Source: an uncultured Alphaproteobacteria bacterium (GTDB lineage: Bacteria; Pseudomonadota; Alphaproteobacteria; HIMB59). Taken from it: a stretch of DNA of 53,554 nucleotides. The position numbers and the translations under genes were made by a program. A model generated the notes under the pieces. The model did no database searches and had not been told where the DNA came from. It worked only from the letters and a program-made list of their open reading frames with translations. Each line of letters begins with the position of its first letter. Position 1 is the stretch's first letter. Positions 1-53,554 of this stretch are shown here, piece by piece. The stretch is from positions 71,628 through 125,181 of the forward strand of contig CACLZM010000004.1 in assembly GCA_902611415.1 (NCBI GenBank). Reading direction: 5' to 3'.

Positions 1-791
1 AATGCTTCACGTTTTAAATTGATTGATGCTAGTTCAGTCGCCGATCCTGGACCCCCTGAAGTAAGCTCAGCGACCAGATCAAACATTTTGAAATTCTCGA
101 TCCCTCTAAATAATAATGCAAGAAGTAGAAAAGGAAGGACAGATGGCAATGTTATATGGATAAATTGCTGCCACTTACTAGCTCGGTCAACTTCTGCAGC
201 CTCGTACAAATAATTTGGGATTGATCTTAATCCTGCCAGACAAATTAACATGGTAAAAGGTGTCCACATCCATGTATCGACAATCACAATTGACCAAGGG
301 GCTAAAGTGCTTGAACCAATCATATCAAAAATACCAAAGTCATAGAAAAAATTAACTACGTAATTAAATAAACCTACTTGAGGATTATATAAGTAAGTCC
401 AAAATACACCTACGACTGCGGGGGAAAGCATCATTGGTAAAACTATTAAAGTAGTGAGTAGTTCATTGCCTTTAAATTTTTTATTTAAAAGAAGAGCAAG
501 ACCCAATCCAATTAATGCTTGTAAGACTAATGTCCAACAAACGAAGTGGGCAGTTATCTGCATCTTTTCCCATATCTCTTCTTTTCCTAAAATCTTTTTA
601 TAGTTTTTTAAACCCACAAATTTTACCTCTCTACCTATTTTATTGGCATAAAAGTTGGTGAATGACATCCTTATGGCATAGATGAGAGGATAAATATTTA
701 TAGCAAGTAATAGAATTAAAGTTGGTGCTATGAAAATCCAGGCTATTGCTTTATCAGATAAGCCTTTGAACTTTTTAACAGCACTTTTCAT
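1..791 (-). CDS. ABC sugar transporter permease, MalF/UgpA type (3' end cut by window)
   Basis: Inner-membrane permease of a carbohydrate ABC importer. Reading from the ATG at 791 gives a protein beginning MKSAVKKFKGLSDKAIAW, then a first membrane helix ending in NIYPLIYAIRMSF, as in MalF/UgpA/LacF proteins. Several more hydrophobic segments follow, then the cytoplasmic EAA loop (EAAEVDRASKWQQFIHITLP), which docks on the ATPase. About 263 codons are present and the frame stays open to base 1, so the C-terminus lies outside the window. It follows the binding protein gene at 847-2157 in the same direction, separated by a hairpin. A second permease (MalG type) and an ATPase would be expected to the left. 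The permease identity is secure; the sugar is unknown. Confidence 0.9.
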   Translation of the reverse strand, partial: MKSAVKKFKGLSDKAIAWIFIAPTLILLLAINIYPLIYAIRMSFTNFYANKIGREVKFVGLKNYKKILGKEEIWEKMQITAHFVCWTLVLQALIGLGLALLLNKKFKGNELLTTLIVLPMMLSPAVVGVFWTYLYNPQVGLFNYVVNFFYDFGIFDMIGSSTLAPWSIVIVDTWMWTPFTMLICLAGLRSIPNYLYEAAEVDRASKWQQFIHITLPSVLPFLLLALLFRGIENFKMFDLVAELTSGGPGSATELASINLKREA

Positions 792-806
792 ATATGTTTT
801 AGATTG

Positions 807-830
807 AAGGGCGGGATTAATCCCACCCTT
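807..830 (-). terminator. Hairpin between binding-protein and permease genes (attenuator-like)
   Basis: An inverted repeat with arms 807-816 and 821-830, one C/A mismatch and a 4-base loop. The core GGGATTAATCCC (813-824) is a perfect palindrome. On the minus strand it lies just after the binding protein stop and 16 bases before the permease start. The bases after the stem have no long T-run, so partial termination or protection of the upstream mRNA 3' end is more likely than full termination. Confidence 0.6.
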
Positions 831-846
831 TATATTAATTTAGTGA

Positions 847-2157
847 TTAAATTTTACCGTCGTCTTCGAAGACTTCAGTCCAATCATCAATGATTTTGTC
901 TAATGCGTCTTTTGCAGAACCTTTTCCATTCACAACGTAGTCATGAATTCTCTCCTGCATTGGAAGCATTAATTCAACAAATGTAGGCTCTTGCCAAAAG
1001 TCTTTGACGATGCCCATTGAGTCAAGGAAGCCTTGTGCGTAAACAGCTGAGTCGACGAAATCAGGTGATCCAAGAACATCCATATGACATGAATATCCTC
1101 CTAAATCCCACCATTTTTGTTGAATATCTGGCTTTGCAAACCACTTCATGTATTCAAGAGCCAAGTCTTGTTTATCAGAGTAACTCACAACTGAGATACC
1201 TTGACCACCAAGAGTAGCTGCACATACGTTTTGACATGGGTTAGCAAAGAAACCAGAAACTCTTCCGTCACTGTCTTCTTTAGAAACGCCAGGCCAGAAA
1301 GCATACCAGTTCATTTGAAATGCAACCTGTCCTGATTTATATGCATCAAGATTTGCGACCATATAAGCATCTGAATGCCCTGGAGGTGCACAGTCTTCAT
1401 ACATTTTTCTATAAAATTCAACAGCCTCTACAGAAGCATCTGAGTTGAAGTAACCATCCATCTCGTATGGGTTATCAGGATTTTCGTACTGCATACCCCA
1501 TGCATACATGGCTGCTGTTACACCCATGGTGATACCTTCAGATCCACGCTCTGTGTTGATGGCTGCACCATATCTTACTTGTCCATCAATTTCTCTTCCT
1601 TGGAAGAAAGTACACATGTCATATAACTCATCCCAAGTTTTTGGAACACCTAGATCATATCCATGCTTACTTTTAAATTCAGCTTGAAGCTCTGGTCTAT
1701 CAAACCAGTCTTTTCGATAAGCCCATGCTAAAGCATCACCCATTGCTGGGAGAGCGTAATAGTTAGGTGATCCTTTTGGCCATGTTGAATATGCGTAAAC
1801 AGTTGCTGGGTTAAAATCATCCATTGAAATTCCGTTAGCATCAAAGAAATCATTTAGCTTAACATAGTGACCATATTCAGCACCTTGTCCAATCCACTGT
1901 GAGTCACCAATTAACAAGTCAAAAGTTTTACCTTGGTTATTTAACTCGTTAAGCATTCTCTCAGCAAAATTTGGCCATGGCACAAATTCGAAGTTCATTT
2001 CAACACCTGTTTCAGCTGTAAATTCTTTACTTAGTTCTTGTAATGCGTTAGCAGGATCCCAAGCGGCCCAGCCCAAAGTCAAAGACTCAGATTTAGCATT
2101 CAAAGAAAAAAGTAAGGCAAAAACAGGAACTAGAAATACAGATAGTATTTTTTTCAT
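847..2157 (-). CDS. Extracellular sugar-binding protein of ABC importer (family 1)
   Basis: Periplasmic solute-binding protein that delivers a carbohydrate to the permease at 1-791. The start is placed at the ATG at 2157 (436 aa) and not further upstream, because a strong ribosome binding site (GAGGAGG) lies about 10 bases before it and the protein then opens with a signal peptide (MKKILSVF...FSLNAKSES). The mature chain shows family-1 features: an early LGWAAWDPANALQELSKEF segment, a WPNFAERMLNEL segment, and a late PDIQQKWWDLGGY-type C-lobe. The length of about 420-440 aa is normal. It is divergent from the isomerase/dehydrogenase pair at 2306-4520, which may act on the imported sugar. The substrate cannot be read from sequence. 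Confidence 0.9.
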   Translation of the reverse strand: MKKILSVFLVPVFALLFSLNAKSESLTLGWAAWDPANALQELSKEFTAETGVEMNFEFVPWPNFAERMLNELNNQGKTFDLLIGDSQWIGQGAEYGHYVKLNDFFDANGISMDDFNPATVYAYSTWPKGSPNYYALPAMGDALAWAYRKDWFDRPELQAEFKSKHGYDLGVPKTWDELYDMCTFFQGREIDGQVRYGAAINTERGSEGITMGVTAAMYAWGMQYENPDNPYEMDGYFNSDASVEAVEFYRKMYEDCAPPGHSDAYMVANLDAYKSGQVAFQMNWYAFWPGVSKEDSDGRVSGFFANPCQNVCAATLGGQGISVVSYSDKQDLALEYMKWFAKPDIQQKWWDLGGYSCHMDVLGSPDFVDSAVYAQGFLDSMGIVKDFWQEPTFVELMLPMQERIHDYVVNGKGSAKDALDKIIDDWTEVFEDDGKI

Positions 2158-2305
2158 GTTATTATTCCTCCTCTTTAATAACAAAACTGGCTAATTATAC
2201 AGTCTTTTTAGATATTTATAAATGCAGATTATTCATATTTTTAAAAACATTTTAAATAGCAGTTAAGTGTAATATTATAGTTTGTCGCAGGAGGGGGGTT
2301 AAGCG
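2158..2305. promoter_or_regulatory. Divergent intergenic region with promoters for both flanking operons
   Basis: This 148-base AT-rich stretch separates divergent start codons, so it must hold both promoters. The minus-strand gene has GAGGAGG near its start. The plus-strand gene has AGGAGGGGGG at 2289-2298, 7 bases before the ATG. A TATTAT-like box lies near 2273-2278 for the plus direction. No clear operator palindrome was seen. Confidence 0.5.
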
Positions 2306-3358
2306 ATGTCTATAAAAGGTCCAGCTATATTTTTAGCTCAATTTGCAGGTGATGATGCTCCGTTTAACAATTTAGAGAATATCTCAAAATGGGCTAGTGA
2401 TTTGGGATACTTAGGTGTTCAGATACCTAGTTGGGATGAGAGGTTAATTAATTTAAAACAAGCATCTGAAAGCAAAGATTACTGTGACGAAATAAAAGGG
2501 ACTCTTAAAAGTTTTAATTTAAATATAACTGAGCTTTCTACACATCTCCAAGGTCAACTTGTAGCTGTTCATCCTGCATATGACTCTGTATTTGATGGTT
2601 TTGCAGCCTCAGAGGTAAGAGGAAATCCATCTGCAAGGCAGCAATGGGCAGTTGATCAATTAATGATGGCCGCTAAGGCTTCGAAAAATTTTGGATTGAC
2701 TGAACATGTCACTTTTTCAGGAGCATTGGCTTGGCCATATGTTTATCCATGGCCTCAAAGACCAGAAGGGTTAGTTGAAACTGCATTTGATGAACTGGCT
2801 AAAAGGTGGAAACCTATTCTTAATGAATTTGATGAGTGTGGGGTGAATTTATGTTATGAAATTCATCCAGGCGAGGATCTTTTTGATGGAATAACTTTTG
2901 AAATGTTTCTAGATAAAGTAGGGAATCATGAGCGCTGCAACATGTTATATGATCCTAGCCACTTTGTTTTGCAGCATTTAGATTATTTGCAGCATATTGA
3001 TATTTATCACGAGAAAATAAAAATGTTTCATGTGAAAGACGCAGAACTCAATCCCACTGGTAAACAAGGGGTCTATAGTGGATTTCAATCTTGGAAGAAC
3101 AGAGCAGGTCGATTTAGATCTTTAGGAGATGGGCAAGTCGATTTCAAGTCAATTTTCTCCAAACTTACTACTTACGGCTTTGATGGATGGGCTGTTTTAG
3201 AATGGGAATGTGCTTTGAAACATCCTGAAGACGGAGCTAAAGAGGGTTCTGTATTTATTAAAGATCATTTAATTAGATTTACCGAGAATGCTTTCGATGA
3301 TTTTGCCGATGCTGGTACTGATCAAGATGCAAACAAAAAAATGCTTGGAATTGAATGA
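2306..3358 (+). CDS. Sugar phosphate isomerase/epimerase-like TIM-barrel protein (AP endonuclease family 2)
   Basis: A 350-aa protein of the xylose-isomerase-like TIM-barrel superfamily, usually metal-dependent isomerases or epimerases of sugars and cyclitols. Metal-ligand type motifs are visible in order: CYEIHPGEDLFDG (Glu), NMLYDPSHFVLQ (Asp/His), KMFHVKDAELN (His/Asp) and a final AVLEWECALKHPEDGA (Glu). The ATG at 2306 follows a very strong ribosome binding site. It is followed after 4 bases by a Gfo/Idh/MocA dehydrogenase, a pairing common in oxidised-sugar and inositol catabolism (3-keto-sugar chemistry). Members are poorly separated by sequence alone, so IolE-, IolI- or keto-sugar-isomerase-like roles are all possible. 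Confidence 0.85.
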   Translation: MSIKGPAIFLAQFAGDDAPFNNLENISKWASDLGYLGVQIPSWDERLINLKQASESKDYCDEIKGTLKSFNLNITELSTHLQGQLVAVHPAYDSVFDGFAASEVRGNPSARQQWAVDQLMMAAKASKNFGLTEHVTFSGALAWPYVYPWPQRPEGLVETAFDELAKRWKPILNEFDECGVNLCYEIHPGEDLFDGITFEMFLDKVGNHERCNMLYDPSHFVLQHLDYLQHIDIYHEKIKMFHVKDAELNPTGKQGVYSGFQSWKNRAGRFRSLGDGQVDFKSIFSKLTTYGFDGWAVLEWECALKHPEDGAKEGSVFIKDHLIRFTENAFDDFADAGTDQDANKKMLGIE

Positions 3359-3362
3359 TAAT

Positions 3363-4520
3363 ATGACCAAAAAATTAAAATTAGGAATGGTTGGTGGTGG
3401 CTCAGGAGCATTTATTGGAGAAGTTCACCGTATAGCATCTAGAATTGATGACCGCTTTGAACTGGTCGCTGGTGCCTTTTCATCTAATCCTGAAAAAGCT
3501 CAAGCCTCTGGCAGAGATATTGGAATAGCAGATGAAAGGAATTATAAAGACTACCTTGAAATGGTCGAAAAAGAATTGATCAGAGAGGATAAAATAGATG
3601 CTGTAGCCATAGTGACACCAAATCATATGCACCATCCGATCGCTAAAGCTTTCATGGAGAAAGGTTTTAACATAATTTGTGACAAACCCCTTGCCATGAA
3701 TGTTAATCAATGTGAGGAACTAATAAAATGTAAAAAAGACAATAACGTTCTTTTTGCTTTAACTCATAACTACACTGGTTATCCCATGATTAGGAATGCC
3801 AGAGCTCTTTGTAAGAGAGGTGACTTAGGTGAAATAAGAGTAATTCAAGCAGAGTATGCTCAAGATTGGCTGACCGAAGATTTAGAAAATAGAATTAATG
3901 ATGGGGGAAACAAACAGGCCTCTTGGAGAACTGATCCTAATCAATCAGGTGCTGGTGGATGTATTGGTGACATTGGAACTCATGCTTACAATCTGATTAG
4001 GTTTATAACTGATCTCAATACTGAGGAGATATCTGCAGAGTTAACATCTTTTGTGCCTGGGAGAAAATTAGATGATAATGCTCAAATATCGATACGATTT
4101 AAAGGAGGAGCAAAAGGTACTATTTGGTCTTCTCAAGTAGCCCCAGGAAATGAAAATCATTTACAAATAAGAATTTATGGTAATAAGGCCGGACTAGAAT
4201 GGTGTCAAGAAGATCCAAATTACCTTTACTTTACAAAATTTGGAGAACCCAAACAAAAAATTACAAGGGGTGGATCAGGTGCTATGAGCGATGCAGGAGA
4301 TGTTACTAGAATTCCTGCTGGACACCCCGAGGGATATTTAGAGGGCTTCGCAAATATCTATACAGATGTAGCTAATGCGCTAATTGATCAGAAAAATGGC
4401 AAATTTAATGAGGAAAATCACCATTTTCCAAGTGTAGAAGATGGACTTGAAGGTATTAAATTTATCGAAAGGTCAATCGCCTCTAGCTCATCAAATTCAA
4501 GCTGGGTAAGTTTCAATTAA
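3363..4520 (+). CDS. Gfo/Idh/MocA family NAD(P)-dependent sugar dehydrogenase
   Basis: Oxidoreductase of the glucose-fructose oxidoreductase/inositol dehydrogenase family, 385 aa. The start is taken at the ATG at 3363, directly after the stop at 3358, because the protein then opens with the Rossmann strand (KLKLGMVGGGSGAFIG). The family signature around the catalytic lysine is CDKPLAMNVNQCEELI. The later GGCIGDIGTHAYNLIRF holds the His expected in the active site. It probably oxidises a sugar or cyclitol hydroxyl using NAD(P), in one transcript with the TIM-barrel protein upstream. It meets the aldo/keto reductase gene tail to tail, sharing 4 bases. The substrate is unknown. Confidence 0.87.
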   Translation: MTKKLKLGMVGGGSGAFIGEVHRIASRIDDRFELVAGAFSSNPEKAQASGRDIGIADERNYKDYLEMVEKELIREDKIDAVAIVTPNHMHHPIAKAFMEKGFNIICDKPLAMNVNQCEELIKCKKDNNVLFALTHNYTGYPMIRNARALCKRGDLGEIRVIQAEYAQDWLTEDLENRINDGGNKQASWRTDPNQSGAGGCIGDIGTHAYNLIRFITDLNTEEISAELTSFVPGRKLDDNAQISIRFKGGAKGTIWSSQVAPGNENHLQIRIYGNKAGLEWCQEDPNYLYFTKFGEPKQKITRGGSGAMSDAGDVTRIPAGHPEGYLEGFANIYTDVANALIDQKNGKFNEENHHFPSVEDGLEGIKFIERSIASSSSNSSWVSFN

Positions 4521-5470
4521 TTCCAACTTAGTTTTTTACGTGTTTCCCAATAATCTTGAGTGGACAGGCTAAAAGACTCAAGAGAGGGCAATTCGGTATC
4601 TATTTTTTCAAGACAACTTAAATTTTCATCCAACTGTTTGATTGTTGATGCTCCTGTTAGACAAATTTTAACAAACGGTAGTCGATAAACCCAGAGATAA
4701 GACAATTGCTCCAAAGTTAAATCCATAGATGAGGCAACTGACTTTAATTCTTTAATTTTGTTTTGATGAAATTCTTTATTTGAATTAGTTAGTCTTCCAT
4801 TTGAGAAAATCTCTTTTGCAATTACATTGATCTTTTTTTCAGATACTTCTTTTAAAATGGAAATACAAGATTGGTCAAAGATATTAATGGTCGTTTGTAA
4901 ATAAGAAAATAGATTAAGTTTTTCATTCTTAATTAAAAGGTCATTAATAGTTTTCTCTTGATCTGGGCCACTTGTTGAGATTCCTATTTCTATTCCATTT
5001 TTTTTTATTGTCTCAAGCTCCTTTAGAACATTAATATCATCTAAGACTTTACTTTCTGAATTGACAGAATGGATGTGGTAAAGATCAATACTTTTTCCTA
5101 AATTAAGTCTTGTCTCCACCCATTGTTGTTTTAAAAATTCAACTGAGTGATCTTTTCTTTCATGTTGATCTGCCTGAACTTCCCAATTTGCTAAATATTC
5201 ATAGCCCCACTTAGACCCCACAAAACCATCAAATTGTTTTTGAGCTCTAATCCAACTAGATAAAAATTCCTCAGCATTCCCATATACCCTTGCCGCATCG
5301 AAATATCGAATACCTCTCTTGTAAGCATGACTAAGTACTTCGTGACAATGAGATCTCATAGAATTTTTTGATATGTCGCTGCCTAAATCTGAACTATGAC
5401 CAATGTTTATATATCCGGGCCTCCCAAGAGAAGCCAATCCTAGGCCTATTTTATTGTCTAATTTAAACAA
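4517..5470 (-). CDS. Aldo/keto reductase
   Basis: A 317-aa NAD(P)-dependent (beta/alpha)8 oxidoreductase. The catalytic tetrad of the family is visible: Asp58 and Tyr63 in FDAARVYGNAEEF, Lys87 in GSKWGYEY, and a His in YHIHSVN (132/134). The opening IGLGLASLGRPGY resembles aldose 1-dehydrogenase/fucose-dehydrogenase-like members. The proposed start is a TTG at 5470 that overlaps the HAD gene by 8 bases; no upstream ATG fits. It is the last gene of the long minus-strand directon that includes xylose isomerase, so a sugar or aldehyde substrate is plausible but not shown. Confidence 0.8.
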   Translation of the reverse strand: MFKLDNKIGLGLASLGRPGYINIGHSSDLGSDISKNSMRSHCHEVLSHAYKRGIRYFDAARVYGNAEEFLSSWIRAQKQFDGFVGSKWGYEYLANWEVQADQHERKDHSVEFLKQQWVETRLNLGKSIDLYHIHSVNSESKVLDDINVLKELETIKKNGIEIGISTSGPDQEKTINDLLIKNEKLNLFSYLQTTINIFDQSCISILKEVSEKKINVIAKEIFSNGRLTNSNKEFHQNKIKELKSVASSMDLTLEQLSYLWVYRLPFVKICLTGASTIKQLDENLSCLEKIDTELPSLESFSLSTQDYWETRKKLSWN

Positions 5471-6068
5471 TTATATGATTTGCTATTTGACTTTTTATTG
5501 TCAGTGGGTCAGTTAAATGAATAGTTTGAAAGCCAAGTGATTGCGCCGCCTCAATATTTTCAATACGATCATCAATGAAAAGAGTTTGTTCAGGTGTTAA
5601 ATTAAATCTTAAAATCGCTAATTTATAAATTTCAGGGTCTGGTTTTACTAAAAACTCTCTACCAGAGATAATTTTATCATCAAATTCTTTCAGGAATGGG
5701 TGTTGATCTTCCATACCCTCATAAGTCTCATCTGACCAGTTTGACAAGACATAGCAGGGATAACCACTTGATTTTATTTTTCGAAAAATATCAACTGTAT
5801 CTTGATAAACCCCGTTAACCATATTCCTGTGATTTGGATAATATTGCTTTATTTCATTCTCATAATTAGGGAAATTTTTTATTGCATCTTTAACTGCGTC
5901 ATCAATTTTTACTCCAGCATCGCATCTCATATCTAAATGAGGGAACGCGATTGTATTCATAAAATATTCTCTTTTAGTTTGATCAGGAATAATATTTTTA
6001 AATACATAATGTGGATCCCAATCAAAAAAAACATTACCTAAATCAAATAGAAATTTTGTAATTTTCAT
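5463..6068 (-). CDS. HAD-superfamily phosphatase, YihX-like
   Basis: A 201-aa haloacid-dehalogenase-fold hydrolase. Motifs in order are FDLGNVFFDWD (nucleophile Asp9; the DLGNV form is typical of YihX-like sugar-phosphate phosphatases), YVLSNWSDET (motif II Ser), KPDPEIYKLAI (motif III Lys) and LFIDDRIENIEAA (motif IV acidic pair). The ATG at 6068 is preferred over a TTG 15 bases upstream because it removes an overlap with xylose isomerase and leaves a 4-base gap. Between xylA and an aldo/keto reductase it may recycle a sugar phosphate. The substrate is unproven. Confidence 0.8.
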   Translation of the reverse strand: MKITKFLFDLGNVFFDWDPHYVFKNIIPDQTKREYFMNTIAFPHLDMRCDAGVKIDDAVKDAIKNFPNYENEIKQYYPNHRNMVNGVYQDTVDIFRKIKSSGYPCYVLSNWSDETYEGMEDQHPFLKEFDDKIISGREFLVKPDPEIYKLAILRFNLTPEQTLFIDDRIENIEAAQSLGFQTIHLTDPLTIKSQIANHIIV

Positions 6069-6072
6069 CGAC

Positions 6073-7380
6073 TCAATCGACAAAAGAATTAATTAGATTT
6101 TCAAGATATTCTTGGCGACCGGACTTTGGTTGAGGGTTTAAATTTTTAGCAATGACATTTTTATGAATATCTTCAAGAGACATTGAAGTCATGAGTTGTT
6201 TTTCAGAGGTCCACTGTTCATATCTTTGTTTTAAAAAATTTTCATAACTTCCATCATTAATTATTTTTTCAACAGCAATAAGAGTTCTAGCACAAGTATC
6301 CATAGAGCCAATATGCGCATAGAATAGATCCTCAGGATCTATTGATTGTCTTCTAATCTTAGCATCCATGTTGAGACCTCCTGAGGAAAAACCACCATTT
6401 TTAAAAATGTAGTAAAAAGGCAAAACTAATTCCTCTACATTGTTTGGGAATTGGTCTGTGTCCCATCCTACTAAATAGTCTCCTCTGTTAATATCAATAC
6501 TCCCAAAGATGTCATTGGAAAGTGCATATGCAATCTCGTGCTCGAATGAATGTTTTGCTAAAATAGCGTGATTTTGTTCGATATTTAGCTTGAATTCTCT
6601 TTCTAAACCATATTTTTGAAGAAATGCAAAAACATTAGCAGAGTCAAAATCATATTGATGTTTCGTTGGCTCATGGGGTTTCGGCTCAATGAGGAGTAGA
6701 CCCTTAAAACCAATTTTGTGCTTATGCTCAGCTACCATGTTCAAAAATCTACCAAGCTGATCATATTCTTGTTTCATATTAGTATTTAAAATTGTTTCGT
6801 AACCCTCTCTGCCTCCCCATAAAACATAATTTTGTCCACCTAAAAACATTGTATTTTCCATACACATCTTCACTTGAGCAGCTGCATATTGAAAAACATC
6901 AGGATCAGGATTAGTAGCAGCACCAGACATGTACCTGCGGTGGCTAAATAAATTTGCTGTTCCCCAAAGAAGTTTTACTTTACTTGTTTCAAGTTTTTTT
7001 GAAATTTCATCGATAATGGTTTTTTGAATTTTTTCTGTCTCCAAAAAACTTTTACCCTCTGGAGCAACATCTACGTCATGAAAACAGAAATATGGTATTC
7101 CTAATTTTTCAAAAAAATCGAATGCATTATTGAGCTTATCTTTTGCTTGTTCTATTTTATCTCCTGCTTCCATCCATGGTCTTAAAAATGTCTGTCCTCC
7201 AAAAGGGTCACCCCCTGGCCAATTAAAAGTGTGCCAGTAACATACTGCCATTCTCAGATGTTCCTCTAATGTTTTTCCTAGAATTTTTTTATTAGCATCA
7301 TAAAATTTAAAAGAAAGTGGATTAGTAGAGTCTCTACCTTCATATTTAATTGTAGGTATATCTTTGAAATAATCAGACAT
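6073..7380 (-). CDS. xylA: Xylose isomerase
   Basis: Interconverts D-xylose and D-xylulose (and D-glucose/D-fructose) with two divalent metals in the cytoplasm. At 435 aa it has class II xylose isomerase length. Signatures: the catalytic His101/Asp104 in [21 protein letters not shown] near residue 190, and the metal-binding [16 protein letters not shown] with Glu232 and Lys234. No xylulokinase and no xylose-specific regulator are in the window. It sits 3 bases after a lactonase-like gene and 4 bases before a HAD phosphatase in the directon that carries the dimethylformamidase genes, an unusual place for xylA. The family call is firm; xylose as natural substrate is likely but not certain. Confidence 0.93.
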
Positions 7381-7383
7381 AAA

Positions 7384-8337
7384 TTAGTCGTAATAAAACA
7401 TTGGGCCTTTTTTAAATTCTTCCCAAGCATGCGGGTCGTGCCCTGTGACTACTGTAGCATTTTTGTCTTTTGCAATTTTTTTGAGTTTTTTTACAGAGTC
7501 AACAACGTCAACAGCAGAGCAAACAAGACCTGGTAGTGTTAAATTGTTCCAATGATCCATTGTGTAAGCTGCATCTATAGTAAGCAATACATAACCTGAA
7601 TTTGGTAAATTAACTAAAAAAGACTGATGGCCAGGTGCATGCCCCGGAGTAAAAATTACAATTATTGATCCGTCGCCATATAAGTCATAAAAATCATCAT
7701 TTTTATCTCTTAAAAATTTCCAATTAATTCCAGGTTTATCAAAGTCTTTTCTTATATATGCAGGCTTTGAGAACCAATCAGGATTAAAAGCATAATCATA
7801 TTCCTTTTGTTGAACTAGGTGTGTTGCATTAGGAAACCTTCCAACACCACCTGAGTGATCGAGGTGAAGATGAGAATGTAAGACATATCTTATACCTGCT
7901 GGATTAACCCCAATAGAGTTAAGTTGATCAATACAATTTTCAGTTTTTCCCATAATTGGATCATAAGCCGCAACAACAGAACCCCAATGAGCATGTTTAT
8001 CTTCACTGACCTCTTTTGCATTGCCTCCGTCAATGACCACATCCCCTTTTGGGTGTCTTATCAAAAACCATGGAACAGGTATCTCAAAGTCCTCATTAGA
8101 TTGATTCATTTTAATATATTTCATTTTCGTTTTTAGAGTTCCGGTCTGGAACATATAGAGCCTCATGTCAGTAGAAACTTGTGAGTTCGTTAAGTGACTA
8201 TATTCTTTTTTTGACTCTTCAATTGCTTCTTTTATGGAATATTCTTTTACTTTTTGATCTGTTTGTTTATTTGTAATAATTTTATCAAATTGATCTAAAT
8301 CAGATTTTTTGTAACTAACGCTTAATTTTTTTTCCAT
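7384..8337 (-). CDS. Metallo-beta-lactamase-fold hydrolase (N-acyl homoserine lactonase-like)
   Basis: A 317-aa zinc hydrolase. The HxHxDH motif is HLHLDH at residues 156-161. Other ligands are the Asp in LLTIDAAYTMDH and the His in VVTGHDPHAWEEF, which also resembles AttM/AiiA-type lactonases. About 55 extra N-terminal residues, charged and probably helical, precede the core, so it is longer than typical AHL lactonases (250-270 aa). No acyl-homoserine-lactone synthase or LuxR protein is nearby. In this operon a lactone or ester intermediate of amide or sugar catabolism is a more likely target than quorum signals; that is inference. Its ATG directly follows the cupin stop (TAG-ATG). Confidence 0.85.
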   Translation of the reverse strand: MEKKLSVSYKKSDLDQFDKIITNKQTDQKVKEYSIKEAIEESKKEYSHLTNSQVSTDMRLYMFQTGTLKTKMKYIKMNQSNEDFEIPVPWFLIRHPKGDVVIDGGNAKEVSEDKHAHWGSVVAAYDPIMGKTENCIDQLNSIGVNPAGIRYVLHSHLHLDHSGGVGRFPNATHLVQQKEYDYAFNPDWFSKPAYIRKDFDKPGINWKFLRDKNDDFYDLYGDGSIIVIFTPGHAPGHQSFLVNLPNSGYVLLTIDAAYTMDHWNNLTLPGLVCSAVDVVDSVKKLKKIAKDKNATVVTGHDPHAWEEFKKGPMFYYD

Positions 8338-8613
8338 CTACTTAAATTCTATCTCAATAAATTTATAAATAAAATCATTGTTATTAAATACATTGTGGTT
8401 AACTCCCTTTTCTCTAAAGTAGGATCCACCTTTTGCTAGTTTTGAAATTGTCTCCTCACCATCATGATTAACAATTTTTAGCTCCCCATCTAACAAGGGC
8501 ACTACCACATAATCGTATTCATGAATATGCTGGCCAGTTGAGTCCCCAACTTCAAAAGACCACTCTGTAACTCTAGTTTTTTGATTATCAATCATGACAT
8601 TGGCTTTAGCCAT
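8338..8613 (-). CDS. Small single-domain cupin
   Basis: A 91-aa cupin. The ATG at 8613 is chosen because the frame further upstream (to 8817) would overlap the preceding gene by 200 bases and encodes no cupin-like sequence. Residues VTEWSFEVGDSTGQHIHEYD hold the cupin-1 His pair and acid, GGSYFREKGVNHNVFN holds cupin motif 2, and DYVVVPLLDGELKIV is the connecting barrel. It resembles the family of about 90-110 aa cupins found near catabolic enzymes. The gap to the upstream stop is 4 bases and to the next gene 0. It may be an isomerase, lyase or sensor of a small acid; no function is assigned. Confidence 0.75.
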   Translation of the reverse strand: MAKANVMIDNQKTRVTEWSFEVGDSTGQHIHEYDYVVVPLLDGELKIVNHDGEETISKLAKGGSYFREKGVNHNVFNNNDFIYKFIEIEFK

Positions 8614-8617
8614 GTCG

Positions 8618-8977
8618 TTAGATATTTCTACAGGGTACGCTCTCAGCTTTTTCAGCCTTAAGAGCTTCGGCAGCTTTTGTTGCTTTTTCAACTGAGTCGA
8701 AAACAAGTTCAGGAAAAAGAACAAAAGGTTTTGCTCTATCAGCACTGAGCTGTCCAACACACCAGGTTTTACCGGGTTCAACACACATGACCATATATGT
8801 CCCAGGAATAGGACCATAATGTCTATTATTCAAAGCAAAAAGGCACTCTGCCATATCGTTTAATTTATCGATGTCTAGATTTTGAAGTGCTTTTTTTTCT
8901 AATTCATTTAACGGAGTATCCAGAGCGCCAAGTGTCTCTTTCCCCCATGGAATCTCCTGCATATTTTGTTTTTTCAT
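8618..8977 (-). CDS. Conserved-looking small protein of unknown function in the dimethylformamidase operon
   Basis: A 119-aa soluble protein with no family I recognise. Its middle, with MAECLFALNNRHYGPIPGTY and then a CVEPGKTWCVGQLSADR stretch, looks like a compact globular domain. The C-terminus is Lys/Ala/Glu-rich and helical. It has three cysteines (two in the CVEPGKTWC stretch, one near the C-terminus) and no signal peptide or membrane segment. The ATG at 8977 is 3 bases after the large dimethylformamidase subunit stop. A second in-frame ATG five codons later is also possible. Tight linkage suggests a role with the amidohydrolase or its product, but this is context only. Confidence 0.65.
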   Translation of the reverse strand: MKKQNMQEIPWGKETLGALDTPLNELEKKALQNLDIDKLNDMAECLFALNNRHYGPIPGTYMVMCVEPGKTWCVGQLSADRAKPFVLFPELVFDSVEKATKAAEALKAEKAESVPCRNI

Positions 8978-8980
8978 ACT

Positions 8981-11335
8981 TTAAGGTAAAGGCCCGTCCT
9001 TTAAGAAACCTTTAAGCGTATTTTCCATTATTCTAGAGACATTATTATTGTAATTATTATGTGAGAGACTACCGCACCAAGCCAAAGACCCTGGTGCAAA
9101 CATTGCTCCATTGTTAGGTGTTTTATAGTAAATCATATCAGCTCTGACCATTGGATTTTCATGACCACCACCATAGTAACCACGAACAGCAAAATGTATT
9201 TCCTCGTTAACTTGCAACATCATATTAGAGTGATCCTGCGAGCGAGCCAAATAATAAGCATTATGTGGGGTTCCAAATTCTAAGTCGTATCTGTCTAACT
9301 CCAAACCGGCAGCTCCTCCACCAACTAAACCAAAATCACCAATCACCTCATCTGCTCCAATCCCCTCAAAGATCCATGAACATTCAGGTTTAAAACTATC
9401 TTCTTCTCTTTTGTAGTATGAGGACACGTCAAATCCATAAGATGTGAAAGTTAACCCACAAACTTTAGAAGGTATTCTTCCTCGAGCTCTCCACATACCT
9501 CCATATTTACCATCAAAAGCATTATTGTATTCACCTGGGTTAGATGTCCATGCTCTTGTGCCTGCTTCACCTTTTCGAACTTCGGTAATATTAGGGTTGT
9601 CAGGATGATACTCACTAATCCAATAAAATCCATCTGATCCTAGATAAAAACATCTACCACCCTGCATTTGATATGACTCTAGAGCATCCATATATTTCTC
9701 AGATGAATACTCAGGGTGACTTCCAGTCATCACAACTTTATAACGATTTAATAAATTTATACCTTCATGTTCCAAATCCTCGTCTGTCAGAACATCAAAA
9801 TCAAAACCTTTTTCTTCTAGCCAATCAGTAAGATGTAAGTCGGCATTGAGTTGCCATAATGAAGGAGAAAGCCAATGTCTGTATTTGGGTCTCATATTAA
9901 GGATTGGTCTTAGTCTTGATGATATTGATACACCATGTCCGTCTGAGTGAAGTGAATAAGTTGATAGCCCGTATTCTCTATGTTCATTTAAATATAAATC
10001 TGCTGGCTCAAGCACAGGCACTTTACCTGCAAGCAATTGTGCTACCACAGAGTTGGTTCCAAGATTATCATTGGAGTAAGCCATGTAACTATTAGTAGGC
10101 AATAAGAATAAAGTTTTTGCAGTTGCTGTCCCCTTGGGAGGTTTAACACAAAATGGAATATAGTCCTCATTTTCTGATTCCTCTCGTCCGTCTACTCTTA
10201 GTCTTGCAGCGTAGACACCACTTTTTAATCCCTCAGGTACTTTTAAAGTAAAGTCTACATCCCATCTTGCATCGTCTATATCATCGTCATGAAAATGAAT
10301 TGCACCGTATTCCTCAGGTTTATGATGGAAAACCATTTCATCCGCTGTCCAGTTATGTCCTGTCATACCTCTGTTTGGCATATTAATAATAAATCCGTGG
10401 TGATTATTTGGAGAAGTATCAACAATCTTTGTTGAGGCAATGTTTTTGCCAATATTCGCATGAAAATCCCAGGCACCTACGACTGTTGACCTGACAGTGG
10501 TATTACACTCATCATAGCTTGATGCAAGTGTTTCAATTTCAGCCTTCGATAGCGCAATATTAGATAATCTAGGTCTGTCTATCTTTCCATTAAATGTCTT
10601 TGTTTGCTCAGGTAATTCAATAGGGTGAGGTACCTCTTTAAAATGTCCGCCAGAAATATGTCTGCCTGATCTATTGTTGAGTGTTGTGGCAGCAATTAGC
10701 AATGGAGCGTCATTAGCAGCAGGTAAAACTGAGCTAGTGGTCTCAATAATAGCTGAGGTTTCTTCAATTGGATTCAAAATAGCCATACCCAAGCCACCAT
10801 TTGTAGATGTAACTCTAGGTTCTTGATGAAGGGTAAGCCTTCTCGATTGAGCATCAAATGTTGCAATAACCAGATACCAGACCTTTCTTAAAAGCTTTTT
10901 TTCTGAGGAGACAGTAACAACCTGAGAACCATCACCAATTTCTACAGATAAACAGCCTTCATCATTAACGAAAAGGCCATAGCCTTTTTTTTCTTCTTCA
11001 TTAAATTTGGTGAAAATTCCTTGTCTGCCTTTGTCAGGGGTGGTTGGGAAAATGTAAGCTTGCATAGTGAAGCTTTCTAAATTTAAATTATCGTGTTGGG
11101 GCATGATGATATATGATCCACCATGTATTCTCTGGTTTTTTCCTTGATAGGTACCATTGCAACTAGCGTCTATTTCGGCCTCTTTATATCCCGGGCCTTC
11201 AGGATTTGTATCACCGTGTATTAAGCGGACTAATTGAACTTCATAACTGTCATTGTATTCAGCATTAATATAAAATTTAACCTCTTCGCCAGGGTGGGCT
11301 GAGTACTTATCACTATAACCTGTTATTTTTAACAT
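8981..11335 (-). CDS. dmfA2: N,N-dimethylformamidase-like amidohydrolase, large subunit
   Basis: Hydrolyses an N-substituted formamide or related small amide (dimethylformamide to dimethylamine and formate in the known enzyme) as a complex with the small subunit next door. The 784 aa match the family's roughly 760-aa large chain. An N-terminal half contains a LamG-like beta-sandwich (about residues 75-275), and a C-terminal catalytic half begins near 360. From memory, the Paracoccus enzyme binds one iron through two tyrosines and a glutamate (Y399, Y440, E521, with H519 near). Here Y420 (SYMAYSND), Y460 (LSTYSLH) and H540-P-E542 (GSHPEYSS) show nearly the same spacing (40 and 82 versus 41 and 81). 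It overlaps the small subunit stop by one base. The family is firm; the true amide is unknown. Confidence 0.9.
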   Translation of the reverse strand: MLKITGYSDKYSAHPGEEVKFYINAEYNDSYEVQLVRLIHGDTNPEGPGYKEAEIDASCNGTYQGKNQRIHGGSYIIMPQHDNLNLESFTMQAYIFPTTPDKGRQGIFTKFNEEEKKGYGLFVNDEGCLSVEIGDGSQVVTVSSEKKLLRKVWYLVIATFDAQSRRLTLHQEPRVTSTNGGLGMAILNPIEETSAIIETTSSVLPAANDAPLLIAATTLNNRSGRHISGGHFKEVPHPIELPEQTKTFNGKIDRPRLSNIALSKAEIETLASSYDECNTTVRSTVVGAWDFHANIGKNIASTKIVDTSPNNHHGFIINMPNRGMTGHNWTADEMVFHHKPEEYGAIHFHDDDIDDARWDVDFTLKVPEGLKSGVYAARLRVDGREESENEDYIPFCVKPPKGTATAKTLFLLPTNSYMAYSNDNLGTNSVVAQLLAGKVPVLEPADLYLNEHREYGLSTYSLHSDGHGVSISSRLRPILNMRPKYRHWLSPSLWQLNADLHLTDWLEEKGFDFDVLTDEDLEHEGINLLNRYKVVMTGSHPEYSSEKYMDALESYQMQGGRCFYLGSDGFYWISEYHPDNPNITEVRKGEAGTRAWTSNPGEYNNAFDGKYGGMWRARGRIPSKVCGLTFTSYGFDVSSYYKREEDSFKPECSWIFEGIGADEVIGDFGLVGGGAAGLELDRYDLEFGTPHNAYYLARSQDHSNMMLQVNEEIHFAVRGYYGGGHENPMVRADMIYYKTPNNGAMFAPGSLAWCGSLSHNNYNNNVSRIMENTLKGFLKDGPLP

Positions 11336-11763
11336 TACTCTTCCCCGCTATACTCCTCAAGTAGTCTATTAATTCTTTTTAAAAATATTGCATGTTCACA
11401 TGCTTCCTCAGATGAATAAGAGTCTTCAGTAATTTCAACTGGCTCACCTCTAACTCCTGTTGTTATTCCAACTCTATAATCTTCATGCCTTCTTAAACAA
11501 ACAGTTACAAAACCATTTTCTTTACTTCCTCTTCTTAACTTGTCTAATAATGTTTGGAGATCTTGACTGTGCTGAATAACGCCGTGGTCTCGAGTAGCAG
11601 CCCTTCCAATTGGAGTTGCTCTATGCTCTTCAATTAGAGATTTTAATTTTTGAGGATCTCTCAACATTTTTAATATGTATTTTTTGGTAATAAAATCATC
11701 AGTGTGTTTATGCCCTTTATTTAATTGGACGTTTGACGGGTGCTTATAGCTGTAATCAGACAT
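11335..11763 (-). CDS. dmfA1: N,N-dimethylformamidase-like amidohydrolase, small subunit
   Basis: A 142-aa partner of the large amidohydrolase subunit. It is recognised by the helical stretch LKSLIEEHRATPIGR, which matches the 'IVEEHAANPFG'-type segment of known small subunits, and by the end SEEACEHAIFLKRINRLLEEY, which matches their 'TEEEAMHAVFLRRI' close (recalled, not searched). A Tyr/Arg-rich strand, CLRRHEDYRVGITT, lies between. The genes overlap by one base (stop/start), the usual sign of translational coupling for a fixed-ratio complex. Upstream is a 105-base gap holding an unusual orphan Shine-Dalgarno sequence. Confidence 0.85.
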   Translation of the reverse strand: MSDYSYKHPSNVQLNKGHKHTDDFITKKYILKMLRDPQKLKSLIEEHRATPIGRAATRDHGVIQHSQDLQTLLDKLRRGSKENGFVTVCLRRHEDYRVGITTGVRGEPVEITEDSYSSEEACEHAIFLKRINRLLEEYSGEE

Positions 11764-11868
11764 AATTCTATTTTAGATATAGTTAACCTTTCGCACAGTT
11801 TTTTGTTCCAAATAATGAAACACAATACGAAAAATTCTTATTCCTCCTCAGTTTTAAGTACTTTATCA
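11764..11868 (-). promoter_or_regulatory. Leader before the dimethylformamidase genes, with an orphan Shine-Dalgarno
   Basis: This is the longest gap in the 13-kb directon. On the minus strand GAGGAGG (11843-11849) lies about 80 bases before the small-subunit ATG, too far to serve it, and no ATG, GTG or TTG follows at normal spacing. An AT-rich run follows. It may hold an internal promoter, a very short leader frame or the remnant of a lost gene. Confidence 0.4.
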
Positions 11869-13923
11869 TCATAATGCATAAACGGAAAGTATTACAGTTG
11901 CCACAGCCATACCTATTAATATAAGTGGCCAACCATACCCTCCTCCCATTCTGTCAATATAGTTTCCTTGCTCCTCAACATCGTCAGGTGCCAAATGTTC
12001 ATCACCATTTAGTATGGGTTTTTTTGGCAAAGTCGATAAGTCCATCTTATTGGCTAAAAACCAAATTAGAAATATACCCGCTACCCACCAAATTATTTGG
12101 TAAGCCCAAAGTGAAGGGACTCCCATCACCCAATTATCATAACTTTGATCCGCACTACCAAATATTAAGTTTCCGAAAATTAACCCTGGGCCGATAGAAA
12201 AGAATGCCCAAATTAAAAAGAAGACATAAGCAAGAGATTTTATTTTTTTTCTTGATGGGTGAATACCCATATGTTCATTTAAAAAATTATGAAATGACGC
12301 TCGATGTTCTTTATCTGTATCATTACTTGCAAATATAGAGGATAAAAAACATACAATCACATTAAAGAATAAACCCCATAACCCAGAGTAGATTGTTAGT
12401 GGCCATCGCCCCCAAGGAAGAGAATTTCCTGTTAGCTTATGACCAAAAGTTTCAGCTAAAGTTACAAAACCTAATCCGGTGATGAGTCCAAGAATTGCCC
12501 CACCTCTTGTGATCCATTTAAACCAAAGCATTCCAAGTAAAACAGGAAACAATTGGAAACCAAAAGCGATTGCTAATCCACCAAGTAGTATTAGAGAAGT
12601 TTCAAAAAAAGTTGCAAGATACAGTGCCGCTAAGCTTAATAACAACATCGCTAACCTAGCAACTAATAACTCTCTTTTCCATGTAGGGTTACTATCGATA
12701 TATGGTCTATAGAGATCTCTTGCCACCATGCTGCCTGAGGTCATTAAAAAAGCAGATAATGTAGATTGAAGAGCAGCAATTATGGATATTGCTAAAAAAC
12801 CAACAATGATTGGTGAGAGATTACTGAAGCTTTCAACAAACACATAAATTAAAGATGATATATTTTGTAGACTTAGCTCAGGGAATATTTGGTTAATGGC
12901 AAAACCATTTGAATTAACAATACTATTAGCTCCAAGAAGATGTGCTCCTACACCCAATAAAGGGGCGAATATAAATAAAAATATTCCAACAACAGCACCT
13001 GAACCCCAAACTTGATAAAAATAAAATGACCTCGGTGATTTTACTGAATAGCTCCACATCGAAAATGTAGGAGAAAGCACAATACCCATATAAGAGAGAG
13101 TAAAGGATAAAATCATAACTGCTGTCCAAGGTCCTCCTAATGGGTTGTTTTTTCCAATACCTGCAACCCACTGAATTACACCAGGAACGTTGAAATATCC
13201 TGAAATATCACCGCCTCCGTAACCTCCAGTAGTTCCCCAAGCTCCGAAAGATATAAAACTATTCGCCATAGATAGGTCTTCAAAAAAACTTAAACCTCCT
13301 AAGTAATTAAATACACCAACACCAAGTGCTAAGAAAAAAACAAAAAATAACCATGATTGAACAACGCTTACACTCACCATGGGTTTAAATCCACCAGATA
13401 CTATATAAAATAAGACAACAGCAGTTAGTGCCCACATTGCAGAGTCTCTAGTTATTTCACCTCCGCTAATAAATTCTACAACATTACCTGTTGATCCAAT
13501 AATTATACCAAGAAATGGAACAGCAAAAAATAATCCGATTATTAGTACTACAATTCTAAGAGTATTACTTTGATAATATTTATAATACATCTCTCCTGGA
13601 GTGATAAAATTAAATTTTCTACTTAGCATCCACTGCCTTTTAAAAAATAGTATACTTCCGAGAGGAATTGTTATTACAATTGCAGCAGTAGCTAGAAAAG
13701 AGTATCCATCTGCATAAATTAATGATGGAAAAGAAATTATAGTTATGCCTGCAAATGTAGTTACTGTTGCAGAGAAAAAGAATACCCAAGGAGATACACT
13801 TCTATCTGCTAAATAATAAGCCTCAGGGGTTTTATTTTTTCTAAGAGTTCTAGCTCCCCAAAAAAGACAAAAGCTTATGTATAGGACAAGAAAGAAAAAA
13901 AACCAATAAAGATTAGCGACCAT
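11869..13923 (-). CDS. Sodium:solute symporter (SSS family)
   Basis: A 684-aa inner-membrane secondary transporter that uses a sodium (or proton) gradient to import a small solute. It has about 13-15 hydrophobic helices. It opens with an out-facing helix, then GARTLRKNKTPEAYYLADRS, the cytoplasmic loop typical of SSS proteins before helix 2. The segment SATVTTFAGITIISFPSLIYADG corresponds to the ion/substrate region of helix 2, and AIIAALQSTLSAFLMTSGS to the conserved helix-8-type sodium-site stretch. It is longer than most members (about 500-550 aa) because of an extended C-terminal membrane part. Between an alpha/beta hydrolase and the amidohydrolase subunits, it probably brings in the amide or a related compound; this is inferred from position. 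Confidence 0.85.
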   Translation of the reverse strand: MVANLYWFFFFLVLYISFCLFWGARTLRKNKTPEAYYLADRSVSPWVFFFSATVTTFAGITIISFPSLIYADGYSFLATAAIVITIPLGSILFFKRQWMLSRKFNFITPGEMYYKYYQSNTLRIVVLIIGLFFAVPFLGIIIGSTGNVVEFISGGEITRDSAMWALTAVVLFYIVSGGFKPMVSVSVVQSWLFFVFFLALGVGVFNYLGGLSFFEDLSMANSFISFGAWGTTGGYGGGDISGYFNVPGVIQWVAGIGKNNPLGGPWTAVMILSFTLSYMGIVLSPTFSMWSYSVKSPRSFYFYQVWGSGAVVGIFLFIFAPLLGVGAHLLGANSIVNSNGFAINQIFPELSLQNISSLIYVFVESFSNLSPIIVGFLAISIIAALQSTLSAFLMTSGSMVARDLYRPYIDSNPTWKRELLVARLAMLLLSLAALYLATFFETSLILLGGLAIAFGFQLFPVLLGMLWFKWITRGGAILGLITGLGFVTLAETFGHKLTGNSLPWGRWPLTIYSGLWGLFFNVIVCFLSSIFASNDTDKEHRASFHNFLNEHMGIHPSRKKIKSLAYVFFLIWAFFSIGPGLIFGNLIFGSADQSYDNWVMGVPSLWAYQIIWWVAGIFLIWFLANKMDLSTLPKKPILNGDEHLAPDDVEEQGNYIDRMGGGYGWPLILIGMAVATVILSVYAL

Positions 13924-13937
13924 AACTCAAACTTGAA

Positions 13938-14801
13938 TTAAGAGTTGTAATCAGTCTTTTCCTTAATAATTCTGAGTGCCTCTAATAAATATACTCTAAA
14001 GACTTCATGGTTTTCACTCATCGGGAAATGACCAATATCTCTCATTTCAATATAAACTCCTCCTTTTATTTGTCTGGCAGTATCTTCTGTTGCTTCGGGA
14101 GGGGTTAGGTAGTCATAAGTACCAGTCAGCATGATAACAGGGCACTTGTGACCATCGATATTTTGAAGCTCATCTCTTAAATCATGATCAACTGAATAAA
14201 AATGAAGGTCTCCTTTAAAAGCCTCTGATCCTTGAGTGTAATAATGCCAAGTTAACCATCTATCCATATCTGGAGATTGTGGGGCCATTAAATCCCAAAC
14301 ACCACTACCACACACTTGAGCTGCATTGGCATGAGGATGCCTCCACCAATCAATATAAAAGCCAGGGGAATAATGCGCAGCCTCGACAGGAATGACAGCT
14401 TTAAATTTATTAGGATACTTCAGAGCTAATTGAAGAGCCACGTTTCCTCCAAAAGAAGAGCCCATAAATATAGGGTTTTCAAGGTCTAAGGCCTTACAAA
14501 GTTCTACAATAAAATTACAGTAATGCTCTGCTGTTAATTTGTACTCCTCTTTCCACCATTCTGTATTATGAGGTGGATCTGATTTACCATGTCTTGGAAG
14601 GTCGTAAGCGATAACTTGATAATTTTGAGTAATTTCTTCATCTTCCAGCAATCCTCTCCACTGATGATTGTGGCATCCAGCAGTATGCTGACATACTAAT
14701 GGAGTGCCTTTTCCATTTGAAAGATAAAAGACTTTATACTGTTGACCATCTACCTCGATGGTAACGTATCTACCTATTGGGTCATGATGTTTTACTGCCA
14801 T
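13938..14801 (-). CDS. Alpha/beta-fold hydrolase
   Basis: A 287-aa cytoplasmic hydrolase of the haloperoxidase/epoxide hydrolase/C-C hydrolase type. The oxyanion-side segment is CQHTAGCHNHQWRGL. The nucleophile elbow G-S-S-F-G carries Ser116 (IFMGSSFGGN). The acid is probably in LTGTYDYLTPPE, and the base is the His in DIGHFPMSENHE. The full triad is visible, so it should be active on an ester, amide or lactone. An AAAGGA-type ribosome binding site precedes the ATG at 14801. The 25-base gap to the SCP2-like gene and 14-base gap to the symporter place it in the operon. The substrate is unknown. Confidence 0.85.
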   Translation of the reverse strand: MAVKHHDPIGRYVTIEVDGQQYKVFYLSNGKGTPLVCQHTAGCHNHQWRGLLEDEEITQNYQVIAYDLPRHGKSDPPHNTEWWKEEYKLTAEHYCNFIVELCKALDLENPIFMGSSFGGNVALQLALKYPNKFKAVIPVEAAHYSPGFYIDWWRHPHANAAQVCGSGVWDLMAPQSPDMDRWLTWHYYTQGSEAFKGDLHFYSVDHDLRDELQNIDGHKCPVIMLTGTYDYLTPPEATEDTARQIKGGVYIEMRDIGHFPMSENHEVFRVYLLEALRIIKEKTDYNS

Positions 14802-14826
14802 AAATTTTTCCTTTCAATTCTCTTGA

Positions 14827-15216
14827 TCATACTGGGACTCCTGATTGTCTTAGCAATTCAAATTGAACAGTAAAGTTTCTAAGATTTTGCATTAAGACTA
14901 AATGATTGCCCTCGATTTTAAGGTCTTCTCTAAATGAGGCTGCATAGATACCATGAAACATAGGTTTTGGAACAGGCTTTGCAAACTCTCTCCATGTTTG
15001 CTCTGATGCTCTTAATGCAAAGTCGTATGGATCTAAACCTCCAGGGTTAGTATTAATATTTTTAACCTTTCCATCGTGCATCTCTATAATCACTTTCACA
15101 CTACCCATGTCGAAAAGAAATGAACAAGTGTAATATTTCGCCATCGCTTTTATGGTTTCATCTTTTTCAGTAAGCTCTTTATATTTTTTTGCCCAGGATT
15201 TTACATCTATACTCAT
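14827..15216 (-). CDS. SCP2-like sterol/lipid-binding-domain protein
   Basis: A 129-aa soluble protein. The central alternation VKVIIEMHDGKVKNINTNPG, then YDFALRASEQTWREFAKPVP and the closing IEGNHLVLMQNLRNFTVQFE, resembles the strands and helices of the SCP2 sterol-transfer fold, which binds hydrophobic ligands. There is no signal peptide. It starts 9 bases after the flotillin-like gene stop, so the two are probably co-translated. A lipid-binding protein next to a membrane-domain scaffold is suggestive. The fold call is by eye and could be wrong. Confidence 0.55.
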   Translation of the reverse strand: MSIDVKSWAKKYKELTEKDETIKAMAKYYTCSFLFDMGSVKVIIEMHDGKVKNINTNPGGLDPYDFALRASEQTWREFAKPVPKPMFHGIYAASFREDLKIEGNHLVLMQNLRNFTVQFELLRQSGVPV

Positions 15217-15225
15217 GAGTTATAC

Positions 15226-17214
15226 CTATTTCTTTTTCCTGGGTGTCTTTGTTGCTTGTTCATCAAATCTCATATGCTTGTCCTTCTTAGGATCATCATA
15301 GTCACCAAGAATATTCCTGATGTTACTTGCCTCGCCAGGGGACATACCAATTTCTTTTAAAAGACTATCTAAGAAGGGCTGTTGTGCTCTGTATCTAAGT
15401 GCTGAATTCACAACATTATCTGCTAAAGATCCTTTTTTTGAATATCCACCTGAAGACGCAGAGGGGTTTTCAGCGTTGCCGCTTCCTTCAGCTCCTCCTC
15501 CCTGACTAAATCCAGGTAATCCATTTACATCGACAACTTTAATTGAGTCAATATTTTGCATTGGTCTAACCCATTCTCTGATAATACCCTCAATTTTTTC
15601 AGCGAGTTTTTGTCTAAGAGCACTTCTTCTACTTGCATCACTTCTAGCATTTTCCGCTTCATTTAGGGCTTTTTTGCCAGCTGCTTCAATTTCATATCTA
15701 ATTTTCGCAGCCATGGATGCTAATTTTTCTCTCTCAGCATTTTTACTAGCGTCTATTACACCTAGAGCTTTTGTCTTCTCAGCCTGTTCGACATCTCGAA
15801 TGGTGTTGACTTTTTCCTCAGCTTCTACTGCTTTAGCTCGAGCATTTTCTTCTTCCATTTTAGTTTTTAAGACTGATTTAGATTTTTCTAGGACTTCCAT
15901 TTGTTTTTGCTTTTCTTCAATTTCTATTCTCTTTGCCTTTTCAATATCTAAGACTCTTGTCTCTTGCTCAGCAGCAATTTTGAACGCATCAACATTTTTC
16001 TGTTGAGCAGTTTTTGCATTTTTAATTTGCTCCTCAGCCATAATATAAGCCTCTTCAGACTCATACCTTTTTCTAGCTTCTTCTTTTGCTGTTTGAGCTT
16101 TTTCCTCAGCAAGTTTAATATCAACTGATCTTTGTTTTTCTAGACGACTGAATTCAACATCTCTTTCTAATTCAAGAATAGTTTTTTCTGTCTCAATATC
16201 TTTTTGTTTAATCTCGATAGAAGTTTGTTGTTTAAACTCATTTTGTTCTTTTCTTCTTTTCTCAATTTCTTGGATAAGTTTAGTTTCTTGTAAACTTTTT
16301 TCCATCTCAACAAAGTCTTTCTTGCTAATCTTAGCAATCTCTATATCTTTTTCTGAAGAGATTTCAGCCAGCTCAGACTCTTTGTCTTTCTCAGCTTTTG
16401 TTTTTACTGTCTCAGTATTTTCAATAGCTCTTTGTTGTTCGATTTCACGTTTTTGTTGATACTTTGAAAATTCTTCTTCTTTTTCAATTTCAAGAGTTTG
16501 CTTGATAGACTGGAGGTTTTTATTTCGGATACTTACCTCTGTATCTTTCTCAATATCATTTCTTTTCTTTTTACGTGACTGAGTAAATTCTGTTATTTGA
16601 GTTAAACCCTCAGCATCAAATGTATTTGAAGGGTCGAATACACCCACGGGTGCTTGGTTAAGAGATGTCAAGGAAACAGTCTCTAACTCTAAACCAGTGT
16701 GCTTAATTGCTTCTTCAACATGAGCTGCAACATTTTTAATGTACTCAGATCTATTCTCTTGAATTTCATCAAGGCTCATTTTTGCGGCTACAACACCTAG
16801 TCCATCAACAAATCGACCTTGAACAAGCTCCTTTAAATGATCAGGCTCTAATGTTCTATTTCCCAATGTTTGCGCGGCTATTGAGACAGCTTCAGTTGTA
16901 GGAGCTACTCTCACATAGAATTCAGCCGTTACTTCTGCCCTCATTCTATTTTTTGTAATAAAAGATTTACTGCCATTTCGTTGAACCTCTATACAAAGAG
17001 TTTTCATACCCACTGAGGTAATGTTATGAATAATAGGTAAAACGAAGGCACCTCCACTGATCACAACTTGTTCACCTCCCATACCGGTTCTAACAAACGC
17101 TATTTCCTTTGAGGAACGCCTGTACAACCAATGTAGCAAGTAAACTATAATTGCTATTGCTAACGCTATTAAGATAATTATCGCAATAATATCTGCACCA
17201 CTAGTAATGTTCAT
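15226..17214 (-). CDS. Flotillin-like SPFH membrane scaffold protein, YqiK type
   Basis: A 662-aa inner-membrane protein. One N-terminal helix (about residues 8-30) is followed by an SPFH/band-7 domain (about 40-210), with RTGMGGEQVVISGGAFVLP and GRFVDGLGVVAAKMSLDEI as in YqiK/flotillin-1. A very long charged coiled coil follows (about 215-520, Glu/Lys/Gln-rich), then a C-terminal region with a Gly/Ser-rich linker. Flotillins form oligomeric cages that organise membrane microdomains. Length and order match YqiK-like proteins. The gene starts 27 bases after the rhodopsin stop behind a nearly perfect Shine-Dalgarno, so the pair is probably co-expressed. That it organises the rhodopsin in the membrane is inference. 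Confidence 0.88.
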   Translation of the reverse strand: MNITSGADIIAIIILIALAIAIIVYLLHWLYRRSSKEIAFVRTGMGGEQVVISGGAFVLPIIHNITSVGMKTLCIEVQRNGSKSFITKNRMRAEVTAEFYVRVAPTTEAVSIAAQTLGNRTLEPDHLKELVQGRFVDGLGVVAAKMSLDEIQENRSEYIKNVAAHVEEAIKHTGLELETVSLTSLNQAPVGVFDPSNTFDAEGLTQITEFTQSRKKKRNDIEKDTEVSIRNKNLQSIKQTLEIEKEEEFSKYQQKREIEQQRAIENTETVKTKAEKDKESELAEISSEKDIEIAKISKKDFVEMEKSLQETKLIQEIEKRRKEQNEFKQQTSIEIKQKDIETEKTILELERDVEFSRLEKQRSVDIKLAEEKAQTAKEEARKRYESEEAYIMAEEQIKNAKTAQQKNVDAFKIAAEQETRVLDIEKAKRIEIEEKQKQMEVLEKSKSVLKTKMEEENARAKAVEAEEKVNTIRDVEQAEKTKALGVIDASKNAEREKLASMAAKIRYEIEAAGKKALNEAENARSDASRRSALRQKLAEKIEGIIREWVRPMQNIDSIKVVDVNGLPGFSQGGGAEGSGNAENPSASSGGYSKKGSLADNVVNSALRYRAQQPFLDSLLKEIGMSPGEASNIRNILGDYDDPKKDKHMRFDEQATKTPRKKK

Positions 17215-17223
17215 ACCTATTTA

Positions 17224-17233
17224 TCACCTCCTA
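17224..17233 (-). promoter_or_regulatory. Extended Shine-Dalgarno of the flotillin-like gene
   Basis: On the minus strand AGGAGGTGAT, a 10-base complement to the usual 3' end of 16S rRNA, sits about 9-12 bases before the ATG at 17214. Most genes here have only 4-7 matching bases or none, so strong initiation on the second gene of the rhodopsin operon is expected. Confidence 0.75.
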
Positions 17234-17241
17234 AATTGATG

Positions 17242-17943
17242 TTATTGTCCATTAACTCTCATGTCTTGTATTGCTGCTTTGTAAATAATTAAACCAAAAA
17301 CTATTTTATTTAAAAAGTCTGCTAAATTGTAAATCACATTAACACTGTTGGGGTCAATACCCCCACCCAAATGCTCTATGAAATATCCCATTGGGTATAT
17401 AGCCCATCCAATTGTAATAATAAGTCTGTTTGAGAAAAAAACCATTTGTACATTTTCGTTTCCGCATCTAGCATTTGCTCTTCCGGCCTCTCCAACATAT
17501 AGCTCACCGAGGATGTACAACCATCCAGCTAACCAAACAATGAAACCTAATGTCTTGCTCATATAACCCGCTGCACCTAAGAAACCTGCTACAACAAAAA
17601 CTAAAGTTCCAACCAATAATCTCCAGAACATGCCTTGTTTAACTTTGACAACTGACATAAGCATTGCATAAAAAATAAGCACAAGCATTGGAAAGTTAAG
17701 AAACCAATCTATATATCTTAATAAAGTCGGGGCGGTGCCGCTAACTACCCAGAGATTTTTTACGAAAAAATAATGTATAGAGGACATCAAGCATACAACA
17801 GCTATCATTGTCATCGGTGTATGAAATCTTGTGCTTACTTTGCTACGCTCAAAAAAGAAAAACAATGTGGCACCAATCATGCCAACAGAAATTAACCAGA
17901 AAGACCCCCCTACAATGTCGTAAGGGAGAAGCATTTTATTCAT
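17242..17943 (-). CDS. Proteorhodopsin-family microbial rhodopsin with a D-N-I helix-C motif
   Basis: A seven-helix retinal protein, 233 aa. Against green proteorhodopsin numbering there is a constant offset of 18: His57 (=H75), Arg76 (=R94), Asp79 (=D97, Schiff-base proton acceptor), Leu87 (=L105, green-tuned), Asp209 (=D227) and the retinal lysine Lys213 (=K231) are all present. The helix-C triad is D79, N83, I90. Position 101 is Asn, not Thr, and the proton-donor position 108 is Ile, not Glu. WAIYPMGYF and IYNLADFLNKIVFGLII are typical. There is no cleavable signal peptide. It may be a slow or altered pump, another ion pump or a photosensor. It is first in the operon with the flotillin-like gene. 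No retinal-synthesis genes are in the window. Confidence 0.93.
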   Translation of the reverse strand: MNKMLLPYDIVGGSFWLISVGMIGATLFFFFERSKVSTRFHTPMTMIAVVCLMSSIHYFFVKNLWVVSGTAPTLLRYIDWFLNFPMLVLIFYAMLMSVVKVKQGMFWRLLVGTLVFVVAGFLGAAGYMSKTLGFIVWLAGWLYILGELYVGEAGRANARCGNENVQMVFFSNRLIITIGWAIYPMGYFIEHLGGGIDPNSVNVIYNLADFLNKIVFGLIIYKAAIQDMRVNGQ

Positions 17944-17968
17944 TAAAACTTATTCCTCTTAAGTACAT
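17936..17968 (-). other. Possible 10-codon upstream ORF overlapping the rhodopsin start
   Basis: An ATG at 17968 has its own AGAGGA-type ribosome binding site (about 17978-17984) and would encode MYLRGISFNE, stopping at 17936-17938, just inside the rhodopsin frame (start 17943). Such a stop/start overlap could couple or tune rhodopsin translation. A frame this short can arise by chance, so this is a weak call. Confidence 0.3.
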
Positions 17969-18031
17969 ATTACCCGTCCTCTTTAACTAATAATAATTTT
18001 TGTTTCATATTTTGAAATAAATATTCATTGT

Positions 18032-18051
18032 AAAAACAACAAAATCTGTTG
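18032..18051 (-). terminator. Weak intrinsic terminator candidate before the rhodopsin operon
   Basis: On the minus strand a 5-bp stem (CAACA/TGTTG, loop 5) is followed by TTTTT, 16 bases after the permease stop. The short A/T-rich stem would end transcription poorly. The 123-base gap (17944-18066) could also hold a separate rhodopsin promoter. Confidence 0.3.
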
Positions 18052-18066
18052 ATTAAAGACATTTTT

Positions 18067-19458
18067 TTATATTTGCTCCCTAATATGGGGTGCTCTGGAG
18101 TAAAGAGCAACAAGAGGTAAAATAAGAAGACCAAATATAAATTGCTGACCCTCAAAACTTAAGCCTAGACCTGCCAAAAATGTACTAATTACTTGCAGTG
18201 CAAGAACACCGATTACTGTAAAGCCGTATCCTCCATATCCACCTAATAAGGAAGTTCCTCCTACAGCCACAGCTGCCACTGTTAAAAATAAATATTGATC
18301 ACCTACACCAATGAACCCTCCACCACTCCAACCAAGTAACATTGCCCCGGTTGCTGCAGAAGTGAATCCACTAATGACATAAACTCCAACCCAATATGCT
18401 CTCTCAGAAATTGATAATCTGTCAGCAGATAACCTTTTTCCACCAACAGCATATAAGTTTCTTCCCCACTTAGTGTGTCTTAGTCCAACAATTAACAAAA
18501 TTGAAATCAATATCCAAATTAAGATAACTGGAGGTATTGGAAGACCAAAAAATTTTCCATTTAATGAGGCCAAATTTTTTAACCAATCTGGAACAACACC
18601 AAAAACAGTTCCACCTGTAACAGTAGGAAGTGATACCAATATCTGCACTCCGCCTACTACCATGAAGCCAACTCCAAGCGTGACTATTAGTGATTGACCT
18701 TGGAGATTAAAACTTATCAACCCATTGAAAAGCCCGACAATCGTACCAAAAGCAAGAATAACTATAAACGCAAGCCAAGGAGGGACTCCAAGTGAAATAA
18801 GTGACATTAATCCTAAATTAGTTGCGCCAATTAAAAATGGTATTGATAAATCTAGGCCGCCTAACATCACAACTAATGTTTGTCCAATAGTTGCAAGCCC
18901 TAAGAAAGAGGCAAAGACCAACATAGATTTAATATTCTGCAATGATAAGAAGCCATCAATAGAAACTGATCCTATTATAAAAAGACCAACTAGCACGGCG
19001 ACTCCTATTATCACACTCTTATTAATATTTAAAAATTTGTATGCAAGAAATGCTAAGATTAAGAAACCTAATAGTATGATTGCTGATACGACTGTTCTAC
19101 CTGAGAAGAACCCGGGTACCAAAAAACATAGTAATATAAAAAGACCTAAAAGAAGTAAAAATCCCGTAACAGCTATCCAGTTCTTTGCAATAAGGTCCCA
19201 AAAAAGGCTTCTTTTACTTGCGGTTTCAGTAGTTTCAGGAGGTTGAGATCCATCTTCCTTTACTAAAGATCGATAAGACCATCTAACTAAGAAAAAATGC
19301 CATCCCCAAAGAATAATGGCAACAACAGCTACAGAGTAAAATGCAACCTGTATCCAATCAGTTCTATCTACATAACCAAGAACTGCGGTACCTATCCCAG
19401 CAGCAACAGCAAAAAGAATTCCAAGTCCTTTTAAAAAATTATGAGTTCTTTTCTCCAT
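18067..19458 (-). CDS. ABC sugar-type transporter permease, RbsC family, with N-terminal extension
   Basis: A 463-aa inner-membrane permease of the ribose/BMP type. The core from about residue 130 has the RbsC landmarks TLVVMLGGLDLSIPFLIG (the D-L-S helix), FNLQGQSLIVTLGVGFMVVGG and AVAVGGTSLLGGYGGYG near the end. About 110 extra N-terminal residues with additional hydrophobic helices make it longer than typical members (320-350 aa). It starts 3 bases after the 757-aa permease stop, so the two are likely to form the heteromeric channel for the binding protein at 24171 and ATPase at 25344. Confidence 0.88.
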   Translation of the reverse strand: MEKRTHNFLKGLGILFAVAAGIGTAVLGYVDRTDWIQVAFYSVAVVAIILWGWHFFLVRWSYRSLVKEDGSQPPETTETASKRSLFWDLIAKNWIAVTGFLLLLGLFILLCFLVPGFFSGRTVVSAIILLGFLILAFLAYKFLNINKSVIIGVAVLVGLFIIGSVSIDGFLSLQNIKSMLVFASFLGLATIGQTLVVMLGGLDLSIPFLIGATNLGLMSLISLGVPPWLAFIVILAFGTIVGLFNGLISFNLQGQSLIVTLGVGFMVVGGVQILVSLPTVTGGTVFGVVPDWLKNLASLNGKFFGLPIPPVILIWILISILLIVGLRHTKWGRNLYAVGGKRLSADRLSISERAYWVGVYVISGFTSAATGAMLLGWSGGGFIGVGDQYLFLTVAAVAVGGTSLLGGYGGYGFTVIGVLALQVISTFLAGLGLSFEGQQFIFGLLILPLVALYSRAPHIREQI

Positions 19459-19461
19459 TTA

Positions 19462-21735
19462 CTAAACTTTTCTATCTTCTGATAGACCTCCCCATTTTTC
19501 AAGTCCTTCTTGAGATTTTAATTTTATTTTATAAACACCAAACGCTTGCCATATCAGAGGCGAAATAGCTATTCCAATTGCAGTTATTAAAATCATTTTC
19601 CAATAAGGATAACCAATTGCGAAGAACATCGCTGACCATGTTAATGCAGCTATACTTAAAATAGCAATGTAAGGTCTGAATCTAGCAAATGATATTTTTG
19701 CTCCCATTGTTAAATATGTAAAAAATTGAAATACAAATATTGCAAATATAATTAGAGCTGCTTCTTTAAGCCAAGTAACATCACTTGTGATAAATTCTCC
19801 TCGCATAGGTCTTGTATAGTTAATTGATGATGTATCGCCAACAATTAATTCTGTAATAATTGGAGAGTAAAACTTACTTCCATCATCTGTAATAATTGTT
19901 CCAGATGGTGAGGCTAAAAAGTATACAGCGAGTATTGCTAATACACCGAGGAAAATAATGAAAACATTATTCAAATTGATATTCGAGAAAAGAGTTGGTG
20001 CCGTGAGTAAAAAAAGTAAAAATAAAATTAATATTACAGCGTATCCATCTATCCCAAAGAAACTCTGTCTATTTGACTCAATTCCGTAATAAGATATTGC
20101 AGCAAATACAATAAATGAAATTGCTATTGCAAATAATACCAATGTTTGTGTTTTGATTTCTTTTCTAAATCTTGGCATAGCAATTATTACTATCGCAGAT
20201 GTAAAGAAAACTATTCCTCCTAAAGTTGCGACAGCGTAAGCGAGGCCAACCAAAGCACTCGAGGAAGATGAAAAATCAGGTAATCCTGCACCAACTCTTA
20301 GATATTCAGATGTGAAATACTGAGGAGCATAATTTAAAATATATTGTAAGTTGGTGCCCAAATCAGCGTTAACGAAATAAGCCTCTCTCGTGCCACTCCA
20401 AACACAACCGAAGAAAATAACAATTGCTGCGATAATAAAAGACACTGTTGGGCCATCTCTATGTTTAACAAGCAAATAGACGAGATAAATCAAGGCTGCT
20501 ATTCCGATAGCAATAAACATCCACACTGTAGAATTTCCACCCTCTGCGCATGCCTTACCTGTGATTAAACAGTCACTCCCTGACTCAAGAGCTTTTTCAA
20601 AAATCTCAGCATCTTTAGATTTACCTCCAAAACCTCCCACAGTCCCTCTAGTCACTTGGTCAAATTTCATATGAATTTGAACAGCAGCAGCACTTAATGT
20701 TCCAATAATAAAAAATACAAAAACTGATAAATTTTTGAATGCTTTTTGAATATAAGGAAGTGCAATAAGTATTAAAAGAGAAGCCACCAATACCGCACCA
20801 TATGATAAGTCTGTTACGAAACTTTGAAATCTTTCAAACCTAAAAGTTGATAGAATAAAATTTATCAAATAAATGTTAACTGAACCTAGAATAGCTCCAA
20901 ATGCACCGCCTCTTCCACCAATTAAACTTGACCCACCCAATACAAGTGCTGTAACTGCCATCAACGTATAAGTAGTACCTTGAGTTGGGTCTCCAGAACC
21001 AATTAAGCCTGTAAATGCAATAGCTGCGAGTGCAGCGTAAACTCCACCGATAATATGAGCGCCAATTCTTACAACATAAATTCTCACTCCACTTGTATAA
21101 GCAGACTTTTCATCTGAACCCATTAATTTTAAATGTTGCCAGTAAGCAGTATGAGTTAGTGCATACCAAATAAGTGTCGAAAAAATTAAAAGTATTAGTG
21201 TGGGCTGTACTACCTCAGTTCCAGCGCTCCAAGATAACATCCAATCAGGTGCTCTTCCTCCTGGTCTTGGTAAAATAACTAGATTGATACCAGAGAAAGC
21301 AAGAAACATACTTAAGGCAACTATTATAGGTTGAACTCTAATAAAAATTACAATTAAAGCATAAAGAAATTGGTAAATTACTCCTATTGCAAGAGCACAT
21401 ATGAAATACGCAACTGGCGATTGGATATAACCTGCAGCATAAAGTTGTATTGTCGTTACATTAATAAAACCAATAAGTGGTCCTATTGATAAATCTACTG
21501 TTACTCTGCCGGCTAAAGCCAATGCAGTAAGAGCATAAGTAGCAAGAATAAGGGGTGTTGAAACCATAATTGCGGTTCCAATACCCGAGCCTGAAATAAT
21601 TTGAGGTCCTCTAATCATCGCAAAAATCATTAGGGCAAAAAATATAAATATTGGGACGATTAAGTATTTTGTTGACTGAGGATCAGAACCTGGAATTTGA
21701 GAGGGTTTTATTGCTGCTACAAGTTGATTAACCAT
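19462..21735 (-). CDS. Oversized ABC permease: RbsC-like domain fused to an extra membrane region
   Basis: A 757-aa inner-membrane protein. Residues about 1-335 form a normal RbsC-type permease: RVTVDLSIGPLIGFINV near the D-L-S helix, FIRVQPIIVALSMFLAFSG, and ALVLGGSSLIGGRGGAFGAI. The remaining roughly 420 residues add about 9 hydrophobic helices and two large polar loops, one with cysteines (SGSDCLITGKACAEGG). I cannot assign this region to a family. It lies in the operon with biotin carboxylase upstream (5-base gap) and a second permease downstream. The frame is continuous and stops are clean, so it is not an assembly read-through. Confidence 0.85.
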   Translation of the reverse strand: MVNQLVAAIKPSQIPGSDPQSTKYLIVPIFIFFALMIFAMIRGPQIISGSGIGTAIMVSTPLILATYALTALALAGRVTVDLSIGPLIGFINVTTIQLYAAGYIQSPVAYFICALAIGVIYQFLYALIVIFIRVQPIIVALSMFLAFSGINLVILPRPGGRAPDWMLSWSAGTEVVQPTLILLIFSTLIWYALTHTAYWQHLKLMGSDEKSAYTSGVRIYVVRIGAHIIGGVYAALAAIAFTGLIGSGDPTQGTTYTLMAVTALVLGGSSLIGGRGGAFGAILGSVNIYLINFILSTFRFERFQSFVTDLSYGAVLVASLLILIALPYIQKAFKNLSVFVFFIIGTLSAAAVQIHMKFDQVTRGTVGGFGGKSKDAEIFEKALESGSDCLITGKACAEGGNSTVWMFIAIGIAALIYLVYLLVKHRDGPTVSFIIAAIVIFFGCVWSGTREAYFVNADLGTNLQYILNYAPQYFTSEYLRVGAGLPDFSSSSSALVGLAYAVATLGGIVFFTSAIVIIAMPRFRKEIKTQTLVLFAIAISFIVFAAISYYGIESNRQSFFGIDGYAVILILFLLFLLTAPTLFSNINLNNVFIIFLGVLAILAVYFLASPSGTIITDDGSKFYSPIITELIVGDTSSINYTRPMRGEFITSDVTWLKEAALIIFAIFVFQFFTYLTMGAKISFARFRPYIAILSIAALTWSAMFFAIGYPYWKMILITAIGIAISPLIWQAFGVYKIKLKSQEGLEKWGGLSEDRKV

Positions 21736-21740
21736 TATTA

Positions 21741-23243
21741 TTAGTCAAAATATACGACTTTGATACCCCCTCTGTCAGACTGCGATCTTCCATGACCTAC
21801 TTTAAGCTTATCTGTTTCAACAATTTTAATTCTCTTTGAGTCCAAATCAATATTTTTAGTAAAACCATTTTTAAAAGATGTCTTACTAATAAGAGTGTTT
21901 AAATTATTTTCGATATATTTTGTGTTGTGTTTACCCTCTATAAAGTTTTTGTCTTTGAGAAGACAAATTAAAAAGGGGATGTTTGTCTTAATACCTTCAA
22001 TCTGGGTGCCCTCTAAAAATTTTATTAATTTGGATATAGCATCGTCTCGAATTAAGTCGTGAGATATAATTTTTCCAATCATCGGATCATAATAGAAACT
22101 TACTTCATCTCTTTCATCATATCCCCAATCTAATCTTATGCCATTTGGTATTTTAGGAAATTTTAATTTATTTATTTTTCCTGGAGATGGTAAGAAATTT
22201 TGAGAAGGATCCTCTGCATAAACTCTGCACTCTATTGAATGTCCATAAGTTTTAATTTTACTTTGATTTAAAAATTTATTTTTTCTGTTAAAAGCAAAAT
22301 TTATTTGCATGGAAATTAAATCATTATTTGTAACTAACTCTGTAACAGGATGTTCAACTTGAATTCTAGTATTCATCTCAAGAAAATAATATTTCATTTG
22401 TTGGACATCATATATAAACTCTACAGTACCTGCTCCTTCGTATTTTACATCAGAAGATAATTTTACAGCGGCTTGAGCCATATTGTTAATTAATTCCCTA
22501 TCTACTTCTGGTGCCGGAGACTCCTCAATTATCTTTTGATATCTTCTTTGCATAGAACAATCTCTTTCGAACAGATGCACAGATCCTTTTGCACCAAATC
22601 CAAAAACTTGTATTTCAATATGTCGGGCGTTGGTGATAAATTTCTCAATAAAAATATCTCCGTTACCAAAAGATTTTGCAGCAAGATTACTAGTTTTTTC
22701 AATTGCATTAGCTAGGTCTTTAAAATTTTGGACGACGCTCATGCCTATCCCCCCACCACCAGCACTTGATTTTACAAGTAAAGGGTAACCTATTGCTTCA
22801 CATTTTGTCTTAAGTTGTTCATCGCTTAATTTATGAACATTATTTATACCCGGACATATAGGTATATTGGAATTTAGGGCTAATTCACGAGCAATATCCT
22901 TATTTCCCATTGATTTTATTGATTTTGGTTTAGGGCCAATCCATGTGATTCCTCTGTTTATGACCTCTTGAGCAAAAGTGTCGTTTTCTGATAAAAAACC
23001 AAAACCAGGATGAATAGCATCCACATTTGATTTTGTAGCTATTTCTAAAATCTTATTGTAAGAAAGATAACTTTCCTGAGCTTTACTAGGTCCTATATAA
23101 TAAGACTCGTCAGATAATCTTACATGCTTTGAATTCTTATCTGCATCTGAGTAAACAGCTACAGATTTGTGACCTAATATTTTACAACTTTTTATAATTC
23201 TATTTGCTATTTCACCGCGATTAGCAATTAAAATTTTTTTCAT
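21741..23243 (-). CDS. Biotin carboxylase subunit of a split urea-carboxylase-like enzyme
   Basis: ATP-dependent carboxylation of biotin on a carrier protein, using bicarbonate. At 500 aa it has the biotin carboxylase fold plus about 50 extra C-terminal residues. Visible: the N-terminal ILIANRGEIANRI, the ATP-grasp glycine loop SSAGGGGIGM (about 159-168), and the active-site EMNTRIQVEHPVTE with Glu289, Asn291, Arg293 and Glu297. The GGGGIG loop recalls urea carboxylase more than acetyl-CoA carboxylase. No acyl-CoA carboxyltransferase gene is near. The likely partners are the KipI/KipA-like subunits and the free biotin domain at 27134-29585. The start overlaps pxpA by 4 bases. It is distinct in context from housekeeping accC. 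Confidence 0.88.
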   Translation of the reverse strand: MKKILIANRGEIANRIIKSCKILGHKSVAVYSDADKNSKHVRLSDESYYIGPSKAQESYLSYNKILEIATKSNVDAIHPGFGFLSENDTFAQEVINRGITWIGPKPKSIKSMGNKDIARELALNSNIPICPGINNVHKLSDEQLKTKCEAIGYPLLVKSSAGGGGIGMSVVQNFKDLANAIEKTSNLAAKSFGNGDIFIEKFITNARHIEIQVFGFGAKGSVHLFERDCSMQRRYQKIIEESPAPEVDRELINNMAQAAVKLSSDVKYEGAGTVEFIYDVQQMKYYFLEMNTRIQVEHPVTELVTNNDLISMQINFAFNRKNKFLNQSKIKTYGHSIECRVYAEDPSQNFLPSPGKINKLKFPKIPNGIRLDWGYDERDEVSFYYDPMIGKIISHDLIRDDAISKLIKFLEGTQIEGIKTNIPFLICLLKDKNFIEGKHNTKYIENNLNTLISKTSFKNGFTKNIDLDSKRIKIVETDKLKVGHGRSQSDRGGIKVVYFD

Positions 23244-24025
23244 TTCTTATCAACGATATAAGGCATTTTGGTATGATTGCCGTTTGAAGTTTTTTGTGGA
23301 ATTTTTTTATCAGAGGAAATTTTTTCTCTCAGAGCCTTTAAGATTTCTACAGCATTAGGAGTGTCAGAGTGGACACAAATTGTTTCACATCCTACAACTA
23401 CATCGTTTCCTTGAATAGTTTTAACTTTATTTTCATTCATTGCTCTTAAACAACGCTCCACAGCTCTATCAGTTGGATAATATTTATTTCGACCCTTGGC
23501 TATAACCAAATAACCTGTTTCATCATATTCCAAGTCAGAGTAAAATTCTCCGTAAAATTTTATTCCTCTTTCTTTGTATACTTTTTCGTGAAAGGTATTA
23601 ACCATTCCGAAAATACCAACATTAAAAATTTCAGCTGCGTCAGCAATTCCATGAGCAACATCTTCCTCTTTCGCGGAGACACCATATAAAGATCCATGAG
23701 GTTTGATATGGTTTAATGGCATTCCATACTCATCTAGAAAGGCTTTGATGGCACCAGTTTGATACATCACAAGATTTTTGATTTCATCACGCTTCATTTT
23801 CATCGGCCTTCTTCCAAATCCTACTAAGTCAGGATAGGCAGGGTGCGATCCAACTTTCACATCATATTTTTTTGCAAGCTCGACAGTTTTCCTCATTGTG
23901 TTTGGGTCTGAGGCGTGGAACCCACAGGCTACATTAGCAGCATCTATATAAGGCATTATCTCTTCGTCATCTGCGAAGGAGTAAATACCAAAGCCCTCAC
24001 CCATATCGCAATTCAAATCGACCAT
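23240..24025 (-). CDS. pxpA: LamB/YcsF family protein, 5-oxoprolinase subunit A-like
   Basis: A 261-aa TIM-barrel-like protein that in E. coli and B. subtilis works with PxpB and PxpC to open 5-oxoproline using ATP. Family signatures are all present: MVDLNCDMGEGFG at the start, ANVACGFHASDPNTM, KVGSHPAYPDLVGFGRR, HIKPHGSLYGV and ICVHSDTPNAVEIL. The length is normal, with a short Lys-rich tail. It is the first gene of the minus-strand operon, divergent from the binding protein, and shares 4 bases with biotin carboxylase. The presence of a biotin carboxylase and carrier with the A/B/C set suggests a substrate or mechanism beyond classical 5-oxoprolinase. Confidence 0.92.
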   Translation of the reverse strand: MVDLNCDMGEGFGIYSFADDEEIMPYIDAANVACGFHASDPNTMRKTVELAKKYDVKVGSHPAYPDLVGFGRRPMKMKRDEIKNLVMYQTGAIKAFLDEYGMPLNHIKPHGSLYGVSAKEEDVAHGIADAAEIFNVGIFGMVNTFHEKVYKERGIKFYGEFYSDLEYDETGYLVIAKGRNKYYPTDRAVERCLRAMNENKVKTIQGNDVVVGCETICVHSDTPNAVEILKALREKISSDKKIPQKTSNGNHTKMPYIVDKK

Positions 24026-24170
24026 GAATAATAAATTCCTCTCATTTATAATTTACAGAAAATCAGGCTTTTATGTGAAAATCTTTTCCACATGTTGGAA
24101 CAATTTTGCTTATATTTTTCAGAATATAGGTATTATTATAGATACTTATATAAGTAAGGAGGATAAAACT
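24026..24170. promoter_or_regulatory. Divergent intergenic control region of the carboxylase/transporter island
   Basis: This 145-base AT-rich gap lies between the pxpA start (minus) and the binding protein start (plus) and must drive both halves of the enzyme-transporter system. AAGGAGG at 24156-24162 lies 8 bases before the plus-strand ATG. TATTAT- and TATATA-like boxes occur near 24131-24152. No clear operator was found, and no regulator gene is nearby. Confidence 0.5.
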
Positions 24171-25331
24171 ATGACATTGCTTAAAAAGTTCATAGCTATT
24201 TTAGCTGTTAGTTTTGTCGGTGTCGCAGGTAACTTAAATGCTGACATTTTAGACGAAATTCCAGCTGATATTAGAGACTTCGTTTATAATCCTGACTTTA
24301 TGGATCCTAACCAACCGCTTGGTGAAAGTGTTTACAGAAATTGGAAAAGTGATAGACCGCTTCCTTGGACTATCGGTTATGCAAGTTCTTACGCAGGTAA
24401 TCTATGGAGAAAAGGTGTGATGGAGAGATTGTACGGTGACTATTTACCAAAAATGAAAGCAGCAGGTATTCTTAATGATATCGTTGTTACACAATCTAAT
24501 CTAAAAGACGCGGTTCAAATTCAACAAATGAGACAGTTAACTGATCAAGGAGTTGACGGATTAATAGTCTGTTGCTCAAATCCTGTTGCATTAAATCCAA
24601 CTATTGAGTATGCGTATGGAAAAGGTGTTCCTACTGCATCAATGACAGGATACTTAACTTCAGAATATGCTATCAGTACATCTGTTAACTATAAATTAAC
24701 CGGATATTATATTGCACAATGGTTAGCAGAAACTATTGGTGGTGAAGGTAATGTTGTTATCATGGAAGGAATTCCTGGAACATCAGCATCTGACTCACAG
24801 CACCAAGGTATGCTAGATGGATTTGCAGAATATCCAGATATTACCGTTGTTGCTGAAATTGCACACATGTGGACACCACAAATTGCTCAAGCTGAACTTC
24901 AAAAATGGTTATCAGCTAATACAATTGAAGTTGACGGATTTGCTGTTCAGTCTTCAGGAGAGTCCGGAGCACTTAACGCTCTAGAATCATCTGGAAGACC
25001 AATGGTCCCTATGGCTTTGGGTGGAGAAATTGGTGCATTCTGCTATTGGAGAAATAATCCAGACTTTATTGACAGAGCGGTCTATGCATGGCCTCCTGGA
25101 GATGATGCAGAGTTTGCGATGAATGTTCTTTTAAGAACTATGTATGGTCAGGGTCTTAAAATCCAGTCTATCTTAGTTCCTCCATATGAAGAAGATGTTG
25201 AGACTATTCAGTCTTTTGTCCCTGAAGATTGTGACAGAAACTCAAGTGAGTTTAGAACTGTTGGAATTGAAAACTGGGCTAGTGATGAATACTTAAATAA
25301 TTTCTTCGATCGTGGAGAAGCATTACTTTAA
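24171..25331 (+). CDS. Periplasmic binding protein of RbsB-type ABC importer
   Basis: A 386-aa substrate-binding protein. The ATG at 24171 is chosen because AAGGAGG lies 8 bases before it and it gives a signal peptide (MTLLKKFIAILAVSF...NLNA); the longer upstream frame is not protein-like. The type-1 periplasmic fold is shown by WTIGYASSYAGNLWRKGVME, the hinge-type LTDQGVDGLIVCCSNP, GEGNVVIMEGIPGTSASDSQ and VDGFAVQSSGESGALNALE. Typical sugar/AI-2 binders are about 320 aa, so this one is longer. Because the operon continues with a carboxylase/5-oxoprolinase-like enzyme, the ligand may be a nitrogenous cyclic amide or ureide and not a sugar. Confidence 0.88.
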   Translation: MTLLKKFIAILAVSFVGVAGNLNADILDEIPADIRDFVYNPDFMDPNQPLGESVYRNWKSDRPLPWTIGYASSYAGNLWRKGVMERLYGDYLPKMKAAGILNDIVVTQSNLKDAVQIQQMRQLTDQGVDGLIVCCSNPVALNPTIEYAYGKGVPTASMTGYLTSEYAISTSVNYKLTGYYIAQWLAETIGGEGNVVIMEGIPGTSASDSQHQGMLDGFAEYPDITVVAEIAHMWTPQIAQAELQKWLSANTIEVDGFAVQSSGESGALNALESSGRPMVPMALGGEIGAFCYWRNNPDFIDRAVYAWPPGDDAEFAMNVLLRTMYGQGLKIQSILVPPYEEDVETIQSFVPEDCDRNSSEFRTVGIENWASDEYLNNFFDRGEALL

Positions 25332-25343
25332 TTTAAGTAATTA

Positions 25344-27128
25344 ATGAATGAAGAAAAAACTTTGGACAGTGCCCCAAACGGGAATGGGGCACAGTCTAAC
25401 CCCTCTAAGGTCGGAGGAGATATTTATGTTCAAGATGCATCAAAGTCCTTTGGTGTTACAAAAGCCCTAAACGGTGTAAATTTCAAAGCTAACTTTGGTG
25501 AAATACACGCCATTGTTGGTGGTAATGGATGTGGTAAGAGCACATTGGCAAAGGTTATTTCAGGAGTTTTACCTTTGGACAAAGGAAAGGTCTCTATTAT
25601 GGGGCATTCACCCAATTCCCCAATTGAAGCTCAAAGAATTGGTATCGCAACAGTTTTTCAAGAAGTGATGATAGCTGAAGAGGCTACTGTTTATGAAAAT
25701 TTATTTATTGGATATGACTCTTTTTTTGGGAAAAAATTAGCACATCGAGATAGGGTCGAAAAAGCTGCCTCTATAATGTTAGAGCTATCCGGTGAATTTG
25801 TCGATCCATATACAATAGCAAATCAATTATCGCTTGGTATGAAAGCTTGGATAACAATCGGTAGAGCATTTTTAAGAAATCCTAAAGTACTAATTTTAGA
25901 TGAGTCATCAGCTGCTCTCGATTTTGACTCTACAGAAAGACTTTTTGCAAAAATGAGAACATTAAGAGATCAAGGTGCAGCAATCTTTATTGTAACTCAC
26001 AGAATTGCAGAGCTAGTTAGAATAAGCGATAGAGCAACAGTTATGAGAGATGGGGTTGATGTTGGAGTTTTAGCAGGAGAGGAAATTACTGAAAAAAATC
26101 TTCTCGGACTTATGACAGGTGATAAAAAATTTTCTACAGCATCAGAAATAAAAGCTACACCTCCAGACTCAATCTCAGATGAAATAGTTTTGTCTGCTAA
26201 AGATTTAAAAGTTTGGGAAAATGGAGATGTTATTAACTTTGATCTTCCAAAAGGTGAGATACTTGGAGTCACAGGACTTGATGGGCAAGGACAAGATAAT
26301 TTTGTTAAGGCTCTTGCAGGTATCGATCAACCACTTAGCGGAGAAGTAATTGTTAAACAGTCTGATGAGGAAAGAGAGAGAACCAAGAAAGATTACACTA
26401 CTGTGAATAGCTTGTTAGATGCCAAGAAAAGTGGAGTTGGATATGTATCTGGAGATAGAAAAAAAGAGGGTATTTTTCCTAACATGAGCATATATGAAAA
26501 TATGGTCATACCTTTATATAAAGGAAAACAAGCTAAAACATCAGGTGGATTTATTGGTTTTATTAAATGGATGGAATTAAACGGTATTTTTGATTGGGAA
26601 GTAGAAAGATTAAGTATTAAGACAGGTCCGAAGAATAATCTAATTACCTCATTGAGTGGAGGAAATCAGCAAAAAGTCATGATTGCCAGAGCTTTCACAA
26701 CAACTCCAAAAATACTAATACTTAATGATCCAGCGAGAGGTATTGATGTTGGCGCAAAACGAGACTTATATAAACACTTAAGAATTTTCGTAAATGAAGG
26801 TGGTACAGCGATATTTCTATCAAGTGAACTCGAGGAATTTATAGGATTATGTCATCGAGTTTTAGTTTTTAGAGATGGGAGCATATTTGAGACCTTTGAG
26901 AAAGAGGATATTAATCCAAATACTATTCTTGAAGGAATGTTTGGTCATACTCAAAAGAAATCTAATGATAATAATTTATCAAGTACGCAAAATTCAAATC
27001 AAAAAGCTAATACTAATGCAGAAATTCAAAATAAAATTATTAAAGCGACTGTGCCTACAAATGTCAAAGTAGTAGATTTTACAGATAAACCTAAGAGCAA
27101 AGAAAAAATTAAAGTTAAATATTTTTAA
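25344..27128 (+). CDS. ABC importer double ATPase, RbsA/MglA type, with odd tail
   Basis: A 594-aa cytoplasmic ATPase with two nucleotide-binding domains. Domain 1: Walker A GGNGCGKST (59-67), Walker B VLILDESSAALD, His-loop FIVTHR, but the signature reads LSLGMKAWI, not LSGGQQ. Domain 2: degenerate Walker A (GLDGQGQDN), good signature LSGGNQQKV, and Walker B ILILNDPARGID, in which the usual D-E pair is N-D. A Gln/Asn/Lys-rich tail of about 65 residues follows residue 525. The only in-frame ATG is at 25344, although a hairpin falls at codons 9-17. It energises the permeases encoded at 18067-21735. Confidence 0.9.
   Translation: MNEEKTLDSAPNGNGAQSNPSKVGGDIYVQDASKSFGVTKALNGVNFKANFGEIHAIVGGNGCGKSTLAKVISGVLPLDKGKVSIMGHSPNSPIEAQRIGIATVFQEVMIAEEATVYENLFIGYDSFFGKKLAHRDRVEKAASIMLELSGEFVDPYTIANQLSLGMKAWITIGRAFLRNPKVLILDESSAALDFDSTERLFAKMRTLRDQGAAIFIVTHRIAELVRISDRATVMRDGVDVGVLAGEEITEKNLLGLMTGDKKFSTASEIKATPPDSISDEIVLSAKDLKVWENGDVINFDLPKGEILGVTGLDGQGQDNFVKALAGIDQPLSGEVIVKQSDEERERTKKDYTTVNSLLDAKKSGVGYVSGDRKKEGIFPNMSIYENMVIPLYKGKQAKTSGGFIGFIKWMELNGIFDWEVERLSIKTGPKNNLITSLSGGNQQKVMIARAFTTTPKILILNDPARGIDVGAKRDLYKHLRIFVNEGGTAIFLSSELEEFIGLCHRVLVFRDGSIFETFEKEDINPNTILEGMFGHTQKKSNDNNLSSTQNSNQKANTNAEIQNKIIKATVPTNVKVVDFTDKPKSKEKIKVKYF
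25369..25392 (+). terminator. Hairpin after the binding protein gene, inside the ATPase 5' coding end
   Basis: A perfect 7-bp stem, GTGCCCC (25369-25375) with GGGGCAC (25386-25392), loop 10. It is GC-rich in an AT-rich setting, begins 37 bases after the binding protein stop and falls within the first codons of the ATPase frame. There is no T-run. It probably shields the upstream transcript and may slow ATPase translation. Confidence 0.55.
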
Positions 27129-27133
27129 ATTCA

Positions 27134-28396
27134 ATGGTTCAAGAATATAAAAATACGGATTTAGATTTATTTCAAAAAATAGATTTAACCAATCCTAAAG
27201 ATGAGTTATTAAAAAAAAACAAGATAGGATCATCGCAACAAGAAAACAATAATATAAAATTTAATTATTTAAATCACGAGATTTCAAAATTTGAAAATTT
27301 AGAGAGTCATTTATCTCAAGATAAATCAAAAAAAGTTGATGATATTTTTTTCTCTCAACTTGATGTTGACGATTATGCTAGTTTCAAAAATATGTATCCT
27401 CATAATATTTCTCAACCTAAATTAAATGTAAGTAAACTCTCTGTAAAAAAACATATAAACGAGGATGGCACTTATCCCAATTTAGTTTCAAAGAATACAA
27501 AAGATAAAACCTCAGAGATATTTCAGGGAATTTACCCTGAGCCAAAGTTTTTACCAGGTGGTGATAAATATTTATTAATAGAATTTGGTAATGTGATGAA
27601 TTTAGAATTGAACTTTAAAGCTCAGGGGCTATCAAACTTAATTAAGACAGCAAATATAAAGGGAGTTTACGAAACACTCCCATGTTTTGCCTCAATGATA
27701 GTTCACTACAATCCAGATGATATCGGCTATCAAGATTTAATTAATGAATTGAAATCATTGCTTAAAGATATGAGAGATAATGATGATACTGTTGTAAATA
27801 GCAGACTTTTTCATTTCCCGACTGTCTATCTTGACAAATGGACAAAAGAGGCAATTGAAGACTATATAGCTAAAATCACAATGAAAAAGCCAGATCCTGA
27901 GTTCATTACAGAATTAAACCAATTAGATGATGTAAATCATTTTGTCAGAGTTCACTCTGGAACTGAGTATTGGGTGGCTTCGCTTGGTTTTTGGCCCGGT
28001 TTACCATTTACAATGCCGCTTGACCCTAGGTGCAAATTAACCGCTCCAAAGTATAACCCACCTAGAACATGGACACCAAAAGGAACTGTGGGTATGGGGG
28101 GATCGTCCACAGCTATTTATCCTGATAGGCTACCTGGAGGTTATCAAATTTTTGGTAGAACCCCTGTACCTATTTGGGATCCTGACAAGAATTTTGATGT
28201 TTTCAAAGATAGCATTTGTCTATTTAGGCCAGGAGATAGAATTAAATTTGTACCTTGTGATTATGATGAGTTTGAAATGATTGAAAAAAAAGTTGAGGAT
28301 AAGTCATATCGATATGATTTAATTGAGGAGCATAAATTTTCTATCAAAAAATATAAAAGCTGGTTGTCTAAACTAGATTATAAAAAGAAGTTTTAA
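27134..28396 (+). CDS. pxpB: KipI/PxpB-like carboxyltransferase subunit (AHS1) with long N-terminal extension
   Basis: A 420-aa protein. The AHS1 domain occupies about residues 140-400: GGDKYLLIEFGNVMNLELN, then HSGTEYWVASLGFWPGLPF and PPRTWTPKGTVGMGGSSTA, and GYQIFGRTPVPIWDP. AHS1 pairs with AHS2 to form the carboxyltransferase-like part of urea carboxylase or the PxpB/PxpC part of 5-oxoprolinase. The first roughly 135 residues are charged, Asn/Lys-rich and probably disordered, absent from typical KipI proteins (about 220-300 aa). It starts 5 bases after the ATPase and ends directly at the KipA-like start. The symbol marks the family; the actual substrate may differ from 5-oxoproline. Confidence 0.87.
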   Translation: MVQEYKNTDLDLFQKIDLTNPKDELLKKNKIGSSQQENNNIKFNYLNHEISKFENLESHLSQDKSKKVDDIFFSQLDVDDYASFKNMYPHNISQPKLNVSKLSVKKHINEDGTYPNLVSKNTKDKTSEIFQGIYPEPKFLPGGDKYLLIEFGNVMNLELNFKAQGLSNLIKTANIKGVYETLPCFASMIVHYNPDDIGYQDLINELKSLLKDMRDNDDTVVNSRLFHFPTVYLDKWTKEAIEDYIAKITMKKPDPEFITELNQLDDVNHFVRVHSGTEYWVASLGFWPGLPFTMPLDPRCKLTAPKYNPPRTWTPKGTVGMGGSSTAIYPDRLPGGYQIFGRTPVPIWDPDKNFDVFKDSICLFRPGDRIKFVPCDYDEFEMIEKKVEDKSYRYDLIEEHKFSIKKYKSWLSKLDYKKKF

Positions 28397-29365
28397 ATGT
28401 TTGAAGTTATTAAACAAGGACTAGAAACATCAGTGCAAGATTATCCCGGGAGAGTTGGTTATCTTAACCAAGGGTTTCCTCCATCAGGGCCAATGGATAG
28501 TTGGTCTTTTCGACTTGCCAATTTACTTGTAGGTAATGAGGAGAGTTTTGCAGCGCTTGAGTGTCAGTACACTGGTCCAACTTTAAAATTTGAAAAAGAT
28601 CATGTCATTGCGGTCTGTGGTGCTGATATGCAGCCCAAAATAAATGGAAATTCTATTCCTATGTGGGAGAGTGTTTTAATAAAATCTGGACAAACTCTTG
28701 AAATGGGTTTTACAGTATCTGGTGCAAGATCTTATGTGTCTTTTGCTGGAGGCATTGAGTCAGAAAAATGGCTAAACTCTCAATCAACTTTTCACAAAGC
28801 AGGCGTTGGTGGCATTGATGGTCATGCTTTGAAAGACGGTCAAAGAGTCCCTTTAGGTCAAGCTAATGGGAAGATCGGTAGAAAAATTAGAACTGACTCA
28901 ATTCCAGAGATTAGCAATAGTGGTATTTGGGAAATTGAGGTTGTTCGGGGACCAAATGATGATTGGCTTGACGACGATGGATATGACACTTTTCTTAAAG
29001 CAGAGTGGAAACTTCAAGCAAGAAGTGATCGTACTGGATTTAGGTTGGATGGACCCACTTTAAGTTTTACCGAAAAAGCTACAAATAAATCTCCTGAACA
29101 TGGCTATGAACCCTCAAATATAATAGATCAGGGCTACCCAATTGGTGGTATTAATTTGGCGGGTCAAACGCCAATAATACTTGTAAATGATGGGCCTAGT
29201 ATGGGTGGGTTTATTGTACCTTTTACTGTTCCATCAGCCTCTTTTTGGAAATTAGGACAAGCTAAACCAAATGAAAAATTTAAGTTTAAAGAAATAAGTG
29301 TGCAAGAGGCACAGGAAATGAGATCTGAACAAACCTCCATCTGCTCAATGGGAAGTGTCATATAA
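28397..29365 (+). CDS. pxpC: KipA/PxpC-like carboxyltransferase subunit (AHS2)
   Basis: A 322-aa AHS2-domain protein, partner of the preceding AHS1 subunit. Family landmarks: the opening IKQGLETSVQDYPGRVGYLN, PPSGPMDSWSFRLANLLVGN, AALECQYTGPTLKF, VCGADM, ARSYVSFAGGI, RSDRTGFRLDGP and a glycine-rich GPSMGGFIVP. Length is normal. ATG directly follows the previous stop, and its own stop is 1 base before the biotin-carrier ATG. With the free biotin domain and biotin carboxylase it would reconstitute the urea-carboxylase module order BC-CT-BCCP on separate chains. Confidence 0.9.
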   Translation: MFEVIKQGLETSVQDYPGRVGYLNQGFPPSGPMDSWSFRLANLLVGNEESFAALECQYTGPTLKFEKDHVIAVCGADMQPKINGNSIPMWESVLIKSGQTLEMGFTVSGARSYVSFAGGIESEKWLNSQSTFHKAGVGGIDGHALKDGQRVPLGQANGKIGRKIRTDSIPEISNSGIWEIEVVRGPNDDWLDDDGYDTFLKAEWKLQARSDRTGFRLDGPTLSFTEKATNKSPEHGYEPSNIIDQGYPIGGINLAGQTPIILVNDGPSMGGFIVPFTVPSASFWKLGQAKPNEKFKFKEISVQEAQEMRSEQTSICSMGSVI

Positions 29366-29366
29366 T

Positions 29367-29585
29367 ATGTCTACAGAAGTTTTAACGTCAGTTCCAGGTA
29401 ACATATGGAAAGTTTTAGTAGAAGTTGGTGATGAAGTAAGTGAGGGGGATATATTATTTATTATGGAAGTTATGAAATCAGAGGTCAATCATAACGCTCC
29501 AGTTAGTGGAACGATAACTCAAGTTAACATTAGGAACGATCAAGAGGGTGTAAGCCCTGGTACTGTTGCTATTATCATAGATTAA
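29367..29585 (+). CDS. Free-standing biotin carrier (biotinyl/lipoyl attachment) domain
   Basis: A 72-aa protein that is essentially only the flattened beta-barrel carrying the cofactor. The biotinyl lysine is Lys37 in MEVMKSEVNH, close to the usual EAMKM. The N-terminal half PGNIWKVLVEVGDEVSEGD and the C-terminal APVSGTITQVN match the family. The ATG at 29367 is preferred over a GTG at 29355, which would overlap the AHS2 gene. It should carry carboxyl groups from the carboxylase at 21741 to the AHS1/AHS2 pair. Lipoyl attachment is unlikely because a DKA-type motif is absent. Confidence 0.85.
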   Translation: MSTEVLTSVPGNIWKVLVEVGDEVSEGDILFIMEVMKSEVNHNAPVSGTITQVNIRNDQEGVSPGTVAIIID

Positions 29586-30200
29586 ATGACAGATACTCCA
29601 CTTTTATATAATGGGCCTACTTCTCCTTTTGGAAGAAAATGTAAAGTATCTGCTCTTGTATTAGACGTTGCTCATAAAGAAGAAAAGATAAATATTTATA
29701 AATCAAGATTTCTGGATGAATTTAATCCATTAAGACAAGTTCCTACTTTAATAGTTGGTAATAAAACGATCACAGACAGTGATAATATTTGTTTGTACTT
29801 TGATAGTATTTCAAAAAAAGACTCTATATATCCAAAAGATCGTTATTGGGAAAGTATGACAATGATAAGTGTTTCAAATGGAATTATGGAAAATGCAGTT
29901 AACCGTTATATAGAAATGTCAGCTATACCAGAATTAGAGCAAAGACATAAATCAATAGAACGTTATGAGAAAAAAATTTTAAGATCCATTGATTGGATTG
30001 AAAGAAAATATGATGAGTTCGTGACTGACAAGTTAACGATTGATCAAATATCTGTTGCCTGTGCATTAGACTATACATCTTTTAGATTTACTGATGCCTG
30101 GGGAGAAAATAATATTAAATTAAAAAAATGGTTAGAAAATATTACTAAGAATGATTTTATGAAATCAACCTTACCTGGAGAGAGTTTTAAGTATGAATAA
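29586..30200 (+). CDS. Glutathione S-transferase family protein
   Basis: A 204-aa soluble protein. Its N-terminal thioredoxin-like domain begins LYNGPTSPFGRKCKVSALVL, with the catalytic-region Ser/Pro/Phe pattern of bacterial GSTs, then the cis-proline segment FNPLRQVPTLIVGN and the glutathione-contact ITDSDNICLYFD. An all-helical C-terminal domain follows. ATG comes directly after the biotin carrier stop, so it belongs to the operon. It could detoxify or isomerise an electrophilic intermediate, or link to glutathione/5-oxoproline turnover; the latter is speculative. Confidence 0.85.
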   Translation: MTDTPLLYNGPTSPFGRKCKVSALVLDVAHKEEKINIYKSRFLDEFNPLRQVPTLIVGNKTITDSDNICLYFDSISKKDSIYPKDRYWESMTMISVSNGIMENAVNRYIEMSAIPELEQRHKSIERYEKKILRSIDWIERKYDEFVTDKLTIDQISVACALDYTSFRFTDAWGENNIKLKKWLENITKNDFMKSTLPGESFKYE

Positions 30201-30243
30201 AAGATTTAGAAAATTTTTTCTACAAATGATACATTATAAGTTG

Positions 30244-30741
30244 ATGAGATATATTTTTGTACTTCTTCTAAGTTTGCCATTATTGTCGATAAATTTGAAT
30301 GCAGAGTATGAGATGCACATCCCAAATTGTACTCAAAAAGGTGTTGAAAATTGCGGTGGTTTTTTATTTGATAATGAAACTGGGGATGTCCTTTTTTGTG
30401 GTTCTGAGAGTTGTATCGATTTAAAACTGCCAAAATCTTGGAAGGCAAAACAGAAAGATAAACTATCAAAACAAGATCAAATATTAGAAATGCTCTCTAA
30501 TATTCAGGTTGGATCTGTCAACACAGTTCAAAATGTTGAGCCTTCCTCAGATACAAAAATTGTAAATCAGGAAGTGAAATCAGAAGAAAAGAAAGATGAA
30601 AAAGAGGTTGTCAAAATAGAAGAGAAAAAAGAGAAGAAGATAGAAAAGTGTGACAAAGAAAAGAAAAGTTTGTGTAAAGGTTCTGGTGGCATGCAACTTG
30701 GAGGAACCGGAATGAAACTTAAGAAACCAACAAAAAAATAG
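30244..30741 (+). CDS. Small secreted Cys- and Lys/Glu-rich protein of unknown function
   Basis: A 165-aa protein if started at the ATG at 30244, where a clean signal peptide begins (MRYIFVLLLSLPLLSINLNA); a longer frame reaches back to 30193. The mature N-terminal half has two Cys pairs (IPNCTQKGVENCGG and VLFCGSESC) suggesting a small disulphide-bonded periplasmic domain. A charged Lys/Glu helix follows (about 100-140), then a Gly/Met/Lys tail with another Cys pair. No family is recognised. It follows the GST gene closely but need not share its role. Confidence 0.6.
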   Translation: MRYIFVLLLSLPLLSINLNAEYEMHIPNCTQKGVENCGGFLFDNETGDVLFCGSESCIDLKLPKSWKAKQKDKLSKQDQILEMLSNIQVGSVNTVQNVEPSSDTKIVNQEVKSEEKKDEKEVVKIEEKKEKKIEKCDKEKKSLCKGSGGMQLGGTGMKLKKPTKK

Positions 30742-30742
30742 T

Positions 30743-30970
30743 TTGAAAAAAAAACAAAAGAGATCATTAGCTTCTTTAATATTAATAAGAGAAAAACTTG
30801 CCCATGACCTATGTAATGAGATTTATATGAGTAAAGATGAAGCTTATGAAATTATAGACTTTGCTTTCCAGCTTAGTGATAAATTACCTGAAACCTATGA
30901 TCAACTGAAATCAGAAATAAAGTCTTATATAATTATTAATATGTTGTCTCTAGTTACTAAATTCCACTAG
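30743..30970 (+). CDS. Short hypothetical protein
   Basis: A 75-aa helical, charged protein with no recognised family. The proposed start is a TTG directly after the preceding stop. It contains LREK-like helices and ends in a hydrophobic YIIINMLSLV stretch. It overlaps the convergent gene at 30957 by 14 bases. It may be real because it has normal amino-acid composition and tight spacing, but start and coding status are uncertain. Confidence 0.45.
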   Translation: MKKKQKRSLASLILIREKLAHDLCNEIYMSKDEAYEIIDFAFQLSDKLPETYDQLKSEIKSYIIINMLSLVTKFH

Positions 30971-31559
30971 TATCAATTTCTTCTTTTGAAATATTTTCTT
31001 TATTTTCATTAAGTAAATTTTCATAGTTCGAATTTTCATTACTCAAATAAGCACTATCAGTTAAAATTATATCCATTCTCCTGTTATTAAAGCTATAATC
31101 ACAAGTAACTGAGAAAATTAACTCACTACTATTAGATTTATTGCTAAGATAAATTTCCCAAGTTGTTTTACTTTTAAGTTTATTTGGAAATTGTTTAACT
31201 ACAGTTTGAAATAATTCGTTGTTTTTCTTTTGAAATGAGTTAATAAAGCTATCTTGAATGTCAAGGCACTCAACAGGACTGAGTTGCAATTGATTATTTG
31301 AGCCGTGAATTTCGTAAATATTTCCTGTTTTTGTTGATTTTAATGTGTATTCAGTAAGATATTTGTTTGCTATCAAGACGTTGTCCTCTTTAATAGAAAT
31401 GCTCTCAATATTACCTTTCTTTAATTTTATACTCCCATCATTTTCATACCTAAGAATGTCCTCGTACAATTTATAACCAAAAAGCTCAATTGATTGTGCA
31501 TTCAAACAAAAAAACATGCTTACTGTGAATAATGTCTTAAACATAAGGAATTTTAACAT
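30957..31559 (-). CDS. Secreted protein of unknown function
   Basis: A 200-aa protein with a signal peptide (MLKFLMFKTLFTVSMFFCLNAQS) when started at the ATG at 31559, 4 bases after the upstream gene stop. The mature part begins IELFGYKLYEDI, followed by beta-rich sequence with GNIYEIHGSNNQL and two cysteines, and an acidic Asn/Glu-rich tail. No family is recognised. It is third in a minus-strand set with the ParA-like gene. Confidence 0.65.
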   Translation of the reverse strand: MLKFLMFKTLFTVSMFFCLNAQSIELFGYKLYEDILRYENDGSIKLKKGNIESISIKEDNVLIANKYLTEYTLKSTKTGNIYEIHGSNNQLQLSPVECLDIQDSFINSFQKKNNELFQTVVKQFPNKLKSKTTWEIYLSNKSNSSELIFSVTCDYSFNNRRMDIILTDSAYLSNENSNYENLLNENKENISKEEIDTSGI

Positions 31560-31563
31560 TGAT

Positions 31564-32013
31564 TTAGTTCTTTGAAATAGTGTTGAGCGGATATGGAACA
31601 TCTTTGATAGAAAATTTATGACAATATTCAACACCCTCTAAAAGTTTTGACCATAGTTCGTTTGCATCCTTTTCTAATTCTGGGATCGAATATGATGCTA
31701 AGCTTAAAAACCATATCTTAAAAGAGTCCTTTGATAGTCTATCGACATTTGAATTGACTAATGTTGAAAAAGTATCTTTCCACTGTAGTAAGAGAACATC
31801 AGCTTCTTTTTTTGATAAATTCTGTGGTGATGTAAAGTATTTTTTTTGAAGTGTTGATTTATCTTGTTCTAGGATAGATGTTTTAAATTGGAATGCATTA
31901 TCGAGAATTGATGCTTTTTCTTTACTATCATTTATTTCAATCCAATTAATAAAGCCTTTCAATAATCTTGAGCATATGTCATGGAGTTGTTCATTATCTA
32001 TTTCTTCTTTCAT
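31564..32013 (-). CDS. Hypothetical helical protein downstream of ParA-like ATPase
   Basis: A 149-aa soluble, mostly helical protein of Trp/Leu/Lys-rich composition (for example LLQWKDTFSTLVNSNVDRL and FKIWFLSLASYSIPELEKD). Repeated tryptophans in helices resemble phasin- or polyhydroxyalkanoate-associated helical proteins, but the similarity is too weak to name. It starts 15 bases after the ParA-like stop, so co-expression is likely and it could be the ATPase's partner or cargo adaptor. Confidence 0.6.
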   Translation of the reverse strand: MKEEIDNEQLHDICSRLLKGFINWIEINDSKEKASILDNAFQFKTSILEQDKSTLQKKYFTSPQNLSKKEADVLLLQWKDTFSTLVNSNVDRLSKDSFKIWFLSLASYSIPELEKDANELWSKLLEGVEYCHKFSIKDVPYPLNTISKN

Positions 32014-32028
32014 ATAATTTATTAAAAT

Positions 32029-32667
32029 TTAAAATTTCAAGAATGACTGTATCTCTTTTGCTAGAGCCAACATTTCTAAACACCCTTTTCCAGTTCTTTG
32101 TTTTTCTACTACTGTTAACCCTAATCCCATAGTTGATACAAATATTTGTCTATTACCCAAAATCGTCTTTGCTTTTTTAACATTCATTTTGTTAACAAAT
32201 TTATGTGCTTCTTGAATAAGTTTAGATTTTGCATTTGCTCTATTAATGAGTATTAATATCTCTCTTTTTTCTCTTTTCGCTAATTCAATTATGGACTCCG
32301 TGGCCCAAAAATCCACTTGAGAGGGAGATATCGGTATAATGACAAGGTCAGCTATTTCAATTGCTGGTCTTCCATCAGCGTCAATTTTGGGAGGAGTATC
32401 AATTATTACTAAATCAGATTTTTCTTTAAGCGTTTTTGCCTCATACTGTGCGCCCCAGAGGCTTGCTGTTTTAAACTGAATCATGTTTTTATTTTTAAGT
32501 TTTTCATTTCTGGTAATAAACCACTTACCTAAACTGCCTTGAGGGTCTGTGTCGAGTAATGTCGTGGATAAATTATTTTTTAAAGAATAAACAGCAGCTA
32601 AATTTGCAGCTATAGTGGTTTTTCCAGAGCCTCCTTTTTGTTGAGCGATGGTAATAACCTTAGACAC
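32029..32667 (-). CDS. ParA/MinD-type ATPase, orphan
   Basis: A 212-aa cytoplasmic ATPase with the deviant Walker A KGGSGKTT (residues 11-18), a DTDPQGSLGKW switch I/A' region and Walker B LVIIDTPP. Such proteins position chromosomes, plasmids or protein complexes by binding DNA non-specifically as ATP dimers. It is shorter than chromosomal ParA (about 260) and has no ParB neighbour, as in orphan ParA proteins that place chemoreceptors, carboxysomes or granules. The helical protein encoded next may be its adaptor. There is no plasmid replication gene nearby. Confidence 0.87.
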   Translation of the reverse strand: MSKVITIAQQKGGSGKTTIAANLAAVYSLKNNLSTTLLDTDPQGSLGKWFITRNEKLKNKNMIQFKTASLWGAQYEAKTLKEKSDLVIIDTPPKIDADGRPAIEIADLVIIPISPSQVDFWATESIIELAKREKREILILINRANAKSKLIQEAHKFVNKMNVKKAKTILGNRQIFVSTMGLGLTVVEKQRTGKGCLEMLALAKEIQSFLKF

Positions 32668-32796
32668 AATTCAAGTATAAAAATAAAAAACTCTTAAGAA
32701 AGCCTTATTAAAAAAAAGTTGTGGGTTGATAGGTACTTAGAATAGGTTTGGTAAAATTATATAGGAAATAAACCTCATATCATCTATATTGCTATC
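32668..32796. promoter_or_regulatory. Divergent intergenic region, ParA-like / alcohol dehydrogenase
   Basis: A 129-base AT-rich gap between divergent genes, so promoters in both directions are expected. No strong Shine-Dalgarno precedes the GTG at 32797, and no operator-like palindrome was recognised. Confidence 0.4.
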
Positions 32797-33960
32797 GTGA
32801 AAGCGTTTCAATTCAACACTACTCCTGGAATAAGATTTGGAAGTGACTATTCAATAGGCACAGCAGAAGAAGTTTCTAAAAAACTTGGTAACAAAATACT
32901 ATTTGTAACTGATCCGGGTTTAGTAAAAATTGGGTTACACGAAAGAACAATTACTGAGCTTCAAAAATACTCTGAAATTTTAATTTTTGATAATGTTGAA
33001 GCTGACCCATCTATAAAAACACTTATGAGTTGTGTACAACAGGGAAGAGATTTTGATGCAACAGGTGTAATTGGATTTGGTGGTGGATCATCAATGGACG
33101 TATCGAAATTAACTGCACTTTTGATTGGCTCAAACGAAAATATTCATGAAGCTTGGGGAGTGGCTAATGCTAAAGGGCCTAGACTCCCTCTTGCACTTTA
33201 CCCAACAACTTCTGGTACTGGTTCTGAAGTAACTCCAATTTCTATTATCACACAAGAAGATTTAGAAAAAAAAGGAGTCTCCTCTCCTATTATACTTCCA
33301 GACCTTGCAATTCTTGATCCATCATTAACACTCGGTCTTCCCCCTCACATTACTGCTGCTACCGGTATTGATGCAATGGTCCACGCGATAGAGTCTTATG
33401 CTTCAAAAAGTGTGAACAATAATTTGATCTCCCAAACACTTGCAAAGGAAGCATTGAAGCTTTTAGGTAGTTCTATAAGACAAGCTGTCATTAACGGAAA
33501 GGATATTGAAGCAAGATCAAATATGCTTGTTGGCTCTATGTTAGCAGGTGTCTCCTTTGGAAACTCTCCAGTTGCTGGCGTTCATGCTTTAGCATATCCG
33601 ATTGGAGGCACTTATCATGTCCCTCACGGTCTTTCCAACGCACTTGTCCTGCCATATGTTTTAAGATTTAATATATCTGATCAAAATGCATCAAAACTAT
33701 ACAGTGAAATAGCCCCGATTGTTTTTCCAGATATTGATACAAGCACCAGCACTCAAGATATTTCTTCAAAATTCATTGAAAAGTTGTCAGATCTATCAAG
33801 TGAATTAGGTTTAGAACAAAGATTAAGAGATCTCGACATCCCTGAAACTGCATGCGAAACAATGGCTAGAGATGCTATGAAACAAACCCGATTACTAATC
33901 AATAACCCAAGAGAAATATCTGAAAAAGATGCTTTTGATATTTATAGGTCTGCATGGTAA
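32797..33960 (+). CDS. Iron-containing (group III) alcohol dehydrogenase
   Basis: A 387-aa NAD(P)-dependent alcohol/aldehyde oxidoreductase. The dinucleotide-binding GFGGGSSMDVSK lies at about 93-104. PTTSGTGSEVTPISI and the metal ligands Asp192/His196 in GIDAMVHAIESY follow, then further His ligands in HALAYPIGGTYHVPHGLSNA. Length is normal. The start is a GTG at 32797. It is the first plus-strand gene after the ParA divergence and is followed by a 73-base gap with an inverted repeat. Substrates of this family range from short alcohols to lactaldehyde and maleylacetate. Confidence 0.92.
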   Translation: MKAFQFNTTPGIRFGSDYSIGTAEEVSKKLGNKILFVTDPGLVKIGLHERTITELQKYSEILIFDNVEADPSIKTLMSCVQQGRDFDATGVIGFGGGSSMDVSKLTALLIGSNENIHEAWGVANAKGPRLPLALYPTTSGTGSEVTPISIITQEDLEKKGVSSPIILPDLAILDPSLTLGLPPHITAATGIDAMVHAIESYASKSVNNNLISQTLAKEALKLLGSSIRQAVINGKDIEARSNMLVGSMLAGVSFGNSPVAGVHALAYPIGGTYHVPHGLSNALVLPYVLRFNISDQNASKLYSEIAPIVFPDIDTSTSTQDISSKFIEKLSDLSSELGLEQRLRDLDIPETACETMARDAMKQTRLLINNPREISEKDAFDIYRSAW

Positions 33961-33976
33961 AAACTTCATCTGATAA

Positions 33977-33998
33977 GAGATGGTAAATTTATCATCTT
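33977..33998 (+). repeat. Imperfect inverted repeat after the alcohol dehydrogenase gene
   Basis: The arms 33977-33987 and 33988-33998 pair with G-U pairs and practically no loop (core GATGGTAAATTTATCATC). It may be a weak terminator or an operator-like palindrome before the ABC-2 module. There is no clean T-run. Confidence 0.3.
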
Positions 33999-34033
33999 GA
34001 ATTATTAAGATTTTAAACTAAATAATATGAAAA

Positions 34034-34735
34034 ATGTTAAGTGTAATAGATATTTCTAAAAATTTTGGCGATTTTACTGCCATTAATAAACTCTCTTTTG
34101 AGGTCAAAGTTGGTGATGTGATGGGGTTCCTTGGACCTAATGGTGCTGGCAAAACAACTTCCATGAGGGTAATAACAGGTTATCTTAAATCTGACAGTGG
34201 AAACGTTATCATAAACAATAAGGACACTGAAATAGATCCCATTCACACAAAGTCAATGATTGGCTACTTACCTGAAGGTGTTCCACTTTATTTGGACTTT
34301 TCACCATATCTTTACCTAGACTACGTTTGCCAAGTAAGAAATATAAAAAACTCAAAAGTAGCAATAAAAAAAGTAATTAATGATCTGCAATTAGATGAAG
34401 TAAAAGATGTTCCTATTGAAACTTTATCAAAAGGTTTTAAAAGACGTGTTGGAATAGCACAGGCTCTTATTCATAATCCCAAATTACTGATCTTAGATGA
34501 GCCAACTGATGGATTGGATCCCCTTCAAAAGTTTGAAGTAAGAAAATTAATTAAAAAATTATCTAAAACGAAAGCAATTATAATTTCTACACACATTCTT
34601 GATGAAGTCCCAGAGGTTTGTAATAAGTGTCTTATTATTAATGATGGACAAAAAGTCTTTGAGGGAACTCCAGCACAGCTTAAGAAAAAAATTGGTAAAT
34701 CCCTAGATGAAAAATTTAGAAAGTTAGTAAGCTAA
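34034..34735 (+). CDS. ABC-2 transporter ATPase, GldA/NatA-like
   Basis: A 233-aa ATPase. Walker A GPNGAGKTT (34-42), signature LSKGFKRRVGIAQAL and Walker B LLILDEPTDGLDP are all intact. It is typical of ABC-2 exporters and closest in context to GldA of gliding bacteria, because the next genes encode a GldF-like permease and a GldG-like protein. The stop overlaps the permease ATG (TAATG). The exported substrate is unknown. Similar modules occur in non-gliding marine proteobacteria, so motility should not be assumed. Confidence 0.9.
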   Translation: MLSVIDISKNFGDFTAINKLSFEVKVGDVMGFLGPNGAGKTTSMRVITGYLKSDSGNVIINNKDTEIDPIHTKSMIGYLPEGVPLYLDFSPYLYLDYVCQVRNIKNSKVAIKKVINDLQLDEVKDVPIETLSKGFKRRVGIAQALIHNPKLLILDEPTDGLDPLQKFEVRKLIKKLSKTKAIIISTHILDEVPEVCNKCLIINDGQKVFEGTPAQLKKKIGKSLDEKFRKLVS

Positions 34736-35454
34736 TGTTGGCGCTGATTAAAAGAGAACTTAAATTATATTTTATTACTCCTGTCGCCTATATTTTTACT
34801 GCAATATTTATTTTGACCTCTATGTCCTTGACATTTTATTTTGGCTCGTTTTTCTCCTCAGGAGTTGCAGACTTAACAGTTTTTTTTAGTTTTATCCCAT
34901 GGGTTTTTATTTTCTTTGTCTCTGCAGTTACTATGAAAAGTTGGTCCGAGGAAAAAAGACTTGGTACTATTGAATTATTAATGACTTTGCCAATTCCTTT
35001 GTGGAAGATAGTGTTGAGTAAATTTTTTGCAACTTGGGCTTTTGTTGTATTCTCAGTTGTTTTGACGTTTCCTATTTGGATTACAGTAAATTATCTTGGA
35101 AACCCTGATAACCTTGTAATTATTGGCCAATATCTTGGTGTTATTATCATGGCAGGTGCTTATGTCTCTCTTGGAATTTTCTTTTCTTCGTTAACTAACA
35201 ATCAAATAATTGCTTTTATTTTATCTATTTTAGTCTCATTTCTTTTTACCATAAGTGGGTTTCCTCTTATGATTAATTTTATAACTGGGATTTTACCTAT
35301 TGAAATAGTAGAACTCATTTCTAGTTTTAGCTTTTTGACTCACTTCTCAAGTATCCAAACGGGTTTCTTCTCAATTAAAGGATTGTTTTTCTTTTTATCC
35401 TTTATTGCTCTTTGGAATTATTTAACAATTATAAAATTTTTAAATCGAGACTAA
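34735..35454 (+). CDS. ABC-2 transporter permease, GldF-like
   Basis: A 239-aa inner-membrane protein with six hydrophobic helices. The opening MLALIKRELKLYFITPVAYI and the short cytoplasmic MKSWSEEKRLGTIELLMTLP loop are diagnostic of the ABC-2/GldF group. Its stop codon shares one base with the next ATG. It would form the membrane channel with the ATPase encoded upstream. Confidence 0.88.
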   Translation: MLALIKRELKLYFITPVAYIFTAIFILTSMSLTFYFGSFFSSGVADLTVFFSFIPWVFIFFVSAVTMKSWSEEKRLGTIELLMTLPIPLWKIVLSKFFATWAFVVFSVVLTFPIWITVNYLGNPDNLVIIGQYLGVIIMAGAYVSLGIFFSSLTNNQIIAFILSILVSFLFTISGFPLMINFITGILPIEIVELISSFSFLTHFSSIQTGFFSIKGLFFFLSFIALWNYLTIIKFLNRD

Positions 35455-37289
35455 TGAATAAATTTTTACAAAAAAACTATCTTATAGTATCTATATTAAG
35501 CACTGTTATTTTATTTTTGTCCTTTAATTTTATAATCCAAAAAATCAATTTTAATTTAGGAGTTGATTTTACCTCTACTAAAACTTTTACTCTTTCAAGT
35601 GGTACTAAGAGAGTTATAGACGAAATAGAAGAGCCATTAAAAATTACTTTTGTGTATAGCAGAGACTTGTCTAAAAATATTCCAATTATTCAAAATTATG
35701 CTAATCAAGTTCAAGGTCTATTAAACAGATATTCAGATCTAGCTTCAGGTAAAATTGAATTAAACTTTATTGAACCAGAGCCTTATTCAGATGATGAAGA
35801 TTATGTAAATAGATATGGTGTGCAAGGTTTTCCTATAGATCAAGAGGGGTCCAAAGTATATTTTGGATTAATTGCTTCAAATACTACAGATGACATAGAA
35901 ACTGTTCCCTTTTTTGATCCCTCAAAAGCTGGCACATTAGAAAAACAATTAACTGACATTGTATACAAACTTAATAGATCAAAAAAACCAATGATTGGTT
36001 TTTTATCATGGGTGGACACTACACCCCCAATGATGCCAAATAATCAACTTGGACAGGGAGAATACACAATACTTGAGGAGCTTAGTTATTTTTATGATTT
36101 TGAGTTTTTAGATACAGACGTAGAGAGTTTTGAAGGCATAGACTTATTGATAGTTTATCACCCCTCTGATATTAGTGACAAAACTGAATATGCAGTTGAA
36201 CAATTCATCTTGAATGGGGGAAAATCAGTTATTTTTGTTGATCCATTTTTTGAGAAAAATGACCATTCGAATAAATCATCAAATTTAGAAAATGTCTTAA
36301 AAACCCTCAATATTAACTATAATAGCAATGTTATTTTAGATGGCGCTCAAGCAACAAGACTGCAGACACAACAAAACATAACTGAAAATACATCTTTGCA
36401 AACTATGTTGAAATTGAATTGGCCTGAAGTCAGAGGACAGTTCATCAATCAAGCTGAAGAAATTGGGGACGGTTTATCTTTAATTAGACTTGTGTCTCCA
36501 GGTGGTCTTTCCCCATTAAACGATGAAAGTGAAATTTCATACACACCTATTATGTCCTCCAGTGAGGTAACAATGGATCTACCTATGAAAGAGGTACATG
36601 ATCCAATTAAGCTCATTAATAATTTTCAGCCAACAGGTATTAGCTATGACTTTGGAGTAAGATTAAGTGGTATCGCAAAAAGTAATTTTAATGATTTTGA
36701 ATTTAAAAATGATAATCATTTAGAAATATCCTCAAAAAATATAAGTGTAGTAGTTTTTAGTGACGCTGATTTTATAAGAAATGCCTTTTGGGCAAGAATT
36801 CAAAAATTTTTAGATACCAATGTTATAGAGGCGACATCTGATAATGGAAGTTTAGTTACAAATGTGTTTGACTCAATGACAGGTTATGATGAATTTATTG
36901 ATCTGAGAAACAAAGAGGCTCCATTTAGACCGTTTGTTGTAGTTCAAAAACTTCAAGCAGAAGCAGAGCAGATGTATCTAGGACAGGAACAGCAATTACA
37001 AGCTCAACTTGATAATACATTAAATCAAATTCAAAATTTATCAGGCGGTAGAGATGTAGAAAGTGTCAATTTATCTGACAAACAATTAATGGAATTAGCA
37101 AATTTTCAATTACAAGTAGAAAATACTCGTAAACAACTAAGAGAAGTTAGAAGAAATTTAAGTAAAGACATAGATCGATTAGCAAATCAAATAAATATAT
37201 TAAATACTTTTTTAATACCTGTTCTTTTAATTCTACTAATGTTTTTTATTCCAAGACAACTCGGTATAAGAAAAAGAAAAAGCAGATAA
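35454..37289 (+). CDS. GldG-like auxiliary component of ABC-2 transporter
   Basis: A 611-aa protein started at the ATG at 35454, because it overlaps the permease stop by one base and then opens with the expected membrane anchor. The large periplasmic part has the GldG/IFT52-like domain (TSTKTFTLSSGTKRVIDEI, LIVYHPSDI, FILNGGKSVIFVDPF). A Gln/Asn/Leu coiled coil lies around 505-585, with a second anchor near the C-terminus (LIPVLLILLMFFIPRQLG). It is the usual third gene of the Gld-like ABC module and probably acts with the exporter at the periplasmic face. Confidence 0.87.
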   Translation: MNKFLQKNYLIVSILSTVILFLSFNFIIQKINFNLGVDFTSTKTFTLSSGTKRVIDEIEEPLKITFVYSRDLSKNIPIIQNYANQVQGLLNRYSDLASGKIELNFIEPEPYSDDEDYVNRYGVQGFPIDQEGSKVYFGLIASNTTDDIETVPFFDPSKAGTLEKQLTDIVYKLNRSKKPMIGFLSWVDTTPPMMPNNQLGQGEYTILEELSYFYDFEFLDTDVESFEGIDLLIVYHPSDISDKTEYAVEQFILNGGKSVIFVDPFFEKNDHSNKSSNLENVLKTLNINYNSNVILDGAQATRLQTQQNITENTSLQTMLKLNWPEVRGQFINQAEEIGDGLSLIRLVSPGGLSPLNDESEISYTPIMSSSEVTMDLPMKEVHDPIKLINNFQPTGISYDFGVRLSGIAKSNFNDFEFKNDNHLEISSKNISVVVFSDADFIRNAFWARIQKFLDTNVIEATSDNGSLVTNVFDSMTGYDEFIDLRNKEAPFRPFVVVQKLQAEAEQMYLGQEQQLQAQLDNTLNQIQNLSGGRDVESVNLSDKQLMELANFQLQVENTRKQLREVRRNLSKDIDRLANQINILNTFLIPVLLILLMFFIPRQLGIRKRKSR

Positions 37290-38294
37290 ATGTACATTAA
37301 AAATTTAAAAATATTGGTTTTACTATCTTTTGGATTTTTAATGATTGCCCTTGGCATGTATTTTGATGGCAAAAATATCTCTAACAAGTCATCATCTGAA
37401 GTATTATTTCCTAGTTTTGATGATGTTTTACCGGAAATAGCATACATTGAATTTTCTAATCAAAATGGAAAATCTGTTATTGAAATCATTGATAATCAAT
37501 GGCTTATTTCAAGCTCAAATAATTTTCCGGCAAATACTGAGCTTTTAAGTAGGTTTTTTATTCAACTTCGTGAAGCAAATATTTTAGATGCTAAAACTAA
37601 TCGTGAAGATCTTTTATACAAATTGGGTCTAGATGATGAAAATAAAATGCAATTAATATTAAAATCTGAAGACGGTGAAGTATTGTATTCACTAGATATT
37701 GGTATTTATAATTACAATATCCCAGGATCTTATATAAAAGCTCCTGAGTCTAATCAATCTTATTTGGTTTCAACAAACTTAACCGCCGATGTATCTGATT
37801 TCTATTGGGTACCCACCGATTTAATAAATGTCGGTAAATCTCAAATTCAATCAATTCAAATTTATAATCAAAATATGATTAACTTAAGTATGAAAGAAGG
37901 AGAACTGAAACATACAAATTTAACCTCTCAATTTAATGAAATTGATAATGATAAAATTATCGATGCTCAAAATATATTAACTGATCTTCAACATAATGGT
38001 TTTATACTTAAGATAGAATTACCTAACTCTCCAGATTTAAAAGCTAGGTTTACACTCAATAATGGAACTATAATTTTTGTAAATCTTTACGATATTGAGG
38101 GTAAAGGTGTTCACGCTACTTTTGATTGGAATTATGTCGATGATAAAGTTCAAATATCAAAGTTTATAGATCCATTGCTAGATGGAAATCAAATACAAGT
38201 TAGTTCTGTTGCTTTTTTAAATAATTTTGCTTTTAGCGTTCCTCAAATATTTTTTGATACATTGAATATAAAATTAAGAGAAAAAACCGAATAA
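37290..38294 (+). CDS. DUF4340-type protein, Gld-like ABC module
   Basis: A 334-aa protein with an N-terminal membrane anchor (LKILVLLSFGFLMIALGMYF) and a long periplasmic beta-rich part. It contains the pattern of DUF4340 proteins: IEIIDNQWLISSSNNFPANT, ILDAKTNREDLLYKLGLDDE and WVPTDLINVGKSQI. DUF4340 genes often follow gldG-like genes. It starts directly at the GldG-like stop and ends tail to tail with GalM. The biochemical role is not known. Confidence 0.8.
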   Translation: MYIKNLKILVLLSFGFLMIALGMYFDGKNISNKSSSEVLFPSFDDVLPEIAYIEFSNQNGKSVIEIIDNQWLISSSNNFPANTELLSRFFIQLREANILDAKTNREDLLYKLGLDDENKMQLILKSEDGEVLYSLDIGIYNYNIPGSYIKAPESNQSYLVSTNLTADVSDFYWVPTDLINVGKSQIQSIQIYNQNMINLSMKEGELKHTNLTSQFNEIDNDKIIDAQNILTDLQHNGFILKIELPNSPDLKARFTLNNGTIIFVNLYDIEGKGVHATFDWNYVDDKVQISKFIDPLLDGNQIQVSSVAFLNNFAFSVPQIFFDTLNIKLREKTE

Positions 38295-39248
38295 TTATTT
38301 AATTTCTCCAATTTCAAACTTCATTTGGTGTTTATAAATTTGTGATGGGTTTAATTGCGTTGAAGGAAATTTTCGATTATTAGGTGCATTTGGAAAACCC
38401 TGAGTTTCAAAACACATACCTTGATATTTTTTAATTTTAATACGATTACTGGAATATTTTAAATGTTGACCAGTATAGAATTGAACACCAGGTTGATTTG
38501 AAAAAATTTTTAGGGATATATTGCTTTTTGGTGATTGTATTTTAGCTACAAACCGAGAATTTTTTTTTATGATAAAATTTTCATCAAATCCCTTGAATTT
38601 ATTAGTAAATTTATCACGTATCCTAGTTGATTTTTTAAAATCAAAACGTGTTCCTTTTACATTCATTACCCTACCAGTTGGTATATTTTCAGAATCATTT
38701 TCTAAGTACTGATTTGAATTGATTTGGACGTAGTGATCAAAAATATCTTTTTTGATTTTATCTAAATTCCAATAGGCGTGATTTACTAAATTAACGTGAG
38801 TAGTTTTTGATGTTTGTGCACTTATATTGATTTTGAAGGTCGAATTTACAATTGAGTAATCACAAATGGAATATAATTCTCCTGGGAAACCCTGATCTTT
38901 ATCTGGTGATATACAATAATAGCTAATATGAGATTTAGAGAAGCTCTTAACTTGCCAAATTTTTGAGTCAAACCCTTTTTTACCGCCATGTAATATATTT
39001 TTTCCCTCGTTTTTAATTAATTTGTATTTTACTCCTTTGATCTGAAATTGAGCTTTTTTTATTCTATTTGCATACCTGCCACATGTTGCGCCTAAGTAAT
39101 TTTTATTATTTTTATATGATGAGATATTTCCTAAATTAAGAATTAAATTGATTTTTTTCTTTTTGTAAAAAACTTCAAATAATGTTGCACCAATATTAAG
39201 AGTCTTAACTCTTAAAAACTTATTTTCAATTGTGTGTGATTTAATCAT
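38295..39248 (-). CDS. galM: Aldose 1-epimerase (galactose mutarotase)
   Basis: A 317-aa beta-sandwich enzyme that interconverts alpha and beta anomers of free sugars. Landmarks: NYLGATCGRYANRI, the catalytic-region NLVNHAYWNLD with His, and the C-terminal CFETQGFPNAPN with the catalytic Glu. It is slightly shorter than average (about 340). It is the last gene of the minus-strand catabolic directon, 6 bases after the aldolase, and probably supplies the right anomer of the imported sugar. Confidence 0.9.
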   Translation of the reverse strand: MIKSHTIENKFLRVKTLNIGATLFEVFYKKKKINLILNLGNISSYKNNKNYLGATCGRYANRIKKAQFQIKGVKYKLIKNEGKNILHGGKKGFDSKIWQVKSFSKSHISYYCISPDKDQGFPGELYSICDYSIVNSTFKINISAQTSKTTHVNLVNHAYWNLDKIKKDIFDHYVQINSNQYLENDSENIPTGRVMNVKGTRFDFKKSTRIRDKFTNKFKGFDENFIIKKNSRFVAKIQSPKSNISLKIFSNQPGVQFYTGQHLKYSSNRIKIKKYQGMCFETQGFPNAPNNRKFPSTQLNPSQIYKHQMKFEIGEIK

Positions 39249-39254
39249 TAATGA

Positions 39255-40085
39255 TTAAATTTTTGAAATATTCTCTAAAACTTTTTTTGTTACTTCTTTT
39301 AATCTTGGGATAGTTGAATTGATTAATTTGATACGGTCATAAGTATTTGGATCTTTTACAATTTCCTCTCTTAAAGTATCGCCAAAAGTTTTTCTGAGTT
39401 CAGTACCGATATTAAACTTACAAACATTCGTTGTATTTGCTATCGTTCTTTTAAGTGTATCGTCGATACCGCTACTTCCGTGAAGCACCAATGGTACTTC
39501 GGTTAAGGTTTCTATCTTCTTTATGACTTGCATATCAATAGAAGAGGATTTGTTTGTCTGCAAGTGTACGTTTCCTACACTGATGGCCATAGCATCACAT
39601 TTGGTTAATTCAGCAAATGTCTTCGCTTCTTCTGGATCTGTGCTTTGTGACTTAGCACCATCATTGTAACCAACAAATCCAATTTCTCCCTCAACGGAAA
39701 TATTTTGTTTATGAGCTAATTCAACGATTTCACTTGTTTTATCAACGTTTTCATTAAGTGAAAGCTTGGATCCATCAAACATTACAGATGTAAATCCGTT
39801 GTCAATTGCCTCTAAACACTCTTCTTTAGTATAACCATGATCTAAATGACAAACTATTGGACTAGATGATTGCTCAGCCAAGTATCTAAACATTTTACCT
39901 AAAACTGGCAGAGGTGTATTCGCTCTACAACCTGGTCCTGCTTGAAGAATCACAGGCACCTTGAGCTCTTCGGCTGTTTCTGCATAACATCTTGCATCCT
40001 CCCAACCTAGTACCACTAATCCTGCAATGGCATAATTATTTTTTTTTGCTTCTTGTAAAACTTCTGAGAGGCTAGCTATCGTCAT
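39255..40085 (-). CDS. Class II fructose-bisphosphate aldolase family protein (IolJ/KbaY-like)
   Basis: A 276-aa zinc aldolase. The zinc/active site segment VCHLDHGYTKEECLEAI, SVMFDGSKLSLNENV, the Glu in ISVEGEIGFVG, and VLHGSSGIDDTLKR are conserved landmarks. Because it is coupled to IolB (4-base overlap) and an IolC-like kinase, the likely substrate is 2-deoxy-5-keto-gluconate 6-phosphate, split to dihydroxyacetone phosphate and malonic semialdehyde. Fructose or tagatose bisphosphate cannot be excluded by eye. Confidence 0.85.
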   Translation of the reverse strand: MTIASLSEVLQEAKKNNYAIAGLVVLGWEDARCYAETAEELKVPVILQAGPGCRANTPLPVLGKMFRYLAEQSSSPIVCHLDHGYTKEECLEAIDNGFTSVMFDGSKLSLNENVDKTSEIVELAHKQNISVEGEIGFVGYNDGAKSQSTDPEEAKTFAELTKCDAMAISVGNVHLQTNKSSSIDMQVIKKIETLTEVPLVLHGSSGIDDTLKRTIANTTNVCKFNIGTELRKTFGDTLREEIVKDPNTYDRIKLINSTIPRLKEVTKKVLENISKI

Positions 40086-40924
40086 TTATATTTTGCTATC
40101 ATATCCTTAATACCTGGGATTGTTTCTAATTGGTAAGCATGAGTTTTTTGGAAAGATTGAATAAGTGATCTTTGAGAAAGACCTACTAGGATTGTAAAAT
40201 AATACATCTCATATCCTGGGGCAACCACACATGGATGATATCCTTTATTTATTGCAATAGTAGAGCCATTAAAAAGTTGATAACCGTGACCCTCTTTTTC
40301 ATCTTCTGATTGCATAATTTGAACACCAAAACCATGTCCTGGTTTAAATCGATAATTATAAACTTCATCATGCCGTGTTTCTTGAGGGAGATCATCTGTG
40401 TCGTGTTTGTGAGGAGGGAAGCCTGACCACCCTCCAGCGCCAACAGTATATAATTCATTTACTAATAATCGACCAACTTGATCATGATGTTTCGCACCCA
40501 AGATATGTTTAATTTTTCTGTGAGTTTTTGTATCGTCTGAGCCATATTGAACAACATCTAGTTCTTCTTTTAAAACGAGAAATGGCTCTAATTTTTTTTC
40601 ATAAATTCCACCAGCTATGAAACACTCAGAGGAGTCAGATAAACAAGTAATTTTACATTTTGAATTTGTAGGAATATAACTACCCTCAGGTTCACCATCC
40701 CATACGTCAGTTGTTCTTTTTCCAATCTGTCCTAACTTATTATCCTCCACGGTAATCTCGACGATACCTGTTGCTGGAACTACGCTACTTTCATGTTTTG
40801 ATAGTTGGTATTCATAGGACTCACCTTTTTTTAAATTGATAATATTAAAATAAACTAAGGGTACTGTTTCATTTGTTTCTCCAAATAAAGCTTGATTTTT
40901 ATTATCTGAATAAGGGATGTGCAT
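40082..40924 (-). CDS. iolB: 5-deoxy-glucuronate isomerase
   Basis: A 280-aa bicupin enzyme of myo-inositol catabolism, converting 5-deoxy-glucuronate to 2-deoxy-5-keto-gluconate. The diagnostic metal-binding stretch SGFPPHKHDTDDLPQETRHD, followed by EVYNYRFKPGHGFGVQIM, is clear, with the late HPCVVAPGYEMYYFTIL. Length is normal. It starts at 40924, one base before the kinase stop, and overlaps the aldolase by 4 bases. Confidence 0.9.
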   Translation of the reverse strand: MHIPYSDNKNQALFGETNETVPLVYFNIINLKKGESYEYQLSKHESSVVPATGIVEITVEDNKLGQIGKRTTDVWDGEPEGSYIPTNSKCKITCLSDSSECFIAGGIYEKKLEPFLVLKEELDVVQYGSDDTKTHRKIKHILGAKHHDQVGRLLVNELYTVGAGGWSGFPPHKHDTDDLPQETRHDEVYNYRFKPGHGFGVQIMQSEDEKEGHGYQLFNGSTIAINKGYHPCVVAPGYEMYYFTILVGLSQRSLIQSFQKTHAYQLETIPGIKDMIAKYK

Positions 40925-41887
40925 CTATAACTCCTTTTGATTTTGGTTAATAAATTTTTCTAATTCCTGATTGTTGGGCATAGCTGAGGAACAACCTACT
41001 CTTGTTACAACTATTGCAGCATTTGCGGAACCCCGAATTACTGCATCCTCTAAACTAAGGCCATTGTATAGGGAGCTTATAAAACCTCCATTGAATGCGT
41101 CGCCTGCACCCGTGGGTTTAATAGCTTCGACATTGAATGTCCCGTATTGGCTCTCATTTTCTTTAGTAAATACTTTAGATCCCTCTTCGCCCATTTTATA
41201 GACAATCACTGATGGTTTTTTTTTAATATACACTTTTGCTAATTCAAGTCCATTTGTGGAATTATCAGCCACATTAAATTCCAAATCGTTTCCAATGATA
41301 ATATCCATTTCATTCATAATTTCCTTATAAACATCTGATTTGATTGTATCAGACTCCCAGTTGTAAGGCCGATAATCAAGATCGATTATTAATGGTATCT
41401 TGAGATCTGAAGTTAGTTTTGAGGCAACCAAAACAGCATTCCTTGAAGGTTCTCCTGAAAGCGCAGTTCCAGAGATGAATACTGCAGAGTAATTATTAAA
41501 ATTAATTTTATTAATATCCTCCTTATTAAGTTGTAGATCACAAGGATTACTTCTGTAAAGAATAGATTGGTTATTTTTTAAAATAGTTTCAACAACAGCT
41601 ATTTGTGTTTGAAATGATTTATTAACTTTTCTGCAGTGTTCTACACCAACTTTGAATTCATTAAGTTTGTTAATTATGTATTTTCCGATTGCATCGTCAG
41701 ATATACAAGTAAGTAAATCAGTGCTGACACCCAAGTTCGATAGAGCAACACAAGTATTTGCCGCCGAGCCCCCTAAATGAGAAGAAAAGTTATTTACATC
41801 GGAGATTTTTGTACCGGGTGGCTCTGGATAAATATCTAATCCTGCTCTCCCTATTACAAGAATTTTTTTTGTATTATCAAATTTCAT
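40925..41887 (-). CDS. iolC: 5-dehydro-2-deoxygluconokinase-like PfkB kinase
   Basis: A 320-aa ATP-dependent ribokinase-family kinase. The N-terminal GRAGLDIYPEPPG and HLGGSAANTCVALSNLG are typical, as is the IolC-like DLDYRPYNW (about 169-177). The PfkB signature KPTGAGDAFNGGF places the catalytic base at Asp263. It sits immediately before iolB and the aldolase, so phosphorylation of 2-deoxy-5-keto-gluconate is the best reading. The symbol rests on context plus the DYRPYNW motif. Confidence 0.82.
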   Translation of the reverse strand: MKFDNTKKILVIGRAGLDIYPEPPGTKISDVNNFSSHLGGSAANTCVALSNLGVSTDLLTCISDDAIGKYIINKLNEFKVGVEHCRKVNKSFQTQIAVVETILKNNQSILYRSNPCDLQLNKEDINKINFNNYSAVFISGTALSGEPSRNAVLVASKLTSDLKIPLIIDLDYRPYNWESDTIKSDVYKEIMNEMDIIIGNDLEFNVADNSTNGLELAKVYIKKKPSVIVYKMGEEGSKVFTKENESQYGTFNVEAIKPTGAGDAFNGGFISSLYNGLSLEDAVIRGSANAAIVVTRVGCSSAMPNNQELEKFINQNQKEL

Positions 41888-41921
41888 TTAATGAAAATTA
41901 AGTCTAGAGGAATTATTGTAA

Positions 41922-43079
41922 TTACTTAAGAATTTTTTGTATTTCCTCTTGTGAAAAATAATCTGTCTTCTTAAAAGTAGTCTTTATCTCTTGGGGTGTT
42001 TTGGTGTCTGCTGCCTTCATTGTTGATTGAATAATATCCAAAACGTGTAACGATAATTCTCCGCTACATCTGTGTTCAAGTTCATTATCAATACAGTATG
42101 CCATTTCAGCTAATCCGACACCACGGTAGTTCGCATTAGTTGGCGACTCATTAGCCCTACCGCTATGAGATGTAATATTAATTTTACCAAGGGGCATATC
42201 ATCAGTTTTGTGTTCTTGCCAAACACCACTATCATCAGTACTTGTGTATACTGAGCCTCCAAACATATTTGGATCAGGCACAATCATAGAACCTTTATCG
42301 CCGTAAAGCTCTATGTGATTACGTTGGTGAGCTACAACATCAAACGATAAAGTTATTTGAATTAAAGCCCCATTATGAAATTCTAAATTAACTAAATAGC
42401 TAGTTTGACATTCCACATCAAACTCCTGATCTTTTTTTGGACCTATGCCTATAACTCTTTTATCGAAAACTTTCGTAGAAATACCATGAACGCTTTTAGC
42501 AGGGCCAAGTAAATTTACTAAAGCTGTTAAATAGTATGGTCCCATATCTATAACTGGGCCACCTTCATTATTTGCAAACCATGGTTCAGGATTGGGATGA
42601 TAAGATTGAACTCCTGGATAAGCAAAAATCGCATTTCCAAGTCGAACATTTCCAATTTTATTATCGTTTATTAATTCAATAGATTTTTGAATTCCACCAC
42701 CCAAAAAAGTATCAGGAGCATTGCCAATGTATAAGTTTTTACTTTTAGATAATTTTAAGAGATTTTCACCATCTAAAAAATTTACAGCCATTGGTTTCTC
42801 ACTATAAACATGTTTACCACTCTCCAGCGAATTTTTTGCTACCTCGTAATGAGCCTTTGGAATAGTTAAATTTAAAATAATATCGACTTCACTATCATTT
42901 AATATTTCATCAACAGAACAAGAGTTTATATTATAAGTTTCGGCACATTTTTTAGAATTTTCATGATTAATATCAGCACATTTAATTATGCGAAAATTAT
43001 TAAAATAATCATGTCCTCTAAAATATGTTTCAGAAATATGACCACATCCTATTAAGCCAACATTAAAGACTTTGTTCAT
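41922..43079 (-). CDS. Gfo/Idh/MocA family dehydrogenase
   Basis: A 385-aa NAD(P)-dependent oxidoreductase. It opens with the Rossmann motif VGLIGCGHISETYF, carries the catalytic lysine in YSEKPMAVNFLDGE, and the His-containing GGPVIDMGPYYLTALVNLLG. It is the second of the family in the window and differs from the one at 3363. Within an inositol-type operon it could be an inositol or keto-inositol dehydrogenase (IolG-like), but length and motifs fit other sugar dehydrogenases equally well. Confidence 0.87.
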   Translation of the reverse strand: MNKVFNVGLIGCGHISETYFRGHDYFNNFRIIKCADINHENSKKCAETYNINSCSVDEILNDSEVDIILNLTIPKAHYEVAKNSLESGKHVYSEKPMAVNFLDGENLLKLSKSKNLYIGNAPDTFLGGGIQKSIELINDNKIGNVRLGNAIFAYPGVQSYHPNPEPWFANNEGGPVIDMGPYYLTALVNLLGPAKSVHGISTKVFDKRVIGIGPKKDQEFDVECQTSYLVNLEFHNGALIQITLSFDVVAHQRNHIELYGDKGSMIVPDPNMFGGSVYTSTDDSGVWQEHKTDDMPLGKINITSHSGRANESPTNANYRGVGLAEMAYCIDNELEHRCSGELSLHVLDIIQSTMKAADTKTPQEIKTTFKKTDYFSQEEIQKILK

Positions 43080-43088
43080 AAATATGAA

Positions 43089-44546
43089 TTATTTGTCTAG
43101 GCCGCACATATTGATGTATTTTATTTCAATAAAATCATCAATTCCATACTTTGAGCCTTCTCTGCCAAGACCAGACTCTTTTATTCCTCCAAATGGTGCC
43201 TCTGCTTTTGAAGTTAATCCAGTATTGACTCCAACCATTCCGTATTCAAGTGCCTCAGCAACTCTCCATATTCTTCCGATATCTCTAGAATAAAAATAGG
43301 ATGCAAGTCCATATGGTGAGTTATTTGCGAGTTTAATTACTTCTTTTTCATCTTTAAATTTGTATATTGGAGCCACTGGCCCAAATGTTTCTTCAGTTGT
43401 AATTTTTGCTTCTGGTGGGACTTCAGTGAGGATTGTAGGCTGATAAAAGTTCATTCCCAAAGAATGTTTAGATCCACCAATTGCAACTTTTGCGCCATAT
43501 TGTAATGCATCTTGGACATGCTCCTCTACTTTACTTAAAGAGTGCTCATCAATCATGGGTCCAGAGGCATTTTCCTCATTTAAACCATCTCCTACTTTTA
43601 TTTTAGAGACAGCATCAACAAATTTTGAACAGAACTCATCATGAACTTTTTCTTGGACATAAATTCTATTTGCACAAACACAAGTTTGTCCTGTATTTCT
43701 AAATTTGCTTTGGATTGCACCCGCAACTGCATCATCAATATTTGCATCATTAAATACAATGAAGGGTGCGTGACCACCAAGTTCCATTGAGACTTTTTTT
43801 ACAGTTCCAGAACATTTCTGTAAAAGTATTTTTCCAATTTCTGTTGAACCTGTAAAAGATAATTTTCTGACAATTGGATTTGTGGCTAATTCCTCTCCGA
43901 TTTCAGAGGCCTTTCCTGTAATTACATTTAAAGTTCCTTTTGGGAAACCTGCCTCCTCAGCCAAAACAGCTAGTGCGAGTGCAGAATAAGGAGTTTGACT
44001 TGCTGGTTTAATTACAACTGGGCACCCAACAGCTAAAGCTGGTGCACATTTTCTTGTAATCATAGCATTAGGAAAATTCCATGGTGTAATAGATGCCACT
44101 ACACCAACTGGTTGCTTCAAAACAACAATTCTTCGATCGGTCATGGGATCTGGAATTGTATCTCCATAAACCCTCTTTGCTTCTTCTGAGAACCATTCTA
44201 CAAAAGAGGCTCCATAGCCTATTTCTCCGCGTGACTCATTTATTGGTTTTCCTTGTTCAACTGTCATGATTTGAGCTAATTCCTCTTTATTTTCAATCAT
44301 TAAATCAAACCATTTTCTGAGTATTTCTGATCTTTGACGTGCAGATTTTGCCCTCCATTCAGGCCAGGCATTATTTGCTGCTTCTATAGCATTTCTAGTT
44401 TCAGATGTTCCGCACTTAGGTACAGTGCCGATCTCTTTCAAGTTAGCTGGATTGTTAACAGATATTGTCTCACCTGAGACGGCATTAACCCATTCACCGT
44501 TAATGTAGCACTTATCTCTATAAAATTTTGAGTCTTTAATTTCCAT
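43089..44546 (-). CDS. NAD(P)-dependent succinate-semialdehyde-type dehydrogenase
   Basis: A 485-aa aldehyde dehydrogenase. Catalytic Cys289 lies in FRNTGQTCVCANRIYV, almost identical to GabD, and Glu255 in VSMELGGHAPFIV. The cofactor-binding TPWNFPNAMITRK and FTGSTEIGK are intact. It oxidises a semialdehyde to an acid. Here it may take the place of the methylmalonate/malonate semialdehyde dehydrogenase (IolA) expected in inositol breakdown; that is inference. It is 24 bases after the lipoyl-domain gene and 9 before the Gfo/Idh gene. Confidence 0.9.
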   Translation of the reverse strand: MEIKDSKFYRDKCYINGEWVNAVSGETISVNNPANLKEIGTVPKCGTSETRNAIEAANNAWPEWRAKSARQRSEILRKWFDLMIENKEELAQIMTVEQGKPINESRGEIGYGASFVEWFSEEAKRVYGDTIPDPMTDRRIVVLKQPVGVVASITPWNFPNAMITRKCAPALAVGCPVVIKPASQTPYSALALAVLAEEAGFPKGTLNVITGKASEIGEELATNPIVRKLSFTGSTEIGKILLQKCSGTVKKVSMELGGHAPFIVFNDANIDDAVAGAIQSKFRNTGQTCVCANRIYVQEKVHDEFCSKFVDAVSKIKVGDGLNEENASGPMIDEHSLSKVEEHVQDALQYGAKVAIGGSKHSLGMNFYQPTILTEVPPEAKITTEETFGPVAPIYKFKDEKEVIKLANNSPYGLASYFYSRDIGRIWRVAEALEYGMVGVNTGLTSKAEAPFGGIKESGLGREGSKYGIDDFIEIKYINMCGLDK

Positions 44547-44570
44547 AAATATTTATAACAGTTTTAAGTC

Positions 44571-44798
44571 TTATTCTACAGTGGCAATTTTACCACCTAC
44601 AGGGATCATGTCTCCTTCTTGTGCAATTATCTCTGTTAATTTTCCATTAACTGTTGAAGGTATCTCAGCAGCTGTCTTATCAGTCTCAACTTCGCAGAGT
44701 ATATCTCCTTCTTTAATTTCATCTCCGACTTTTTTAAGCCACTTTACTACTTTTCCCTCGTCAACAGTTTCTCCAAGGGATGGCATTATTATTTCCAT
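44571..44798 (-). CDS. Free-standing lipoyl domain
   Basis: A 75-aa protein consisting only of a lipoyl carrier domain. The lipoylated lysine is Lys41 in VETDKTAAEIPS, typical of E2 lipoyl domains and unlike the biotin motif at 29367. IIMPSLGETVDEGKVVKWL opens the domain. There is no catalytic acyltransferase domain and none is encoded nearby. It follows E1 beta by 2 bases, so it is the probable acceptor for the E1 alpha/beta reaction. Confidence 0.87.
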   Translation of the reverse strand: MEIIMPSLGETVDEGKVVKWLKKVGDEIKEGDILCEVETDKTAAEIPSTVNGKLTEIIAQEGDMIPVGGKIATVE

Positions 44799-44800
44799 AA

Positions 44801-45784
44801 TTATTCTCCTTTTAGTTTTTTTATAACCTCATTTACAATTAGTTCCACTGATGGAATTGTATTATCTTCAAGTATATCGGCACTTGGTAAAGGTACATGT
44901 GGTGTAGTTACTCTAGTGACAGGGCCTTTTAAATTTTTAAAACAATGTTCTGAGATTAAAGATGATATTTCCGCTCCCCATCCACAAAGTCTTGGATTTT
45001 CTTCTACTGTCAAGACATGACCAGTCTCGATTACAGATTTTTTTATTGTTTGTAAATCTAGGGGCACTAGAGATCTCAGATCGATTACCTTTGCATTAAT
45101 ATCGTGTTTGTCTTTCAAAATTAATGCAGCCTCTTTTGCTCTTTGTGCCATTAAAGCTAAACCAATAATAGTAATATCTTTTCCCTCGTGAAGCGTATTA
45201 GCCTCCCCGATAGGAATGGATATATCAGTTTGTTCAATTTCTTCTTTAAATGCATAAAGTGATTTATGTTCATAAAATATAACGGGATCAGGGTCCTTTA
45301 CAGCACTATCCATCAAACCCAACACGTCACTAGGGCAGCTTGGTGCGACTACTTTTAAACCTGGTATCATCATAGACCAATTCTCTAAACTTTGAGAATG
45401 TTGTGCACCAAATTTTGACCCTCCACCGTTTGCGGTCCTGATGACCAATGGAATGTTGATTTGGCCATCTGACATATATCTAGTTTTAGCAATTTGATTT
45501 GCCACAATATCCCAACAGACAGCTAAAAAATCTGAAAACATTATTTCTGCTATTGGTCTTAAGCCTGTCATTGCTGCACCCATAGCTGCACCTAAAATCG
45601 CCTGTTCTGAAATTGGTGCATCCATGACTCTCTCTTTACCAAACTCCTCTAAGAGACCGACGGTCGCTTTAAATACTCCACCCGCAGCACCTACGTCTTC
45701 GCCAATAAAAAAAACTTTTTGATCTTTTCTCATGGATTGAGCTATAGCGAGTGAAACACTTGCTCTGTATGTTAATTGTGCCAC
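44801..45784 (-). CDS. 2-oxoacid/acetoin dehydrogenase-type E1 component, beta subunit
   Basis: A 327-aa thiamine-diphosphate enzyme subunit. GEDVGAAGGVFKATVGLLEE, the active-site DAPISEQAILGAAMGAA with the conserved Glu, and IPLVIRTANGGGSKFGAQHS are standard E1 beta or AcoB landmarks. The start is a GTG at 45784, overlapping the alpha subunit by 13 bases. It forms an alpha2beta2 enzyme with the next entry, decarboxylating a 2-oxo acid or cleaving an alpha-dicarbonyl or acyloin such as acetoin, with transfer to lipoate. Confidence 0.9.
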   Translation of the reverse strand: MAQLTYRASVSLAIAQSMRKDQKVFFIGEDVGAAGGVFKATVGLLEEFGKERVMDAPISEQAILGAAMGAAMTGLRPIAEIMFSDFLAVCWDIVANQIAKTRYMSDGQINIPLVIRTANGGGSKFGAQHSQSLENWSMMIPGLKVVAPSCPSDVLGLMDSAVKDPDPVIFYEHKSLYAFKEEIEQTDISIPIGEANTLHEGKDITIIGLALMAQRAKEAALILKDKHDINAKVIDLRSLVPLDLQTIKKSVIETGHVLTVEENPRLCGWGAEISSLISEHCFKNLKGPVTRVTTPHVPLPSADILEDNTIPSVELIVNEVIKKLKGE

Positions 45785-46776
45785 TCAGAACCTCCATTAG
45801 CCCATACATCAGTATATATTTCTTTAATTTCTGGAATTGGAGAAGCCATGGAAATTTCAGTTGCTTTTTCAACTTGATCCTTAATTTTCTCCTCAATTTC
45901 AGAAATTATTTTTTCATTGATATTAAAATCTAACAACTTTGCTCTGTAATTTTTTATTGGGTCTTTGTTTTCCATCCAATCTTTTACTTCCTCATCAGGT
46001 CTGTACTTACCTGGGTCAGCTCTTGAATGCCCACTATGTCGATAAGTCTTGGCCTCAATTAAACTTGGACCTTTACCCTCTCTCGCTTTTGAAATAGCTT
46101 TTTCTGCTGTTCTGAGCATTTCATCAGCATCATTTCCGTCCACAATAATTTTATCTAAATCGTATGCACCTGCTCTATCAGCAGCTGGGTGCTCAACAGC
46201 AGTAACTTCATGAATTGGTGTATATTCCATATATAAATTATTTTCACAAACAAAAACTATGGGTAAATTCCAAATCTTTGCCATGTTCAATGCCTCATGG
46301 AATGCTCCGATATTCGTAGTACCGTCTCCAAAAAAGCAAACGCTTACCTCATTTGTTTTATTATATTTTGATGCTAAAGCAGTGCCATTGGCTATAGTTA
46401 AATGAGCACCTATAATAGCATATGAACCCATAACTCCATTATCTACATCTGTAAGATGCATGGATCCTCCTTTACCTTTCATCAAGCCACACTGTCTACC
46501 CATTAATTCTCCTAAAACTCCCTCGATTGAGGATCCTCTTGCGAGTGTATGTGCGTGCCCACGGTATGTGCAAAATGTATAATCGCCCTGTTTCAAGGCG
46601 ACTCCAAAGGCACCTGCAATAGCTTCCTGACCAAGAGCTAAATGGCTAGTACCTTTGATAAGATTTTGAAGAAAAAGATCATATGCTTTTTTTTCGACTA
46701 ACCTTAATTTCAGCATCATTTCCCATAATTGAAGTCTTTTCTCTTCTCCTATATCGTCATTTAATTTATCTACCAT
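45772..46776 (-). CDS. 2-oxoacid/acetoin dehydrogenase-type E1 component, alpha subunit
   Basis: A 334-aa E1 alpha subunit. The thiamine-diphosphate motif runs from FGDGTTNIGAFHEAL (GDG at 150-152) to FVCENN (Asn180). GKGGSMHLTDVDNGVMGSYA and the phospho-loop-like TYRHSGHSRADPGKYR are typical of the PDH E1/AcoA group. It is closer by eye to acetoin dehydrogenase than to branched-chain E1, but this cannot be settled without alignment. Its ATG overlaps the M24 gene stop. Confidence 0.9.
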   Translation of the reverse strand: MVDKLNDDIGEEKRLQLWEMMLKLRLVEKKAYDLFLQNLIKGTSHLALGQEAIAGAFGVALKQGDYTFCTYRGHAHTLARGSSIEGVLGELMGRQCGLMKGKGGSMHLTDVDNGVMGSYAIIGAHLTIANGTALASKYNKTNEVSVCFFGDGTTNIGAFHEALNMAKIWNLPIVFVCENNLYMEYTPIHEVTAVEHPAADRAGAYDLDKIIVDGNDADEMLRTAEKAISKAREGKGPSLIEAKTYRHSGHSRADPGKYRPDEEVKDWMENKDPIKNYRAKLLDFNINEKIISEIEEKIKDQVEKATEISMASPIPEIKEIYTDVWANGGSEWHN

Positions 46777-48065
46777 TAATATTTATTAGCAATAGGTAGA
46801 TCTTCAGCGGGAAACAAGGAAATCACTTGGCATCCTTTATCAGTAACAATCAATTCTTCTTCAATTCTTGCAGCAGAATAACCATCTTTTGCGGGACAAT
46901 AAGTTTCAAGAGCAAAAACCATTCCTTCTTTAATTTCGTCAGGTGAGTCCATTGAAACCAATCTACTGATTATTGGTCTTTCATGAATTGCCAAACCTAA
47001 ACCATGTCCAAACTGTAATGCGAATGCTGACATTTCATTTGCAAAACCAAATTCCTCAGCCTTCGGCCATACTGATGCAATTTTATCTGTAGATACTCCA
47101 GGTTTTACAAGTTCAATGGCTTTGTCTAGCCACTCTCGACATTGCTTGTAGGCATCATTTTGAGAGTCTGATGCCCGTCCAATATTGAAGGTTCTATAAT
47201 AACAGGTCCTGTAGCCCATATAAGATTGAAGTATGTCAAAGAAAGCTTGATCACCAGGTCTAAAAATTCTATCTGTAAAATTATGTGGATGCGGATTACA
47301 TCTTTCGCCTGAAATGGCATTTATTGCTTCAACATCATCTGAACCAAGTTCGTATAAAAGCTTATTTGCATTGGCAACTATTTGGGCTTCACTAACGCCA
47401 GGCTTCATAGTCTCATAAATTTGATGATAAGTTGCATCAACCATCGATGCAGCCTGGTTTAATAACATTAGCTCATCTCTTGATTTTATTTCCCTTGCTT
47501 CAAGAAGAATTTGCTGTCCATCAATTATCTCTAAACCCTCTGCTTGAAGAGCAAACATCATTGCTGGTTCAACAAGATCCACTCCAACGGGTTCATTTGC
47601 TAATCCCTTCTCATTTAACATTGATTTTATTTCTTTTGCGGCATTTTTCATTAATCCTGCATCAGGATGAACTGTACCCCTCAAGCCTACCATTCCTGCC
47701 TTCCAATTTTCTTTTGGAAGCCAAGGCGAAAATAATTGGTGATGCTTAGCCGCTGAACCGAAATCCCACAGCACGGGATCATGGTCTTGAGCTAATAGAG
47801 AATATCTACATATTTTGTCTCTTGACCACTCTCCAATAACTGTGCTTGTGAGATATCGGATGTTGTTATTATCAAAACAAAGGAGTGAACCGGCTTTTGA
47901 ATTTTTTAGAGCCTCTCTGGCTCTTCCTAGTCTATATTTGTGAAGTCTAGGAAAATTAATTCTCTCTTCATAATCTACATTTGTCCTTCCATGAGAAGGT
48001 ACTCTTCTATGCCAATCGTAATTTGGATTAATATCTTCAGGTTTTATGATTGAGGGTTCACTCAT
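46776..48065 (-). CDS. M24-family (creatinase/aminopeptidase P/DddP-like) enzyme with altered metal site
   Basis: A 429-aa pita-bread-fold protein. An N-terminal domain (about 1-195) is followed by a catalytic-type domain (about 200-415). Metal-ligand positions: Asp277 (FFDILQSYMGYRT), then Cys288 where the second Asp is expected (TCYYRTF), His354 (FGHGLGLAIHERP), Glu387 (FALETYC) and Glu402 (RIEEELIVT). Loss of one Asp suggests a mononuclear or metal-free enzyme, as in creatinase, and not a standard aminopeptidase. DddP DMSP lyase is related, but its extra Asp pair is not matched. It sits between SDR and E1 alpha genes. Confidence 0.82.
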   Translation of the reverse strand: MSEPSIIKPEDINPNYDWHRRVPSHGRTNVDYEERINFPRLHKYRLGRAREALKNSKAGSLLCFDNNNIRYLTSTVIGEWSRDKICRYSLLAQDHDPVLWDFGSAAKHHQLFSPWLPKENWKAGMVGLRGTVHPDAGLMKNAAKEIKSMLNEKGLANEPVGVDLVEPAMMFALQAEGLEIIDGQQILLEAREIKSRDELMLLNQAASMVDATYHQIYETMKPGVSEAQIVANANKLLYELGSDDVEAINAISGERCNPHPHNFTDRIFRPGDQAFFDILQSYMGYRTCYYRTFNIGRASDSQNDAYKQCREWLDKAIELVKPGVSTDKIASVWPKAEEFGFANEMSAFALQFGHGLGLAIHERPIISRLVSMDSPDEIKEGMVFALETYCPAKDGYSAARIEEELIVTDKGCQVISLFPAEDLPIANKY

Positions 48066-48869
48066 TTATTGAATTACCATCCCTCCATCAATCATAAGTA
48101 TTTGTCCTGTCATATAATCAGACTCACTAGATGCTAAAAATGATGCTGTGCCCACTACGTCTTCTGGATAGGAATACCTCTTCATCAAAATCATATTCTC
48201 TGCAATTGAGTCCATTGACTCTCCGGGTTTGTCAAATTTTCCAATTGCAACTAAATCTTTATCTAGTTGCTCCCATAGCTCTGTTCTAACTACGCCAGGG
48301 CCATATCCATTAACGGTAATGCCATGCTCAACTAAACTTTTTGCACCACCTTTTATTAGAGCAGCAATAGCATGTTTGCTCATTCCATAAACCACAACAT
48401 CATCAAAAGTTTCTCTGGATAAAATAGAAGCTACATGAATAATTTTGTAAGGTTCTTTTTGTTTGCCTTGTTTAATCATTTGTCGGGCTTGTTCTTGCAT
48501 ACCTAAAAGGGCTCCTCGAACATTTATATCCATAATAAAATCATAATTTTCCTCAGTTATATCCATGAAGAAGAGTGGTTTGTTTACTCCAGCATTATTT
48601 ATAGAAACATTTAGACTACCAAAATTTTCAACTGTTGCTTTTACAGCAGCTACGTGATCTTCACGATTTCGCACGTCTACCTTACATGAGATAGCCTCAC
48701 CTCCAGCTGACCTAATTCTCTCTTCAACCTCTTTACAACCGTCAAGGTTGACATCTGTTAGACAAATTTTGGCTCCTTGGGCAGCAAAGTGCTCTCCTAC
48801 CGCAGCGCCCATGCCTTGAGCAGCGCCTGTAATAAGGACATTTTTCCCTTTTAGTCTCTCTTTATCCAT
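48066..48869 (-). CDS. Short-chain dehydrogenase/reductase (SDR)
   Basis: A 267-aa classical SDR. The NAD(P) motif TGAAQGMG begins at residue 14, NNAG is at 91-94, and the catalytic Ser148, Tyr161 and Lys165 (VYGMSKHA) are intact. The Asp in CLTDVNLDG after strand 2 favours NAD(H). It probably oxidises a sugar or polyol hydroxyl. It is the first enzyme gene after the transporter genes, 69 bases downstream, and its stop abuts the M24 gene start. Confidence 0.9.
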   Translation of the reverse strand: MDKERLKGKNVLITGAAQGMGAAVGEHFAAQGAKICLTDVNLDGCKEVEERIRSAGGEAISCKVDVRNREDHVAAVKATVENFGSLNVSINNAGVNKPLFFMDITEENYDFIMDINVRGALLGMQEQARQMIKQGKQKEPYKIIHVASILSRETFDDVVVYGMSKHAIAALIKGGAKSLVEHGITVNGYGPGVVRTELWEQLDKDLVAIGKFDKPGESMDSIAENMILMKRYSYPEDVVGTASFLASSESDYMTGQILMIDGGMVIQ

Positions 48870-48938
48870 AAATTTCCTCCATCTTTATTATATAATAAGT
48901 AATTAAATTACTGACTTCAAATATATTCAAAATGAATA

Positions 48939-49973
48939 TTATCTACCTAAAGCCGATCTCTTTTTTTCCAGCAAAGATGTTTTTCGTTCATCAATTGTGG
49001 CAAGCAGACTTTTCCTAGCTTGCCGCGAGTCAAATACCCTAGACATAGTTTGGAAAACTATAACGATTACCAAAAGCACTGATGTAAATAATTGAACAAA
49101 ATGAACCTGAAGTGCATAGAATACGAGACCAGTATTTAAAAAATTAACTGTTAAAGCTCCGATAGCAGCTCCTAAAACACCACCCTTTCCCCCTAGTATA
49201 CTCACACCTCCAACAAAAGCTGCTACAGTTCCTGCTAAAAGAAGGTATTGCAGTCCTAAGCCTTGAGCCGTTCCTGATTTCAAACCAATTACAGTTCCAG
49301 CAAAACCGGCACAAAAACCTGATAGCGCAAAAGCTATAATCATTGGGCGTCTTAAAGGTATACCTGCAGTAAGTGCTTCTTTTCTTGCACCACCGATCGC
49401 ATATATTTCTCTTCCATATTTTGTGTAACGCATAAAAATTCCTACACAAATGAATATGAAGATAACCGTTAGGCTAGCAGGAGAAAAATACATTAAAACT
49501 TTAGTAGTAATAAAATCAGGAACTCTAAAATCTGTTAACATAACCGTTTTTTCTTCAGCAATTAGTAAAGCCACACCTCTAAGCAACATTAGCGTACCAA
49601 CTGTAATCACAATCGCTCTTATTCTTATGAAAGCTATAACAAAACCTTGTGTTGCACCGATTAAAGTTGAAACTGAAAGTCCTATAATCATCGCTAATGG
49701 GGCGCCTAAGGGGTCTGTTAATTTTACAACTATCACAGCACATAGGGCTGCGTTTGACCCAATTGATAAATCAATTTCTCCAGCAATTATACAAATTGTT
49801 AATGCTAAACCTACAAGGCCCAAGACTGCAAACCTTTCAAGAATAGCGAAACTGATATTGTGACTAAAGAAAACCTCTATATTAATTGCAAAGAATACAT
49901 AAACACAAAATGATAATAAGATTGCAAAAGAGAGATCCACATCTTTTGTAATCTTTTTTAAAAAATTTTCCAT
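48939..49973 (-). CDS. ABC sugar transporter permease, RbsC family (second of pair)
   Basis: A 344-aa inner-membrane permease with 8-10 hydrophobic helices. IIAGEIDLSIGSNAALCAVI is the RbsC-type signature, AFIRIRAIVITVGTLMLLRG and AFVGGVSILGGKGGVLGAAI are further landmarks. The Arg/Lys-rich tail is cytoplasmic. The ATG shares one base with the stop of the first permease. The two permeases suggest a heterodimeric channel as in AI-2, rhamnose or autoinducer-type importers. Confidence 0.9.
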   Translation of the reverse strand: MENFLKKITKDVDLSFAILLSFCVYVFFAINIEVFFSHNISFAILERFAVLGLVGLALTICIIAGEIDLSIGSNAALCAVIVVKLTDPLGAPLAMIIGLSVSTLIGATQGFVIAFIRIRAIVITVGTLMLLRGVALLIAEEKTVMLTDFRVPDFITTKVLMYFSPASLTVIFIFICVGIFMRYTKYGREIYAIGGARKEALTAGIPLRRPMIIAFALSGFCAGFAGTVIGLKSGTAQGLGLQYLLLAGTVAAFVGGVSILGGKGGVLGAAIGALTVNFLNTGLVFYALQVHFVQLFTSVLLVIVIVFQTMSRVFDSRQARKSLLATIDERKTSLLEKKRSALGR

Positions 49974-51013
49974 TATTCCTGAGCCCTACTTCCTTTAGCA
50001 AATAAACCAAAAACTATGATGCTAAAGACGATCATTAAGCCCACACCAACTATTCTAGGTCCACTATTAAATCCTTGTAAAACCATCATATTATCAACCA
50101 TAGCAATAAAAATTGCTCCCAAACTAGTTCTTAAAGTAGATCCATAACCGCCCATTATTGAATTTCCACCAACCATGACAGTTGCTATAACGAGTATTGT
50201 CATGTCACCTGAAGATCCAAATTCTGCAGAAAAATAATTAGATTGAGCACTATCCATTTGAGCAACAAAAGCAACTGCAACAAAAGCACAGCAAACAGAA
50301 CAAATTGTAAAAACTATTATTGCCATGGAAAAATTTTCATGACCAGTGGCTTTTCCAGCAGCTTTGTTTGCTCCGACTAAATAAACTTTTCTTCCAAAAT
50401 TTGTATGTCTTAAAACTATTTCAGCAGCAATGGCTATTAAAATAAATGACCATGTAATACTGGGAAGACCTAGAAAAGAACCAGTCCCTAACCATTCTGC
50501 ATCATGAGGTCTAGTAAAGTTTATTACAAGGTTATCACTCCACCATGCACCAATACCATATAGGATGCCTGCTCCACCTAATGTTACTACAATTGGGTTG
50601 CCTCCCATTCCAACAAAATATCCTTGTATTACTCCACTTACGACACCTACTGCTAAAGCAGCTAATAGTGAAACTAAAAAGTTTCCTGCAAGATCCGGTG
50701 ATCCAAAACCAGTAGCCATACCCATAGCAAACGTAACACCACAAATTGATGCTGTTTCTTTTAATGACAATAAAAAAAAATTTCCTGACAGAGTTACAAA
50801 TGTGAGTCCTATAGCCATAATGCCATATAGTGCTGCATCTCTGATAATTGCTTTAAAATTGGTTATTGTTAAATAATTTTCTGTGAAAAAAATTCCATAT
50901 ATAAACATCACAGCAAAAAGTGACAACAAAATAGCAAGAAGTGTGCGATCTTTATAGAATTGTAAAAATTTTGTAGAAAAAGGTAATTGATTATTTTCGA
51001 TAATAGCACTCAT
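49973..51013 (-). CDS. ABC sugar transporter permease, RbsC family (first of pair)
   Basis: A 346-aa inner-membrane permease. IMAIGLTFVTLSGNFFLLSL replaces the usual DLSVG helix motif with S-G-N, while GYFVGMGGNPIVVTLGGAGI and TVMVGGNSIMGGYGSTLRTS are conserved. The loss of the acidic residue in the signature helix sets it apart from its partner. It overlaps the ATPase gene by 4 bases (ATGA-type). Confidence 0.9.
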   Translation of the reverse strand: MSAIIENNQLPFSTKFLQFYKDRTLLAILLSLFAVMFIYGIFFTENYLTITNFKAIIRDAALYGIMAIGLTFVTLSGNFFLLSLKETASICGVTFAMGMATGFGSPDLAGNFLVSLLAALAVGVVSGVIQGYFVGMGGNPIVVTLGGAGILYGIGAWWSDNLVINFTRPHDAEWLGTGSFLGLPSITWSFILIAIAAEIVLRHTNFGRKVYLVGANKAAGKATGHENFSMAIIVFTICSVCCAFVAVAFVAQMDSAQSNYFSAEFGSSGDMTILVIATVMVGGNSIMGGYGSTLRTSLGAIFIAMVDNMMVLQGFNSGPRIVGVGLMIVFSIIVFGLFAKGSRAQE

Positions 51014-52518
51014 AGGTTTGTCTCGTTAAATGGGTCAGTAATCTCTTTAAGAATAAGAGGTGTTTTAATTTTTTCTAATCGGTGTTCATCAATCATCATT
51101 CCTCTATAAAATGTAATCACCCTGTCAGGAAGATATGTGATTTCTTGGATATCAGTAGAGGCAAAAATAATTGTAATTCCCCTTGCTGCTAATTCTCTCA
51201 TTCTTTGATATATCTCTGATTTAGCACCAACATCAACACCTCTTGTCGGCTCATTCACAAGCAATACATCGGGCTTAATTGAAAGCCATTTTCCTAATGC
51301 TACTTTTTGTTGATTTCCGCCACTTAAAAGACCTGACTCATCGTGCATTCTTTTGACATCAATTAAGAACTCTTTTGCTAAATTTTTGGAATAATTATCC
51401 TCAGAACTGCCAAAGTTAAAACCATATTTTGATATAGCACCAAGTGCTGGGGAGGTTAAATTCTCAAATATTGGACGTCCAAGAAAAAGACCATCTTTTT
51501 TTCTATCGGAGGAGCAATATGCAATTTTTTTCTTTATAGCATGACTTGGTGATTTTGGTAAAAAGGTTTCACCGTTCAAAGTGAGTGAACCTGATCTAGA
51601 TTGAAGTGCGCCTGCTATGGAGGCTAATACTTCACCTGCTCCACTACCAAGTTGCCCAGAGAGTCCAAGTATCTCTCCCTTGAAGGCTGAAAAACTAACC
51701 GGCTCTAAAACGCCATCAGGCCAAAGTTCTTTTACTTCTAATTTTGGATCATCACTTATATGGTCAGCTTTTGATGGGAACATATTTGCCAATTCTCTTC
51801 CAAGCATAATTTCAACTAGTTTATTTACATCAATATCTTTAGTTTCTTGAATACCTTGACTTACTCCATCTCTTAATATTGTTATTCTTTTTGTAATCTT
51901 AAAAATTTCGTCCAGTCTATGACTTACATATATTATTGATTTACCATTTGCTGCAAGACGCTCAACCATTTCTAAAATTCTTCGACTCTCTGCTTCACCC
52001 AACGCAGCTGTAGGCTCATCTAAAATTAAAATTTTTGCTTCTCTCGAAATTAATCTAGCTACTTCTACCAAATGTTGTTCACCAACAGATAATAAATTTA
52101 TTCTAGTAGTTGGGTCTACTTCAGTTAATCCAACTTCATCAAGATATGGGCGTGCCATCTTTGCCAATGTATTAAGAGTGGCAAATTTTTTTACTTTAGC
52201 TCCAGTAAGAAAAATATTTTCTGCAACTGACATATTAGGAATCAAGCTTAATTCTTGTTGAGCAATAGCTATGCCAGACTCCTCTGCTTGTGAAGGCGTT
52301 TCAAATTTTACTTCTTTACCATTGATTTGATAGCTGCCTTTAAAACCTGGGTCAAATCCACTTATAATTTTTACAAGAGTTGATTTTCCAGCTCCATTTT
52401 CTCCAACTAGTCCCATAATTTCACCCTCATTTATCTCAAAATTTGCCTCTTTTAGAGCCTGTATTGCACCAAAAGTCCTAGAAACTTTAGAAATTTTGAG
52501 AATTGGATTTGTGGACAT
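51010..52518 (-). CDS. ABC sugar transporter double ATPase, RbsA/MglA type
   Basis: A 502-aa cytoplasmic ATPase with two domains. Domain 1: Walker A GENGAGKST (39-47), Walker B ILILDEPTAALGEAE, His-loop IYVSHRLDEIF. Domain 2: degenerate Walker A (GQLGSGAGEV), signature LSGGNQQKVALGKWL and VNEPTRGVDVGAKSEIY. Length is standard. Unlike its counterpart at 25344 it has no tail. No good Shine-Dalgarno precedes the ATG, and the binding-protein hairpin lies 36 bases upstream, so it is expected to be made at much lower level than the binding protein. Confidence 0.93.
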   Translation of the reverse strand: MSTNPILKISKVSRTFGAIQALKEANFEINEGEIMGLVGENGAGKSTLVKIISGFDPGFKGSYQINGKEVKFETPSQAEESGIAIAQQELSLIPNMSVAENIFLTGAKVKKFATLNTLAKMARPYLDEVGLTEVDPTTRINLLSVGEQHLVEVARLISREAKILILDEPTAALGEAESRRILEMVERLAANGKSIIYVSHRLDEIFKITKRITILRDGVSQGIQETKDIDVNKLVEIMLGRELANMFPSKADHISDDPKLEVKELWPDGVLEPVSFSAFKGEILGLSGQLGSGAGEVLASIAGALQSRSGSLTLNGETFLPKSPSHAIKKKIAYCSSDRKKDGLFLGRPIFENLTSPALGAISKYGFNFGSSEDNYSKNLAKEFLIDVKRMHDESGLLSGGNQQKVALGKWLSIKPDVLLVNEPTRGVDVGAKSEIYQRMRELAARGITIIFASTDIQEITYLPDRVITFYRGMMIDEHRLEKIKTPLILKEITDPFNETNL

Positions 52519-52553
52519 ATTAAAAGAGATTGTACACCTTTTTTATTTATTAA

Positions 52554-52584
52554 CTACACACAGGGATGGTTCCCCTGTGTGTAG
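52554..52584 (-). terminator. Strong hairpin between binding protein and ATPase genes
   Basis: A perfect 12-bp stem: arms 52554-52565 (CTACACACAGGG) and 52573-52584, loop of 7. On the minus strand it starts 25 bases after the binding protein stop. No T-run follows (A/T mix), so it most probably stabilises the binding-protein mRNA and lets part of transcription through to the ATPase. Confidence 0.75.
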
Positions 52585-52608
52585 AAATTATTATGAAGAG
52601 ACTAAAGC

Positions 52609-53554
52609 TTAGTCCCAAGCACCTGAGCAAAGCTCGTTGATGCCATATAACTTACCATCAAAGCCTCTAAGTGCTGTGAAGTCCATAGTGGCACCAGTCA
52701 CTGAAGGGTTAGGCGTAAAGTTAATGTAGTTTGCTAGCTTACCGTTCTCCATGTACTCTTTAACAAGAGCTATAGCTAATTGACCTTCATGAAGAGGTGA
52801 TTGTAGAGTAGTACCAAATTGCTTTCCATCAGTAATCATCTGCTTATCACCGTTACACACAGTACCAACTGTGATGACAGCATCACTATCTACACTGCCA
52901 CTTTTGCCAGTACCTGCATACCAGTCAACATTATAACCAGCTTCTTCTAAAGCCTTAATACCACCAGTTAAGATCGCGTCGTCCATACCATATACAAAAT
53001 GAATTCCCTGATCTTTAACTTTAGCTATTAGCTTAGCTGCTCCTTTATAACCGTTAGCCTGTCCAAATCCCTCACCGATGTCACCGATAAGATTTAAGTC
53101 AGTTCCAGCGATAGCTTGTTTGAAAGCATTTATTGATAAGCCATATCCACCGTAAGAGTGAGGATATGATAATGCAATTACATTATATCCATCTCCACCA
53201 GCAGCTTGTTTCATCTTCATAGCTTTAACCATCATCTCACCTGCGTTATAAGCGCGAAGACTATCATCTGGTCCGGCATATCCAAAGATGAATGCTTTAT
53301 CTTGCTCATTAGGTAACTGATTGATTTTTAAAACTGGTACTCCAGTTTTAGCAAGCTTTCTCAACGAACCTAAACCTGCAACAGCATCAGGTGGCCACCA
53401 AATAAATACATCAGGTAGTGCGCCACTTGACAAGTATTGTTCTACTTGTTGGTTTTGCTCTGCTTGGTTATAGTTGTTTTCAAAAACAGTAATATCATAG
53501 CCATATTGCTCTGCTGTAGCTTTAATACCTTTAACGAACGCACCAACATAAGCC
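52609..53554 (-). CDS. Periplasmic sugar-binding protein of ABC importer (5' end cut by window)
   Basis: C-terminal roughly 315 residues of a type-1 periplasmic binding protein. The frame is open to the right edge: the codons upstream of 53433 read AYVGAFVKGIKATAEQYGYD, a typical first-helix region, so the TTG at 53433 is only an internal leucine. Landmarks: VEQYLSSGALPDVFIWWPPD, YPHSYGGYGLSINAFKQAI, KDQGIHFVYGMDDAILTGG and TTLQSPLHEGQLAI. It would serve the ATPase and permeases at 48939-52518. The signal peptide is outside the window. The ligand is probably a sugar or polyol, given the catabolic genes that follow. Confidence 0.92.
   Translation of the reverse strand, partial: AYVGAFVKGIKATAEQYGYDITVFENNYNQAEQNQQVEQYLSSGALPDVFIWWPPDAVAGLGSLRKLAKTGVPVLKINQLPNEQDKAFIFGYAGPDDSLRAYNAGEMMVKAMKMKQAAGGDGYNVIALSYPHSYGGYGLSINAFKQAIAGTDLNLIGDIGEGFGQANGYKGAAKLIAKVKDQGIHFVYGMDDAILTGGIKALEEAGYNVDWYAGTGKSGSVDSDAVITVGTVCNGDKQMITDGKQFGTTLQSPLHEGQLAIALVKEYMENGKLANYINFTPNPSVTGATMDFTALRGFDGKLYGINELCSGAWD

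Follow-up and report, generated by a model that had tools for sequence, protein, structure and literature searches.

Gene content of the window

The window, which is the whole stretch of 53,554 nucleotides that was analysed, contains a rhodopsin gene and, starting 27 nt downstream on the same strand, a flotillin gene, located among genes encoding an importer, a symporter and catabolic enzymes:

7384..8337, minus strand: AttM-family lactonase with a metallo-beta-lactamase fold (NCBIfam AHLLactAttM, 425.5 bits, cut-off 390)
8981..11335, minus strand: N,N-dimethylformamidase beta-subunit-like protein (domain match, DMFA2_C)
11869..13923, minus strand: sodium:solute symporter (Pfam, SSF)
13938..14801, minus strand: alpha/beta hydrolase, 287 aa (Pfam)
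14827..15216, minus strand: 129-aa protein, SCP2-like below threshold (14.6 bits, cut-off 21.3)
15226..17214, minus strand: flotillin, 662 aa (Pfam, SPFH/Band_7 and Flot)
17242..17943, minus strand: DNI flotillin-associated rhodopsin, 233 aa, ATG start; codons D79 17707-17709, N83 17695-17697, F84 17692-17694, I90 17674-17676, G120 17584-17586, W137 17533-17535, K213 17305-17307
18067..19458, minus strand: ABC importer permease (Pfam, BPD_transp_2)
19462..21735, minus strand: ABC importer permease, long (Pfam, BPD_transp_2)
21741..23243, minus strand: biotin carboxylase (domain match)
23240..24025, minus strand: LamB/YcsF (PxpA-like) protein (domain match)
24024..25331, plus strand: periplasmic binding protein (Pfam, Peripla_BP_4)
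25344..27128, plus strand: ABC ATPase of the sugar-importer type, two ABC_tran stretches (domain match)
27134-28396 (CT_C_D) and 28397-29365 (CT_A_B), plus strand: two carboxyltransferase-domain genes, PxpBC-like
32797..33960, plus strand: iron-containing alcohol dehydrogenase (Fe-ADH)
43089..44546, minus strand: succinate-semialdehyde dehydrogenase (SSADH; TIGR01780, 728.4 bits, cut-off 646.35)

NCBIfam labels the AttM protein as a quorum-quenching lactonase. Together, AttM, Fe-ADH and SSADH are reminiscent of gamma-butyrolactone breakdown in Agrobacterium. Since the SSADH gene is 25 kb off and among sugar genes, its tie to the cluster is uncertain. No transducer was seen among the Pfam-annotated neighbours of the rhodopsin, neither the rhodopsin nor the flotillin has an NCBIfam match, and promoter and terminator scans gave signals at chance level only.

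Landmark residues of the rhodopsin

Pfam Bac_rhodopsin matches the protein with 110.5 bits (cut-off 24.6). In an alignment with bacteriorhodopsin (BR; sequence checked at D85, D96, W182, D212 and K216), residues R76, D79, N83, L87, I90, D209 and K213 correspond to BR R82, D85, T89, L93, D96, D212 and K216. The D-N-I helix-C motif described by a sequence-only reading, which gave no strand, thus belongs to a real minus-strand reading frame, and the constant offset of 18 that it reported is borne out in proteorhodopsin (PR) numbering for every landmark, H57 included. That reading was also right that the helix-C Thr and the cytoplasmic donor are missing, their positions being occupied by N83 and I90, and that no D-T-E, N-D-Q or N-T-Q label suits the protein: the DTE triad is broken at two positions, and the sodium and chloride pump types have Asn at BR D85, where Asp79 is found. 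Judged by these residues, the protein is not a standard proton pump. It does have the Schiff-base lysine, K213, which separates it from the lysine-less rhodopsins, and retains W180, Y183 and P184 alongside K213, D79, D209, R76 and H57.

The structure model of the rhodopsin had a pLDDT of 48.5, which rose to 80.6 after adding one distant viral-contig rhodopsin. In the viral_contigs scans, L169 was the single true rhodopsin; a second hit, L171, was rejected as a chance match. No match was found in the phage records searched.

Relatives, triads and clade

Forty-eight relative loci, picked by similarity to the window rhodopsin, were fetched: 37 are HIMB59-type and 11 are SAR11-type. One of them, L034, has an N-terminal frameshift and was left out of the residue table, which contains 47 loci. 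H57, R76, D209 and K213 are invariant in all 47. HIMB59-type loci show the triad DNI (36 of 37) or DNV (one), and SAR11-type loci show DTT (10 of 11) or ETT (one, L045, in which the counterion Asp is replaced by Glu). In the tree, the flotillin-associated rhodopsins (FARs) form a clade of 32 rows (support 100/100), separate from the PRs under a midpoint root, and the window lineage (13 rows, 100/99) is nested in the HIMB59 FARs (17 rows, 99/97). One FAR pair of six has a finite dS, with a dN/dS of 0.046 at a dS of 1.56, near saturation; in the other five dS is saturated and dN ranges from 0.029 to 0.097. Sequence comparison thus indicates that the family is under purifying selection and that the motif is neither chance nor decay, because the landmarks are conserved in 47/47 loci and the triads are consistent within lineages.

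The sequence-only reading named no characterised class with D-N-I. The motif is, on the contrary, in the text of Haro-Moreno et al. (2023; PMC10308929), which assigns DTT to the FArhodopsins of SAR11, DTL to those of Pseudothioglobus and DNI to those of HIMB59; a flotillin always adjoins the gene, and the genome encodes a bona fide PR at another place. The idea of a class unknown to science was rejected on this ground, and the triads of the nearest relatives, which the sequence-only reading had proposed to list, agree with it. The window protein shows the DNI motif, a position in a separate clade within the proteorhodopsin family, and a shortened N terminus (233 aa, versus 255 aa for the PR of its own genome). 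With the DNI FArhodopsin, as far as that text describes it, it shares the triad, a HIMB59-like host, the adjoining flotillin, the lysine, a PR elsewhere, the lack of a leader peptide and L or Q at the tuning site, and no defining difference was found. The window gene is therefore a DNI-type FArhodopsin of a HIMB59/AEGEAN-169-like alphaproteobacterium, already known; the host of the HIMB59-type loci would be the same kind of bacterium, from their match to PMC10308929.

The closest solved chains to the window protein are those of PsFAR, 9r21 and 9r23. PsFAR shows 57-58% identity (Foldseek), a TM-score of 0.91 to the model, and equal length and numbering, but it has D-T-M, H84 and E120 whereas the window protein has D-N-I, F84, G120 and W137. 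No paper on PsFAR was found in a search that excluded bioRxiv and most subscription journals. The SAR11 DTT-T rhodopsins, colourless and non-pumping in E. coli according to the text of Olson et al. (2018; PMC5864233), share with the window protein the FAR clade, the flotillin partner, F84 and 67-69% identity; they differ in T83, T90, W116, Q120, F180 and H184, and have no importer genes in their 6 kb flanks.

The flotillin partner

A tblastn match to the flotillin is present in 48/48 loci, 10-30 nt 3' of the rhodopsin in 47 of them; in L034 the frameshift makes the distance unmeasurable. In L047, downstream of 6702, a long open frame (420 aa) begins 754 nt after the rhodopsin; the beginning of the flotillin frame seems to be disrupted, and the tblastn match nevertheless lies at the usual 27 nt. 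Among 60 genomes, the window's own included, 27 contain FAR-type matches (28 in total), each accompanied by a Flot match roughly 2 kb away, on the contig and strand of the rhodopsin. Flot also turns up in four of the 33 FAR-negative genomes: three are partial or short open frames and one is a 580-aa type. A second flotillin type, with open frames of 580-582 aa, is located away from the FAR locus (G002 C1, G024 C1 and G013 C52; L081-L083). One MAG, G015, carries both a HIMB59-type (DNV) and a SAR11-type FAR-flotillin pair, on C125 and C23 (L096 and L097), which may be due to contamination (4%) or transfer. No relative of the flotillin was found among solved structures at E<=0.001.

The retinal pocket

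At BR positions 90, 118, 122 and 141, PRs show V, M, G and G (A in one), the window lineage F, F, G and W, its HIMB59 sister F, F, E and G, the SAR11-type F, W, Q and G, and PsFAR H, M, E and G. Around the retinal ring, Phe84, Phe116 and Trp137 of the window protein therefore stand for Val, Met and Gly of PR. Gly120 with Trp137 is present in 31/31 tabulated loci of the window lineage, with which L034 agrees by eye, and Glu120 with Gly137 in 5/5 tabulated loci of the sister; none shows a mixed combination. Because the window lineage is nested in the HIMB59 FARs, two pocket changes fall on one branch. By its residues, the Gly120/Trp137 lineage has its cavity filled from a different side than its sister, and this is one event, so outside statistics. 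The split between Gly120/Trp137 and Glu120/Gly137 within HIMB59-type FARs is, at the level of sequence, new here.

Residue volumes summed over six ring-site positions, a crude measure that is blind to geometry and backbone shifts and takes residue volumes and pocket positions as given, are 767-846 in PR pocket types (n=17), 882 in PsFAR, 973 in the HIMB59 sister, 1016 in SAR11 and 1062 in the window protein, the highest among the compared rows. By residue identity and this volume sum, the pocket is reduced, as in other FArhodopsins, and retinal probably does not fit in it. According to its PDB title, 9r23 is the PsFAR H84V/E120G double mutant, with a volume sum of 791; both mutations fall on the pocket positions 84 and 120 considered here, which carry identical numbers in the two proteins, and this speaks for the filled-pocket reading. 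The AlphaFold models described in the text of PMC10308929 show retinal clashes in all three marine groups.

Distribution of the gene neighbourhood

Homologues of the permease at 18067..19458 are present in 37/37 HIMB59-type stretches and those of the long permease in 36/37, and for none of the 11 SAR11-type loci do the fetched 6 kb flanks include an ABC permease gene. As neighbours of FArhodopsins, the text of PMC10308929 names an inner membrane translocator, a sodium symporter, hydrolases, Fe-ADHs, PxpA and dimethylformamidase, and reports no transducer; its main text is without the terms lactonase, butyrolactone, Rhizob-, plasmid or ABC transporter.

A class-wide profile search of 385 genomes, 30 of them matching at E<=1e-60, found FAR-clade rhodopsins in three alphaproteobacterial genomes of 4.0-4.5 Mb, 96-97% complete (f145: G627, G713 and G783), whose fetched stretches have a GC content of 64-66%. 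These rhodopsins (L136-L138) show the triads DTV, DTI and DTT, retain the lysine, and have a volume sum, by the same crude measure, of 629, i.e., an unfilled pocket. They also have Gly at the BR M145 position, with V, I or T as donor residue (L163, L164 and L165). The f145 gene order is ATPase, permease, permease, rhodopsin, flotillin, 129-aa protein and hydrolase; homologues of both permeases, the binding protein and the ATPase are present in 3/3 stretches, and the 129-aa protein and the hydrolase show 79% and 82% identity to those of the window. Since the f145 rhodopsins keep the lysine and an unfilled pocket in the same operon, the FARs may descend from a retinal-binding protein. The f145 genomes may or may not overlap the freshwater FAR set of PMC10308929.

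A tblastn search with an f145 rhodopsin matched six of 72,556 plasmid-collection records, and five were fetched: Pararhizobium gei, Martelella sp. AD-3, M. lutilitoris, Hoeflea sp. IMCC20628 and Shinella sp. PSBB067 (stretches L272/L277, NZ_CP119410.1, and L273, L274, L275 and L276). The source notes give cell culture for P. gei, a monoisolate for Shinella, and a single cell from a cold seep for M. lutilitoris. The sixth match, Dysgonomonadaceae zrk40, was left out. The Dysgonomonadaceae and M. lutilitoris plasmids (CP070278.1 and NZ_CP066788.1) are near-equal in length, a possible mislabel. Another possible mislabel is Shinella NZ_CP069303.1, a 4.6 Mb record filed as a plasmid.

In the five rhodopsins, BR K216 is replaced by Arg (four) or Leu (one) and D85 by Gly (all five), and their identity to the window rhodopsin is 30-33%. 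The binding protein, the ATPase, both permeases, the rhodopsin, the flotillin and a symporter homologue (26-28% identity) are present in 5/5 stretches. AttM and Fe-ADH are in four, missing from Shinella; the 129-aa protein and the hydrolase are each in four, and in Martelella AD-3 the 129-aa gene sits just beyond the fetched stretch. Identity of the 129-aa protein to that of the window is 64-67% in three stretches and 30% in Shinella, and that of the hydrolase 76-78% in three and 47% in Shinella. An SSADH homologue adjoins the rhodopsin operon in two of the five. A tree of 49 rows separates 28 PR rows from 17 FAR and four lysine-less rows (99/97, midpoint root only); the FAR group alone has a support of 81/74 and the Shinella branch is long. 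The FAR neighbourhood in Hyphomicrobiales records and in f145 genomes, beyond the three marine taxa of the published description, is new here, and the same literature search gave no paper on FARs with a lactonase or in Hyphomicrobiales.

The 129-aa protein matches 25 plasmid-collection records, 14 of them from Rhodococcus. R. aetherivorans pN1 (L278, NZ_CP106984.1, 7983-10875) contains the 129-aa gene with the alpha/beta hydrolase and SSADH genes as a unit of three, without a rhodopsin.

Co-occurrence with proteorhodopsin

The genome from which the window comes (81% complete, 1.24 Mb in 30 contigs) contains a second rhodopsin on G000:C10, with a DTE triad and Gln at the tuning site, in a PR-crt-blh cluster (blh and crtB). 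It has 49% identity to the window protein, and both have the helix-G Asp and Lys; the PR differs in its Thr and Glu, open pocket, leader and PR-crt-blh cluster. PR is present in 22 of the 27 FAR genomes and in nine of the 11 SAR11-type genomes, so retinal would be at hand. The five FAR genomes without a PR or blh match are G015, G016, G017, G022 and G034. In G016, G017 and G034 the contigs break at the PR cluster. A real loss in G015, in which both flanks of the G020-type site are on one contig without the cluster, was rejected: its nearest relative, G024, carries the PR cluster at another site, and the G015 contigs end exactly there (104 stretches, 820,815 bases of about 1.4 Mb). Assembly gaps seem to account for all the exceptions but G022, so FAR without PR cannot be shown in the HIMB59 lineage, and that claim was dropped. 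Each of the three f145 genomes has a single rhodopsin match at E<=1e-60, a cut-off which the PRs of other genomes did reach.

Discussion

The reading we hold to be somewhat probable is that the window encodes a retinal-free rhodopsin fold acting, together with the flotillin, around a system that would import a small compound resembling a lactone or an amide. The protein would have neither retinal nor photocycle, and D79, D209, R76 and K213 would persist as an internal charge network holding the fold. The rhodopsin and the co-transcribed flotillin would form or mark a membrane patch around the sugar-type ABC importer and the symporter, which would bring in the compound, and the neighbouring lactonase, hydrolase and carboxylase-type enzymes would open it. 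The importer part is suggested by the gene neighbourhood. Retinal binding is unlikely because of the pocket residues, the published clashes, the inactive DTT-T relatives and the lysine-less relatives in the same neighbourhood. Weighing against the reading of a retinal-free partner of an importer, K213 and the counterions are conserved under selection in marine FARs, most FAR genomes have a PR and hence retinal at hand, the f145 pocket is unfilled, the SAR11-type flanks are without permeases, and the lysine-less proteins are distant and on a long branch. Other lysine-less rhodopsins (freshwater FARs, and Rh-noK cited in the text of PMC10308929) are like the window protein in having a rhodopsin fold in which retinal is unlikely, and the freshwater FARs also adjoin a flotillin; unlike them, the window protein retains the lysine.

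The sequence-only reading had predicted from the missing donor a slow photocycle or sensing. A photoactive, retinal-binding rhodopsin of this kind, be it a light sensor or a slow pump, would explain the retention of K213, D79, D209, R76, H57, W180, Y183 and P184, and both the PR-crt-blh cluster of the genome and the unfilled pocket of the f145 relatives are consistent with it. A pump or sensor needs retinal, however, and the ring site is occupied by F84, F116 and W137; since, moreover, the published AlphaFold models clash, the DTT-T relatives are described as inactive and colourless in E. coli and other relatives have lost the lysine, a slow photocycle or sensing is unlikely, and so, as far as the residues indicate, is any light function of the DNI protein. 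Neither the Pfam-annotated neighbours nor the text of PMC10308929 offers a transducer for it. It is quite unlikely that FARs act as PR helpers, in mixed oligomers with the DTE pump that tune it in dim light, as hypothesized by the authors in 2023: the co-occurrence counts above and the apparent assembly gaps in four of the five HIMB59 exceptions would fit this role, but the FAR gene has importer and catabolic genes, and no PR, as its linked neighbours, and the nearly complete f145 genomes have one rhodopsin match each. Retinal-free proteoopsin holds decanoate through a carboxylate-lysine salt bridge, according to the text of PMC11322631 (8cnk), and the window protein might likewise bind or sense another apolar ligand, e.g., a fatty acid, held via K213; this is very unlikely, given that its pocket is the fullest of the compared rows and that the lysine-less relatives retain the gene neighbourhood.

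Extended from the retinal-free fold around an importer to the whole family, a tentative reading, to which we give somewhat less than even chances, is that opsins were co-opted to give FArhodopsins, which would act in the membrane, independently of light, beside a flotillin and an ABC importer, in an operon whose products take up lactone- or amide-like compounds and open their ring. The basal f145 proteins would still look retinal-capable, the marine pockets would have been filled differently, by Glu or Gln120 or by Gly120 with Trp137, and the Hyphomicrobiales proteins would have lost the lysine and the counterion and kept the operon. The role of FArhodopsins has been unsettled since the inactive deep-water DTT-T proteins (2018) and the naming of the class (2023). 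The new lead is that importer, rhodopsin, flotillin and catabolic genes are found together in named Hyphomicrobiales strains with lysine-less rhodopsins, one of these strains being a type strain from cell culture. If the neighbourhood reading is true, the role of a blind rhodopsin would be accessible in a growable host.
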